In this document: piece by piece, positions 1 to 64,000 of the stretch
How the letters are laid out: the number at the start of each line of letters is the position of its first letter
Numbering within the stretch: the stretch's first letter is position 1
Assembly (NCBI GenBank): GCA_948567375.1
Contig: OX419758.1
Location: 54,265,473 to 54,329,472 of the forward strand
Direction: 5' to 3'
Length of the DNA: 64,000 bases
Origin: Lunularia cruciata
Taxonomy: Eukaryota > Streptophyta > Marchantiopsida > Lunulariales > Lunulariaceae
Made by a program: the position numbers and the translations under genes
Notes under the pieces: model-generated
The model's input: the letters and a program-made list of their open reading frames with translations, nothing else
Told to the model about the DNA's origin: nothing
Database searches by the model: none

Positions 1-392
1 GTATTCTATAGTTGTGAGTGCAGTGAAGTGTTGATGTGAAGCAATTTCAATCAAGGAAGTTGTGCCTTCAATGGAGGGGTGGAACACAATTTTGAGGCAA
101 AGTTGTTTTGCAGTGCCGTTTTTAGGAGAGATTGAATCATCACAATCAAGATTGTTTGGAAAGATTTGATGGAGTTGTGATTAAGTGTGACATTTTTGTG
201 TGACAAGACTGCGCGTCAGTGCTTGTTACTCTCTTTTGGGTGTAGTTGCTACGTGAGAGATTAAAGATGCAACCAAGAAGAACTTATTTGGTTACTTTGC
301 TTCATATTTGATCATTTCTGATCAGTATCTCTACAAGAACAAACTTAACTTACTTGATTACCGCAAAAGTGATATTTTCCAAGTTTGTCACA
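1..392 (+). repeat. 3' end of 5' LTR of alpha element B
   Basis: This matches the last ~390 bp of three other alpha LTRs (ending at 6807, 14516 and 51133), including shared blocks around GGAGGGGTGGAACACAAT and the terminal GTCACA. It ends in CA at 391-392 and the PBS follows after 7 bases. The rest of the LTR, including the promoter and the U3 coding region, lies upstream of the window. Confidence 0.85.
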
Positions 393-399
393 TGATTTT

Positions 400-417
400 T
401 GGCGCTGTTGCCGGGGA
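400..417 (+). other. Primer binding site, tRNA-Asp type
   Basis: TGGCGCTGTTGCCGGGGA differs at one base from the complement of the 3' end of plant tRNA-Asp, the primer of Athila-type elements. It lies 7 bp after the LTR end, the expected place for the minus-strand primer site, and so fixes the LTR boundary. Confidence 0.85.
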
Positions 418-480
418 TACAAATCTCGGAAGTGGAAGAATACAAAGCCAAAATTTAAACTGGTTTTGGAACCAACATGA

Positions 481-1671
481 ATGTCTGCATTGAAAGTTGA
501 GTTTATAAAAAAATTCATTTGCAAAAAGATAGCACAAACCTTAATAGAAGAAGAGTGCTCACATCTCTTACAAACAATTCCTTGGTTGGCTCAAGGGAAT
601 TTTCATGAACACTTTCAAACTATTGACCCTCTTACTTTGTTTCCAGTTGAAGTCAACACCATCACAAAAGAGAATGTGTTGACAAAGATCCCACTTTGAA
701 CTTGACTACTTGGAACCTAGGCTATCAACAAAATGTCAATACCAACCAGTTCCTTGGGTCCATTAGGTTCAACCATACCATAGCCAATTCCACTAAGTCA
801 AAAAATGACTTTGTTACTTATCACTCAACACACTTATCAGAAGTATAAGGGGACAGAACAAGACAAAGATCCAGATGAATTTATCAAAGAATTTGAAGCC
901 ATTTCCTTTGCCAACAAGGAACATGACTCTACGGATTCCCTGCAAATTTTTCCAAGTCTGCTCCAAGAGAAAGCCCTGAGTTGGTATACCCATGGAACTC
1001 AAAAGGGCTTTACACTAGCTGATTGTGCAGACTTGCAAAATGGCTTCTTGGAACGATTCTAGGAAGTTAACTATGATACGAGTGTCCTTGTAGCACTCAA
1101 TGATTTGGACCAAGGGAAGAAGGAAAAGTTTAGAGACTACTCTGAGTGGTTCATGGCTCTCTTGAACTGAGTCCCAAAGCAATCCGATGTGGTGGGTTAC
1201 TGCGATGCCCAAGCCATCACATGGTTCTTTGGCGGACTCTTACCAAAGATTTGTATCTTTGCCAGGGAGAGGAATGTAACTTCCTTGGACAAAGAACTCA
1301 AACATGTCACCCGGTATGAGGTGGCCCTCTCTCACTTGTCCAGCAACCAAAGAAATCGGGAGAAGAAAGGCAAGAAGCCCAAAAGGAGAGCTTCTTGCAA
1401 CACATCCCTTTCTTCAAAGGAATCCTCCACGTCTTTTAGTTCTTCTTTGGAATCCAAAGAAGATTCAAAGCCAAGGAGAATACAAAGAAGAGGAGGAAAG
1501 AAGCCAGTAACACCTCCAGCAAAGAATGCACAAAAGGTGAATCAAAAGTTGGAGATTCTTATTAAAGATTTTATGGATTTCAAGATCCAAAGAAAGCCTT
1601 CATCATTTGGCAGCCAAATGTATGGTGCACTACATGTGGTAAATCCGGCCATGCTAATACTGAGTGTTTGA
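481..1671 (+). pseudogene. gag: Alpha-B gag (capsid region), broken
   Basis: A mostly single-frame reading starting at ATG 481, broken by stops near 697, 1060 and 1168. The 805-1300 stretch has the layout of the plant retrotransposon gag capsid domain: DPDEFIKEFEAISF, then EKALSWYTHGTQKGFTLADC, then a helix ending in FLERF. A Lys/Ser-rich tail (1360-1520) follows. Gag would form the cytoplasmic particle that packages the RNA. The frame shifts before the zinc knuckles. The copy cannot make full-length Gag. Confidence 0.8.
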
Positions 1672-2040
1672 CTTGCACTACATTTTTTGTGCAACAAATT
1701 GATTGGGTTCTAGGTTGGGACCAAAGTGAGGAAGATGAGGTTGTGTACCAGACTCTTGAGATATAACTTCAAGCAAGCATATTGTATCAAGGTCCAAGGT
1801 ATGGACCCAAGGAGTATAACAACAATGCCCCCCCACAAGGACTACCAATGGGTGGCCAAAATAAGCCTCAAAATGTTGCATCGGGTGCTTGTTATAATTG
1901 TGGCTCAATGGGACATTGGTCTCCAAACTGTCCGGAGCCAAGATGGTAAATTGGGTATGTCCCACTATGCAGAAATTATAAGGGATTGGGGCATACTAGA
2001 AACCAGTGCCCACAACGACCAAACCCAAAACTGCCAGTAA
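1623..2040 (+). pseudogene. Alpha-B nucleocapsid zinc knuckles
   Basis: Two clear CX2CX4HX4C knuckles can be read: 1626-1667 (CTTCGKSGHANTEC) and 1890-1931 (CYNCGSMGHWSPNC). A third, imperfect one follows near 1950-2020 (CRNYKGLGHTRNQC, preceded by a one-base frame slip). These bind packaged RNA in Gag nucleocapsids. They lie in different frames from one another and from the capsid part, so several indels separate them. Confidence 0.75.
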
Positions 2041-3102
2041 AGTATGTATAGACCTCAATTGAGCATGTTGTGCTAGGAAAAAGAGGATACTAATGTAAAT
2101 TGTATAACACTTGAGGAGGAGAGGCCTCAAGAAGGGAGTCCGGCTTCAGAAGGTGAATGGCTAGACCTCAAAATTTGAAGGTTGAGACATGCTCGGGTAA
2201 GAAGAAGTGTGGTCTCAAAGAAGCAAGTACTACTTCTTTGTCTTCCCAAAAGGCAAAGAGGTTGCATCCAAAAGCTATTCTTTCTGCCAAGGAGGAAAAG
2301 ATTCTAGCAAAAGCCAAAGCCAATGCTTTGCAGAAGGAAATCAATGAGCAGTACAGAGAACTTGGGAGATGAATTTGGAGGATAAGAAGACGGGGCCTCC
2401 TAAAGAAATCAATGAAGCAGTACAAAGAACTTGGGAGATGAGTTTGGAGGATAAGAAGATGGGACCTCTTGTGTTTCTGGCAGATATCAGATCCAAAGTA
2501 AAGGATCTAATCCAAGCCGAGGTAGGCAAACCCGAAGAACTTTAGGTTAAGACCGCTAGTACTCCAGTCACCATCTTAAAGCACCCCGAAGTCCGATTTG
2601 AACAAGGAGAGACTTCAAACCTGAAGACAAAGGTGAAGAAGATGAAGTTGGGAGGAGTCCCTCAATATGATATTGTGGCCGATTTGGCATCTACAAGTGC
2701 TAATGTCACATTTAAGCAATTGTAGAAGGACAACAAGCTATATAAGAAGCAGTTGAGTTTAGCCCTCAAGAAAGTAAGGGCAATGACCAAGAAAGACTTG
2801 CCCACAATTTATAGTACTGAACAAGAAGATTTGAGATCTCCCAAAGTGGATGCAGAGATCGCAGGCTGCATGATCACATCCATACCCATTGATTCAGGGT
2901 TGGGTGTGAATTTCATGATAGAAGACACTACACATTGATTGGGGTATATGACGTTTGAACCAACACCCCAAATTTTGAAATTTATGGATCAAACCAGGAG
3001 ACGGCCTTTGGGCATGCTGTCAAATATTACTATAATCATTGGAAGGGTGCCCTTCAAGTTAAACTACATTATGTTGCTACCAATAACCAAAACTGGTTAC
3101 GC
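2041..3102 (+). pseudogene. Alpha-B gag-pol linker and N-terminal part of protease
   Basis: A Lys-rich linker (2157-2372), then a reading with DLASTSANVTFKQL near 2677, then the aspartic protease with catalytic IDSGLGVNFM near 2890 and the following strands (MGYMTFEPTPQ, VPFKLNYIMLLP) up to 3102. There is a stop at 2936. Protease would cut Gag-Pol in the particle. The domain stops abruptly at the boundary of solo LTR A, and its C-terminal part resumes at 6808. Bases 2380-2460 hold a short imperfect duplication around GAGATGAATTTGGAGGATAA. Confidence 0.75.
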
Positions 3103-3667
3103 TATGGTACCCATTTTTTTGTTTTTCTATGTTTATTAGTGTTTAAGAGAAGAAGTAAGCATTGGAAGTCAAATTGCGGACAAAGAATCGATGGAAGTAA
3201 CTTTGGAAGACATCCGACAAAGATGATATCGGATCCGATGATGGAGTTACTCGGAAAAGGAGTACTACGAAAAAAGTCCAAAGAGCACCGTCTTTGGGTC
3301 GGAAGGCACAGAAGATACAAAGACCATTTAACAACCTTGGTACATGGCAGGAAAGTACATTTCAAGAAATGGCGGAGGCAAAAGAAGCATGTCTTGACAG
3401 TGATCGGGATTTGCATGCAGAAGAGAGAAAGTTGAAGTTCAAATTGACCGAAGAATGATTGCAATTCAGGGTAATATAAGATTGCAACAGCGCAAGGACA
3501 AGTTGAATGTGCCGAGTAAATTTCCAATCCCTTTGAGTAGTCTTCCTGCAGTAATGCATGTCCGGAAGCCCATAGAGAGTGAAATTTTCCAAAATCCCAA
3601 GGGAGTTAGAGTGTCTTGTCCAGGAGAGGGTATCATCTTCTAGCATCGTAGAACGAGAGAACAGATT

Positions 3668-6010
3668 ATGGCAAAGAAGGTGGCCAATGCGCTCAAGGTG
3701 CGAGGTTTCACAATCCAAAGATTAGATGTAGTAGCTAGAATCAAAGTCTTGACTAGACTTTGTATTACTTTCTTAGCATGGAATTGGAATTTCAGTTTCC
3801 CGGGAGTGATGGCAGAAATCACTGCCAGTAATTGTGAGGAGGGTCCCGAGGTGGAAGGGAAGAGAGGCAATCTGGCTTAATGGACTGAGTTGGATTGGAG
3901 GTTAGTATTGGGGAGAGAAGCAAGAGAGCCGACGGGGATCACCTTCTATCGGAAGTGTGATGCTGCAAAGGAGACGGCGGAGATTCGCAACTTGTTTTTC
4001 GCTCCAAGAACGACAAATGGATACAAGGTGGAGTCCTATCGGGATCTGATTTGAAGAAGCATACTGGGGGCAATGATGGCCATGTTCAAGCCAGAACGAA
4101 CCACCTATGTGAACATGCAGCAAGCCATTTTCTTCCACCAAATCTTTGCAGGAGTTCTAGTGAATTGGGCAAAGTGGTTCCATCACCGAACGAGGCAGAT
4201 GGTGATTAATTGGCGAATGGGCTCTCCACTGCATTATTTTGCACCATTTGCAGCACATTTCTACTTCGGGTTGAACTTGCTGACCAAAGAGGAGAGTCAT
4301 CATATGATGTCTCACGTTCATCTCGACTTACGATGAGAAGCAGACGAGGAAGAGCGCCAGTATATGCTGCATCTGTGAGCCAATGATGAGTATTTCTCAA
4401 AGACCAGACAGTGGAAGGTCAAAGAAATCACCAGTCCAAAGATGAAGAAATGCAGCAAACCCGAAGAAGCAAAGTCGCCTCCCACTCAAAGAAAGACTCG
4501 ATGGCTGATTATGAAGAATACGAAGATGGTGAGAGATGCATTATCGGGATCAGAGTTTGAGGAAGAAACCGAGTCGCAAGAGGAGGAATCTGAAGAAGAG
4601 GAGATCACCTTAAAAAGTGAGGAGTCCGGAAGCGATAGCGAGAGAGAGCCAAAAGTTTAGCAATTGGTGGGGGTCAGCAAAGTTTGTCAGGCGATGGTGG
4701 TGAACAAGCCGAGACCAGAAGAGAAGGAGGAGTATCCAGCGGGGCCGAGTTCAAGAGGCAAAGACAAAGAAAGTATTGAAACGATGTCTCTGAAGATACA
4801 AAGATCGTGACTTTGGATGAAGGAGCCGATGACAGAGGTGAAGACTCAAGACAAAGATGATGATGAAGAGGAAGAGAACTTTGGTGGGATATTGTATTTG
4901 ACAAAGGTGGTCACACCATTGCTGGAGCTACTGAAGGATCATTGGAAGGTAATTCCCTAAGATCGTAAGAAGGAGATGAATGAGTTGCAGGTGGTGATGC
5001 ATTTGCTGAGTGAAGTGAAGGGGTTGTAGGAGCAACAAGTCTGAAGAAGTAAAGAAGTGGAAGAACTTTGGCAAGAGGAAGGCTTGACAAAGAAGACTCT
5101 TACAATGTTACAAGAAAGCTGCGATGTAAAAGAGAAAGAACTGCAGAGGCGAGCCGGAGAATTAACGGAATAGGCAATGTGGCTGAGCAAGATGAAGGAG
5201 GAAGTGAGTGATGTGCGCATCAAGAATGTCCATTTGAAGGCGATGACCATCGTAATGGAGCAGGAGTTGGATAGTTTGAAGAAGAGTGCAGCGGCAAAGG
5301 ATCAAGCATGGCAGAGAGAGTTAGCAGCCAGGCAAGAAGAAGAGGAACGATTACAAGAACTTGTCAGGAGCACGGAAAGGCAGAGCACGTAGTATGCATA
5401 AGAGAAGAAGATGCTCATTGCGGAGTACAAAGATGAGTTGAAGATGTATCGTGAGGAGTTGAAGGTAGAACGTTCTTGAGGATATACATCAAAATCAGTG
5501 GGAGAAGTTGTGGGGAAGTTGAGAGCACTTCTCAGCACGGAGGCTGAAGGGAGATTGGAAGAAGCCCGCCTACATGAGTTGAAGTTACTTGTGTAGGAAA
5601 CTCGAAAGAGAAAAGCCAAGGATGTGGATATGAACACCTTGTTGATCCGATTGAGAGAACGGGTAGATCGGAAGATGTTAGAAGTAGAGAATAATGTTAG
5701 TCTTTGATTAGATTTAGTTAATTCAGAGTTAGAGAAAATTTAGAATAGTGTGACAATGGAGCAAAAACCCGATGTTGCAGAAGTAGGAATTCAAGTGTCA
5801 TCGGACTTGATAATTGACACGTTAGAGAAGAGTGGGTCAAGAGATAGAGAGTTAGATAAGTCACTCCTTAGCGCAATTGTAGTTCCTAGTGTAGAAGTCG
5901 TAGAAATAGTGAAGGAATTGGTAGAATTAGCTATACCCAAAGAAGGAGAAGTAATAAGAAGATCATTGGGTTTGGAAGCCGATGATGAGTTAGACATCGG
6001 ATCGGGATAA
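3668..6010 (+). pseudogene. U3-encoded protein of alpha LTR A, broken
   Basis: About 780 codons if unbroken, with many stops and shifts. The chosen start is ATG 3668 (MAKKV), aligned with MAPKV at 10567 in copy B. In order: a globular part (LTRLCITFLAWNWNFSFP; WTELDWRLVLGRE near 3885; FKPERTTYV and HFYFGLNLL at 4073-4290); an acidic Ser/Glu region (4540-4900); a long coiled coil rich in Glu, Lys and Leu (4930-5690; for example LIRLRERVDRK near 5645); and a tail ending DIGSG at 6007. No catalytic motif was recognised. The function is unknown. The core resembles in outline the 'putative plant transposon protein' domains attached to plant Gypsy elements, which is only a hypothesis. Confidence 0.7.
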
Positions 6011-6129
6011 GTATCAATTTTGAGATAGGAAGAGGCAGATATGAAGAGTAGATTATCAATTGGGATCTACAGGTAGGAAAAGATGTTAGGAAGCAGTGCA
6101 TAGGTAGGAAGAACTGCTATTTGCTTCAG

Positions 6130-6138
6130 TATTTAAGG
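6130..6138 (+). promoter_or_regulatory. Probable TATA box of alpha LTR A
   Basis: TATTTAAGG is followed by GGAGCATTTGCAG. The corresponding site occurs in B (13842) and C (50462), each 671-677 bp before the LTR end and about 3.03 kb after the LTR start in A and C. This conserved spacing marks the U3/R border and places the coding region upstream, in U3. Confidence 0.6.
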
Positions 6139-6807
6139 GGAGCATTTGCAGTCTTATGTTATTCAGTATTCATATTTCTGAAGATAGATAAAGCGAAGTG
6201 TTGTTCTCAGTGCTCGTCGCTTAAGCTTAATTTCGATTGTCAATTTTGTGTTTGTAGTTGTGAGTGTGTGGACAATTCTGAAGAGCAAGTCAGTGTGTTT
6301 GTAGATGTTGGAATCTACAGCCTTGATCTTCATTTTATGTGTTTGATCTTGAGTGAAGTGCATCGGAGCAATGCCTTGACAGATCTGAGAGGAATTGTAG
6401 TGTTGGTAGTATTTTGCATTTGTGAGTGCAACACGAAGTTGATGTGAAGCAATTTTGATTGAGAAAGTTGTGCCTTCAGTGGAGGGGTGGAACACAATTC
6501 TGAGGCAAAATCATTCTTTGCAGTGAAGTGCCGTCTTTGGAAGAATCTGAATCATCACAATCAAGAGTTGTTTGGACAAAATTTGCTATGATGTGATTAT
6601 GTGTGTGTATTCGTGACAAGTTGTCAAGATTGTGAGTTATTACTCTCTTCTAGGTGTAGTTTCTACCTGAGAGATTAAAGAAGAAACCAAGAAGAATTGC
6701 AATTGTGACTTTTGACTTTGTATTAGGACATTTCTGAATAGTATCTCTGCGGGAACGAACTTTACTTACCTGATTACCACAAAAGTGATATTTGCCGGGT
6801 TGTCACA

Positions 6808-7237
6808 CCCTCTCTTGATCCAAAGACCCTAGTTGTACAGTGCTTAGGTTATTGTGGATTAGCACCAGCAAAAGCTAAGGTTCAAGGACATCTCATCCAA
6901 AGATCAGAAGTTGGTGACGGTGAGTTGTCCAAAGGTTCCCCACCTCGGGGAAACAACATCATCAAAAGATGAAGATGAATCCGAAGATTCATCATCTTCA
7001 TCTTCAAGAGACTCCAAAGATGAAGTCCAAGTCAACGACTTGGAATGCTACAAGGTAGAGGTCAAAAACAAAGACCCTCATGACATTACCTCCGGTGAAA
7101 CAACTTGGAGGAAGGAGGTTTGATTGCAGTTTGACTAGGATTAAGCTAAGTAAGCCATGTTAAAGGAGTCATCAACCTCGATGACTGTCAAGATGTTGTC
7201 TTGACTGAAGGAAAAATCTTAAAATTTATGAAGATAG
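6808..7237 (+). pseudogene. Alpha-B C-terminal protease and PR-RT linker
   Basis: This resumes the protease of 2753-3102 on the other side of LTR A. In the same sense it encodes the conserved end of plant Gypsy proteases (L-L-x-x-R-P-W-like, then VDW-like and QQK residues), with three stops. A Ser/Asp-rich linker follows (6960-7030, KDEDESEDSSSSSSRDSKD). It is not preceded by any PBS, which argues against a separate element starting at 6808. Confidence 0.75.
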
Positions 7238-8250
7238 TGACTTTGGAGGAGTTGGCAGGATACACTGCCTTGTTTATAGAATTCAAGAATGTATTCATGT
7301 AGTCTATTGATCAAATGCCGAGTATTCCACAAGAATTTGGAGAACATCAGATTGATCTGGTTGAAGGTGCAGTTCAAGTTTGGCAAAGACAATACCGCCT
7401 GATCTCAATGTACTTGCTCTTGGTCAAAGATGAAATCAACAAGTACCTAGGGGCCGGAATAATCTTTTCCTATCTTAAGTAGTGAGTGGGTCTTACCCAT
7501 TGTCATTTTACCAAAGAAGAAAACTAGGAAAATTTGAGTGTGCCAAGATTTTTGCAAGCTGAATGCAATCACACAAAAGGATCATGATCTCTTTCCATTT
7601 ACCGATACCATTTTTGGACCAAGTAGCTAGTCATCCCTGCTGCAATTTTCTTGATGGATTTTCAAGGTATAATCAAGTATCCATTTGAGAAGAAGACAAG
7701 GATAAAACTACATTCACCAATGATTAGGGCACTTTTGCTTACAATCAAATGCCCTTTGGGTTGTGTAATGCCCCCGCTACTTTCCAACTGATGATGAATG
7801 CAATCTTCAAGGATTTTCTGCACAAATTTGTGGAAGTCTTCATTGATGACTTTTGTGTGTTTAGGCAAAGGGATGTACTACCTTTGCCAAACTTTTGGAA
7901 GGTGTCATTTTGTTGGTTTGTCATAACACCTGAAGAAATGCTTCTTTGCAATGAAGGAGGGCATTCTTCTGGGGCATCAAGTGTCAAGCCGAGGTATTGA
8001 AGTCAATGTTGAGAAGGTAAAAGTTATCTCAACTTTGGAATCCCCAAAAAACATTGTGGAGCTAAAAGCCTTCTTAGGACCTGTCAGATACTACAGATGC
8101 TTTGTTTCAAACTATGTGGTGCTTGCGGCACCCCTTACAAAGCTTCTGAAGAAGTTCAAAGACTACTTGTGGGAAGTAGAAAAAGAGGAAGCTTTCCAAG
8201 TATTGAAGAAGAAACTGGTTGAAGCGCCAATTATGAGGGCTTTGAATTAG
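7238..8250 (+). pseudogene. Alpha-B reverse transcriptase, broken
   Basis: Degraded N-terminal fingers (HQIDLVEGAVQVWQRQYRL near 7350), then MPFGLCNAPATFQ at 7749, the polymerase box VFIDDF at 7838-7855 (both Asp kept), LLGHQVSSRGIEV near 7965, and the connection LKAFLGPVRYYRCFV near 8065. FIDDF is the Athila/Tat form of the YxDD box. Reading frames change near 7480, 7640, 7870 and 7950. RT would copy the RNA in cytoplasmic particles. This copy is inactive. Confidence 0.85.
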
Positions 8251-8800
8251 GATGCCCGTTTTCATGTGTATGTGGACACTTTGTCCATGGCAATTGGAGT
8301 CATCTTAAGTCAAAAGGATGAGAAGAAGAAGGACTACCCAATTTATTATGCCAGCCAACAATTATCAATTTCAGAAAAGAACTGTTTGATGACTGAAAGA
8401 GAAGCACTCAGAATGGTTTATGCCTACAAGAAGTTTCACCACTACTTGTTGGGATACGAGTTTGTCTTCTATGTTGACCATTATGCATTGCAACATTTGG
8501 TCAAGAAGGCAAACTTGTCCGGGTGGATTGCAAGATAGATCTTGTTGTTACAAGAGTTCACATAGACTACACAAGTAAGGAAGGGAGCTTTGCATTTGAA
8601 TGTGGACTTCCTATCCAAGTTAGAAACTCAAGACAAAGACTTGGAAGTTGATGATCAGTTTCTTGATGAAGAGCTATATCATTTAATGGCTATGCAAAGT
8701 ACAAGTTATGTGGCCAAGTATCACTATCTGCATACTTGTCATTGTCCTGAGGGGATGGACCCGGAGCAAAGGGTAGTCTTCCTCAAGAAGATGTGATTAT
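8251..8800 (+). pseudogene. Alpha-B RNase H and RH-INT linker
   Basis: An RT-type RNase H in nearly continuous frame: VYVDTLSMAIGVILSQ (first catalytic Asp), YPIYYASQQLS, MTEREALRMVYAYKKFHHYL (catalytic Glu), FYVDHYALQHLV (third acidic position). Stops lie at 8248 and 8536. A linker with LNVDFLSKLET and acidic residues (8595-8680) follows, as in Athila/Tat pol. It would remove the RNA strand during reverse transcription. Confidence 0.85.
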
Positions 8801-9998
8801 ACCAACTAAAACACAACATTTTATTTAAGCTAGGTGAAGATGAAGTACTTTGGAGATACTTGAAGGCATACTCGGAAGAGTCATTGAGTGCTTACACTCT
8901 GAAGCATTGAGAGGACACTATGCCCTAAAGAATAGTGTGAAGAAAATCCTTTCAGCAAGGTATTAGTGGCCTACAATGTATAAAGACACACCCATATTCA
9001 AAGTTGTGATGCTTGTCAAAGAACAGGAAAACCGACGGCTATTTCTCAATGGCCTTTGAGACCAATTTTGCCATTGGCTCCATTTGAGAAATGGGGTATT
9101 GATTTTGTGGGTCCAATTCAACCAATGACCCAAGTCACAAGGAAGAGATACATCTTGGTATGCACTGATTATGCTTCCAAGATGGTAGAAGCAAAAGCAA
9201 CGGAGAGATGATGTGGAGACAATTGCAAAATTTTTCTTCCGAAACATCAGTTCACATTACGGGTGTCCTCTAGAATTGGTCAGTGATTGGGGAACTCATT
9301 TTTTGAACTCCATGGTGGAAGTACTAACCAAGTACTTCCAGATTAAACATTGGAAGGCAACTCCCTATAATCCAAAAGCAAATGGACTAATGGAAAAAGC
9401 CAATGGATTGTTGTGTAAAATTTTGAACACGATGATAGTGAAGTATGCCTATGATTGGGGCAAAAAGTTACCTGCAGCTTTGTGGGCATACCAAACAACT
9501 AAAAAGACAACAAAAAAACAAACTCCATATTTCCTAACATATGGATTACATCCCATACTCCTAATTGAATTTGAAGAACCATCATATCGGATTCTTTGCA
9601 AAGAATGATTGTTGGAGGAAGAAAGCCAAGATCTTTGGATCCATAGACTGATGTGGTTAGAAGAGAAAAGGGATGATGCAATGCAAGAACAAAGGAAGTG
9701 CAAGAACAAAGGAAGGGCAAGCATGATAAAAGAATCAAGCTTGTGGCTGTTCAGGAGGGTGATTTGGTGTTGTTATATGACAATTGCCAAATATTTTTGC
9801 TAGGCAAACTCCATTTAAGGTGGATGGGGCCATACCTTGCCATGCACATATATGCCAATAGCTCTATTCAACTTGCAGACCTGGAAGGCAATCCTTTTGC
9901 CACTCGAGTAAACGGGTGGAGAGTTAGAAAATATTGGACCACGGACCTAACTTTGTATAAAGAACCGGTTGTCAATGTTTGTAGGGATACTCACATTT
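8801..9998 (+). pseudogene. Alpha-B integrase, broken
   Basis: N-terminal zinc domain (LRGHYALKN near 8910, CDACQRTG near 9008), the first catalytic Asp region around 9160 (TDYASKMVEAKA), second Asp in LVSDWGTHFLN (9275-9310), catalytic Glu in NGLMEKANGLL (9380-9412), then a C-terminal part with LRWMGPYLAMHIYANSSI (9820-9870), ending HI-stop at 9998. No chromodomain follows, consistent with Athila/Tat. Stops and shifts occur at about 9010, 9210, 9606 and 9700. It would insert the cDNA into chromosomes. Confidence 0.85.
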
Positions 9999-10011
9999 GA
10001 GGGAGGAGGTA
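9999..10011 (+). other. Polypurine tract of alpha-B
   Basis: GAGGGAGGAGGTA directly abuts the LTR start TGTGGTACCC. This is the plus-strand primer site. It proves that the LTR begins here, immediately after integrase, so everything from 10012 on is LTR. Confidence 0.85.
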
Positions 10012-10566
10012 TGTGGTACCCACATTTTTCAGTTTTGGATGGTTTTATAAAGTTTTCAAGAAGAAGTATGTTAGTAAAGCCAAAGGAGGGCTAAATGGGA
10101 AGGAAGATAAGAAGAAGCATGTGTTTGGGCCAAACCCAAAGTAGACCTCGAGTCAAGTCCGAAGGACTTGAGATAGATGAGAGAGAAAGATGAAGAAGGG
10201 GACTTTGTATCGGATAGCGTGGCCTGATCCAAAGAACTTATAAAAAACTTCTTTGGGGTTTGCCAATCAAGAAAGTACACGGGAAGAAAGTGACAAACTC
10301 GAGATCAAGAAGTTCTTGATTGTGACAAGACACAAACTCACAAAATCGGTGACTGGAGCACAAAAGTACCTAAAGAATGACCAAGCAACACAAGACTATA
10401 AAATCAAGAGTTCTGCAAGGAAGCAATGCAATGTCTAGATGCTACCTTGTCCCTATTCAGAGTCAACCCAGGGAAATGCAAATTGCAAATTGCAAATTCA
10501 CAAGAAGAAGAGTGGGTTAGGATCTCGGGAACAATCATCCACAAGAAGAGAGTGAGGAAACACACA

Positions 10567-13500
10567 ATGGCCCCAAAAGTGAGTAAGCAAAGTGCAAGGA
10601 GAGGATTTGCAGTGCATAGATTATATGTAGTGGTAAGCATCGATGTCTTAGTGAAGCTTCGTATCACCTTCCCGGCCTGGAACTAGAATTTTAGTTTTCC
10701 AAGTTTCATGGTAGAAATCACAGCAAGTGATTGCAAGGATGGGCCAAAGCACAAGGGGAAGGGAGAAAATCTGGCTTGATGGACTGAATTGGATTGGAGA
10801 ATAGTCTTGGGTAGAGAAGTAGGAGAGATAGGAGGTACCACCTTCTATTGGAAGTGTGATGCCTCAATAGAGACTGCCAAGGTGAGAAATTCTTTCAATC
10901 AACCTTGCACCAAGAATGGGTATAAGGTGGATAGCTATAGAGACCTTGAGAAGAGAGGGATTGTAAATGCAATGATGGCAATGTTCAAGCCGGAGCGAAC
11001 CACCTATGTCACGATGCAACAAGTGGTGTTCTTTCACCAAATGTATGCAGGAGAAGTAGTAGACTGGGCAAAATGTCTACATGAGCACATGGGGCAGATG
11101 ATTTTGAGTTGGAGGATGGACATGCCACCACATTACTTTGTGCCCTTCACAACTCATTTCTATTTTGGGCTTAATTTATTGATTTTAGAGGAGAGGAACT
11201 GAATGCAATCACACTTTTATCCAGATATGCGCAAGGAGGCGGATGCTAATGAACAATACTATATGGAGAGAGTGTGAGAAGGGGACGAGTACTACAAGAA
11301 CAGTGGGAAGGAGAGAATTGTAACAATTAACATCCCGAGGGCAAGGAAGAGAACTAAGCTTGAAAGTTGCCTGGTGGCAATACAACCACCAAAGATGCAA
11401 AAGATTAACCTGAAGGTAGTGGTGGTGAAAGCAAAGGAATTGACTCTAGAAGAAGAAGGGGAGTCCAAAGGAGGAATTGAGTCAAAGGGAGAAGCTTTGG
11501 GAGGAGAAGAAGAGTTCACACTACAAAGTGAAGAATCAAGTAGTGGCAATGAAGGCAAGGTGGAAATTCAGCAAACCCAAAGATGGAGTGTGTATACAAG
11601 GAAGCTTAGTCCATAGGTCTCCACTATCAAGCGAGGATGTGAGAAGAAGGAGGAAGAAGGAGTCTTGGCATGTCCAAGAATTGCTCGGGGAAAAGAAGTG
11701 TGCATGCAGTCAAGGTGGGGCCTAGTAAAGTCACCACAGAAGAGGAAGAGAGCTCGGATGAGGAAACCTTGAAGGTACAAAGATCATGACTTTGGGGTAA
11801 GGTGCCAGTAGGAGAGTTGCCTGTAGAGGAAGATGAAGTCTGGGCCGATGACAAAAAGTGCAACAGAGTAGAGTATCTATCAAAGGTTGTGTGTCTGTTG
11901 TTGTTGTTTCTATAGTAGAAGAAAGAAGAGATAGTGTAATACCAAGAGCTAGCCATATGCTCTAGATTTGAAAGTTGGTTTGGTATCATCTAGAATGATG
12001 TTACACATGATGGTCAAAATAGATCAGATAGAAGTATCACCAAAAGAGTACTTTTACTAATAAGGCAAAAACCAAAATAGACTTGAAAACCTTAGAACCA
12101 ATAGCTAGACATATGATTTAAAGGTGAGAATTGGTTTGGTAACATCTAGAAGGATGTTACACATGACGGACTAAATAGATCAGAAAGAGATATCACCAAA
12201 AGGGGACTTCTACTAATAGAGTAGGAACCGAAATATGCCTAAAATCTTTGAAGGCAATTTTGGATGCCTAAACAAATGAATTAGGCCTCAAAAATGTGCA
12301 GATTCATTCCCTAATGGAAGAATGGCTAGCCTTCCCTCCCCCTGCTTTGTCTCGTTGAGAGCTTTCCAATGGTACCTTAACCACATGATTTTGAGATTCC
12401 TACAGGAAGATTCCTTAAAATATTCCCTCTGGTCAAAGCTTGTTTGACCAACCAGATAGGACTTAGACCGACATGTCACACATCCAAGTAAGTAATCCAA
12501 GGGTAGAGCTTGATGACATGTCACCTATCTGTGTGCCTAATCCTATGGTGGAGCTTCCTTGGAGTAGATCCTCTTTGTCTATTTAATAAAGAGAAGGTGG
12601 TCCTTTGAGGCATCAAATTTTTGAGTGTGAACTCTGTGTTTTCTCTCTTCTCTTGTCCTCAGAGTATTACAGATGGCAAGTGCTAACCCCGACTTGCAAG
12701 ATGAGTTAGCAGTAGTAGAGAAGTGGAGTGCAAAAACCTCATTATTGAGAAGCAAGCTAACGAGAGTAGAGATCGGAGCCAAAAAACTTTGGGTGGAGGA
12801 GATTCTTTGGAGTAAGCATCTCGAAGCAACAAGGGAGGGTTTGGTGAAGTGTCACAAAGAAGCTAAGGAGAAGATGGCATTGGTAGAGGTGCTAAAGGGG
12901 GAACTTGCTGATGCACGAGTAGAATTAATACATTCAAAGGCAAGTGTAGCAATAATGGAGCAAGAGTTGTAGAGTCTAAAGGAGAAGGCCGTTAAGAAAG
13001 ATCAAGCCTGGCAGTGGGAGTTAGCAAAACATGGTAGTGAAGAAGATTGATTGCATGGATTGTTGAGGGTGGCGGAAGAACAAGTTGTAGTAAATTAACA
13101 AGAGAAGGAGACAATGAAGGCTAAGTTTGAGGCCAAATTATAGATGCATCAAAATGAATTGGAGGAAGAAATAAGGAAGGAGAAGCTTGATATAGTGGGG
13201 GAAGCCAATGATGTAGCAGGAGTGGTAAACAAGATAAAGGTGATGCTCAGCACAGAGGTCAAATAGAAATTGGAAGAAGCCAGGTTGCATGAGTTGAAGT
13301 TGTTGGTGTAGAAGACACAGAAGAGGAACACAAAGGACACAAAGCTAAATAATTTGTTAATTCATGTGCGAGAATGAGTAGATAGGAAAATGTTAGAAGA
13401 AGGAGACAATGTGTGTCTTAGATTAGATCTTGTTAAGACGGAGTTGGATAAACTTCATAGTGAAGTGTACGTAGTTAGAAGACCTGAAGTAAGTGAGGTA

Positions 13501-13725
13501 GGAGTTCAAGTGTGTTTGGACCCACTACTTGAAATATTAGAGAATGATGGGTCAGAGGCTAAAGAGTTAGGAAGATTACCCATGACCTCAATTGTAGGTT
13601 GTAGTGAAGAAATTGTAGAAGTAGAAGAATTTGGGGTAGAATTGAGTAGAACTAAAGAGGGAGAAATTCTCAAAAGAACATCGGGATTGGAAGCCAAAGT
13701 CAAAGTTGACATCGGATCGGATTAA
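10567..13725 (+). pseudogene. U3-encoded protein of alpha-B 3' LTR, broken and interrupted
   Basis: Same protein as in A. Start MAPKV at 10567. The 10789-11202 stretch is open for 137 codons and holds WTELDWRIVLGRE, FKPERTTYV, FFHQMYAG and HFYFGLNLL. An acidic segment follows (11430-11600), then the beta LTR insertion (11935-12671). After that the coiled coil continues (12673-13380; LQDELAVVEKWSAK, HVRERVDRK-like end) and the tail ends VDIGSD at 13721. Amino-acid blocks shared with A and C in one phase, despite much base change, suggest past coding constraint. Function unknown. Confidence 0.7.
11935..12671 (+). mobile_element. Beta solo LTR inside the 3' LTR of B
   Basis: TGTAATACCAAGAGC...GAGTATTACA, flanked by GATAG (11930-11934) and GATGG (12672-12676), a 5-bp target duplication with one mismatch. 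No beta PBS or internal sequence follows. Its U3 has two tandem copies of the ~172-bp beta unit, starting at 11935 and near 12100. Confidence 0.85.
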
Positions 13726-13841
13726 AAACAGATTGAGATATGAAGAGGCAAATATGAAGAGGTCCATTGTCATTTTGAATCTATAGGTAGGAAAAGTTGT
13801 TGTAGAATGGTATAGTTGTTAGCAACTATCGATTGCTCTAC

Positions 13842-13850
13842 TATTTAAAG
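13842..13850 (+). promoter_or_regulatory. Probable TATA box of alpha-B 3' LTR
   Basis: TATTTAAAGG, 674 bp before the LTR end, at the position of the sites in A and C. A conserved U5-side sequence including AATAAATAAAGC follows. Confidence 0.55.
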
Positions 13851-14516
13851 GAGGAATTTGCAGTATGATGTTGTTCAATGCTCATAATTTTGAGAATAAA
13901 TAAAGCAAAGTTCTGTGAAGCAATGCTCGTCGCTTGAGCTTAATTCCGAGTATCAACTTTATGTTTGTGTTTGTGAGTGTTTGGAGAATTTTGAAGTGCA
14001 TGTGTATGTTTGTTGGATGTTGGATTCTGCAACCTTAATCTTCATTCTATGTGTGTGATACTAAGTGAAGTGCACTTGGAGCAATACCTTGATAGATCTG
14101 AGAGGAATTGTAGTGTTGGTAGTATTCTAAAATTGTGAGTGTAGCATAGTGTTGATATGAAGTAATATTGATCAAGGAATTTGTGCCTTCAGTGGAGGGG
14201 TGGAACACAATTTTGAGGCCAAGTCATTTTGCAATGAAGTGCTATTTTTGGGAGAGACTGATTCATCACAATCAAGATTGTTTGGAAAGATTTTATGGAG
14301 TTGTGATTAAGTGTGACGTATTTGTGAGACAAGACTATGAACCTGTGCTTGTTACTCTCTTTTGGGTGTAGTTGCTACATGAGAGATTAAAGACGCAACC
14401 AAGAAGAACCAATTTGGTTACTTTGCTTTGTATTTCATCATTCTGACTAGCATCTCTATAAGAACAAACTTTACTTACTTGATTACCTCAAAAGTGATAT
14501 TTTCCGAGTTGTCACA

Positions 14517-15356
14517 ATAATGATGTGCAATGTTTAAAGGGTAACATTCTACAAGTAAGGATCTACCAAGTGCAATAGAGAATTTTTTTTGATTGGGAAA
14601 ATGTGAAAATTTTGAAGTCACAAATCTCCTGTGAGACAAATCCTCTTAGCCTCATGTCAGCTGGATGGAGCAACAAAACTATAGTGACTATTTTTAGTGG
14701 AGCAAAATCATTGGCAATTTTTTTCTCCAATTTTGACATGGGAAGTCTTCAAGAGGATGGTCATTAGGCAATTCCAAGTGATGAATCTTGCACTTATTGC
14801 ATGAGATTGATTGGCAGAATTAAGGCAGATTAGTTCAATGAGAATTTACATTTCCCAATTCTAGAATGCCACAATGTTGATTCCATACATACAAGAAAGT
14901 GAAGCTTTGGATCAGTTTATGAGAGGTTTGAAATCACACACCAAATTGGAAGTAACCATATGCAAATCCAAGCATCTTGAAGAAGCCATGCAAATGGTTT
15001 AGCGCTTTGATTCCTTGGTTACCATGAATTTTTCTTGACCTAGCCTCCATAGAACATGCAAATGCCCCAAGCACGGGGACAAGCCAACACTATGGAGATT
15101 TATGTTATCCAATGGAGACCACTTGGCATAGAGGACCACAAGTAGTTGTGTCAAAATAGTGGTTGCTTCTATTGTCACCAAATTGGACATCATATTGCTT
15201 AATGTTCACTTTGGAATGTATAACCTTGACAAGTTGCCCAAATGGAGCTTGAGGAGCATGATGATATGGGGAACAAAGATTTCCAATAGGAGATATCAAG
15301 CCACTTATTTGGAACCTAATTAGTTCCAATGGGATTGAAGGGTCAACCTATGCAAG
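14517..15356 (+). pseudogene. gag: Delta G3 gag and zinc knuckle, broken
   Basis: This matches G1 gag at 26180-27000: the leader to the capsid near 14560, a helix around 14930 (DQFMRGLKSHTKLEVT), then a CX2CX4H knuckle at 15164-15205 (CFYCHQIGHH, with a stop before the last Cys). Many stops. The G1-like sequence continues to the junction with LTR I at 15356. Confidence 0.65.
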
Positions 15357-16559
15357 TGTGACAACCCAATGTTGACATACTAATAGTATAATTTGTAAGA
15401 ATAGGTTGTTCCCTCAAGGAGACTGTTTGGAAATGGTTAGGATTGAAAGAAATGTGTCACTTTGTCACAATTTGTCTATTTTTATGTCTTTATCCTCTTA
15501 AGTAGAACAATTCTTAAAAGAGGAGGTATTCTATATTGTACCACCCCATGGTGACACAATATAGAAAAAGTCAACCAATCAAATCATATTCACAAAAGAT
15601 ATTCTATTAAGTTGGCTCCTATAGGTGATGGTCTAGTTTGTCTTGAAGGTCCTTTCCGTTGCAATTACCTATATCATATATACCACAATGTAAATGATAA
15701 TGTTCTACCCTTCCCAAAAGGCATTCCTCATTGTTATACTATAGGTTTTCATTAAAGATAGCACTTCACAATGCTCATAGCCCTTATGGCTAGTCAATGC
15801 ATAGCCTTGATTCTTCAAAATAGTGAGGGATCCAACATCTTAGTTAAGCTTGATTGCCATCTTGGACCTCATCATTTGCATTTTTATTTTGAATTCCTCT
15901 CCATTACTCCACTCAATGATCACAAAACATACACAATATTGACATTGATGCGCTAAGGATCATGGAGGTCCTCATTGCACCTTCTCTAATACAAAATCCA
16001 ATTCATATGCACAAAGGCAATTGCAAATGAGCCTACACAAATATGGACAATGAAATGACAAGGCTAGAAATTTCATAGGCTTGAACTTGTATCATGTCAA
16101 GTGATTCTTCTTACACCTTCTACTACAAAAAGATGGAGTGCATCTATAGTTGTGCAGTGTCACAATCCCCAAGTTAGCTCTCATCAAGACTAACCCTAAT
16201 GTACCTATTTTATCATACTAAATTTATGTTGTGATGGTGCTACCTCTAGAGTGTGCCTACAACATACTCTACCAATCACAAAACTCTAGCTAGACATCAA
16301 AAGAATGGTCCCAATGACATGACACTAGCAAAATTGTCTTACTCTACATGATTGTTGTCATCCCTTAGTTTATATGCACATTGTTGCACAAGAGTGGTGC
16401 CACCTCTCCAACATCTTGTCCTGGATGACATGCCATCATTGTGATGCTTGACTTTGATGGTCTCCTACCATAATGATGTTTGACTCTGATGACATGATGC
16501 TCTTGATGGTCATGACATGACAACTGCATCTTGAGGGTGACTTATTGTACATTTATACA

Positions 16560-19300
16560 CTTGTAATTACATGGTTGAAACTACTTCCTTGACCTTCTTG
16601 GCCTCCTTGATTCATCTCCTCCTTTGCATCTTTAGATCAGTTCATTCGTATGCTCATTATACTCCTCAAGTTCTTGGCTGACCTTGATCAAGACACTCTT
16701 AAATTTTTTCTTGCTTCCATAGCCTCTTATCCAATTTAGTCAATTGCTTGGTTGAATACTTCTTTGCCTCCAAAGCATGTATTTCCAACTTCAAATTCCA
16801 TAGTTTCACGTGATGACCCTAAGTCAAAGCTGCCACTTCTACTTGAGCCTTAAAGCAATTCATGATATCCTCCAGTACTAAGATTACTCATGTTTGCTCT
16901 TCATTCATTGCATCACGTATGGACTGCAATTCCATATCCATCTGTTGCTTGACCTACATGAAAATTATCTACTCATGTTTTCCATGATTACTTACAATTG
17001 TGGTCAATTCCTCAATGTGCATTTGGGCCTTTTCAACATCTATGTTGAGTGCCTACTTTTCCTTGAGAGATGCTACCTCCCCATCCCTAGCACTCAACTA
17101 CTCCTTGTGCTTCTCTTTCATCTCCTCCATATGACACTTGGACCTCCCCTTAATGGTTAGTAAGTTGGAGTCCAATTGGGAGACTTGTTATTGTATCTTG
17201 ATATCTCTTCCTTCATTAGGGCCATTTTTTCTTCCTTCTTGTGCAACTTCTCTTCCTAGGCCACCTTGTAATCCACAAATGGCTTCTCTTTTTAATATAA
17301 CCTACCTCATTGCTACAAGCTTAGCCTTGACTTGGCACAACTCCACTTAGTACCATTCCATCATGGCAATGTTATCCTTCTTCCACACCTTCTAGTTCAT
17401 TGACAAGGCATTGTGCTCTCCTCTTGCCCTTCATAGCTCCACATCCTTGCCTACAAGAGTAGTCTCCAATTCCCAAACTATTTCTCTACTCCTAGCTTCT
17501 CCCAAATAGCCCTATGAATTGATAGTGTAGAAACTTTATTGAGTGTTTTTTATCTATCATGGTTGGGTTAATCTCTTAGTAAGCAAGCAATAGGTCTTCC
17601 ATGGATTTTAGCACCAGCTCCAACATATGAATAATCTAGGTTGACAAGGGTGGGCAATTCATAGGGTAATTAAGTTCTAGATCCTCATAGGCTGGTGGGG
17701 CCAAATTGCATCTTGCCTCTTCTTATTGCAATGTTGAGGTCGCTTCCCTTTCCTTAGTAGTTGCCATGATCTTAGTAGCAACAAATGAAGCCAAAAGCAT
17801 TTCATCCAAGTCCAAGGATAATCATTTTCTTGGACCCTTACCCTTTTATTCACTTTAGAATCTCCTCCCATGCAATTATGATGGCATCATTTGGGCATTC
17901 TCAAGCACAAGTTCTTAGGTAGAGTCGCCACTTGTTGTTCTATTGAAAGTGAGGCAATCCAAATCCACATTGTCTTCAATCTTGGTGTGGAGGAGAGGTC
18001 TTATTTACCTACAACTAGGATATCAGGGTATTCTCCTCCTTGTCCACCATGCCTTCTCCTCTTCTTTGGTAGCGGATTGGTCTAGTACTCCCAACTCCAC
18101 CATGGCCATAAAGGTGGATTGTACCTCCATGCCCTACTCCACATTGCCTCCTTTGGTTTTGGAAGACAATTCTTTTAGAGAGAAAGAAGTTTCCCACTCA
18201 AGAGGTGCTACCTCCACAACTGGTGACAATTCCTTCTCCACACTAACTTGGTGTTCTTCTACAGGGGTAATTCCTTGTGTGTTATGGTCATTCCCACCTT
18301 ACTTTCCAATCCTATTTGCCCTTGGATTGGAGTTCTCTTCATCCAAAGATTCCACAACCTAGGGATTAGGCTGGTGTCTCTTTGCTATCTTGACCAATTG
18401 CTATGGTTCCCTTCTATTTGCTTGTGCTTGCTCTTGCAACCCTATTGATTGGCACTCTTCACTCTTCATCCAATCTTTTGATACTTGAGAAATGCATCTT
18501 TGTATTCCTTGGTCTCTTTTGCATGTTGGAGCTAAACTAAATAATATCCCCTAGGGTAGTAATGTGTTGGGAAGAATGATTGTTCTTCCTTCTTCAAAAG
18601 CCTCATCTAGATATAAAAGTGCAAGACAAATAGAGAGAGAAAAGTGCTACCTCAAGTGCAATGATAAAACACCTTTGTCCAATCCATGGGTCTTCCTTCA
18701 TGTAACAATTGGAAGAAGGTGGAATACCTATTGTTGGTGTAAGTTGTCTTTGTTGATTTAAACAGCTTCGTGAGCAAGGTCATTGTGGTATGCCTGGAAG
18801 GTTATTGTACCCATTCACTTTACTGCAATTCCTTGTCTTGGCATACTTAAACAAGGCTTCAAATTTCCTTGTCATCTCCTCCATTGGCCACTCTTGGTTG
18901 AGGTACATTGTTCCAAGAGTAGAGTTGGACCCAAGAACCTACTACTATTGCTCCTACATCCAAGCAAACATATTGCCGTGCAAGTCGGTGAAGTTTGGAT
19001 TCTTCTTCTCTTTAATCTCCAACACCACTAGGAGATAAGTAAAGTCCTAAATCAATAGCAATAATTATAAATGCTAAGAATTTAGAAACTTCATGTAGTA
19101 GTCATGCACTCATTTCTCCACTCTAAGAGAATGGAAGGCAACTACAACTATAGCCCTCTTCTTTTGTGGAGACATTGTAGTGCCCAACGCTTCAAGTCTC
19201 AATTCATACAATTGCCTTTGCACTCTATTGCTCCTTGTCATTTTTTCACATAGTCTCTTGTGTTAAACATCAAGACTAAAGACTATTTCCAACAAGGTCA
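16560..19300 (-). pseudogene. U3-encoded protein of diverged alpha LTR I
   Basis: The minus-strand reading is heavily broken. Near 18780-18560 it shows FKSTKTTY, then FFQLLHEGRPMDWTKVFYH, then HFYI and LLKKEE. These match in order and spacing the A/B core (FKPERTTYV, FFHQ..AG..., WAKWFHH, HFYFGLNLLTKEE). Downstream (18500-17650) is acidic and Glu-rich sequence; 17500-16560 is coiled-coil-like (EKLHKKEEKMALMKEE, SARDGEVASLKEK). So the domain order is the same as in A-C. Function unknown. Confidence 0.6.
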
Positions 19301-19568
19301 CCTTATACATGTCAATGAATTGCCTCGTGAACATTGGAGCTAGTGTAAATTCAATTGATTGAAACTTACCTCCTCCCAAGATGAGATGTTTCAACTTTCA
19401 AATGGCCCACTTTTTATTTTAGCAATCATCATTGGTGAAACATCATTGTTCCCATATGTGTGAAGTGGCATAAGGAACTATGGCAACCAAAACTGTTTCT
19501 TCATCCTACATGGCAGCAATTGCTCATGGGAAGTCAAACCACTAAAGATTGATTGCCAAATATTGACA

Positions 19569-19986
19569 TGTGAGCTGGCTTGCTCTAACTCAAGATGAAC
19601 ATCTCATGCTTATAAATATCACACACCATGGACTACAAAGGCAAGAAACCCCAACTCCATCACACTTTTCCAAGGCTAGAACTCCAAGACTCAAAACATT
19701 GCTCATTAGAGAACTCAATGAGAGAGAGATAGTTGCAAATGAAAGGATGATAAGGCTTGTGGGCCAAATAGCTCTCAACTCCCTCCTCAAAGTCAAATAA
19801 TTAAGAATAATACCAAGTCAATATAGTAAAAGATAAAAATAATAGTGCTCACTGTTTTCCCTTCCTCTAGCTGATCATGACTAATATAGAAGCTTATCTA
19901 AACTCTATATAGATAATATTTCTCCACTACTTGCAATACCAAATGTAATATCCCTATAGAGTATACATGTACCAATGTGTGTTATA
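19569..19986 (-). mobile_element. Short gamma solo LTR inside LTR I
   Basis: On the plus strand it reads TGTGAGCTGGCTTG...TGTGTGTTATA, the reverse of a gamma LTR, with about 270 bp missing internally compared with the 690-bp copies. It is flanked by perfect GACA at 19565-19568 and 19987-19990, a 4-bp target duplication. Confidence 0.8.
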
Positions 19987-20252
19987 GACATGTCAATCTG
20001 TACTCATGATCATGATAGTGTTTGTGGTATCATGGTCAGGATTGTCATTGTTATTGTGGTCTTAGGACAACCTCATTCCAACAATATCTTCTCCTAGTGT
20101 TGATTGCACATTTAATGTATTTTTTTGGGTGATTGGGGTATAAGCCCTAAGTCCTATTTTCTAACTTTATTCTAATCTAGTTACTTAACTAATTGCAAGG
20201 AAAAAACAAGAAAATCTATATAAGGAGATGTAAAGTGGGCTACTAGAACAAG

Positions 20253-20640
20253 TTTGATTCACTTGCAAAGTATGATATCCAATTGTGGTTGTAAAATATC
20301 TTGGTCGACTTTAGGACTTGTGAGAACTACATGTCCATGTAATTAACAAAGGAATAAGATGTTGATAAAAGCTTGTATTAGGCAAGAAATTGATGATGGT
20401 GGATGGTAGAAAGTATCTGCATTCCGAACCTCACAACCTATTGCATTCAAAATTAGTAAAGAGTATTCCAAGTTCATAAGATTTGTAGTCACACCTTTAC
20501 TCTATGATATCATTCTAGGTCTTCCTTGGCTTGAACATCATAAGGTTCAATTTGATTGGACTTGATGCCAAATTCAAGTACAACAAGAAGGTAAGAATTA
20601 CTGATTAGATTGTTTGGCATCTTTGAGTTAGACATCTAAA
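20253..20640 (+). pseudogene. Delta G3 protease, broken
   Basis: This continues G3 after LTR I. It corresponds to G1 27015-27400: the region of the catalytic Asp (VDF-like, near 20308), then the conserved end where FVVTPLLYDIILGLPWLEHH can be read at 20485-20540. Stops and indels throughout. Confidence 0.65.
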
Positions 20641-21056
20641 CATACTCAATCCCAAGATGGGAAATTTGTCAATATAGTAGTTATAGAGTAAGCTTTGGAG
20701 GAAGATATTCTTATTTTTGTAGGGTGGATCAAACTTGTTGCACATAGAGACTTTGATGAGGATCAAAAGCCAATGGTTGATCAAATAGTTCAAGAGTTTG
20801 CAGATGTGTTTCTAGATGATCTTTTAAAAAGAATACCCTTAATTGAGGTATGCCTTTCAAGATCAAACAATTGCTCAAGAGTACTCCAATGAACAGACCA
20901 ATCTATTGACTCTCACCAAAGGAGTTAGAGGAACTTTGAACTACATTGACCAAGTTATTAGAGAAGGATTTCATACAATATAGTACATTCTACGGGGAGC
21001 ACTAATACTCTTTGTACCAAAGAAGGATGGAGAGCTTCAATTTTTGTATTGACTAC
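20641..21056 (+). pseudogene. Delta G3 PR-RT linker and RT fingers, truncated
   Basis: Linker (20695-20892, EFADVFLDDL), then the start of RT up to VPKKDGE and the C-I-D-Y-like site near 21050. G1 continues with YRG at this point, but G3 loses similarity after 21056. The rest of pol is missing. Confidence 0.65.
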
Positions 21057-21347
21057 TATCTTGGAGTGCAAGTCTGCAATCCTTCTACGGGAATCTTTAG
21101 GTGTGAACCCATCTATGAGAAGTCCCAACTAAGGACTGTAATTAGGAATCAATAGTACTCCATCAAGTTAGATTAGAATTATCTGAGAAAACATCTAACA
21201 AACTAGATAGAGGTAGCATGAAAAGGGATGGTGGCCAAATGTTAGCGTAACAATTAGGGCCAAAGTAACATTTGTTTTAGGTTTAGCATAGATATTTAAG
21301 AGAGATAGAACTTCATAGGTGGGGGGTTTTTAGTTTCTATCTTGAAC
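21057..21347. other. Unassigned 291-bp stretch
   Basis: No similarity to any other part of the window was recognised, and no coding potential was seen. It contains GATATTTAAGAGAG at 21288 and a G-run, so it could be an LTR end, but this is not supported. It lies between the broken RT of G3 and the 3' LTR of F. Confidence 0.4.
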
Positions 21348-22038
21348 TATGAGCCGGCCTATCTCTCACTCAAGATGAACCTCTTATGGCTATTATGGTA
21401 TTGTACCATCGACTAAGAAGATAAAGAACCCCAACTCCATCATACTCCTCCAAGGCTAACACTCTAAGACTCAAGATATTGCTCACTAGAGAACTCAATG
21501 AGAGAGAGATAGTTGCAAAAGAAAGGATGACTAATATCTCCTCACTCTTAATTTATATACTTATGAAATAGTTACAAACCAAAGTTACTAATTACTAGAG
21601 TAACTCAAGTTACTAAGCTAAAAGTCAAATAATGTCAAAAAGCTAAAGGAATATCCATACTCATGGGGATATTCTCCTAAGCATGTAGTATTATCCTGCT
21701 CCAACCACTAAGTCAAGGATTCATTCACATGGGCTATCCTTGGACTATAAAAGAATCCAAAACAAAAAGGCTTGTGGGTCCAAGAGTTCTCAACTCTTTC
21801 CTCAAAGCCAAACACCTAGGAATAATACCAAATCAACACATTAGAATCCAAAATAGTGGAGCTCATCTTTTCTACTTCCTCTAAAGTAAGATCCCCTCTA
21901 TCTTAACTATGACTAACTTTAGCTAATCATGACTAAGGTAGAACCATCCTTTATCTCTATTGAAATAATATCTCTCAAGCATTTGTAAAATCAAACTAAA
22001 TATCACAATAACACACACATGCACTAATGGATATTATA
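21348..22038 (-). repeat. 3' LTR of gamma element F
   Basis: On the plus strand it reads TATGAGCCGGCC... to ...GGATATTATA, colinear with the 5' LTR at 34197-34885. Termini have decayed (TG to TA at both ends when read on the plus strand). It directly follows the purine tract on the minus strand. Confidence 0.85.
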
Positions 22039-22050
22039 TTTACCCCCAAA
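22039..22050 (-). other. Polypurine tract of F
   Basis: The minus strand reads TTTGGGGGTAAA directly before the 3' LTR start. The same position in the sister fragment at 35105-35116 reads CCAGAGGTAAA. Confidence 0.7.
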
Positions 22051-23535
22051 CTAAGTTTTTACTTTGTCCTCAAAGTGAAGGTCTCTCTACTTTTTATGAT
22101 ATATTTCAACTTATCATGGATAATCATATCAAAGTGTCTTCCTCCCAACTCCATAAGATCATAGGTGTCATTGCTCCACACCTTCTGCACTATGAAAGGT
22201 TTAGAGTACTTAGGCAAAAGCTTCTTTTGCACCCTCTTGAATTAAATGGAATCAAACAACATTACCCAATCACCTTCTTTGAAAGGCTCCACCTTCTTCT
22301 TGCCTTGCCTCTTGTCATAGCTCTCCTTTTTTTCCTTTGCTCCACTCAAACCATAGCAATTGCTCTTGCCTTTCCAATTCCATGAGTTGATCCTCTCTTG
22401 ATTTCTCTACATCACCTCCTTGTGGTTTTTTCAATCTCCTATGAATACTCTGGAAGGTAAGAAGATCAAAGTAAATAGGAAAAATAGACTCAATACCATA
22501 TACCAATTGAAATGGAGAATATTATCAATGGAAGTCTTCATGGTTATCCTATACTCCGACAAAATTGTAGGAATCCTCTTGTCTCAATGATGTTAAGCAC
22601 CCTCCATTTAACATCATACACAAGGTCTGATTGGTTCTCTCTGCCAAGCCATTGGAGTTTGGTTTATAGGAGGTAGTTACTCTATATGTGCTAGAGAAAT
22701 GTCATAGCATGATTGTAGTGATGCATCTTGTAAACTCTCCTCCTCTATCACAAACTACCTCCAAAGGGCACTCAAACCTAGTGATAATGTATTCATAAAG
22801 AAATCTCCCAACTTCATCTTCATTATTGTCCCTCAATGGTCTAGCCTCGACCCACTTAGTAGGATAATCAATAACTACCACAATATACAAATTGTTCCTT
22901 AAGGTTCTATTGAGAGGACCTACAAAATCAATTCCCCCCTTCTCAAAAGGTCATAGCAATGGAATTGATATAAGAGATGGAATGGAGGTAGACTTTCTAG
23001 CAAAAGTTTGACAAACATGACAAGTTTTGCAATACTCAAGATAATCCTTGAAAATCCCTCTCCAATAATAACTTGCATCTACAATCTTGAAAGTAGTCAC
23101 CTTTCTTGCAAAGTGTCCTCCACACAATAAACCTTCATCAAACTCCTTTATGAGTAAGATAGACTCTTCCTTACCCACTACTCTTTGAAGTAGACTATCT
23201 ACTCCTTGATGAAAAAGAATATCCTCCACCATTGTGTAAGGTCTAAATCTTGCTACAAGGGCCTTCCTCTCCCGAGCATGCATCCCTTGTGGATACTTAC
23301 CTCTTGTGATAAAGTCCACAATCTCCTTGTACTCCATTGGAATCTCTTGAGTGACTGAGATTATCATGAGCTCCTCATCCAAGAAGGAATCATCCATTGG
23401 CTCATCTCCATCATGATCATAGGCCCTAGATAACAAATCAACAGTTGCATATTTCTTTCTTGGCCTATCCTCAATGGTGAATTCATACTCAGACAAGAGT
23501 ATCATCCACCTTGCTAGCATCCCTTCCATATTAGG
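22051..23535 (-). pseudogene. Gamma F integrase, broken
   Basis: The minus strand has a 192-codon open stretch (23529-22951) covering the end of RNase H, an acidic linker (DDSFLDEELM) and the zinc domain (GGHFARKVTTFKI, CKTCHVCQ at about 23015). Next comes the core with VIDYPTKWVEARPL (22870) and CDRGGEF (22745), then a degraded Glu region and a C-terminus with GGRHFD-like residues near 22140. No chromodomain. A gap with stops lies at 22950-22890 and 22700-22510. Confidence 0.8.
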
Positions 23536-23935
23536 CTTGTTGAAGATCTACTTCAAAGCCTTGTGATCTATGACAATGGTGGCTTTCCCTCAAATCAAGT
23601 AATGTCTAAACTTCTTGAGACCAAAGATCACTACCAACTCTTCTCTCTCTATGTCAGAGTAGTTCTTTTCTATTGAAACCATTTGCCTACTAGCATAAGC
23701 TATTGGATGGTCATACTCATCTTGGTCTAATTGACTAAGAATGCACCTTATAGCTACATTGGAAGCATTAGGGTAGAGGATAAAAGACTTACTCCAATCA
23801 GGTTCAGCAAGAATTAGAGCTACAACAAGGGATTGCTTGAGCTCCTCAAAAGCTTTGAGAGCTTCTTTGTCCTCCAAAATCACCATGTATTCTACACCCT
23901 TCTTCATGTAGATGGTTAATGCATAAGCCTTGTTG
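23536..23935 (-). pseudogene. Gamma F RNase H
   Basis: Open for 105 codons (23907-23590): FILYPNASNVAIRCILSQ, YDHPIAYASRQM, YSDIEREELVVIFGLKKFRH. The first catalytic Asp is replaced (FILYPNAS where D is expected), while the Glu in IEREE is kept. Confidence 0.75.
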
Positions 23936-24660
23936 GAAAATGAGAAGATAAACCTCCTATAGTATCAAATCATTTCCAAGAATTGGAGTAACTTTATCAA
24001 GTTTGAAGGGAATGGAAGGTCTAAGATTTTCCTCACCTTCTTAGTGTCAACTACTATTCCATCCTTGGAGATGATGTGCCCTAAAAGTAGACCTTCTTCA
24101 TAACCAAAAATGCAGTTCTCTAGGTTGAGTGATGCATTTGCTTCATCCAAGTGTTGCAAGACCTTGATTAAGTACTCAAAGTGCTCCTCCTTGCTCCCAT
24201 AGACACAAAAGTTATCAATAAAATCTCTCACAAATTTTCCAATGAAAGGTTCAAACACCTTGTTCGTGAACCATTGGAATGTGGCTAGAGTATTGCAAAG
24301 CCCAAAAGGCATGACCTTGAAAGCATAAGTCCTCCAAGGTGTGGTGAATGTAGTGAGTTGTTGATGCGTTGGTGCAATCTTGATTTGCTTATACCCACTA
24401 TGACCATCTCCAAAATTGTACCTCTCATGACCTTCAACCTCTTCCAAGATCTCATCAATGAATGGCAATAGTCCTTCTTATTAATAGTATTGAGCTTCTT
24501 GTAATCCATACATACACGAAGCTTGCCATTCTTTTTCTTCACAATCACAATTAGAGACATCCATTCTGAATTCTCCACCTCAAAGATAAATCCAGCCTCC
24601 TTGAGTTTATCAATCTCCTCCTTCACAACCAAAGATATTGGTGGACTAATGTGATGTTAC
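23936..24660 (-). pseudogene. Gamma F reverse transcriptase
   Basis: Two overlapping frames on the minus strand. 24632-24480 has VVKEEIDKLKEAGFI, VVIVKKKNGKLRVCMDYKK. 24468-23965 is open for 167 codons with MPFGLCNTLATFQ, the box DFIDNFCVYGSKEEH (24240-24195), LLGHIISKDGIVVD. One frameshift near 24470. The polymerase box is FIDN in place of FIDD, removing the second metal-binding Asp. Confidence 0.8.
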
Positions 24661-25315
24661 TTTTGGCAGACTGGTCTTGCATGTGACTCCACCTCAATCT
24701 TGTGCTCCTCCAAGGTGACTTCCTTTAGATCCTTGTAACTAAAAGCAAACATATGGATGAACTTGTGTAAAATCTCCTCAAATCTTACCTTCTCCTCCTT
24801 GGTAACACTTGGACCATACTTGAGGGTAGATAACCTACTCTCTATCTCCTCAAGTATCAATGGTGATTTATATGGGTCCTTCAAAACCATTGGTTTAGGT
24901 GCAAAATCCATAGCACACAAGGGATATACATCTGAATTAGGTTCAAATTCATCCTCCTCCATGGAAGTCTCCTTGTCCATGCTTGTATCCACACCTAAGG
25001 CTCCTTCTAAATCTGACTCACAGTAATCAGAAGATGGTGTGTCTGAATATGAAGTGTTGGTGGTGTTATTGATATGAATGTAACTCTATAGTTTGATGGT
25101 CCAATCCTCAATTACCCTTTGCACCATTGATCAAAGGGTATGATGCTCTCAACCATGACCTCCCAAGAAGAAAATCATAACTTGAATCCTTCAAGACTTG
25201 GAAAGTCATGAGATTTTGAACTCCCATAATTGAAATTACCACCTTATCCATCACCTTTATTGGTCAAACTTGTTGCTTGTTTGCCATGCTCACCACAAAT
25301 GTTGAAGGTCTAGAG
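24661..25315 (-). pseudogene. Gamma F PR-RT linker and C-terminal protease
   Basis: The linker is open from 24992 to 24657 (DMDKETSMEEDEFE-like, FEEILHKFIHMFAFSYKDL, HKIEVESHARPV). Protease C-terminal strands lie at 25300-25090, ending at the left boundary of G1. The N-terminal part of the same protease lies at 31038-31300, so G1 split the domain. Confidence 0.7.
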
Positions 25316-25680
25316 TGTAACAATATGGAGTTTAGTAACGAAGTTAGTCAAGGCTAACAAAGTAGTGAATAGGCCAAATTAGCCTAGATTATCCCAAAAG
25401 CATCTAGGAAACTCTTAGGAAGCTTCCCACTAGCTTATCTTGCATCCCAAGTAAGAAGTTTCTAGAAGGAAGCTTCTAGAAACTTCCAACCAACTTAGCT
25501 TGCACACCAAGTAGGCGGCTTCAAGAAGGAAACTTCTTGAGAAGCTTCTCAAGAGCATTGTGTGCTCCTTATAAATACAAGTGCCAAAGCTCATGCAAGG
25601 CATTCGGAGTTTCTCTCATTCAAGTGTCCTAATGTGAGCTTCCATTCTCCTATTTCTCTCCTTGGTCTTGGTCTTTTATA
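25316..25680 (+). repeat. 5' LTR of G1
   Basis: TGTAACAATATGGAG...TTGGTCTTTTATA, 365 bp (terminal CA has become TA). Rich in short AGCTTCT/AGAAGCTT palindromes. TATA-like TATAAATA lies at 25571. The 3' LTR is 60 bp longer. Confidence 0.85.
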
Positions 25681-25681
25681 T

Positions 25682-25693
25682 TGGTATTAGAAT
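25682..25693 (+). other. PBS of G1 (initiator tRNA-Met type)
   Basis: TGGTATTAGAAT lies one base after the LTR. The G2 copy keeps TGGTATCAGAAC, close to the usual iMet complement TGGTATCAGAGC. Confidence 0.8.
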
Positions 25694-25694
25694 G

Positions 25695-25813
25695 GAATGG
25701 ATGGAATTTATGGACCAACATGGAATTTATTGCAAGAATAGAATGGATGGAATTTATGGACCAACATGGAATTTATTGCAAGAATGGAATGGATGGAATT
25801 TATGGACCAACAA
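25695..25813 (+). repeat. 46-bp tandem repeat after the G1 PBS
   Basis: Units start at 25695, 25741 and 25787 (the last is partial), each beginning GAATGGATGGAATTTATGG. G2 has a single copy at this place, so the repeat arose in G1. Confidence 0.9.
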
Positions 25814-26036
25814 ATCTTCTTTTGCCAAACCATTGGGATTTCATGTCCAAGTACTACCCAAGCATCATTTCACACAATCCATCACCTCACATTTTGGACA
25901 AGATGTTTTGCATATAATCACCTTGTTTGAGGAACCCTTGGTGCTTCTTGTTGTAACTTATGGAGAATGATGGATGTGTTGCATTTATGTGTTAATAAAT
26001 TAGATAAATTGAGGATAGTGTGATAGAGTAGAAGCC

Positions 26037-26960
26037 ATGGCTGTGATGCTCAAAGTTAGCCTTGCTATGCAATATCAAATTGAGCACCTTACTCGATTGT
26101 TGGATGAACAAGACCATCATAGACAAGAGTAGATAGAGAGAGCACCAATTTGAGAAGGAGAGAGTGAATCTGATATCCACAGCCTAAGGTATTTGAAGGT
26201 AAGCAACTATCAAGTGCAGTGGAAAATTTTTTGTTTGATTGTGACCATTACTTCAAAGCAACAAACCGTCAAGATGAATGGAGAAAAACTTTATTGGCCT
26301 CAAGCTAATTGGATGGAGTGGCTAAATTATGGTGGCAATTCAGAGTGGAATGAGCTGAGTAGTAGTTTGTCACGCCAATCTTAACATGGGCAAAATTCAA
26401 GAGTGCAATAATTGGATGGTTCCAAGCTATGAACACCACATGGGCCACATGAGATAAGTTGGAAAAATTGAAGCAAATTGGCTTGGTAAGAAGCTATATC
26501 ACTCAATTCCAAAACACCATTATGAAAATTCCATATATACTAGATGAAGAAGCTCTAGATCACTTTGTGAGAAGCTTGAAGTCCTACACCAGATTGGAAT
26601 TGACTATATGTGAGCCTAAAGACTTGGAGGAAGCCATGCAATTGGTTCAATGCTTTGATTCCTTGGTTGTGATAACTTGGTCTTGACCTCGGCCTTCCCC
26701 AAAGCCACTCACACACAACATACGGGTGGAGGAGCCAATACCAATGGAGATTGATGCCATCTAGCAAAGACCACTTGGCACAATAGATCATGAAAGATTA
26801 TGACCAAATGGTGAATGTTTCTATTGTTGCTAAATTGGACATTGTATTACAGAGTGTTCACTCAAGAAAGAGCAACCTTGACAAATTGCCTAAATGAAAT
26901 TGTGGAGCAAAATGATCAAGGAAACAAGGAATCCCAATAGGAGATTTTAAGCCACCTATT
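26037..26960 (+). pseudogene. gag: Delta G1 gag and zinc knuckle, broken
   Basis: ATG 26037 opens a reading with MQYQIEHLTRLLDEQDHH. The capsid C-terminal helices are open at 26459-26686 (LGLV-like, IMKIPYILDEEALDHFVRSL, KDLEEAMQLVQCF). The CX2CX4HX4C knuckle at 26816-26857 reads CFYCC-stop-IGHCITEC. Stops and shifts occur before and after. Confidence 0.75.
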
Positions 26961-26966
26961 GGGAAC

Positions 26967-27320
26967 TTGATCAGTTCCAATGGGATTGAATGCTTGACCT
27001 ATGCAAGTTTGCTCCACTTGCAAGGTATGATATCTGATCGTGGTTGTAGGATTTTGGTTGATTTTGGAAGTTCAAAGAATTGCATGTCTATACAATTAGC
27101 AAAAGAATTGGGTATTCTTATCAGGCCAATTAATAGAAATAGATTGATGATGGCGAATGGTAGAAAGGGTTCTACATTCAGTACCTTGCATCTTGTTTCC
27201 TTCAAGATTGGGAAGGAGTATATGGAGTGTATGAGGTTTGTAATAGCACCTCTACAATATGATGTCATTCTAGGACTACCTTGGTTTGAATATCATAAGA
27301 TTCAATTTGATTGGACCTGA
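26967..27320 (+). pseudogene. Delta G1 protease
   Basis: Open for 117 codons: RILVDFGSSKNCMS (catalytic Asp kept, but DFG where DSG/DTG is usual), then FVIAPLQYDVILGLPWFEYH, the typical end of the domain. It is followed by a Lys-rich linker with three imperfect repeats of KKA.K.EKSLDGKFV (27420-27560). Confidence 0.8.
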
Positions 27321-27560
27321 CGACAAATTCAAGTACAACACCAAGGTAGAAATTTCCAATTAGGTTGTCTGGCACTTGTGAGTAAGACACCTAAGGATAG
27401 TCTATCCCAAGATGAGAATTTTGTAAAGAAAGCAACCATAAAGAAAGCTTTGAAGGAAGAGAAGTCCTTGGATGGGAAGTTTGTCAAAAAAGTAGCCATA
27501 AAACAAGCCATGAAGGAAGATAAGTCCCTAGATGGGAAGTTTGTTAGTGAAGCAACTATA

Positions 27561-28400
27561 TAGAAAGCTTTGGAAGAGGATAAGTCTATTTTTGCAATGT
27601 GGATCAAGCCAATTGCACAAGGAGGATCTGAAGAGAGTTAGGAGCGTCATTGAGCAATAGTTGATCACATAGTTCAGAGTTTGCAGACGTGCTTTTGGAT
27701 GATCTGCCAAAGGTTTACCCTTTGATCGTGGTATGCCTTTCAAGATTGAGTTAGTACCAAGGAGTACTCTAGTGAGTAGACCAATCTATCAAGTCTCACC
27801 AAAGAAGTTAGAGGAGTTGCAAACAACACTTATGGAGTTTTTGGAGAAGGATTTCATACAATATAGTACACCTTCTTGGGGAGCACCGGTACTATTTGTT
27901 CCAAAGAAGGATGGAGGACTTTGTTTTTGTATTGATTACCGTGGGTTCAATAAACAAATAGTGAAGAATACATACCCTTTGCCTCAAATTGATGACTTGT
28001 TGGATCAATTGAGTAGATCATGATACTTCTCCAAGTTGGATCTTTGCAACAACTATTGGCAAATCTCCATTGATAAGGAGGATGTGCAAAAGACTGCCTT
28101 TTGCACAAGGTATGGACATTTTGAGTGAGAGTTATGCCTTTTGGGCTCACTAATGCTCCAACAATCTTCATAGATCAGATGCATCAGGTGTTGGATGGAC
28201 TGTTGGATTGGTACGTGATGGTGTTCTTGGATGATATCTTAATCTATAGCTAGATAGAGGTAGAACATGTGAAGCACATGAGAGAAGTCCTAAGATGACT
28301 ACAACAATGGAAGTATTATTGCAAGAAGTCAAAGTGTGCCTTTTGGTAGAAAGAAGTTACCTTCTTGGGTCACAAGATCTCATCGGAGGGGATCAAGATA
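27561..28400 (+). pseudogene. Delta G1 reverse transcriptase, broken
   Basis: Open at 27733-28023: [51 protein letters not shown]. Then, across stops, YFSKLDLCNNYWQI, and the box [10 protein letters not shown] near 28222. Stops at 28021, 28126 and 28250. Confidence 0.85.
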
Positions 28401-29040
28401 GAAGAGGAGAAAATCAAGGTCATCATTGATTGGTCTACTCCAAAGGATGCTACTAAAGTATGGGCATTTAATGGATTGGCTAGATTTTATCAACGGTTCA
28501 TCCACTATTATGCTCATGCGGCCGTACCATTGACCTATCTCTTGGGGAAGAACTTGAGCTTTCAATGGACTACACAAGCACAAAGAAGCATTCCAAAAGT
28601 TCAAACATATGGTGTCTTCAAGACCAATTCTTCAATCATATGATCCTCAACTACCATATGTGGTTGATTTTGATGCTTCAAACTTTGCAATTGGAGCCGT
28701 GTCGCAACAAGAGTTCACACATGGATTACATCCCATTGACTTTGTGTGAGATAAAAAGGAAAAAAGTTTGTGTCTTGTAGACTAAATATAGCAGAAAGAA
28801 AGTACTCTACTCAAGATTGGGAACAACTAGCAATGGTATATGCCACCAAGGTATGGAGTCACTATCTCTTGGAGAAACAAATGGTCATGCAAACTGATCA
28901 CAAGCTCTTGTTTCAGACCTTACATCTGGAACACATGAAGAGTCAACATCATCAATGGGAGGAACAGCTACACTTGTTTGACATCAAACTTGAGTATACC
29001 CAGTTGGTTCTATATCATCCTTGATGCTTTATCAAAATGA
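28401..29040 (+). pseudogene. Delta G1 RT connection and RNase H
   Basis: FNGLARFYQRFIHYYAHAAV (connection) at 28467, then RNase H: VDFDASNFAIGAV near 28660, LNIAERKYSTQDWEQLAMVY (28780), KVWSHYLLEKQMVMQTDHK (28845). Frames change at about 28580 and 28760. Confidence 0.8.
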
Positions 29041-30340
29041 CCTGATTTGAAGTCTCTTCATCTCATCACGGTGGCAATTACAACGGTGTTAGTCGATTCC
29101 AAGGTCCAATTGAGTTTAGGACAACTCTACAACAAGATCCATTCTTTCAGATGGTACAAAGGCATCTTCAAACCAATGATAAGGAATACAACACCTTCTC
29201 CTTCAAGGAAGGCCTTCTATTCTAAGAGGACCAAATCTAGGTTCCAGCCAAGGGTGATCTCCAACTTGTATGCCTCCAAGAAGCCCATGACTTACCAATT
29301 GTTGGTCACATAGGTGTAGACAAGACCTTGAGTACTCTCCAATGCCAATGGTGGTGGCCCAACATGACACAAGATGTCCAAGAGTTTGTCCAATCATGTG
29401 GAGCTGCCAATGCAACAAGGCTAGCAACCAAAAACCAAGTAGACTCCTTCAACCACTTCCCATTCTATCTGCTTGATAGGAACACTTGAGCTTGGATCTC
29501 GTCACATCCTTACCCAAGACAAAGCAAGATCACATAGCAATCGTGATGTTTATGGATAAGCTTAGCAAGCAAATCCACTTGGCATCAAACTGATGCCATG
29601 GTTGCTCTAACATTAGCACAACTCTACTTTGACAATATCTTTAAGCATCACGAGCTGCCGCATGTACTCATTTCCAATTGTGATCTTCAATTCATTGGAA
29701 AGTTTTGGCAAGCACTCTTCTAGATACTCGGCACCAAGCTTACTTTGTCCATGACCTATCATCCTCAAATTGATGGACAAACTGAATGTGCAAATTGCAC
29801 CTTGGAGGATATGCTTTATGCCTTTGTCAATGTTTACCATACCAATTGGGATGAATATCTTGCAGTTGCGGAGTTTACAAACAATAGCTCCAAATAGGCA
29901 AGCATCAGATTCTCTCCTTTCTTTCTTAATTTTGGCCAAGATCCACTTGTTCTAGCTTCCCTTCTTTCTCCTCTTCCATCTCATGTCTCTCATACTTCAA
30001 CCTCCTTGACCACCATATCCCAATCCTCCCAACAAGCCAAGTCTCATCTCAATGTTGCTCAAAATTATCAAAAACAATATGCGGATCACCATCATCACGC
30101 TCTCACCTTTCAAGTTGGTTACAAAGTCATACTCTCCTTTAGTAACCTACCCCTCCTACTTGATACCCAAGTTCATAAACTCACCCCTAATTGGATAGGA
30201 CCCTTTGATGTCACCCAAATCACCTCTCTTGTTGCTTATTGACTTGCCTTGCCTTGCCTTGCCTTGTCATATGCGCATCCACCTTGTCTTCCATGTTTTC
30301 AAGTTAAAACCCATTGTTCCTAATCCATTTTCTTTTTTCT
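29041..30340 (+). pseudogene. Delta G1 integrase, broken
   Basis: Zinc domain from about 29290 (HIGVDKTLSTLQCQWWWP; the expected CxxC is decayed to CGAANA), core with LAQLYFDNIFKHHELPHV and ISNCDLQFIGKFWQA (Asp kept as NCD, 29680), SMTYHPQIDGQTECANCTLE (29755) with the catalytic Glu at QTE, then LAVAEFTNNSS. C-terminal WIGPFDVTQI at 30190. Confidence 0.8.
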
Positions 30341-30600
30341 CTCATGTCCAACCTCCTCCTCCTCCTCCTCCTCCTCCCATCCCTATCCATGATCATGAGG
30401 AGTACAAAGTCGATTGTATACTTGCATGTCACCACATCCAACACAGCCACTAGCAACATAAAGAGTACAAGGTCCTTTGGAAGGGCTATACCCTTCATGA
30501 TGCCACTTGGAAGTCTTTGTCTTATCTCCAAAAATGCACAAACAACCATCCAAGAGTTTGAAACTTCAATGGCAATGAGGACATCACCAATTAGCAATGG
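30341..30600 (+). pseudogene. Delta G1 chromodomain
   Basis: After a Pro run encoded by (CCT)9 (30350-30378), the reading HEEYKVDCILACHH, then KEYKVLWKGYTLHDATWKSL (30455-30515), matches the three-strand/Trp core of chromodomains (Y-V-x-W-K-G-Y then T-W). This module steers integration towards particular chromatin in chromoviruses. A stop lies in the middle. Confidence 0.75.
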
Positions 30601-30607
30601 GGGAATA

Positions 30608-31032
30608 TATAATAATATGGATTTTAACGATGAAGTTAGTCAAAGCTAACAAAGTAGTGAATAGGCCAAATTAGCCTAGTATATCCTAGAAGCATCTACA
30701 AAGCTTCTTGGGAAGCTTCTCACTAGCTTAGCTTGCACTCCAAGTAAGTAGTTTCTAGAAGGAAGCTTCTAGAAGCTTCCAACCAGCTTAGCTTGCATGC
30801 CAAGTAGACAACTTTAAGAAGAAAACTTCTTGAGAAGCTTCCCAATTAACTTGGCCTACACTCCAAGAAAGCGGCTCAAGGAAGCTTCTTGAGAAGCTTC
30901 TTAAGAGCCTTTTATTATCCCTATAAATATGAGAGCAAAAGGTCATGCTATGCATTCAGAGTTTCCCTCATTCAAGTATCCTAATGTGAGCTTCCATTAT
31001 CCTATTTTCGTCCTCGATCTTGGTCTTTTACA
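30608..31032 (+). repeat. 3' LTR of G1
   Basis: Preceded by purine-rich AATGGGGGAATA (the PPT), it begins TATAATAATATGG (consensus TGTAACAATATGG) and ends GGTCTTTTACA. 425 bp. Confidence 0.85.
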
Positions 31033-31037
31033 TGGAG

Positions 31038-31300
31038 GGTATCATACCCAACTTCTTCATCAATCTTTTTGACATGGCAGTTATTATTGGTCCTCCATCA
31101 ACCAATACATCCTTGATGTTATGACCATTCACTCTCATATCAATCTTGGAGGCATATTCACAAGCCTCCCATGGTGATGGGTTGGCATCCATCACCCCTA
31201 TTGAAATTGGAGCTTTTGCCTTCTTCTTCCTCTTGCTCCTTGTAGAACTCAAACCACCTCTAAGCTCCTTTCTCAAGGTAGGATTCAAAGCAATCAGTTG
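31038..31300 (-). pseudogene. Gamma F protease, N-terminal part
   Basis: The minus strand reads YASKIDMRVNGHNIKDVLVD, then GGP (catalytic Asp in VLVDGG, near 31090), MSKRLMKKLGMIPS, reaching G1's right boundary. The domain continues at 25310 on the other side of G1. Confidence 0.75.
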
Positions 31301-32640
31301 ATCCATTACGATGTTAACCTTGTGACTACCAACATCCTCCAACACATTGTAGTTCCATTGTTGCTTTGAGATCAAGAAGTCCTCCATCCCTAACTTCTTC
31401 CTTGGAGTCTTTGTTGTTGATGGTGTTGAGGTGCAAGTGCTCCTAGTGGACATAGGAGTATCCTTACTAGGAGTAAATCCTTGAGAAGAGTATACATCCT
31501 CTGCAAAGCGAGCTCTCTACTTCTCTTGTGCCAAAAGCTCCAAATTAAGACCTTTGGAATTTGAGCACTCCCCCTTCTCATACTTGCTCTCAACCATATC
31601 TATGGATGCTATCCTCTTACCTTTGTTTGAATTAGGAGTCACTTGGGTTTCATTATCTCTTTCTTTCCTTCTATTGGCTCTCCCATAACTCCTTCCTCCA
31701 TGATAAGTGGAATTTGGGTCATTCCTTTGGATGTGGCCTCTTCCTCCACAACCAAAACAATTTGTATCATTGAAATTATTGGCTAGTTGGCCTCCTCTAT
31801 ATATATAGCTTCCATAACTCCTAATGGGTTTAGGGTTTAGGGTTTTCATAACCCCTACATTCTGATCTACCTTTCTCTTCTCTCATAGTTGCACCACATT
31901 GATCTTGACATCTGCAAGTTGTTTTGTGATGGTTTGAAGTGGATCTTTTGGTGGAGGTGCAAGAATTGGAGTAAATACTACTTGTCGTGCAACCCTTGCC
32001 ACCAAAGTATAAGAAGTTCCCCCATACTTGTAGCATTGAAGAAGATGCACAACCTCATTCATCACCAAATCACTCTCATCCCCTTCCAAACTCTCCTCCA
32101 TATAAATTGTAATCTTGATAGCTTCAACCTTGGAAGAAGGTTCTCATATCTCACTTTACTTCTAATCTGTGGTCTCAACCATCTCATAAATTCTTGGTGA
32201 GTATGGCCCATATGCTAATCATAGTAGTCTCTACATCATCCCAACCCTTCCTCAACGCTATATGAAATTTGGACTCTAACTTCTCCACTCTTTTTACATA
32301 GACCCACACTTTCTCTCCATCTACTCGTTTGAGAAAGGTGACCTCACTCATCAATCTCTCATAACTCTTATCTGGAAGAAAGTTCTCAATGAGGGCGGAA
32401 GTCAAACTCTCCCAAGACTCTTCTTGCCCATCTCTCCTCTCTCTCTTTTGGTATCCTAACTTATAACATGTAAATGCTGCATCCTCAAAGAAATTTGGTA
32501 ATAATGAGACCCACTCATTCTTCCTCCTCTCATTATTTCCTATGCAAGCTCTCTTGAAGTCTCTCACAAAGGCCTCCATATCTTCTCTATCCTTGCCAAA
32601 GAAAACTGGAAGTTTCTCCATCTTAACTCCTCACTATCTT
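31301..32640 (-). pseudogene. gag: Gamma F gag, broken
   Basis: Starts at ATG 32621 (MEKLPVFFGKDREDMEAFV) and stays open 145 codons: capsid domain with FEDAAFTCYKLGY, ESWESLTSALIENFLPD, LKRVDGEKVWVYVKRVEKL. After stops, 31849-31517 holds the knuckle CFGCGGRGHIQRND (last Cys lost) and a Ser/Lys linker. The capsid is of the retrotrans_gag type. Confidence 0.8.
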
Positions 32641-32866
32641 TCTTTTCTCTCAAATTTTTTTCTCTTTTCTTTTCTCTCATTCTATAATTAATAGAGTATG
32701 TACATGACTAACACCTTTTGAGAGTAATTCACCCTAGGGAACAAAAAAAGTTCAAGTTGTTCTAAAATTTCTATAGCAACATCAAATCCTAGAGTGTATA
32801 TTAATCAAACCCTCATAGATAGTTTATCCATAAGTTGAAAGATTTATCCATAAGATTGATCCATCA

Positions 32867-33283
32867 CTAATCTTGAGAACTAGTTGATGAAGGTGGTAGT
32901 ATTTCTGTCGCTGTACTGAGACTCTCTCCAAGATTCTTCACAAAAGTCTCCAAAAGTGATTTTACTCCACTACACTCATGTCCTTTTGGAGGTCTTTCCA
33001 CTCCACAAACCTCACACAATTCCTCGATCTTAGATCTTCTCCCTTCTAATCTTGGTGAAGAAGATCCAATATGCAAACCCAAATCAAGTAAACCTCTCCT
33101 TTTCCTCAATCTCTTGCTCTCAAAGGTCAATGCACATGAACTTGCCTTATGTCCCTTCTTTCCACATAAAAAGCACTTGGATTCACTCTTTCCTCCTAGT
33201 GACGTAGGTTTTTGGATCCTCTCAACACTCTCTTCAAATTCTATTCTAAACTCCCTTTTCCTCAAATCCACCCCTACAATCAC
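32867..33283 (-). CDS. Gamma ORF1 before gag, zinc-knuckle protein
   Basis: Open for 138 codons between the PBS and gag on the element's strand. It has an intact CX2CX4HX4C knuckle (CFLCGKKGHKASSC), a basic stretch (KRLRKRRG), then a second Cys/His cluster (CEVCGVERPPKGHEC) and a Ser/Thr-rich end. The true start may be further upstream, since no start context was decisive. Ogre/Tat elements carry an ORF1 in this place, but their sequence was not compared. It likely binds RNA; the role is unknown. It is one of the few uninterrupted readings in F. Confidence 0.55.
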   Translation of the reverse strand: MIVGVDLRKREFRIEFEESVERIQKPTSLGGKSESKCFLCGKKGHKASSCALTFESKRLRKRRGLLDLGLHIGSSSPRLEGRRSKIEELCEVCGVERPPKGHECSGVKSLLETFVKNLGESLSTATEILPPSSTSSQD

Positions 33284-34174
33284 CTCAAACCCTTAGTGAA
33301 CCTTGCATAGCCCCAATTTCTACTCTTGATGACCCTCCATATTCCCAAGATGAGTCTAAACCCTCAAACATACTTTTTTTTGCTCTCACACTCCTCATGC
33401 ACGAGATCTAAACTCTACAAAATTGACCCTTCCTCAGAATGTCACTCAAATCTCTCACCTGGTATGTTAGAATCCTCTACAATTTTTCACACTTAATTAA
33501 AACTCCAAGTTATCACTTGCTACAAAATTTTAGATCTTTTTACTAAACCATTTGGCCTAGGCACCTTTCTATTCAACACACATATTTCAGATTTGGTCTA
33601 GAAACCACTCCCTCACTTTAAAAACTCATAACTCTCTATGCAAGAACAATCTCTCTCTAATTTCTATGTCAAAAGGTAGGATAAAATGCACTTAATTTTT
33701 TGGAAAAGTTTCAAAACATTTCAATGAAAATTGAAGAAATAGCAGACTCTATACAGCTTCTAGAGAGAATGTAGTTGTGGAGCAATTTACCCTATCAACT
33801 TTCAAAAATTCTATCTTAGTGCCCATAGTAGATCTGAAAATAATTTTAAGTGTGCTAACTGAAAGATAAGCCAAGCTATCATGTGTAGAAATTTGAACTC
33901 CAGATCTTGAACTTGAGATTTTGCCCAAAATCACCATAATCTCCAAAATCTGCAATCCATCTCATACAATCTCTCCAAATCCTCTCATGTGTACAAGATG
34001 TACAAAATCACCTCAAAGACATTGTAATGAACTATAGGGTTTAAAAATGGGTCTTAGTTCTCTAACATGAGTTCAACCCTCTCCTCTCCTAATTTTCTTT
34101 CCAAGTGAGCTCTCATAGTTTACTTATGTCTAATATAGAATTGTACGTAGAACATTATCTTGCCTTCTAGAGAG
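33284..34174 (-). other. Untranslated leader of F
   Basis: 890 bp between PBS and ORF1, with no coding potential seen. AT-rich. It probably holds packaging signals, as leaders of such elements do, but none was identified. Confidence 0.5.
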
Positions 34175-34192
34175 GTCCCAACAATGGAACCA
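34175..34192 (-). other. PBS of F (tRNA-Glu-like)
   Basis: The minus strand reads TGGTTCCATTGTTGGGAC, four bases after the LTR end. It fits the complement of a plant tRNA-Glu 3' end with three transitions, as recalled from general knowledge; the tRNA assignment should be treated as probable. Confidence 0.6.
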
Positions 34193-34196
34193 AAAA

Positions 34197-34885
34197 TGTG
34201 AGCCAGCTTGTCTCTCATTCAAGATGAACCTCTTATGGCGATTACGGTAACATACCATGGACTAAGAAGGCAAAGAACCCCAACTCCATCATACTCCTCC
34301 AAGGCTAACACTCTAAGACTGAAGACATTGCTCACTAGAGAACTCAATGAGAGAGATAGTTGTAGATAAAAGTATGATGAATATCTCCTCACCCTAGTTA
34401 ATATACTTGTGAAGTAGTTACAAACCAAAGTTACTTATTATTGGAGTGACTCAAGTTACTAAGCTAAAAGTCAAATAAGGTCAAAAAGCTAAAGGAATAT
34501 CCAAACTCATGAGAATATTCTCCTAAGCATGTAGTCTTATATTGACCAAACCACTAAGTCAAGGATTCCTTCACATGGGCTACCCTTGGACTATAGAAAA
34601 ATCCAAAACAAAAAGGCTTGTGTATCTAAGATTTCTCAACTCTCTCCTCAAAGCTAAACACCTAAGAATATTACCAAATCAACACACTAGAATCCAAAAT
34701 AGTGGTGCTCATCTTTTCTACTTCCTCTAAAGTAAGATCCCCTCTATCTTAGCTATGACTAAGTTTTAGCTAATCATGATTAATGTAGAACCATCCTTTA
34801 TCTTTATATACATAATATCTCTCAAGTATTTGCAATTCTAAGCTAAATATCATAATACCACACAAATGCACAAATGGGTGTTACA
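34197..34885 (-). repeat. 5' LTR of gamma element F
   Basis: The plus strand reads TGTGAGCCAGCTTG...ATGGGTGTTACA (689 bp), i.e. the sense LTR is TGTAACACCC...GGCTCACA. The next bases (GTTCATAGATATAG...) match beta leader sequence, see 34886-34950. Confidence 0.85.
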
Positions 34886-34950
34886 GTTCATAGATATAGT
34901 GATGAATTTACCAAACCCAATGATTCTACTTGTAGTGATTTAAAATAGAG
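34886..34950 (+). repeat. 65-bp fragment of beta leader beside F
   Basis: GTTCATAGATATAGTGATG... to ...AATAGAG corresponds almost base for base to 37504-37568 in element D, which also directly follows a gamma LTR. Then the sequence switches to gamma integrase. Confidence 0.8.
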
Positions 34951-35116
34951 GAGACCTTTCATAGTGGAGAAGGTGTGGGGCAATTACACCTATGATCTCA
35001 AGGAGTTGGGAGGAAGACACTTTGATAGGATTAACCAAGATAAGTTGGAGGTGTATCATAGAAGATACAGAGACCTTCACTTTGAGGACAAAGTGAAACC
35101 TTAATCCAGAGGTAAA
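34951..35116 (+). pseudogene. Gamma integrase C-terminus and PPT, second element (F2)
   Basis: Plus-strand reading RPFIVEKVWGNYTYDLKEL, GGRHFDRINQDKLEVYHR, FEDKVKP-stop at 35101, then CCAGAGGTAAA and the LTR. It corresponds to the end of F pol (22051-22200, minus) but faces the other way, so it is a separate 5'-truncated gamma copy. Confidence 0.8.
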
Positions 35117-35823
35117 TGTAACACCCATATGTGCATGTGTGTTGTATTGTGATATTTAGCTTGGTATTACAAGTACTTGAGAGATATTGTTTATATAGAG
35201 ATGAAGGATGGTTCTACATTAGTCATGATTAGCTAGAGTTAGTCATAGCTAAGTAGAGGGGACCTTACTTTAGAGGAAGTGGAAAAGATGAGCACCACTA
35301 TTTTTGATTCTAGTGTGTTGACTTGGTATTATTCCTAGGGTGTTGGGCTTTGAGGAAAGAGTTGAGAATTCTTGGGCCCGCAAGCCATTTTGTTTTGGAT
35401 TCTTCTATAGTCCAAGGATAGCCCATGTGAAGGAATCCTTGACTTAGTGGTTAGGTCAAGATAAGATCACATGCTAGTGGAATATGCTCATGTGAATGGA
35501 TACTCCTTTCTACTTTTTGACTTTACTTGACTTTTAGTCTAGTAACTTGAGTTACTACGGTAATTAGTAACTTTAGTGGATAACTATTTCACAAGTATAT
35601 AAAGAGGTGAAGTATATATACAAGAGGTGAGGAGGTACTCATCAACCTTTCATTTGCAACTATCTCTCTCTCATTGAGTCTCTAGTGAGCAATGTCTTGA
35701 GTCTTGGAGTGTTAGCCTTGGAGGAGTATGATGGAGTTGGGGTTTCTTGCCTTCTTAGTCCATGGTACGCTACCATAATAGCCATCAGAGGTTCATCTTG
35801 AGTGAGAGACAGGCTGGCTCATA
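35117..35823 (+). repeat. 3' LTR of gamma copy F2
   Basis: TGTAACACCCATATG...GGCTGGCTCATA, 707 bp, sense on the plus strand. Its right flank GGCCAAATTATCC is internal delta LTR sequence (compare GAATAGGCCAAATTAG at 25370), so F2 was inserted in the 5' LTR of G2. Confidence 0.85.
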
Positions 35824-35959
35824 GGCCAAATTATCCTAGAATATTCCAAAAGTATCTATGAAGCTTCTTAGGAAGCTTCCCAGCTAGCTTAGCTTGCATC
35901 CCAAGTAGATAGCTTCTAGAAGCTTACAACTAGCTTAACTTGCATACCAAGTAGACGAT
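35824..35959 (+). repeat. G2 5' LTR, left piece
   Basis: GGCCAAATTATCC... with the delta AAGCTTCT/GGAAGCTTCC elements and GCATACCAAGTAGACGAT, where D begins. The sequence logically continues at 55814 (GTGACTTCTAGAAGG), as in the unbroken delta LTR at 60985. Confidence 0.8.
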
Positions 35960-36541
35960 TATAATACCAATAGCTAGACATATGATCTAGAGGTGAAATT
36001 TGGTTTGGTAATATCTAGAAGGATGTTATACATGATGGACTAAATAGATCAGAAAGATGTATTATCAAATGTGTAATCTACTAATAGGGTAGAAACCAAA
36101 ATATGCCTAAAATCTTCAAAGATAATTTTGAGGGCCTAGATGAATGAATTAGGTCTAAAAAATGTGCAAATTCCTCCCCCAATTGAAGAAAATGCTAGCC
36201 AATCCTCCCCCTTGTTTGTTTCATCAAGAGCTTTGCAATGGTACCTTAGCCACATGATTTGGAGATTCCTATAAGAAGATTCTCTAAAGATTCTCTTTGG
36301 TCAACACTAGTTTGACCAACTAGATAGGAATAGATTTGATATGTCACCCATGCAACATCTAATCTGAGGATGGAGATCAATGACATGTCACAAATCCATG
36401 TATCTGATCCCAGGGTTATGCTTCCATTGAGTGTCTCTGATTTGTTATATAATAAAGCCAATGTGCTCCTTTTGGGGCACCGGAGTTTGAGTGTGAAATG
36501 TTTTCTCTTCTGTGTTTCTCTACTATCCTTGGAATATTACA
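35960..36541 (+). repeat. 5' LTR of D
   Basis: TATAATACCAATAGC...CTTGGAATATTACA (start TG decayed to TA). 582 bp; the 3' LTR is 598 bp. TATA-like TTATATAATAAAGCC lies at 36448. Confidence 0.85.
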
Positions 36542-36542
36542 A

Positions 36543-36557
36543 TGGTATCAAAGTAGG
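36543..36557 (+). other. PBS of D (initiator tRNA-Met type)
   Basis: TGGTATCAAAGTAGG, one base after the LTR end. Element E keeps TGGTATCAGAGCAAG at the same place. Confidence 0.85.
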
Positions 36558-37838
36558 TGTTTCAATCCAAAAGAGTGGATCACCCCTCTTGGAAAAACAT
36601 GAGCTATTGAGATTCAGTAATTTTGAGGAGAAAAAAACCCATAGAGCAATTGATAGGTTAGGAGTGTTTTAAAGAGAGATGGGATGGAGGCTCCTGGAGG
36701 ACAATTTCCTGCACCTCAGCTTTTGTTCTTGAATCTGTTTCACATCAAGGTCATGTACATCTAGTGAGAACAAGTGAGAGTATATCTTGTTTACCATTTT
36801 GGAGTAGAGTTCTGTGAGCCAACCTGTCTCTCACTCAGGGTGAACCTTTGATGGCTATTATGGTAATGCACCATGGACCAAGAAGGCAAAGAACCCCAAC
36901 TCCATCATACTCCTCCAAGGCTAACACTCCAAGACTTAAGACATTGCTCACTAGAGAACTCAACGAGAGAGAGATAGTTGCAAATGAAAGGATGATGAGT
37001 ACCTCCTCACCCCTAGTTTATATACTTGTGAATAGTTACAAACCAAAGTTACTAATTATTGGAGTAACTAAAATTACTAGGCTAAAAGTCAAGTAAAGTC
37101 AAAAACTATAAAGGAATATCCATCCACATGGGCATATTCCACTAAGGATGTGATCTTATCTTGACCCAACCATTAAGTCAAGGATTCCATCACATGGGCT
37201 ATCCTTGGACTATAGAAGAATCTAAAACAAAAAGGCTTGTGGGCCCAAGAGTTCTCAACTCTTTCCTCAAAGCCAAATACCTAGGAATAATACCAAGTCA
37301 ACACACTAGAATGCAAAATAGTGGTGCTCATCTTTTCCACTTCCTCTAAAGTAAGCTCCCCACTATCTTAGCTATGACTAACTTTAGCTAATCATGACTA
37401 ATTTAGAACCATCCTTTATCTTTATATACATAATATCTCTCAAGTATTTGCAATTCTAAGCCAAATATCATAATACCACACACATGCACAAATGAGTGTT
37501 ATAGTTCATAAACATAGTGATGAATTTACCAAACCCAATGATTCTACTTGTAATGATTTACAATAGAGAGTGGGATTTGACAATCTACATTTTTTTATGA
37601 TGGATGTGAATGTCCCAAATCCTCTCCCTTTCAACACTCAAGTAGAAATTTTGTATGTAGTTAGACCAAAAGTGATGTTTAGGGATTTTTTTAGTCAAGA
37701 ATTTTCATGAGGAATATTATCAATGAGTGATAGCTTCTAAAGTCCCAATGTTAGTCCCTATAGTTTGTGCATCCTCTTGAGTGATCATAATAACTCTCTA
37801 TTGAAGTAAGTAGTAGTGATTGAGTGTTTGTAGGAACC
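36558..37838 (+). other. Leader of D, interrupted by a gamma LTR
   Basis: Non-coding leader similar to the E leader (52566-53153, minus). It is split by the gamma solo LTR at 36813-37503. No gene seen. Confidence 0.7.
36813..37503 (-). mobile_element. Gamma solo LTR in the leader of D
   Basis: The plus strand reads TGTGAGCCAACCTG...GAGTGTTATA. Perfect 4-bp flanks GTTC at 36809-36812 and 37504-37507. Beta leader runs uninterrupted across it when compared with E. Confidence 0.85.
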
Positions 37839-38900
37839 ATGGATCCATAGTTGTAGGAGCTGATACAAGGAATGCAAGAGATGTTGAACAAGTTTCAAGA
37901 GATCAAGATGACCATGGAGGCATTACAAAGTCAAGTACAGACCTTCAAGAATGATCAAGCAATGCAAGAAAGAGAACCATCTCAAAACCTAGTACTTGGA
38001 GCTACACCCATGCCAATGACATCAAACCTGGTCAATGATAAAGCCACATTGTTATTACGGATGAAGAAGACCTATAATATTGAGCCTTACAAAGGGTAGC
38101 ATTCTATGTGAGTAGTGGAGAATTGGATCTCAAGAATGAATCTATACTTTTGATTGTTCTCAATGGAGATCATCAAGCATGCCATATACATGTTTGCATA
38201 TGAATACTTGATTGATAAAGCCCTCACATGGTACAATGCTTGGGAACAATCAATGTTGGCAAAAAGAAGAGAGGTTACGTGGACAACAATGCAAGAAGGA
38301 TTGCTAAAGAATTTCCAATTTGTGGATTCCGTGCAGATGGCCCAAATCCAACAGTGGGGATTGAAACAAAAGAATAACATAAAAGAGTCATGGAGGCATT
38401 TCTTGATCTACAAGTTGCATAACAGACATGAGTCCAATAGATGCTCTAGACAATTTTAAACAAGGATTGAAGGTGCGGATTCACCAAGAAGTCATGGTAC
38501 AAAATCCTCATTGTATTTGAAGCCATTATTGTGCTCTAAGAATAGCAGAGGCTCTTGGAGGAGGTGAAGGAGTAGTTCCATCTCAATATTATTGGACTGA
38601 AATGCCACACGTGGGTGGACCAATACCTATGGAATAAGGCAACCTTTGGTTTTGAGATTGAGGAGCACAATCGCTTCAAGGAGAGCAAAGACGGGTGGAA
38701 GAATAGAGAGATGGAGTTCCACAAGGAGAAGGAGCCCAAGGAGAACAACATTGTTGCTACAATTGTGGCTGTATTGGGCACATATCCATCATTTGTCATG
38801 TGCGTGTCCCTAGAGGCCCTTGGCTTCCATACAAGTGATCTTTGAACAACATGGAGCAACGCACCAAAGAGGAGGATGTAGAAATCACCTCAGAAAATGA
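37839..38900 (+). pseudogene. gag: Beta D gag and zinc knuckle, broken
   Basis: Begins at ATG 37839 (MDP, stops, then ELIQGMQEMLNKFQEIKM). The capsid part contains VVENWISRMNLYF, KHAIYMFAYEYLIDKALTWY, then EVTWTTMQEGLLKNFQFVDS. A perfect CX2CX4HX4C knuckle at 38755-38796 reads CYNCGCIGHISIIC. Stops at 37848, 37854, 38098 and 38457. Confidence 0.8.
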
Positions 38901-39470
38901 AGATCACTAATAAATGTACCTCATGGCCTTATTGGCTCAATAGGGAAGCAAAAAAGCAAGGGGAGGAAGAAGATGAGTGCACAAAGATCCAAAATAGCAA
39001 ACTCATGATTGATTGTCATGAATGGAGTACTAGAAGGCAATCAAGTGAGAGTACTGATAGATCTTCAAGCAATAGAGAATGTCTTGTCTTGCTTTGGTGT
39101 AATACGATAGGGGATAGATCTAGAGAAGGATGAGAGCAAAGAAGTAGAGTTATGTAATGGGCAAACAGAGAAGATTGAGTCATTACCTAGAAGAGTAGCA
39201 CTCTCTATAGGAGAATATCAAGAAACAATTGAGTGGCAAATGATACAATTAGCTCGTTATGATGTAATCTTAGGCATGGCACAGATGGAGTATTACAACC
39301 CTATGGTAGATTGGAGGAGGAAAGTAGTGAGCACAAGCCAATGGATGATCATTGGGGTTAAAGAAAAATCACATAAGCAAGAAATACCTCTCTATGTCAT
39401 AGGGACAATAGTTATCTATAAGATAGATAGATGTTTCATGGGTCTAATAAGAGAAGTCTAGAGTGCACAA
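38901..39470 (+). pseudogene. Beta D protease, broken
   Basis: The reading VLIDLQAIENVLS near 39053 occupies the catalytic Asp site. ARYDVILGMAQMEYYNP at 39261 is the usual C-terminal hydrophobic part. Frameshift near 39110. E encodes ARYHAILGMPWMEHYNP at the same place. Confidence 0.7.
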
Positions 39471-40367
39471 CTTGATGGACAAACTTTTGATAAATTGAAG
39501 GATGTGGTAAATGAGTTTCAAGATGTCTTCCAAGTGATCTACCCTTAGGATTACCACCAAAAAGAAGAGTAGATCATCAAATCAAGACATTTTTGAGGAA
39601 GATACCTCCTTGTAAGGCCCCATATTGGCTATCACCTCATGAGTTGGAGGAGTCTAAGGCTCAAATTGAAGATGTGTTGCAAAAAGGGTTTATCCAACCC
39701 AACATATCACCATATGAGGCTCTTGTCTTGTTTGTGAAGAAGGATGGTACAATGTGCATGTGCATTGACTATCGGGGCCTCAATGAACAAATAGTGACAA
39801 AAAAATACCCCTTACCTCACATGGATGATCTATTTTATCAACTCAATGGACCAAAACACTTCACCAAATTGGACTTGTGGAGCAGTTTCAATCAAATCCA
39901 GATTGCAAAAGAAGATGTACACAAAACTGCTTTTTGAACTAGGTATGGCCACTTCAAGTACCTCGTGATGCCATTTGGCCTCACGAATGCATCTACCACT
40001 TTCATGAGTCTGATGAATGACATATTTAATCCATATTTGGAAAAGTCCATTATCATCTTCCTAGATGATATCTTAGTATACAATAAGATGATGAATGGAA
40101 CACAAATAACATCTACAAGAAGTCCTCTCGATTCTAAGATAAAATCAATTGTATGCCAAAATCTCAAAGTGCAAGTTTGGCAAGTCTGAAGTAGAGTACT
40201 TGGGGCATAGAGTAAGTGCAAAGGGTATCAAAGTATTATCAAATAAAGTAAAGGTCATTAAAAAATAGAGCTCTCCAAAAGATCAGATTCAACTCAAGAG
40301 CTTCTTGGGGTTGATGGGGTTTTATTGTCAGTTTGTCAAGGATTTCTCCAAGGTTGCATAGCCTTTA
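39471..40367 (+). pseudogene. Beta D reverse transcriptase, broken
   Basis: Open at 39593-39937: KGFIQPNISPYEALVLFVKK, CIDYRGLNEQ, YPLPHMDDLFYQL, FTKLDLWSSFNQI. Then [15 protein letters not shown] and the box [11 protein letters not shown] at 40051-40083 (both Asp kept). Stops at 39935 and 40187. Confidence 0.85.
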
Positions 40368-40600
40368 ATGGCACTACTTGGCAAGAGGAAGAAGTGGACA
40401 TGGAGAATTGCACAAGAGTTGGCATTTCAAGAATTGAAAGATGCCTTGCTACATGCACCAATCTTGAAATGGTATGACCCAAAATGTCCAATCAAGTTGG
40501 CTATAGATGCATCAAGCGTTGCAGTAGGAGTAGTCCTACAACAAGAGTGTCATAATGGATGGCATCCAATTGCATATTTCTCTTGAAATTTGTTACCAAA
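40368..40600 (+). pseudogene. Beta D RNase H, first part
   Basis: ELKDALLHAPILKWYDPKC, LAIDASSVAVGVVLQQ (first catalytic Asp), GWHPIAYFS, then a stop and the abrupt edge of insert J. The domain resumes at 42500. Confidence 0.8.
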
Positions 40601-42499
40601 TGTCATGGGGATTGTATGGTCTGGAGAATGCATTGAGCACCTAGCTGCTCACGCCTAGACTTCACAATTTTTCAATGACATGAGTAGCATGCATAAAGTC
40701 TGAAAGTGGCTTCTTCTCTCTATTTTTTATGGTGATTGCCTCTTTTCACCGGAGTAACTTATCTACGGATGAATCTTACTATAAGCTCCTCCTAAGGTCC
40801 TTTGAGTTAATATCTCCTATGATAATGTTGACTTTCATGTATCACTTGCTACCACTCATGATCTTTAAAGCTTCATCTTTGTATCTTTGGATCTTGTCTT
40901 ACTAACTAATAGACCATAAGTTGTAAAAGTCAGATACAACTCAATGCAACCAGATTGGTGATCTATTCTGTCTACAAAAATTGGACCTAAAAACACAAAG
41001 AACAAAGTTTCCTTTCATTTGTCACTCTTATTAAAAAGTTGAACAAATTTGATAATACCATGAATCTTGTATTGCTCACAAAAGATCAAAAATCACAAAT
41101 GATAACTCCAATTGAGGAAGTCAAGGAGCTTCAGACCATGATAATGACCACTTTGAAGTTCTAGATAAATGTTCAAATAAGAAAAGAAAAAAAACTAGAT
41201 ATAGCCGCATTATGCTACTCACTCTCAAAAACCCTTGTCTTTGCTTAATTCCTCAAAAGCCCTTGTTGTCTCTTGGTTCCTTAAAACCCTCTATTTTTTG
41301 TTCCTTCCCTTCCAAACTTCTCTATCCTCTATTCCTTTCCTATCACCAAACTCTCTTTGATCCTTCTCTCCCCTGCCTTCTCTTGATTCCTTTCCTTTCC
41401 TCTGAAAAACTCTCCTCCTTGATTTTCCTATCCTTTGATTTCCCTTGATCACTTTTGTTCTTCACTCACTTTGATTTCTCCTATCTCTTTAATTGCCTTT
41501 GATCACTTCTTGTCACTGCCATTCTTCACTCACTTTATGTATCTTTGATCCCTCATTCCTTCCTATCTCTTTGATCTTTCTCCTTTTCATATTCCCATGA
41601 ATCCTTCACTCTTTCTTGTCTCTTCTATCCTTCTCTCCCTCCTCTCTAAAACCCTTTTGATATCACTTCCCTTTCACTTCCATTCTTCACTCAGTTTCTA
41701 TATCTTTGATCCCTCACTCTTTCCTATCTCTTTGATCTTTCTCCTTTTCTTGTCTCCACGATCCTTCACTCCTTCCTATCTCTTTTGTCCTTCTCTCCCT
41801 CCTCTCTAAAACCATTTTGATACTTCTTTATCTTCCCACTCTTTGATCATTGTAGTCCTTTGATACTTTTACGTACTCTCTTTTCTTGTCTCTCCAAGAA
41901 AAAACCACTATGTCTTCAGCTGACTCTCCTTCTAGTAAATGGCCTTGGCCCGTGTCCTTCTCCCATAAGACTTTTCCTTGTTGAGTGCTTTCTCCTTTTC
42001 TAATTTTCATTTTCAAGAGTAGTCAAACAAAACTTCATGGGTTCTTCATTGTCAAGTTCTTATTTACCTTTTGCCGGATCACCCTAAACGTCAGATACTG
42101 AACTTTGGATATTGGCTTGCTTTTCAACCAAGTCCTCAACTTCTTCAAGAGAAGATTTAGTTTCAGTCTCTTGTCTTGCCCCAAGGCCTTCCACTACTTC
42201 CTTTCCTCAATGTTACTTCAGCAGCTTGTTTCTCCTCCTCCAAATTCCCTATCTTCATTTTCTGTCCTAACTCTTTGCCTTTCTATGCCTTTCTGTCTAC
42301 TTGTGACAGCCTACACATATAACAACCCACTATTTTGACAACTCTCAAATTTACCACCTAGAAAGTTCATGCAAATATTGGAAATCACCATTATATTGCA
42401 TGCTACTAACACTTTTACTAATTCTACATAATTTTCTCTTGGTTTACCTATCACACTAAATAGTACTAATGTAACATATAGATTATTTTCCCGATGACA
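40601..42499. mobile_element. Unclassified 1.9-kb insert J in D RNase H
   Basis: It begins TGTCATGGGGA and ends TCCCGATGACA, an imperfect 11-bp inverted terminus with TG...CA ends. Compared with E it interrupts the RNase H reading precisely. No clear target duplication (CCAAA and TCGAT). The plus strand is strongly pyrimidine-rich from 41210 to 42340. On the minus strand a 62-codon reading (42016-41828) is Glu/Lys-rich. It could be an antisense solo LTR of another family, or a DNA element without recognisable transposase. Family unknown. Confidence 0.55.
41520..41840. repeat. 161-bp tandem duplication in J
   Basis: CATTCTTCACTCA..., starting at 41520, repeats at 41681, with later shared blocks TCTTTGATCCCTCA and CTCCCTCCTCTCTAAAACC at the same spacing. 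Two imperfect units. Confidence 0.8.
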
Positions 42500-42954
42500 T
42501 CGATAGAATGAAACTATCACACCACAAAATGAGAAGAGTTGGCCATTGTCCTTGCAACCAAGCATTGGAAGCACTTTCTTGGCAAGTAGGCATTTGTAGT
42601 CCAGACAGACCATAAACCTCTAGTCTATCTCAAGATGCAAAAAGATCTATCTCGTCACCAGGTTTGATGGGCAGAGTAGCAATATTGATTCAACATGACA
42701 ATCATCTATGTGGAAGGCAAGAAGTAACTTGCAGATACATTCACCAGAATGCCGATGGCAAACAATTTGGTGACAAAGGTCAAGATGACCTTTGCCTGGA
42801 TTTTGGCTACAAAAATTGATCCATAGATTGTAGGAGCTCAATCATCCAAAGACATCACCAACACCCAAGGACTCACCTTTCATGATGGTAGATTATAGAT
42901 CCCAAATGCCATACAACTACACACCACCATCCTAGTGAAATGTTAGGATTCTGC
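42500..42954 (+). pseudogene. Beta D RNase H, second part, and start of integrase
   Basis: ELAIVLATKHWKHFLGK (catalytic Glu, 42537) and VVQTDHKPLVYLKMQKDL (42595) continue the domain after J. Then there are degraded linker residues up to the CATTG target site, where E is inserted. Confidence 0.8.
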
Positions 42955-42959
42955 CATTG

Positions 42960-43868
42960 TGTAATGCTCTCAAGACAAGAGAACTCTTCAAGAGAAATAC
43001 AAAAGAGAAAATATAGATTTTACACTCAATTCTTTGATGCTCCAAAGGAGCACCTTCTCTTTATAATATAGCCAAGGAGGATCTTCTCCAAGGAAGCTCC
43101 ACCATAGGATTAGGTACATGGATAGGTGACCTGTCAGCAAGCTCCACCCTTAGACTACTTGCTTGGATGGGTGACATGTTGGTCCTGGTCCCATCTGGTT
43201 AGTCAACTAGGCTTTGATTGGAGTGAATCTTTTAGGGAATCTTCTTGTAGGAATCTCAAAATCACATAGGTGAGGTACCATTGGAAAGCTCTTGCTCTTG
43301 TCTTGTGAGACAAACTAGGGGGAGGAAAGGTCAGCCTTTAGAGGAGGAATCTACATATTTTTTAGGCCTAATTCATTAGTTTAGGCCTTCAAAATTGCCT
43401 AAAGTTCAAGCCTATTTTGGCTTCTACCCTACTAGTAGAAGTGCTCTTTTGTTGATATCTCCATCTGATCTACATTCTCCATCATGTGTAAAATCTTTCT
43501 AGATGTCACCACCCCAAGTTTCACCTCTAGATCATATGCCTAGCTATTGATTCTAAAGCTTCAAGCATGTTTTGGTTTCTGGCCTATTTGTAGAAGTAAT
43601 CTTTTGGTGATACCTCTAGCTTATCTATTTAGTCCCTCATGTATAATATCCTTATAGATATTCCCAAACCAAATTTCATCTCTAGATCATATGCCTAGCT
43701 GTTGATTCTAAAGTTTCCAAGCATGTTTCAGTTTTTGGCCTATTAGTAGAAGTACTCTTTTGGTGATACCTCTAGCTTATCTACTTAGTCCCTCATGTAT
43801 AATATCCTTATAGATGTTACCAAACAAAATTTCATCTCTAGATCATCTATCTAGCTATTGGTATTACA
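42960..43868 (-). repeat. 3' LTR of E
   Basis: Sense TGTAATACCAATAGC...GAGAGCATTACA. 909 bp, long because U3 has three ~172-bp units (repeating CTAGCTATTGATTCTAAAG on the plus strand near 43541, 43692 and 43850). Confidence 0.85.
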
Positions 43869-43885
43869 AACCTCCCTCCTTTTAA
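43869..43885 (-). other. Polypurine tract of E
   Basis: The minus strand reads AAAAGGAGGGAGGTTT directly before the LTR start TGTAATACC. D has AAAAGAGGAGGATT at 55202. Confidence 0.8.
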
Positions 43886-45760
43886 GACGTAATGTCCTCA
43901 TTGTGAAGCTGTTGCTCAAAAGATTTCACTAACACTGGTGTGTTGGTCAAGTTGGCTGCTGGCTCCCTTTTCACCTCTATATAAGGGGTGCTCTTTTCAA
44001 TGTACTAGGTATTCCACACGTGGATGGCAAGTACCCCGAATGTGCTTCTAGAGAATGCGTTCAACTTCATACTCCTCTGTGTTATCAAGCAGGATTAGAT
44101 AAGGCCGACTTTCTTGGATGGAAGATAAGTGGAGTGTCCGGGAAGCATATTGGCATGATAAGGAAGCATGAAACACTAGGTGGATCTTTGTATGTGGTGG
44201 TAGCTGAAGGTAATAGGCCACAGCTCTAATGCGACGCAAGATGGAGAAAGGTCCAATGAAACAAGGTCTGAGCTTATGAGGACCAACTAACTTGAGGTTG
44301 GTGGTTGATAGCCAGACTTGATCTCCCACATTGAACTCCATGTGCTAGCGGTGTGCATATGCATACTACTTCTGCCAATTTTGGGCAATCTGTAACCTAT
44401 GTTGGGCATGCTCCACCCCCTATTGGATTCTAGAAACAAAAGTGTTGACAACATCCACCTTGGTAGCCACTAGATAGACCTTCATTAAGCTTGAAGGTGT
44501 GAAAGGATACTCTCTATACATGAGGATGAAGGGTGTGACTTGTGTGGAGGCATTCACTAAATTGTTGTATGCAAATTCTACCAATGGGAGTAAGGTGTCC
44601 CAACTCTCTTGATTATCCAAAGTAAAGCCCCAAAGCATATCCTCAATAGTGCAATTTGCCCTCTCTATTTGTCCATTGGTCTATGGATGCTATGGACATA
44701 GCCAATTTGGTTTTGAAGAACCCAAAGAGTGTTCTCCAAAACAAACTAGTGAATTGAGTACCTTTATTTATGATGAGCACTTGAGACAAGCCATGATCAG
44801 AAAAGACTACATCTAAGTACAATTGAGCTAGTTGTGGGGCAGTCACATCCTTGGTGGTAGGACATACATGAATTTTTTGCTGAGTCAATTGACAAAGACT
44901 ATTATGGAATCAAACCCAGAGGTGGTCTTGGGCAATTCACAAACCAGATCCATGCTTACCTATTCTCAACATTGTGTGGGAGTGGGAAGAGGTGAGAAGA
45001 GTCCTGTGGGAGTATGATTAGAAGCCTTATTTTGTTGACAAGTAGGCAGCTCATAACATATTCCATCACATCTTTGCTCATCTTGGGCCAATAGTAATGG
45101 TGTTTGACTGCATCCAAGTTCTTGTCTATTCAAGCGTGACCTAGAATGGAAAAATCATGACATTCTGCTAGGATGGTGGTTCTTAGATCCATATCATCTA
45201 GGATCCACAACCTACCATCATGAAAGGTGAGTCCTTGGGTGCTGGTGATGCCTTTGTATGCTTGACCACCTACAATCTATGGATCAGCTTTTGTAGTAGC
45301 AAGAATCATGGGCCAAAATTCAAGGTTCATCTTGATTTCCACCACCAAATTTTTTGCCATTGGCATTTGGGTGAATGCATTTGCAAGTTGCTTCACCCAA
45401 AGGTGGTCTTGGGCAATTCACAAACCAGATCCATGCTTACATGTTCTCAACATTGTGTGGGAGTGGGAAGAGGTTAGAGGAGTCCGGTGGGATTGTGATT
45501 AGAAGCCTTATTTTGTTGACAAGTAGGCAGCTCCAAACATATTCCATCACATCTTTGCTCATCTTGGGCCAATAGTAATGGTGTTTGACTGCATCCAAGG
45601 TCTTGTCTATTCCAGCGTGACCTGGAATGGCAAAATCATGACATTTTGCTAGGATGGTGGTTCTTAGATCCATATCATCTAGGATCCACAACCTACCATC
45701 ATGAAAGGTGATTCCTTGGGTGCTGGTGATGCCTTTGGATGCTTGAGCACCTACAATTTA
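43886..45760 (-). pseudogene. Beta E integrase and chromodomain, broken
   Basis: Minus-strand order: zinc domain (CHDFAIPGHAGIDKTLDAVK at 45640; HHYYWPKMSKDVMEYV), core LAQLYLDVVFSDHGLSQVL, then IINKGTQFTS (44790; Asn where the second catalytic Asp should be), PLVEFAYNNLVNAS (44570), SH3-like end VGDQVWLSTTNLKLVGPH and RPCFIGPFSIL (44300). The chromodomain starts TEEYEVERIL at 44060 and decays after. It contains the 481-bp tandem duplication. Confidence 0.8.
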
Positions 45761-45882
45761 TGGATCAGCTTTTGTAGTAGCAAGAATCATGGGCCAAAAT
45801 TCAAGGTTCATCTTGATTTCCACCACCAAATTATTTGTCATTGGCATTTGGGTGAATGCATTTGCAAGTTGCTTCTTGCCTT
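44921..45882. repeat. 481-bp tandem duplication in E integrase
   Basis: GGTGGTCTTGGGCAATTCAC at 44921 recurs at 45402 and the copies stay colinear to about 45882, with roughly 95% identity by eye. D has one copy of the corresponding region. The zinc domain of integrase is therefore doubled in E. Confidence 0.9.
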
Positions 45883-46543
45883 CCACATATTTGATTGTCA
45901 TGTTGAATCGTTGTCTCCATTTTGCCCACCAAATCTATCAACAAGAAAGATCCTTTTGTGTCTCAAGGTAGACTAGGAGTTTGTGGTCCATCTCTACCAC
46001 AAATGCCTTCTCACCCAAATAGTGCTTCCAATGCTTGGTTGCAAGGACAATAGCCAACTCTTCTTGTTGGGTGATGTGATAGTTGCATTCTACCGGTAGC
46101 AACTTACAAGAAAAATATGCAATTGGGTGCCATCCATCTTGCCATTCTTGTTGTAGGACTGCTCCTATTGCTTCACCTGATGCATTTGTAGCTATCTTGA
46201 TTGGATGTTTTGGGTCATACCATTTCAAGATTAGTGCATGTAGTAATGCGTCTTTCAACTCCTTAAAGGCCAATTCTTGAGTGGCTCCCCATATCCACCT
46301 CTTCTCGTTGCCCAATAGTGCTATTAGGAGTTGTGCAATCTTGGAGAAGTCCTTGGAAAATTGAAAATAAAACCCCATCAATCCCAAGAAACTCTTGAGT
46401 TGAGTCTTATCTTCTAGAGCACTCAATTTTTGAATGACCTCTATTTTATCTATTAACACTTGGATACCTTCCACACTTACTCTATGCCCTAAGTAGTCTA
46501 CTTCAGATTTGCCAAACTCACACTTTGAGATTTTGGCATACAA
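45883..46543 (-). pseudogene. Beta E RT connection and RNase H (201 open codons)
   Basis: Uninterrupted from 46543 to 45938: SEVDYLGHRVSVEGIQVLI, LKSFLGLMGFYFQFSKDF, IATNASGEAIGAVLQQ (first catalytic Asp replaced by Asn), HPIAYFSCKLLPVECNYH, QQEELAIVLATKHWKHYL, VVEMDHKLLVYL. The longest open reading in the window. Confidence 0.85.
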
Positions 46544-47120
46544 TTGATTTTATTGTAGAATCTAGAGGACTTCTTGCAAATGTTGCTTGTGCTCTATCAG
46601 CATCTTACTATAGACTAAGATGTCATCAAGAAAAATGACAATAGATTTATCCAAGTACTGAAAAAATATATCATTATCAAACTCATGAAAGTGGTTGGAG
46701 TATTGGTGAGGCCAAACGGCATCACCAAGTACTTGAAGTGACCATACCTTGTTCAAAAGGCCATTTTGTGTATGTCTTCTTCCGCAGTCCTAAGTTGGTT
46801 GTAATCGCTCCACAAATCAAGTTTGGTAAAGTGCCTTGCCTCACTGAGTTGATCAAACAAGTCATCCATGCAAGGTAATGGATATTTGTTCTTCACCATT
46901 TGTTGATTCAGTCCCCAGTAGTCAATGCACATGCACATTGTTCTGTCCTTCTTCTTCATATACATAAGCCCATATGGTGATACACTAGGTTGGATAAACC
47001 CCTTCTACAAGATATCTTTGATTTGAGCCTTATACTCTTCTAACTCCTAAGGTGATAGTCAATATGTGGCCTTACAAGGAGGTGTCTTCCCAAGATGTAT
47101 CTCAATTTTATGATCTACTC
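46544..47120 (-). pseudogene. Beta E reverse transcriptase core, broken
   Basis: Open pieces: 46965-46753 with CIDYWGLNQQMVKNKYPLP, DDLFDQL, FTKLDLWSDYNQL; and 46756-46562 with [15 protein letters not shown] (polymerase box intact). Frameshift near 46755 through the MPFG region. Confidence 0.85.
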
Positions 47121-47428
47121 TCCTTTTTGGTGGTAAACCTATAGGTAATTCATCTCAAAAGACATCTTGGAACTCAATGACCACATTTTTCAATTTCTCA
47201 AGAATTTGTCCATTGTGTTGGGCACTCTTATTAAAACCATGCAACATCTATCTATCTTACCAATAGATGTAGTCTTTATGATATAAAAAGGCAACTCTTG
47301 CCTTTGTGATCTTTCTTTGATCCAAAGATCTTCCATTGACTAGTTTTCACTTCTTTCTTTCTCCAATCCACCGTGGGGTTGTAGTGCTCCATCCACGGCA
47401 TACCTAAGATTGCATGATAACGAGCTAG
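47121..47428 (-). pseudogene. Beta E protease C-terminus and PR-RT linker
   Basis: The minus strand reads LARYHAILGMPWMEHYNP, VDWRKKEVKTSQWKIFG up to the edge of solo LTR C. The upstream part of the protease is at 51139-51300. Confidence 0.8.
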
Positions 47429-48016
47429 TTGTATGTGGTAATCACATTTTTGATTTTTTTGGTTTTGAGGAGTTTTGTACAAAGAAAGGCACAGTTGACA
47501 AAGAATTGAATCCATATTGAGAATAGAAGAGGAAGAACTCAAGTTTTTGGTAAAGCCAAAGAAATGTTAGTTCGGGTTAAAAACCTATAAGGGGCAGATA
47601 CAAAGAAGTCAGATCCAAAGCCAAAGTAAAGATGACTTTGCCTTGGGGGTGATCAACCCAATGCAAAGAAAGTGCAACAACTTTTCTTTGGACCGCAAAC
47701 CAAGAACTGTTATGGAATGCCAAGACTAGAGCACGCCTTGACAATGACAGGAGGATCTCATGCAGATGGTGTGATTTATCAATTGGAGTACAACTGATAA
47801 ACGACCAAGGATTGCATTCGTATAAAAGTGAGGTTTCCTCAAGCAATGAAAGAAACCCTAAAGAAATATCATGTGCCCTTAAGAAGTCAAGAAGAGGAAT
47901 CCCATGAGTCGTAACTAGTTGTGAGAGAAATCCTTGGGTTGTCTACAGGAGTGAGAGTTTCACAACCAAGGGAGGGGGAATTAACTCAAGAGTGTTCAAA
48001 ACTGAGACAAAGAAAG

Positions 48017-50337
48017 ATGAGAGGATTCAAGAAATGCTCTTCATTGGGAGGGCAAAATCCCACGGTGAAGAGATTAGATATGGTAGTACAGATAGAAGTC
48101 TTGACGAGGCTTTGTATCATGTTCTTGGCATGGAACAAGAACCTAAGTTTTCCAGAATTCATGACCAAAATAGTTGCCAGCAACTATGTATGACCAAAAT
48201 AGTTACCAGCAACTATGCTGATGGCCTAGAAGCCATTGAGAAGTAAGGAAATCCGGCTCAATAGACAGAGTCAGATTGGAGATTGGTTTTGGGGAGAGAA
48301 GCCAGAGAGGAGATGGATGCTTCTCTCTTTAGGAAAGAACATTTGGAGGAAGAAATGCAAGAGGTGAAAGACTCTTTCAGTGTGCCACAAACAAAGAATG
48401 AGTAGAAGGTGGAAAATTATTGCAATCCAATCAAGCGGGCCATCATGGCCAATCTAATGGTGATTTTTAAACCTGAGTGCACCACCTACATTACAAAACA
48501 CCAAGCAATTTTCTTCCATCAAATGCTTGCAGGCAAGCTGATCAATTAGGCAAGGAGCTTCCATAATTGAATGAGGCAGATGGTGTTGAACTAGAGAGAT
48601 CACACGTCGCCCTACTACTTCATACCTTTTGCGGTACACTTTTACCTCAAATTGAAATTGCTGCAAGGAGAAGAGAGAAGCCGGGTGGTGTCACACTTCC
48701 ACCCTGATTTGAGAAGGGAAGTGGATGAGGAGGAGAAACTCTACATGCAATAAATTCATAGCAATGATGAGTAGTACCAAAGGACTGGTCAAGATCAACA
48801 TGCGGAGATATCAATTCCAAAGAGGAGGAAGAGGACCAAACCCAAAGAATGGACTTTGTTGGCATAGACTACAAGGAGGAGAATGGAGGTAGCCCAAAGA
48901 ATGTGTCTACAAACTCCAACAATAGACAAAGAGTTGGAAGGAATGATGGAGTACAAGTTGGTAGAAGAGGAGGATGAGGAAGCACAGTTAACTCTGCAGA
49001 GCAAAGAGTTGGGGAGTGATGGAGAACCCGAAGTACAATAGTTGGAAGAGGAAGAACGGAAGCTGCACAAAGCCTTTGATCTTATTAGAGAAGGAGAGCT
49101 GCCAATTTTGGAGTTGTTTGAGCATGAAGACAATATGCCAATGGAGGAGCCAACTCAAGACTTGGAAGAGGCGGAGGACTTAACAAAGAAGGAGGTGGAT
49201 GTCATTCACTTGGAGGATGATGTATCTTCCAGTGAAGACGTCGGGCTACCAGTATGAAGAGCAAGACTTTGGGTGCAGGTTCCGATGCTTGAAGTTGAAG
49301 GGAAAGAGGAAGAACAAGGAGAAGAATGTGAAGGAGTAAGATATTTGCAGGAAGTGGTATGTACACTATTGGAGCAATTGGAAAGAAGAAAGAGGGAATT
49401 ATATCACATGCAGCCAAGTATAATGACTGTCTTGCAGATGTTCAGGGCAATGGAGGAAGAGAATGTGGAGTTGAAGAAATGCCTAAGCACCGGAGAAGAA
49501 GAATTGGAGGCGTTGTGAGTAGATGTTGTCTTGCAAAAGAAGATCAACGCAAATCTGCAAGAAAATTTCAAGAAGCAAGGGAAGGAGTTAGTGGTGAAGG
49601 TGAAGGAGGTCACTCAAGAAAGACTTCAGGTGGAGAATTTTCAAGCCAAAGTAAAATTGGAACAACAAAGGAGCAAAGAAATCATAAAGATGAAGGAAGA
49701 AGAGCTTGATGCATTCCGATAGAAAGCAGAGGAGAAGATAACAGCATAGCAGCGGGAATTAACTAAGTGCCATCAAGAGAACGGAGGTTGCATGATCTTA
49801 CAAAGACTTTGGAGGCAAAGATTGGGCAATATGCAAAGGAATTAGAAGATCAAACTGCTGAGTACGAAGTAGAATTGCAAGTGGAGCACGCTACAATTCA
49901 GGTGGAGCACAAAAAGTGGAGGAAGTTTGACTCCATGGAAGATGTCATTGTGGGAATGAAGGTGATGCTTAACATTGAGGCCAAAGTACATTTGGAGGAA
50001 ATGCAACTACATAAATTGAAGCTCGTGATGCAAGAGATGAGGAAGCAACAAGCAAAGGAGGCAGAAATAAATAGGATTTTGATTAGACTTAGAGAGAGAG
50101 TAGATCGGAAAAATTAATGAAGTAGGAGATAGCATAAGTCTTAGGTTAGATCTGGTAAAGGCAGATTTAGATGTACTTCAGAAGGAGTTAGTCAGTAGAT
50201 AGGAAGAATCCAAAGTCATCACTTGCATCGGATCGGATTGTAGGGAAGCACAAGACCTAATGAAAGTTACTTTGGGTTTAGAAGATGAAGTAGAAGTAGA
50301 CATCGGATTGGATTCATATGAATCTGATCCAATGTGA
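48017..50337 (+). pseudogene. U3-encoded protein of alpha LTR C, broken
   Basis: About 775 codons. Start ATG 48017 (MRGF, aligning with VRGF of A). Globular part: LTRLCIMFLAWNKNLSFP, ESDWRLVLGRE (48270), FKPECTTYI and FFHQMLAG (48470-48530), HFYLKLKLL (48640). Acidic part at 48950-49260 (open 71 codons). Coiled coil at 49270-50100 (LEQLERRKREL; KVKLEQQRSKEIIKMKEEEL; LIRLRERVDRK). Tail VDIGLDSYESDPM, stop 50335. It keeps open stretches of 71-116 codons. Confidence 0.72.
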
Positions 50338-50461
50338 GATAGGAATCAACCGATATGAAGAAGTGAATTGTAATTTCAGATCTGGAGATTTAGAAGTGAA
50401 GGTTTGCAATAGTAAAGCAATTCAAATTTGGAGATTTGTAGAGGTAGGAAAGAGTTTTGCT

Positions 50462-50471
50462 TACTTAAAGG
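50462..50471 (+). promoter_or_regulatory. Probable TATA box of alpha LTR C (decayed)
   Basis: TACTTAAAGG sits at the place of TATTTAAGG in A. Distances to both LTR ends equal those in A within a few bases. Confidence 0.5.
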
Positions 50472-51138
50472 AGGCATGCGTAGGAAATCTTGTTTAGTAT
50501 TTATTTTCCTAAGAATAGATAAAGCTGCTGATTTTAGTACTTGTTGCTTGAACTTGATTCCGAGTATCAACTCTGTGTGTGTATTTGTGAGTGTTAAGAG
50601 AATTTCAAAATGCAAGTCAGTGTGTTTGTTGGATGTTGGATTATGTAGCCTTGATCTTCATTTTGTGTGTTTGATCTTGAGTGAAGTGCAATTGGAGCAA
50701 TGCCTTGATAGATCAAAGAGGAATTGTAGTGTTGGTAGTATTTTATATTTGTGAGTGCAGCATTGAGTTGATATGAAGCAATTTTGATTGAGGAAGTTGT
50801 GCCTTCAATGGAGAGGTGGAACACAATTCTAAGGCAAAGTTGTTTTGCAATCAAGTGCCATTTTTGAGAGAGATTGAATCATCACAATCAAGATTGTTTG
50901 GAAAGATTTGATGGAGTTCTAATTAAGTATGACAATTTTATGTGACGAGATTGTGATTCAGTGCTTGTTACTCTCTTCTGGGTGTGGGTTCTACCTGAGA
51001 GACTAAAGACACAACCAAGAAGAACTAATCTGGTTACTTTGCTTCATATTTGACCAATTTTGAATCGTATCTCTATGGGAATGAACTTTACTTACTTGAT
51101 TATTGCAAAAGTGATATTTGTCGGGTTGTCACATTGTA

Positions 51139-51300
51139 TCATTTGCCACTTGATTGCTTCTCTATACCCTCATACAAAGAGTATTACCTTTCTAGGTAAC
51201 GACTCAATCCTCTCTATCTGACCATGAGGTAACTCTACTTCATCCTTCTCATCCTTCTCTAGTTTCATCCCAACCTTATTGCAATAGAGCGAGACAAGAA
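51139..51300 (-). pseudogene. Beta E protease, upstream part
   Basis: The minus strand runs from the middle of the protease (EVELPHGQIERIESLP, then IKWQMIQ) to the TTGTA target at 51138. It corresponds to D 39140-39250. Confidence 0.7.
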
Positions 51301-52565
51301 ATTCTCTATTGCCCCAGGGTCTATCAACACTCTCAATGGATTGCCTTCTAACACTCCATTTACAACAATTAATTGTGAATTTACCTTCTTCCTTCTTTGC
51401 ACACTCATCCTCTTCCTACTCTCCACTTTTACACTTCTTTATCAAGTCAATAAGGCAGCGAGGTACACTTACTGGCAATCTTTGTTTTCTGATGTGGTTT
51501 CCATATCTTCCTCTTCAATTTGTCTCTCCATGTGGTTTAGGGGTTGCTTGTATTGAGGTTGATGGCCTCTAAGGTGACAAGCATGAAAATTGATGGCTAT
51601 GTGCCTAATTTTGCTACAATTGTAACATCATCGTTGTTCTACTCGAGCCCCTTCTCCCCTTGGGACTCCTTCTCTCCTTTCTTTGACCCATCCCCATTCT
51701 CCTTGGAGAGGTCTTGCTCCTCTATCTTGGAACCAAATGTTGCCTAATTCCATAGGTGCTGGTCCACCAAAATGGTGTGTTTGGGCCTACTAGTTTTACA
51801 TTGGTGTTATTGCTTCACCTCCTCCAAGCACCCTTACTATTCTTTGGGTGCAGACAATGGCTTCAAAAAACAATATAAGGATTTTGCACCGTTACCTCTT
51901 GGAAAATCTGCTCTTGTAATCCTCTATTGAAATTGTCAAGAGCTTTGGCTGGACTCATATTGGTTATCCCAACCTATAGATCCAAAAATACCTCCATGTA
52001 CTCTTGTATGCTATTCTTTTGCTTGAACCCCCATAGTCTAGTTTGGGCCATTTGCATAGAATCCATAAATTGGAAATTCTTGAGTAGCTCCTTTTGCATG
52101 GCTTTCCAAGTGACCTCTCTTCCTTCTCCATAGCAATGATCGTTCCCAAGAGTTATACCATGTGAGGGCCTTATCGGTCAAGTACCCATACGCAAACACA
52201 CCTGCAAAATGATCAATGATCTTTGTTGTGAACAATCAAAGGTATCAATTCATTCTTGAAATCCAATTTTCCACTACTCCCATGGAACGTTGTCCCTTGT
52301 TAGGCTTGATGTTGCATATCTTCTTCATTTGTAGTAACAACATGGCTGGGTTGTTGATTAGAATCTGTGTCATCAGCATGCATAACTCTCCAATTACTTT
52401 GATTGCATGGGCTAGTTGTTGAGACGATTCCCCTTCTTGCATTACTTGATCCTTCTTGATAGCACATACTTGATTTTTCAATTCCTCCATGGTCATCTTG
52501 ATTTGTTGAAACTCGTTCAACATCCCTTGCATTCCTTACATCAACTCTTGCAATTGCGGATCCAT
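51301..52565 (-). pseudogene. gag: Beta E gag and knuckle, broken
   Basis: Starts at ATG 52565 (MDPQLQELM, stop, GMQGMLNEFQQIKM), overlapping with D gag throughout: VVENWISRMN, AGVFAYGYLTDKALTWYNSW, KNFQFMDSMQM-like. The decayed knuckle near 51625 reads CYNCSK-like on the minus strand. It also covers the protease start (51301-51420). Confidence 0.75.
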
Positions 52566-53153
52566 GATTCCTACACATGATTAATGTTCATTTGCTACTT
52601 CTTACTTCAATAGAGTGTTAGAATAATCACTTGGGAGAGTGCATGAACTATGGCGACTACCATTAGGACATAAGAGGCCATCACTTGTTGATAATATTCC
52701 TCACCAAAATTGTGGATTACAAACTCCTTGAACATCACTTTTGGTCTAACTACATAATGGGTTTCTACTTGCGTGTTGAAAGGGTGCGAATTTGGTACAA
52801 TCAGATCCATAACATCATAATAGAATGTAGATTGTCAAATCTCACTCTATGTTGTATACCACTACAGGTAGAATCACCAAGTTTGGTGAATTCATCACTC
52901 TGTCCATGCTCCAAAGTGATAAACTAGCAATATTGTCATTTGTTCCTACTAGATGTACATAATCTTGATGTGGAATGGATTCAAGAATGGGATTCTAGGT
53001 GCAAGAAATTATACTCCTAGTGCATCCATCCCATCCGCTCCCTAAAGCCCTTCCCAAGTCTAGTAATTGCATTGTGTTCTCCACCTCAAATTACCTAGCT
53101 TTAATAGCTCATGCTCTTCCAAGAGGGGTGATCTACTCTCTTGAATTAAAGCA

Positions 53154-53168
53154 CTTGCTCTGATACCA
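53154..53168 (-). other. PBS of E (initiator tRNA-Met)
   Basis: The minus strand reads TGGTATCAGAGCAAG, one base after the LTR. This is the cleanest iMet-type site in the window. Confidence 0.9.
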
Positions 53169-53169
53169 T

Positions 53170-53933
53170 TGTAATACTCCGAGGACAAGAGACTTCTCAA
53201 GAGAGATACAAGAGAGAAAACATAAATTTCACACTCAATTCTTCTATGCTCCAAAGGAGCACCTTCTCTTTGTTATGTAGCCAAGGAGGATCTCCTCCAA
53301 GGAAGCTCCACCATAGGATTAGGTACATGGATAGGTGATCTGTCAGCAAGCTCCACCCTTAGATTACTTGCTTGGATGGGTGACATGTTGGTTCTAGTCC
53401 CATCTGGTTGGTCAAAAAGGCTTTGATGGGAGGGAATCTTTGAGGGAATTTTCTTATAGGAACCTCAAAATCACATGGGTTAGGTACTGTTAGAAAGCTC
53501 TCAGGGAGAAAAACTAGGGGGGAGGAAAGGCTGGCCTTATAACCTTTTCTCCAATGGGGGAGGAATCTAAATAGTTTTGAGGCCTAATTCATCCATTTAG
53601 GCCTCCAAAATTACCTCTAAAGTTTTCAAGCCTATTTTGGCTTCTACCCTATTAGTAGAAGTGCTCTTTTGGTGATACCTCTATCTGATCTATGTTTTTA
53701 ATCATGTGTAACATCCTTCCAAATCTCACCACCTCAAGTTTCATCTCTAGATCATATGCCTAGCTATTGATTCTAAAGTTTCCAAGCGTGTTTTGGTTTT
53801 TGGCCAATTAGTAGAAGTACTCTTTTGGTGATACCTCTAGCTTATCTTATTAGTCCCTCATGTATAATATCTTTATGGATATTACCAAACCAAATTTTAT
53901 CTCTAGGTCATCTATCTAGCTATTGGTATTCCA
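53170..53933 (-). repeat. 5' LTR of E
   Basis: Sense TGGAATACCAATAGC...GGAGTATTACA, 764 bp, with two U3 units where the 3' LTR has three. The two LTRs of one element should start identical, so a unit was gained or lost after insertion. Confidence 0.88.
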
Positions 53934-55201
53934 CATTGCAGGTCATGTTGGAGTGGACAAGACCTTGGATGCAGTCAAGCACCATTACTATTGGCACAAG
54001 ATGAGCAACAATGTGATGGAATACATTGAGAGCTATCTACTATATAAAAAGAACAAAGTTTATAATCAAGCTCCTACAAGACTCCTTCAACCCCTTTCTA
54101 CTCCTACACAACATTGGGAAGTAGGTGAGTATGGATCTAGTCTTTGAATTACCCAAAGACCACCTTAGGGTTTGACTCCATTGTAGTCTTTGTTGACCAA
54201 TTGAGCAAAATGATTCTTGTACAGTCTACCACCAAGGACGTGATTGATCCACAACTAGCTCAATTGTACTTAATGTAGTCTTCTCTCACCATGGTCTATC
54301 TCAAGTGCTCATCACCGATAGAGGCACTCAATTCATTAGTTTGTTTTGGCAAGCAGTCTTTGGTTTCTCAAAACCAAGTTGACCATGTCCACAACTTACC
54401 ATCCATAGACCAATGGACAAACAAAGCTAGCAAATCACACTATTGAAGACATGTTGCAAGGCTTCACCGCAGATGAGCAAGAGAGGTGGGACACATTACT
54501 TCCATTGGTGGGATTTTCTCACAATAATTTAGTGAATACATGCACACGAGTCACTCCATTCTTCCTCATGTATGGAAAGCATCCCTTCACACCTTTGAGC
54601 TTGATGAAGATCCATTTGGTGGCTACCAAGGTTGACATAGTCAACAACTTTGTTTTTAGACTCCAACAAGGTGTGGAGATTGCCAAGCAGAGGTTGCAGA
54701 TTGCCCAAAATTGACAAAAGCAATATTTCAATGCACATCATAGGCACATGTAATTCAATGTTGGAGATCAAGTGTGGCTGTCAACAACCAAACTCACATG
54801 TGTTGGCTCTCATAAGCTTAGACCTCATTTTATTGGGCCTTTTTCCATTCTTCATTGAGTTGGCACTATGACCTATCATTCAAGCTTCCACCACACATGA
54901 AGATCCATCCAATGTTCCATGTTTCTTTACTATGCATATGCCCGCCGATTGAGCCACTACCATTCCATACAAGACATTCAACCTTGTTAGACACTCATTG
55001 ATGGTACAGAGGAATATGAAGTGGAATATATTCTCCAAAAATGCATCCGTGGTACCCACCACTTGGGGGTGGACTATCTTGTATAGTGGAAAGGTTACCC
55101 ACTCTATGAGGTGACCTAGGAGCTAATTACCAACTTGATACATGCACCGGTGTTGGTGCAATCTTTTGAGCAACAACTTCATAACAAGGATGTTGCATCT
55201 C
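53934..55201 (+). pseudogene. Beta D integrase and chromodomain, broken
   Basis: This resumes D after E: AGHVGVDKTLDAVKHHYYWH (zinc domain), LAQLYL-like core near 54255 with TDRGTQF at 54310 (second Asp kept), LPLVGFSHNNLVNTCT (54495), SLMKIHLVATKVDIVNNF. The chromodomain at 55005-55125 reads TEEYEVEYILQKC, then HHLGVDYLV-stop-WKGYP. Stops at 54147, 54712 and 55084. Confidence 0.82.
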
Positions 55202-55215
55202 AAAAGAGGAGGATT
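55202..55215 (+). other. Polypurine tract of D
   Basis: AAAAGAGGAGGATT immediately before LTR start TGTGATACC. Confidence 0.8.
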
Positions 55216-55813
55216 TGTGATACCAATAGCTAAGCATACGATCTAAGTGAAATTTAGTTTGGTAACATCTCAAAGGATTTTATACATGATGGACTAAATA
55301 GATCAGAAAGAAGTATCACCAAAAGTGTACTTCTACTAGTAGAGCAGAAATTGAAATATACCTAAAATCTTTAGAAGCAATTTTGAGGCCCCAAACGGAT
55401 GAATTAGACCTCAAAAATGTATGTATTCTCCTCCCAAGGAAGAGATGGCTGGCCTTCCCCCTCCCCCCTTTTATTGTCTCATCAAGAGCTTTCCAACGGT
55501 ACTTCCCATACAATTTGGAGATTCCTACAAGAAGAGTCTCCTAAAGATTCCCCTAAAGATTCTCTCTTGTGAACATTGGTTTGACCAACCAAATAGGACT
55601 AATCCAACATGTCACCCATGCATAAATCTAATTTGAGGGTGGAGATCAATGACATGTCACAAATCCATGTATCTTATCCAAGGGTTATGCTTCTGTTGGG
55701 TGTCTCTACTTTGTTATATAATAAAGCCAACGTGCTTCTTTGGGGCATCTTAGTTTGAGTGTGAAACTTGTGTTTTCTCTTTTTTGTTTCTCTATTATCC
55801 TTGAAATATTAGA
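55216..55813 (+). repeat. 3' LTR of D
   Basis: TGTGATACCAATAGC...CTTGAAATATTAGA (last CA decayed). 598 bp, single U3 unit like the 5' LTR. TATA-like TTATATAATAAAGCC at 55715. Confidence 0.85.
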
Positions 55814-56120
55814 GTGACTTCTAGAAGGAAGCTTCTTGAGAAACTTGGCTTGCACTCCAAGAAAGCGGCTCAAGGAAGCTTCTTGAGAAACTTGGCTTGC
55901 ACTCCAAGAAAGCGGCTCAAGGAAGCTTCTTGAGAAACTTGGCTTGCACTCCAAGAAAGCAGCTCAAGGAAGCTTCTTGAGAAGCTTCTCAAGAGTCTTG
56001 TATGGTCCCTATAAATACCAAAGTCAAAGCTCATGCTAGGCATTAGGTGTTTCCAACACTCAAGTGTCCTAATGTGATCTTCCATTCTACTATTTCTCTC
56101 CTTGGTCTTGGCCTTTTACA
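55814..56120 (+). repeat. G2 5' LTR, right piece
   Basis: GTGACTTCTAGAAGG... to ...TTGGCCTTTTACA, joining the left piece at 35959. TATAAATA at 56011. It contains a 47-bp triplication. Confidence 0.82.
55832..55972 (+). repeat. 47-bp tandem triplication in the G2 LTR
   Basis: Three nearly identical units start at 55832, 55879 and 55926, each beginning CTTCTTGAGAAACTTGGCTT. Other delta LTRs have one copy. Confidence 0.93.
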
Positions 56121-56121
56121 T

Positions 56122-56133
56122 TGGTATCAGAAC
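56122..56133 (+). other. PBS of G2 (initiator tRNA-Met type)
   Basis: TGGTATCAGAAC one base after the LTR end. Confidence 0.85.
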
Positions 56134-56399
56134 AAGAATGGGATGGATGGAATTTATGGATCACCAAATCCATTTCCACCAAACCATTGGGATTTTTTTG
56201 TTTGGGTACTACCCAAGCATCATTTCACATAGTTCATCACCTCATGGTTTGGATATAATTTTCTAAATATAATCACCTTGTTTGAGGGACCCTTGGTACT
56301 TCAGGTTGTAACTTATGGAGAACAATGGACATATGATAGTGTTGTATCTATGTGTTAATAAATCAGATAGTTTGCAAATGGTGTGATAGAGTAGTAACC

Positions 56400-57359
56400 A
56401 TGGCAGAAATATTTGAGGTTATCATTACTATGTAATAATAAATGGAGCACCTTACTCAATTGTTGGATGAACAAGATCATTAATGACAAGAGCATATAGA
56501 GAGAGTATTAGTTTGAGAAGGAGAAGACAAAATTTTATTTCCAAAACCCAAGGTTTTGTAGGCAAGAATCTCTCGGGTGCAATGGAGAATTATATGTTTG
56601 ACTACAAATATTATTTTGAAGCTACCAATCTTCAAGATGAACAAAAATAGATTCTCTTGACTTCTAGCCAATTGGATTGAGTAGCAAAGCTATGATGACA
56701 ATTTTGAGTGGAACAAACAAAACTAAAAATTGTTGCACCAATCTTAACATAGGCAGAATTCAAGAGTGCAATAATAGGTTGATTCAAAGCTATAAATGGC
56801 ACATGAGCTACATGAGATAGGTCGGCAAAGTTGAAGCAAATTGAATTTATAAAAAGTTACATCATACAATTCTAGAACACTATCATGCAAATTCCAAATA
56901 TATTGGAAGAGGAAGTTCCGTATCAATTTGTGAGGAGCTAGAAGTCATGAATCAAATTAGAGGTAACTATGCAAGAGTAACAACACTTAGAGGAAGCCAT
57001 GCAATTTACCAAACACTTTGATTCCCTAGTTGTAATAACTTGATCTTGACCTAGACCTCCACAAAACCTACCAATACACTACATATGGGTGAAGGAGCCA
57101 GCACCAATGGAGATTGATACCATTCAATAGAGACCATCTGGCACCATAGAGAGAGAAAATTGTGATAAAATGGTGATGGTTTCTATTATTGCCAAATTGG
57201 ACATCACATTGCTGAATTTTTGCTCAAGAATGGGTGACCTAAACAAGTCACCCAAATGGAGTTTGTGGAACAAAATGATCAAGAAAATAAGGAATCACAA
57301 TAGGAGATTTTAAGCCACCTATTGGGAACTTGATTAGTTCCAATGGGATCAAAGGCTCA
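56400..57359 (+). pseudogene. gag: Delta G2 gag, broken
   Basis: ATG at 56400, then a reading parallel to G1 gag (26037-26960) with more stops. The knuckle region is at about 57176-57220 (CFYYCQIGHHIAEF-like: second and last Cys lost). Confidence 0.65.
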
Positions 57360-57959
57360 ACGTATGCAAGTTTTTTTCACTTGCAAGATATGATATCTAA
57401 TTGTGGTTATAGAATTTTGGTTGATTTGGAAGTTCATAAAATATTTTTCCATGCAATTAGCAAAGAAATTATGTATTCCTACCAAGCTAATAATTAGAAG
57501 TAGAATGATGATGGCAGATGATGGAAAGTGTTCTATATCTAGTACTTTGTACCTTATTACCTTCAAGATTGAGAACAAGTATTTGGAGTGTATGAGGTTT
57601 GTAATGGCACCTCTACACTATGATGTAATTCTAGATTTACCTTAGCTTTAATGTCATAAAGTTCAATTTGATTGGAACCAATGAAAAATTCAAGTACAAC
57701 ACCAAGGTAAGAATTTCTGATTAGGTTGTTTGGCTCTTCTGAGTAAGACACCTAAGAATAGTCAATCACAGAATGGGAGGTTTTTTAGGAAAGCAGCCAT
57801 AGAGTAAGCTTTGGAGGAAGATGAGTCCCAAGATGAGAAATTTGTTAGTGAAACAGCCATAAAGCAAGCTTTGGAGGAAAATAAGTCTATTTTTGTGATG
57901 TGGATCGAGTAGATTGTGCATGGAGGATCTAAGGAGGATCAAAAACCTCATCAAGCAAT
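57360..57959 (+). pseudogene. Delta G2 protease and linker, broken
   Basis: RILVDL near 57415 (catalytic Asp followed by a frameshift), then an open stretch to FVMAPLHYDVILDLP (57645). The Lys/Glu linker that follows (57780-57900) carries repeats like G1's. Confidence 0.7.
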
Positions 57960-58830
57960 GGTTGATAAAAAATTCCATGAGTTTTCAGATTGTGTTTTTG
58001 GATGATCTGCCAAATGGATTACCCTCTGATCATAGTACGCCCTTCAAGATTGAGTTATTGCAAGCAAGTACTCCAATGAGTAGACAAATCTATCGGCTCA
58101 CACCAAAGGAGTTGGAGGAGTTGCAAATAACACTTTTGGAATTTTTGGAGAAAGAGTTCATACGACATAGTATATCTCCCTGGGGAACACAGATACTATT
58201 CATTCCAAAAAAGGATGGAGGACTTCATTTCTATATTGATTACCATGGGCTCAATAAACAAAAAATGAAGAATGCATATCCCTTGCCTCAAATTGATGAC
58301 TTGCTTGATCAATTGAGTGGAGAATGATATTTCTCCAAGTTGGATCTTTGCAACGGCTATTGGCAAATCCTCATTGACAAGGAAGATGTGCAAAAGACCG
58401 CCTTTTGCACAAGGTATGGGCATTTTTAATGGAGAGTTCTACCTTTTGGGCTCACTAATGCTCTAGTAGTTTTCATGGATCAGATGCATAGGATATTGGA
58501 TGGACTATTGGATCGATACATGGTGGTGTTCTTTGATGATATTTTAATCTATAACAAGATAGAGGTAGAACATGCAAATCATATGCAAGAAGTCCTAAGA
58601 TGACTACTACAATAGAAGTTTTATTGCAAGAAGTGAAAGTGTACCTTTTGGTAGAGGAAGTTATATTCTTGGGTCACAAAATCTGATCGGAGGAGATCAA
58701 GATGGAAGAGGAGAAAATCAAGGCCATCACTGGTTGGCCTACTCCAAAAGATGCTACAAAAGTATGGGCATTTAATGGATTAGCTAGTTTTTACTAACGG
58801 TTCATCCACTACTATGCTCATGTAGCCACA
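57960..58830 (+). pseudogene. Delta G2 reverse transcriptase, broken
   Basis: Open at 57914-58327: [53 protein letters not shown]. Then YFSKLDLCNGYWQI and the box [10 protein letters not shown] near 58530 (Leu to Phe; both Asp kept). Confidence 0.82.
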
Positions 58831-59295
58831 CCATTGAGCTTTCAATGGACCAATAAGCACAAAGAAGCATTCTAGAAGCTAAAACATATAGTGTCTTCAA
58901 AACCAAGTCTTCAACAATATGATCCTCAATTACCTTGTGTGGTTGATTTTGATGCTTCTAACTTTGCAATGGGAGCCATGTTGCAACATGAATTCCCAGA
59001 TGGGTTACATCCCATTGCCTTTCTATCTTGCAGGCTAAATACAAAAAAAAGAAATTATTCAACTCAAGATCAAAAACAACTAGCAATTGTATATGCGACC
59101 AAGGTATGGAGACATTATCTCTTGGGGAGACAAGTGATCATGGAAATTAATCACAAACCTTTGTTGCAAACATTACACTTGGAATACATGAAGAGTCGAT
59201 ATCATCAAGAGGAAGAACACCTACAATTGTTTGAGATCAAACTTGAGTACAAACCTAGTTGGTTCTACATCATCCTTGATGCACTATCACGATGA
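58831..59295 (+). pseudogene. Delta G2 RNase H (134 open codons)
   Basis: Open at 58891-59295: VVDFDASNFAMGAMLQHEF (catalytic Asp), LHPIAFLSCRLNTKKRNYST, QKQLAIVYATKVWRHYLL (Glu site now Gln), VIMEINHKPLLQTLH (Asp site now Asn), ILDALSR at the end. Confidence 0.85.
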
Positions 59296-60560
59296 CCTAA
59301 TTTGAAGTCTCTTCCTCTCATCATGGTGACAATTATGATGATATCAATTGACTCCAAAGTCCATATTGAGTTTAAGACCATTTTACCATAAGATCTCTTC
59401 TTTCAGATGGTACAAGGTCATCTTCAACATACAACAAGGAGTACAACACCTTCTCTCTCAAGGAAGGCCTTCTATTTTGTGAGAACCAGATTTATGGTCT
59501 AGCCAAAGGTGATCTCTGACTTGTGTGCCTCCAAGAAGCCCATGACTTACCAATCGTTGGTCACATGGGTGTGGACAAGAACTTAGGTACTCTTTAATGC
59601 CAATGGTGGTGGCCCAACATGACACAAGATGTTGAAGAGTTTGTCCAATTGTGTGAGAGTTGCGAATGCAGCAAGGCCAACAACCAAAAACCGAGTGGAC
59701 TTCTTCAACCACTCCCCATTCCAACTACTCAATGGAACATATGAGCCTTGATCTCATCATATCCTTGCGCAAGATGAAGCAAGGTCACACTACAATTGTG
59801 GTGTTTGTGGAACTTATTGAGAAAATCCATTTGACACCAACCTTTGATATTGTGGATGCCCCAACATTAGGGTAAATCTACTTTGATATTGTCTTCAAGC
59901 ATCATGGGATGCCATGTGTACTCATCTTTTATTGTGATCCTCAATTCCCTAGGAAATTTTGGCACGCACTCTTCTAGATACTTGGCACCAAGCTTGCTTT
60001 GTCCATGACCTATCATCCTCAAATTGATGGACAAATTGAAAGTGAAAATTGCAGCTTGGAGGATATGCTTTGTGCCTTTGTCAACATTCACCATACTATT
60101 TGGGATGAATGTCTTGCAATTGTTTAGTTTGCATACAATAGTTCCAAATAGGCAAGCATTGGATTCTCTCCTTTTTTCCTCAATTTTGGCCAAGATTCAC
60201 TTGTTCTAGATTCCTTTTGTGCTCCTCCTTGATCTCATATCCCTCATACTTCCACCTTCTTGACCTTCTTCTTTGTTGCTTAGAATTGTTAGAAACAATA
60301 TGCAGACCATCATTGTTGTGATCTCACCTTTCAAGTCAATGATAAGGTCATGCTCTCCTCGAGTAATTTACCCCTCCCACTTGATACCCAAGTTCATAAA
60401 CTTGCCTCTAATTGGATAGGACCCTTTGATTTCACCCAAATCATCTCTCCTATTGCTTATCAACTTGCCTTGCCTGGTCATATGAACATCCACTCTATCT
60501 TTCACATTTCCATATTGAAACTATTTGTTCCTAAGCCATCTTCTTTTTCCTCTTGTGTCC
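59296..60560 (+). pseudogene. Delta G2 integrase, broken
   Basis: Zinc domain GHMGVDKNLGTL-like (59560) with CESCECSKANNQK-like (59655), core around 59790-59950, SMTYHPQIDGQIESENC (60005; Glu kept), then WIGPFDFTQI and YQLALPGHMNIHSIFHISIL (60415-60515). Confidence 0.8.
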
Positions 60561-60800
60561 AACCTCCTCCTCCTCCTCCTCTCGTCTCTATCAATAATCA
60601 CGAGGAGTATGAAGTTGATTGTATCATTGTGCATTGCCACATTCAACAAGACTGTTAACAACATACGGAGTACAAGGTCCTTTGGAAAGGGTATCCCCTT
60701 CATGATGCCACATGAGAACCTCTTTCTCATCTCCAGAATGCACAAATGGCCATCCAAGAGTTTGAAGCTTCAATGGCAATGAGTACATCATCAACTAGCA
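60561..60800 (+). pseudogene. Delta G2 chromodomain
   Basis: After a short Pro run, NNHEEYEVDCIIVHC (60595), then TEYKVLWKGYPLHDAT (60665). The final Trp is replaced by a stop. Same order as in G1. Confidence 0.75.
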
Positions 60801-60811
60801 ATGGAGGAATA

Positions 60812-61210
60812 TGTAACAATATGGAGTTTAACAACAAAGTTAGTTCGGGCTAACAAAGTAGTGAATAGGCAAAATTGGCCTTGAATATTCTTGAAGTATC
60901 TAGAAAGCTTCTTGGGAAGCTTCTCAGCTAGCTTAGCTTGCACCCCAAGTAGGTAGCTTCTAGAAACTTCCAACTAGCTTAGCTTGCATGCTAAGTAGGC
61001 AACTTCTAGAAGGAATCTTATTGAGAAGCTTCTTGGTTAACTTGGCTTGCACTCCAAGAAAGCTTCTTGAGAAGTTTCTCAAGAGCCTTGTATGCTCTTT
61101 ATAAATATCAAGGCTGAAGCTCATGCTAGCCATTTATAGTTTTCCACACTCAAGCGTCCCAATATGATCTTCCACTCTCTTATTTCTCTCCTTGGTCTTG
61201 GTCTTTTACA
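60812..61210 (+). repeat. 3' LTR of G2
   Basis: Preceded by PPT-like ATGGAGGAATA. TGTAACAATATGG...GGTCTTTTACA, 399 bp, with intact TG and CA ends. Confidence 0.88.
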
Positions 61211-62459
61211 AATCCAATAAATATCATATTGCCTAGTGTGCCACACTAGACATTCCAAATTTCTATGTACATTGTAGGAAATATGGGCATACTATGGCAA
61301 TTTGTAGAACATTGCAAAGATGCCAAGAACCTTGAGAAGAGAGAACACATGATGCAGACATTGTCCCCAACAACACAACTTCAATCAACATTTATGGGAC
61401 CATACTTTGCAAGGAGGAACAGGCAATGACAAGGATGAGGACCACCTAGCCCGGATGTACATTGTCACATTTGTAGTGAGAACCACTATGCAAGTCAATG
61501 TCCTAATAAGCCCGCTTGCTGCATGTTCTGCACATGAGCACATACTATGACACAATTCCCCAACTTTTGAAATTTCATCACCCAAGTTCACAAAGCACCC
61601 ATATAGAATGAACAAAAAAAGCCATCATGTACTAAATCCTCATGGCTCTAATGGGATTGTGCACTTCATTGCAATTGAAGAGAACCCCTCGGAAGGAGAT
61701 GCATGCTTTATAGAAAATCATGCCCCCATGGAGGCAAACATCTCTTACTACATGATCCTGCACTTATGCAGTGCCAGATCTAGTGAGCAATCCGTCCTTT
61801 GAAATCCACTCCTCCATGGAGACTGATGATGAACTTCCATGGGAGTATACTTCACAGCCGGTCTTGGAGATGTACTATGCCATGATTCCCATGTTTGACA
61901 CATTAACCAAACACCCTTCTACTTTGGTCATTCATAACTATGACATCTTTAACAGATCTGGCTAACACTCAATCCAATATTACCCTCAAACAACTTTTCA
62001 AAGTAGCTCCCACAGAGCACCTAATGCTTCAGACATTTTTGTTGAAAGAGCATCCCAAAGTGCATTCCAACAACTCTGTGAATGACGTGATTCCCCCAAG
62101 CATTCAAACTCCTATAACTTCAACCTTGCTTGTGGGAAGCCCACAATCTCCAACTACAAAAAAATCTCCAACTAAGGGAAGACCTCAAAGCACTCTAATA
62201 AATGAGGTGACAAATGAGCATCAGGTGTTGTATACAAAGACCCACTACCCTAATATTCCTAACTATTGAAGGCAATGTCATTCCAAATTGTCAATTGACT
62301 CAAGCTCCTCCATCAACATTATGACAAGGAGTTATGCAAATATTAAGATTGGAAGGCATGACTAAAACTTTGACCCTTCTTTGAATGGCTAATACAAATT
62401 CCTGAAGTACTCATACAAATAACTCATTACAAATTCCTGAAGTTGTTTAACTGCCGCAA
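61211..62459 (+). pseudogene. Athila/Tat-like nucleocapsid to protease linker remnant
   Basis: Three Cys/His clusters: 61264-61305 (CRKYGHTMAIC, first Cys now Tyr), 61463-61501 (CHICSENHYASQC) and 61517-61558 (CMFCT-stop-AHTM). Later, an open stretch at 61940-62269 has DLANTQSNITLKQL, very like DLASTSANVTFKQL in the alpha linker at 2677, and a Ser/Thr/Pro-rich part. The triple-knuckle-then-linker order also matches alpha B. The family is probably related to alpha but different. It is the sequence into which G2 inserted, or next to it. Confidence 0.5.
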
Positions 62460-63737
62460 GTTATGCAGTCACCTTTGAAAGGATTGGCTCAAAGGGACAA
62501 ACGGAGCGGAGCGGAAACACATACCTTGATAGCAACCAAGTCTTTACTGATGAGGTCCCTCGGAAATCCGCATTCAGCCAATATCATTCACGGACGGCCT
62601 TCAGCAAAATGCTGTACCACAGTTCAGCAGGTGCAGACTCGAACTCAATTATTGGGAGAGATGGGTAGCCAAACCCTCTTCCAGAGTGCCCGACTTCAGA
62701 ATTGAGAATTGGACAAACCGAGGCTACTGCCTCAGTTTGTCTCAGTTCACGTCCAAACGACTCTACATCTCCAGATAACTCCTCGGACATTTCTTCAGCT
62801 TGAAATCTGACATCACCCCAGACATCTTGAATGCATTTTGAATCGACTTCCACCAGGTGAATATATAGAGGAACGATGACAATTGACATTCAGCCCAACT
62901 CATTTCCAAACTGGTCAATTCTTTTGTGTCCAACTAGTAGACAATACAAAAGATTCCATATGTGAAGTTTTGGTAGCTTTTTCATCTATGTCTGTTCCAC
63001 GTAATTATGGTTATGTTGGAAATCTTTATAGATTTTTCCTCTAATAAGACCAAACATCTTCAGCTGAACAAAGTTCCCCATCTTTGTTATAGTCTCCAGC
63101 AGTAGAACTGCTGATCCTAGATAGACTGCTGATAAACTGCTGTAGAACGCGGAAATGTCGACGGGAAATATTTGCGAGAACGGGAACGATCTTATTGGAG
63201 TTCCAGAGATTCCCCAGCTTGTATTGAAATGAGAAGGCACTAAACCATCGCCAGTTAGACATGCGACGAATGCGCTGTAGACCATAACCAATTGATCACT
63301 GTCTGCATCACCTGCATTGGCACAACAGGATCTACCAACTCGCTGAGGCCCACCTACGTCTACGGTACATTGATAGAGGACTTGTTCAAGAAACTCAGCA
63401 GCGTCGTTGCATTCATAACAGGCCCACAGATCCCAGAAATCGCCGCCCCGGCTTCCGCCTCCTCATGCGTGGTAATGCACTTCTTGTTATGGCATTTCTT
63501 ATTGTAGACCAAAGTAGGGTCCAAAGTCCAAGATATCCGCTGCCGCGACGTCCACCACATTAGTGTTATATTTATCGGTTGCACATTGGACCGTGACAGA
63601 TGGGCTCAATTTCGAATAGGTGCTCAACCAACTTAGCACCTTCAGTCCATGTTTATAAGATTCAGGGAGCAAATGTTAGATTGTTGGAGAGCTTCATTTC
63701 ACCTTGAAATCTAAAACTGGCATGTAAACTATATAGT
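62460..63737. other. Unassigned CpG-rich block, possible gene remnant on minus strand
   Basis: Base use differs from the rest: many intact CpGs (for example ACGGAGCGGAGCGG at 62498, GACGTCC at 63548). No LTR-element domain was recognised. The minus strand has open stretches of about 100 codons (62889-62584, 63291-62986) and a good splice-donor match AAG/GTATGT near 62524. Two Cys-rich segments (CHNKKC; CYEC) lie in different frames. The product is not recognised. Confidence 0.35.
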
Positions 63738-63905
63738 TTTGAACCTCAATCATATATATAGTTTAACATAGTCTTGAATTTAAATAGGAAGTGCCCCTAT
63801 CAGATTAAACAAAGACCTACAAATAACTTTGAACCTCAATCATATATATCGTTAACTTATTCTTGAATTGAATTGGAAGTGCCCCTATCAAACTAAACAA
63901 AGACG
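63738..63905. repeat. 90-bp tandem duplication at right edge
   Basis: TTTGAACCTCAATCATATAT at 63738 recurs at 63828. The shared part runs through GGAAGTGCCCCTATCA and AAACAAAGAC. Nothing else is recognised to 64000. Confidence 0.85.
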
Positions 63906-64000
63906 AAGAAGAGTGTCGGAATCCAGAACTCAAGCACTAATAACATACTAATCCAATTTAAGAACTACTGAACATACTACGGAGGTGGACAGCTTGAAAA

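Follow-up and report, generated by a model that had tools for sequence, protein, structure and literature searches.

PMC4667437 treats LTRs as regulatory and ordinarily non-coding, and places the sag gene of MMTV mostly in the U3 of the LTR, with several promoters, one of which is inside the U3 of the 3' LTR. In plants, PMC7264820 describes aORFs downstream of pol that are env-like in Athila and Bagy2 and antisense in Grande (gene23) and Retand (TRP28); gene23 is driven by a promoter of its own and its product is nuclear, and an SMC domain is reported for the aORF of PvRetro13. CERV, encoded by the C. elegans Ty3/gypsy element Cer1, is described in PMC10309623 as a novel nuclear accessory protein needed for export of genomic RNA. 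Very long LTRs occur in the plant Ty3/gypsy elements Diaspora, Ogre and BAGY-1, and the excerpt of PMC1142308 available reports no other lengthy ORFs in Diaspora and describes no coding role for the LTR. No plant LTR-embedded gene of the kind reported below was found in the literature searched, which was mostly without subscription papers. The wording 'LTRs encode' occurs in PMC11117352 in a loose sense that is not relevant here.

The family analysed here, named after element E1 of Lunularia cruciata, is an old, high-copy, plant-type Ty3/gypsy retrotransposon whose LTR contains a reading frame of about 780 codons. MMTV sag is the closest analogue, being likewise coding sequence inside U3 and present in both LTRs; however, MMTV is an animal retrovirus with env, whereas the E1-family protein has a basic cluster and a coiled-coil-like make-up, and no relation to superantigen sequence was revealed by Pfam searches with the U3 pieces or by a PDB sequence search with piece P0002. 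Plant aORFs occur once per element, in the stretch separating pol from the 3' LTR, antisense in the case of Grande gene23 and Retand TRP28, whereas the E1-family frame is in sense orientation and inside the LTR. CERV is made from a spliced mRNA, and the LTRs of Cer1 are only 491-492 bp long (PMC10309623); long LTRs are common to Diaspora, Ogre, BAGY-1 and the E1 family. A high-copy family with a large selected gene in its LTR breaks the rule of non-coding LTRs outside animal retroviruses.

Element E1 and the extent of its LTR

The window comprises 64,000 nucleotides (assembly GCA_948567375.1, contig OX419758.1, positions 54,265,473 to 54,329,472), and features within it lie on the forward (+) strand unless stated otherwise. 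E1 is an LTR retrotransposon of Ty3/gypsy order, with paired LTRs and a target-site duplication (TSD), a primer binding site and a polypurine tract, and reverse transcriptase, RNase H and integrase in that order. Its 5' LTR was placed just upstream of the window (L009:3665-7392) by end-to-end alignment with the 3' LTR, and the 3' end (R-U5) of this LTR occupies 1..392, with 86.9% identity to 14122-14516. It is followed by the primer binding site TGATTTTTGGCGCTGTTGCCGGGGA (393..417), presumably of the tRNA-Asp type, which holds the same post-LTR place in L013 and L025. A broken gag and protease region (481..3102) was delineated from ORF pieces, with similar DNA after the LTR in L013 and L025; gag and protease were named by eye, and no Pfam match to gag was obtained in 481..3102. 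The reverse transcriptase, RNase H and integrase pieces (7728..9900) were identified by Pfam (RVT_1 1.5e-8, RT_RNaseH 2.4e-23, then a weak rve match of 0.022, below the Pfam cut-off). As the earlier note had described, the polypurine tract GAGGGAGGAGGTA (9999..10011), which is also found in L027, directly precedes the LTR start after integrase, and the 3' LTR (LTR B, 10012..14516) begins with TGTGGTACCC. The two LTRs are 85.7-87.2% identical end to end, run from TGTGGTACCC to GTTGTCACA (TG...CA) and are flanked on both sides by ATAAT (14517..14521 and L009:3660-3664), and their divergence is even (K2P 0.166 in the leader, 0.145 in the frame and 0.124 in R-U5). An unrelated repeat of 735 bp (11933..12667, no strand assigned) interrupts LTR B but not the 5' LTR, and has related copies at 35966-36508, 43001-43704, 53210-53934 and 55222-55783.

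Two further LTRs in the window had been taken for solo LTRs. This was borne out for LTR C (47434..51133, 3700 bp), which has a TTGTA duplication on both sides and an empty site inside the window (39243-39249 versus 47434/51133), but not for LTR A (3103..6807), which is nested in E1 and whose flanks, TACGC and CCCTC, form no clean duplication. The constant internal distances reported earlier were reproduced: the downstream TATA lies 3027-3028 bp from the LTR start in A and C, and 672-678 bp separate it from the LTR end in A, B and C. The E1 LTR pair with its ATAAT duplication, together with the empty site and TTGTA duplication of LTR C, establishes that the LTR of the family is about 3.7-3.8 kb long and that the reading frame lies inside it. 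Elsewhere in the genome, solo LTRs with perfect TSDs measured 3.77-3.78 kb (L011, L012, L014 and L015), and perfect 5-bp TSDs were present at the predicted ends in nine of 20 R-U5-seeded loci, five of them on LTRs of 3.13-3.78 kb; E1 alone gave a complete LTR pair. If LTRs were only about 0.7 kb long and the frame were single-copy sequence separating integrase from the LTR, its position would be the one customary for additional frames in plant elements (PMC7264820), and the earlier note had set this arrangement against its own reading. However, the 5' LTR of E1 has the whole region together with a matching TSD, and the solo LTRs with TSDs include it, which refutes the short LTR for E1, C, L011, L012, L014 and L015; a single-copy, internal frame was seen in none of the loci read, and we give this arrangement virtually no credence. 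Because no sequence separates the LTR start from the polypurine tract downstream of integrase, both LTRs receive the gene during reverse transcription, as had been proposed, and the frame region is contained in both the 5' and the 3' LTR of E1. Each insertion thus adds two copies of the gene, one of which persists wherever a single LTR remains. A 1.9-kb insertion at 40598-42500 was considered as another LTR and rejected, its ends being inverted repeats without a match to the E1 family.

Coding capacity of U3

The frame spans 3668..6010 in LTR A (a single frame of 780 codons with 16 stops), 10567..13725 in LTR B and 48020..50313 in LTR C, where it is also broken. The long reading that the earlier note placed in the 3' LTR at 10567-13725 does lie inside that LTR, but it is not open, being interrupted by stops, by a frame break and by the insertion at 11933-12667, with a longest stop-free stretch of 140 aa. 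The frame region of the E1 5' LTR is broken as well (30 stops in about 807 codons, best of three frames). All copies of the frame in the window are dead, and no young copy of the family was found.

Against the 16 stops in the 780 codons of LTR A, 2000 mononucleotide shuffles averaged 52.6 and never fell below 31, and third codon positions are the most divergent among A, B and C (p = 9.5e-14, 7.5e-8 and 3.5e-7). In eight LTR copies, strong codon periodicity extends over LTR positions of about 480-2760 of 3781; the R-U5 window 3241-3480 gave a ratio of 1.68, in another phase and with low divergence, and periodicity was absent from the left-over frame tail in five frame-less 1.9-kb LTRs (ratio 1.14 at 841-1080). 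The earlier note had framed its dN/dS test for young copies; between diverged copies dN/dS is far below 1, at 0.15-0.32 in frame versus 0.76-1.37 out of frame, with dS between A, B and C near saturation; for the closest copy pairs it is 0.43-0.74, as expected for dead copies. A chance frame is ruled out by the stop count, third-position divergence, dN/dS and codon periodicity, which show that the frame of about 780 codons, wholly inside U3, is a gene that purifying selection maintained during the active period of the family.

Genome-wide distribution and frame-less derivatives

Scored matches across the genome numbered 116 and 133, and all 40 scored matches at the integrase-LTR junction run on into the LTR start. 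Among elements sampled by this junction the frame is inside the LTR in 15 of 18 and missing in three, and among the R-U5-seeded loci it is present in 13 of 20 and absent in seven. The LTRs without the frame measure 1.9 and 1.0 kb and have lost it, and one locus (L023) is a mobile mini-element lacking the frame. Mobile short-LTR derivatives lacking the frame, and the tie between the upstream TATA and the frame described below, are new in this analysis.

A diverged relative of the frame was detected by tblastn on the reverse strand at 18553..18801, within a probable solo LTR of a distantly related element (LTR G, 15361..20248, - strand), with E values of 3.2e-7 to 2.9e-4 for nine of 11 U3 queries and 23-30% identity to the N-terminal domain of the U3 protein. 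LTR G ends near GGGTTGTCACA, shows no clear target-site duplication and is inserted in a repeat that is uninterrupted in other copies (26199-27460 and 56673-57822). This relative, the match counts above, and the selection and periodicity over the frame all argue against a recent capture of a host gene or a chance-open, non-functional LTR sequence, as does the fact that dN/dS near 1 was not observed between old lineages. Pfam gave no family at cut-off for any U3 piece and all window copies are broken, as such an origin would allow, yet we regard it as very improbable indeed.

Promoter signals and a proposed mode of expression

The upstream TATA box, about 160-180 bp before the frame, reads TATAAAA in LTR B (10397..10403), where it is the candidate promoter of the U3 frame, and in LTR C (47821..47827), and TATAAGA at the same place in LTR A (3475..3481). 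The motif TATAWA at LTR position 372-436 was found in 15 of 16 frame-bearing LTRs versus none of seven frame-less ones, an association partly accounted for by the lack of the whole homologous upstream part of U3 in the latter. The longest stretch of the leader that is invariant across 14 LTRs is TATAA (a length reached in 28 of 5000 column shuffles); in row subsets it is not unique, CCAAAG being longer with four rows and 136-225 of 5000 shuffles reaching the length of TATAA, and in close copies shared descent preserves the leader beyond the TATA as well. The downstream site is TATTTAAAGG in LTR B (13842..13851), the candidate genomic-RNA promoter, followed by the poly(A)-signal-like GAATAAATAAAG (13894..13905), and TATA-like TACTTAAAGG in LTR C (50462..50471). 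A downstream TATA region with a poly(A)-like signal is present in all 23 LTRs examined, including mobile ones without the upstream TATA, and is exactly TATTTAA in 16 of 23.

Conservation of the upstream TATA points to a dedicated promoter rather than to the expression from the 3' end of the genomic RNA that the earlier note inferred. We consider it fairly probable that the gene in U3 belongs to a two-promoter LTR unit with a nuclear, trans-acting product. The upstream TATAAAA would make a short mRNA of the frame that uses this LTR's own poly(A) site. The genomic RNA would start at the TATTTAA-type site further downstream, which precedes the poly(A)-like signal by about 50 bp, and may skip the nearby poly(A) site of the 5' LTR because that site is so close to the RNA start. 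The product would most likely act in trans in the nucleus, in genomic-RNA transcription, export or anti-silencing. The polypurine tract sets the LTR start, and the frame was probably already present downstream of integrase before a new tract, formed ahead of it, brought it into the LTR.

It is rather unlikely that the frame has no promoter of its own and is translated, as nef- or env-type frames are, at the 3' end of a genomic RNA that is either spliced or full-length, with the upstream TATA as a relic or in another role. The genomic RNA does include the frame, after integrase and ahead of the poly(A) site, and spliced accessory mRNAs are known from CERV of Cer1 (PMC10309623) and Bagy2 (PMC7264820), but the TATA is kept at 372-436 in nearly all frame-bearing LTRs within a poorly conserved leader. 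Still less probable is a start of the genomic RNA at the upstream TATA, which would place the frame in a very long R as the first cistron before gag. TATAAAA precedes the frame and is better kept than the exact downstream motif; against this, the downstream TATA and poly(A)-like signal occur in every LTR examined, their presence in mobile LTRs without the upstream TATA indicates that a downstream start seems enough for transposition, and a poly(A) signal kilobases past the start should truncate the RNA within the 5' LTR.

Interior deletion by LTR-LTR recombination is normally a means by which a host disarms elements. Under the two-promoter reading, we tentatively suggest, at a little below even likelihood, that the LTR is a portable, complete gene with its own promoter, a selected 780-codon frame and a poly(A) site, the genomic-RNA promoter following the frame, and that interior deletion leaves a gene able to serve in trans. 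If so, the accessory gene would survive interior deletion, since solo LTRs carry it too, and could serve autonomous elements and frame-less mini-elements in trans. Whether accessory genes can move into and out of the LTR as the polypurine tract shifts, whether element proteins can still be made by solo LTRs and whether frame-less derivatives depend on protein supplied in trans are questions that have become testable.

The predicted U3 protein

An env-like protein was rejected on position, the frame being in both LTRs and not unique between pol and the 3' LTR. The strongest hydrophobic window has a KD19 value of 1.59-1.66, at the usual cut-off of 1.6 for a membrane segment, and no clear membrane segment was apparent. 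A resemblance of the product to PF20167 (Transposase_32) was considered; hmmscan of the U3 pieces returned neither this family nor PF04195 (TRP28), and both profiles gave 0 matches in the genome, with the controls silent too. A PDB sequence search with U3 piece P0002 gave no match, and an AlphaFold2 model of the stop-free B fragment, computed with five other window pieces, had a pLDDT of 45. The predicted product comprises a conserved N-terminal domain, a basic NLS-like cluster, an acidic linker and a long charged stretch that is coiled-coil-like by composition, and the core of the basic cluster, K-[KR]-[ST], is present in 11 of 13 aligned copies.

Element E1 and its LTRs

The window contains piled-up degraded repeats, among which lies E1, an element filed as a Ty3/gypsy retrotransposon, whose R-U5 end (the 3' end of its LTR), PBS, gag, protease, RT, RNase H, integrase and PPT occupy positions 1-10011, gag and protease having been assigned by eye. 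The three LTR copies claimed in the earlier note are LTR A (3103-6807), nested within E1, LTR B (10012-14516) and LTR C (47434-51133), which has TTGTA at both flanks and entered a repeat also present without C at 37512-40597. The genome searched comprised 565.8 Mb in 74 contigs, in which the 5' LTR of E1 was located at the locus adjoining the window on the left (L009:3665-7392). B was confirmed as the 3' LTR of E1, since the alignment with this 5' LTR spans B from its first base to its last (85.7% and 87.2%) and ATAAT flanks both ends of the element. The one part of B missing from the 5' LTR is an inserted 735-bp repeat. The pair has diverged evenly over its length, with K2P values of 0.166 for the leader (LTR start to frame), 0.145 for the U3 frame (the coding region of ~780 codons inside U3) and 0.124 for R-U5, as expected if the whole LTR including the frame was duplicated together. 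The repeat inserted in B (11933-12667) contains an internal ~156-bp duplication, and four relatives in both orientations were listed in the window.

Coding character of the U3 frame

A single frame of 780 codons in LTR A contains 16 stops, against a mean of 52.6 and a minimum of 31 in 2000 mononucleotide shuffles. When A, B and C were compared, the third codon position was the most diverged and in-frame dN/dS was 0.28 (A-B), 0.21 (A-C) and 0.15 and 0.32 (two parts of B-C), ratios that are rough because dS is near saturation; shifted frames gave 0.76-1.37 and non-frame parts of the LTRs 0.40-1.07. A set of 31 B-type copies, found with a B-type protein (L030-L059, B itself included, and the E1 5' LTR), yielded a median dN/dS of 0.245 over 465 pairs. 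The 15 closest pairs gave 0.43-0.74, among them the LTR pair of E1 at 0.695, an empirical gauge of what drift yields under this method, change after insertion being drift only. Low dN/dS overall, combined with high values in the E1 pair and the closest pairs, thus places selection on the frame before insertion and not after it. Many of the stops that recur among the 31 copies stand where a CGA, CAG or TGG codon has become TGA or TAG, a change that deamination of methylated cytosines would produce.

Across eight LTRs of non-B type, codon periodicity is strong from LTR position ~480 to ~2760 of 3781, and its ratios (1.6-3.6) all fall in the same phase. The ratio was 1.16-1.21 in the leader and 1.05-1.68 in R-U5 windows, where the phase differs from that of the frame; the value of 1.68 comes from window 3241-3480, in which divergence is low, and is unexplained.

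Distribution in the genome

Twenty loci were picked by R-U5 similarity, and the frame region lies inside the LTR at 13 of them and is absent from seven. Duplications of 5 bp at the predicted ends were perfect at nine loci, had one mismatch at three and two or three mismatches at two; four loci carry a PBS-like sequence 3' of the LTR, as 5' LTRs do, and at one a 3' LTR follows integrase. One frame-bearing locus (L026), whose start was not recognised, was excluded from later LTR counts. At another, the oriented minus locus L022 (1109-1714), a frame-bearing LTR begins right at the end of another family LTR, suggesting insertion into, or recombination at, that end.

Frame queries returned at least 116 and at least 133 scored matches as best candidates. 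At least one stop was present in all 116 matches listed from the former, and five of the 133 listed from the latter, including the query's own source, had no stop across 295 residues; the closest relative of the query copy among these 133 showed 85% identity. With an integrase-LTR junction query, all 40 scored matches continue into the LTR. In a sample of 18 junctions (ranks 2-20, omitting rank 7, where the frame was already known), 151 bases each were taken at the expected place; the frame was present on the correct strand in 15 (13 with the expected residues, two with a later part), and nothing of it was found within these bases in three.

Candidate promoters

The leader is poorly conserved, its longest invariant run across 14 LTRs being TATAA, a length reached in 28 of 5000 column shuffles. 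With four to six rows the same length was reached in 136-225 of 5000 shuffles, and with four rows CCAAAG was longer than TATAA. TATAWA occurs at LTR position 372-436 in 15 of 16 frame-bearing LTRs (A has TATAAGA) and in none of seven frame-less family LTRs, which are entirely without the homologous upstream part of U3; two of the seven have it at other positions. In 27 of the 31 B-type copies it also lies 142-217 bp ahead of the frame's first residue, but there it may be conserved by descent. All 23 LTRs share the position of a second TATA-like site, ~670-680 bp from the LTR end and followed ~50 bp later by a poly(A)-like signal; the site is exactly TATTTAA in 16 (12 of 16 frame-bearing, four of seven frame-less), and the others depart from it by one or two changes. 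On the simplest reading of these motifs, the upstream candidate promoter would serve the frame and the downstream one the genomic RNA.

The U3 protein and a distant homologue

The product of the frame consists of a conserved N-terminal part, a basic cluster, an acidic linker and an extended charged region, poor in proline, whose composition alone suggests a coiled coil. In 11 of 13 aligned copies the basic cluster contains K-[KR]-[ST] as its core, mostly next to other basic residues and following no strict consensus. Hydrophobicity over 19 residues peaks at a borderline 1.59-1.66, and no known family in Pfam matched the protein at cut-off. The N-terminal domain has a distant homologue, with stops inside, at 18553-18801 (minus strand), matched by nine of 11 queries at E-values from 3.2e-7 to 2.9e-4. 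This homologue lies within a 4.9-kb insertion (15361-20248, minus strand) that has the same 3' end as the family LTRs and a target with uninterrupted relatives, and that is probably a solo LTR of a distant family.

Frame-less derivatives

Seven loci were recognised as non-autonomous derivatives from which the frame and its upstream TATA have been lost, whereas the downstream TATA region and R-U5 remain. Five LTRs of ~1.9 kb (L010, L017, L021, L024, L028) have a differing first ~830-917 bp, with one window at periodicity 1.54 (241-480), joined to the long LTR at its position ~2733-2787; a left-over frame tail, which tblastn detected in L017, L021 and L028, shows no periodicity (1.14 at 841-1080). 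The LTRs of L023 and L029 are ~1.0 kb long, and L023 holds a mini-element (L023:4479-6045) of LTR, PBS, ~0.5 kb, PPT and the beginning of a second LTR. Since these derivatives moved without the frame in cis, its product is suggested to act in trans or to be dispensable for them.

Comparison with known systems

Among retroviral genes, HIV nef overlaps U3. MMTV sag, described as lying in U3 and having a promoter inside the LTR (PMC4667437), is the closest functional analogue and is alike in layout, with no sign of kinship to the U3 frame. Additional frames of plant elements sit between pol and the 3' LTR according to a plant review (PMC7264820), as is also cited for Retand (PMC11963269), whereas the U3 frame lies inside the LTR. 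In the literature searched, no gene was found within a plant LTR, and the arrangement was filed as a new form with a sag-like layout.

Other repeats in the window

A 1.9-kb insertion at 40598-42500, with an uninterrupted relative at 46060-46130, has inverted ends of the ATGTCATSGG type, internal ~160-bp tandem repeats and a strongly purine-rich minus strand, and resembles a DNA transposon or MITE. At 44914-45875, two 481-bp units in tandem share 95.6% identity and are closer than most other repeat pairs of the window.
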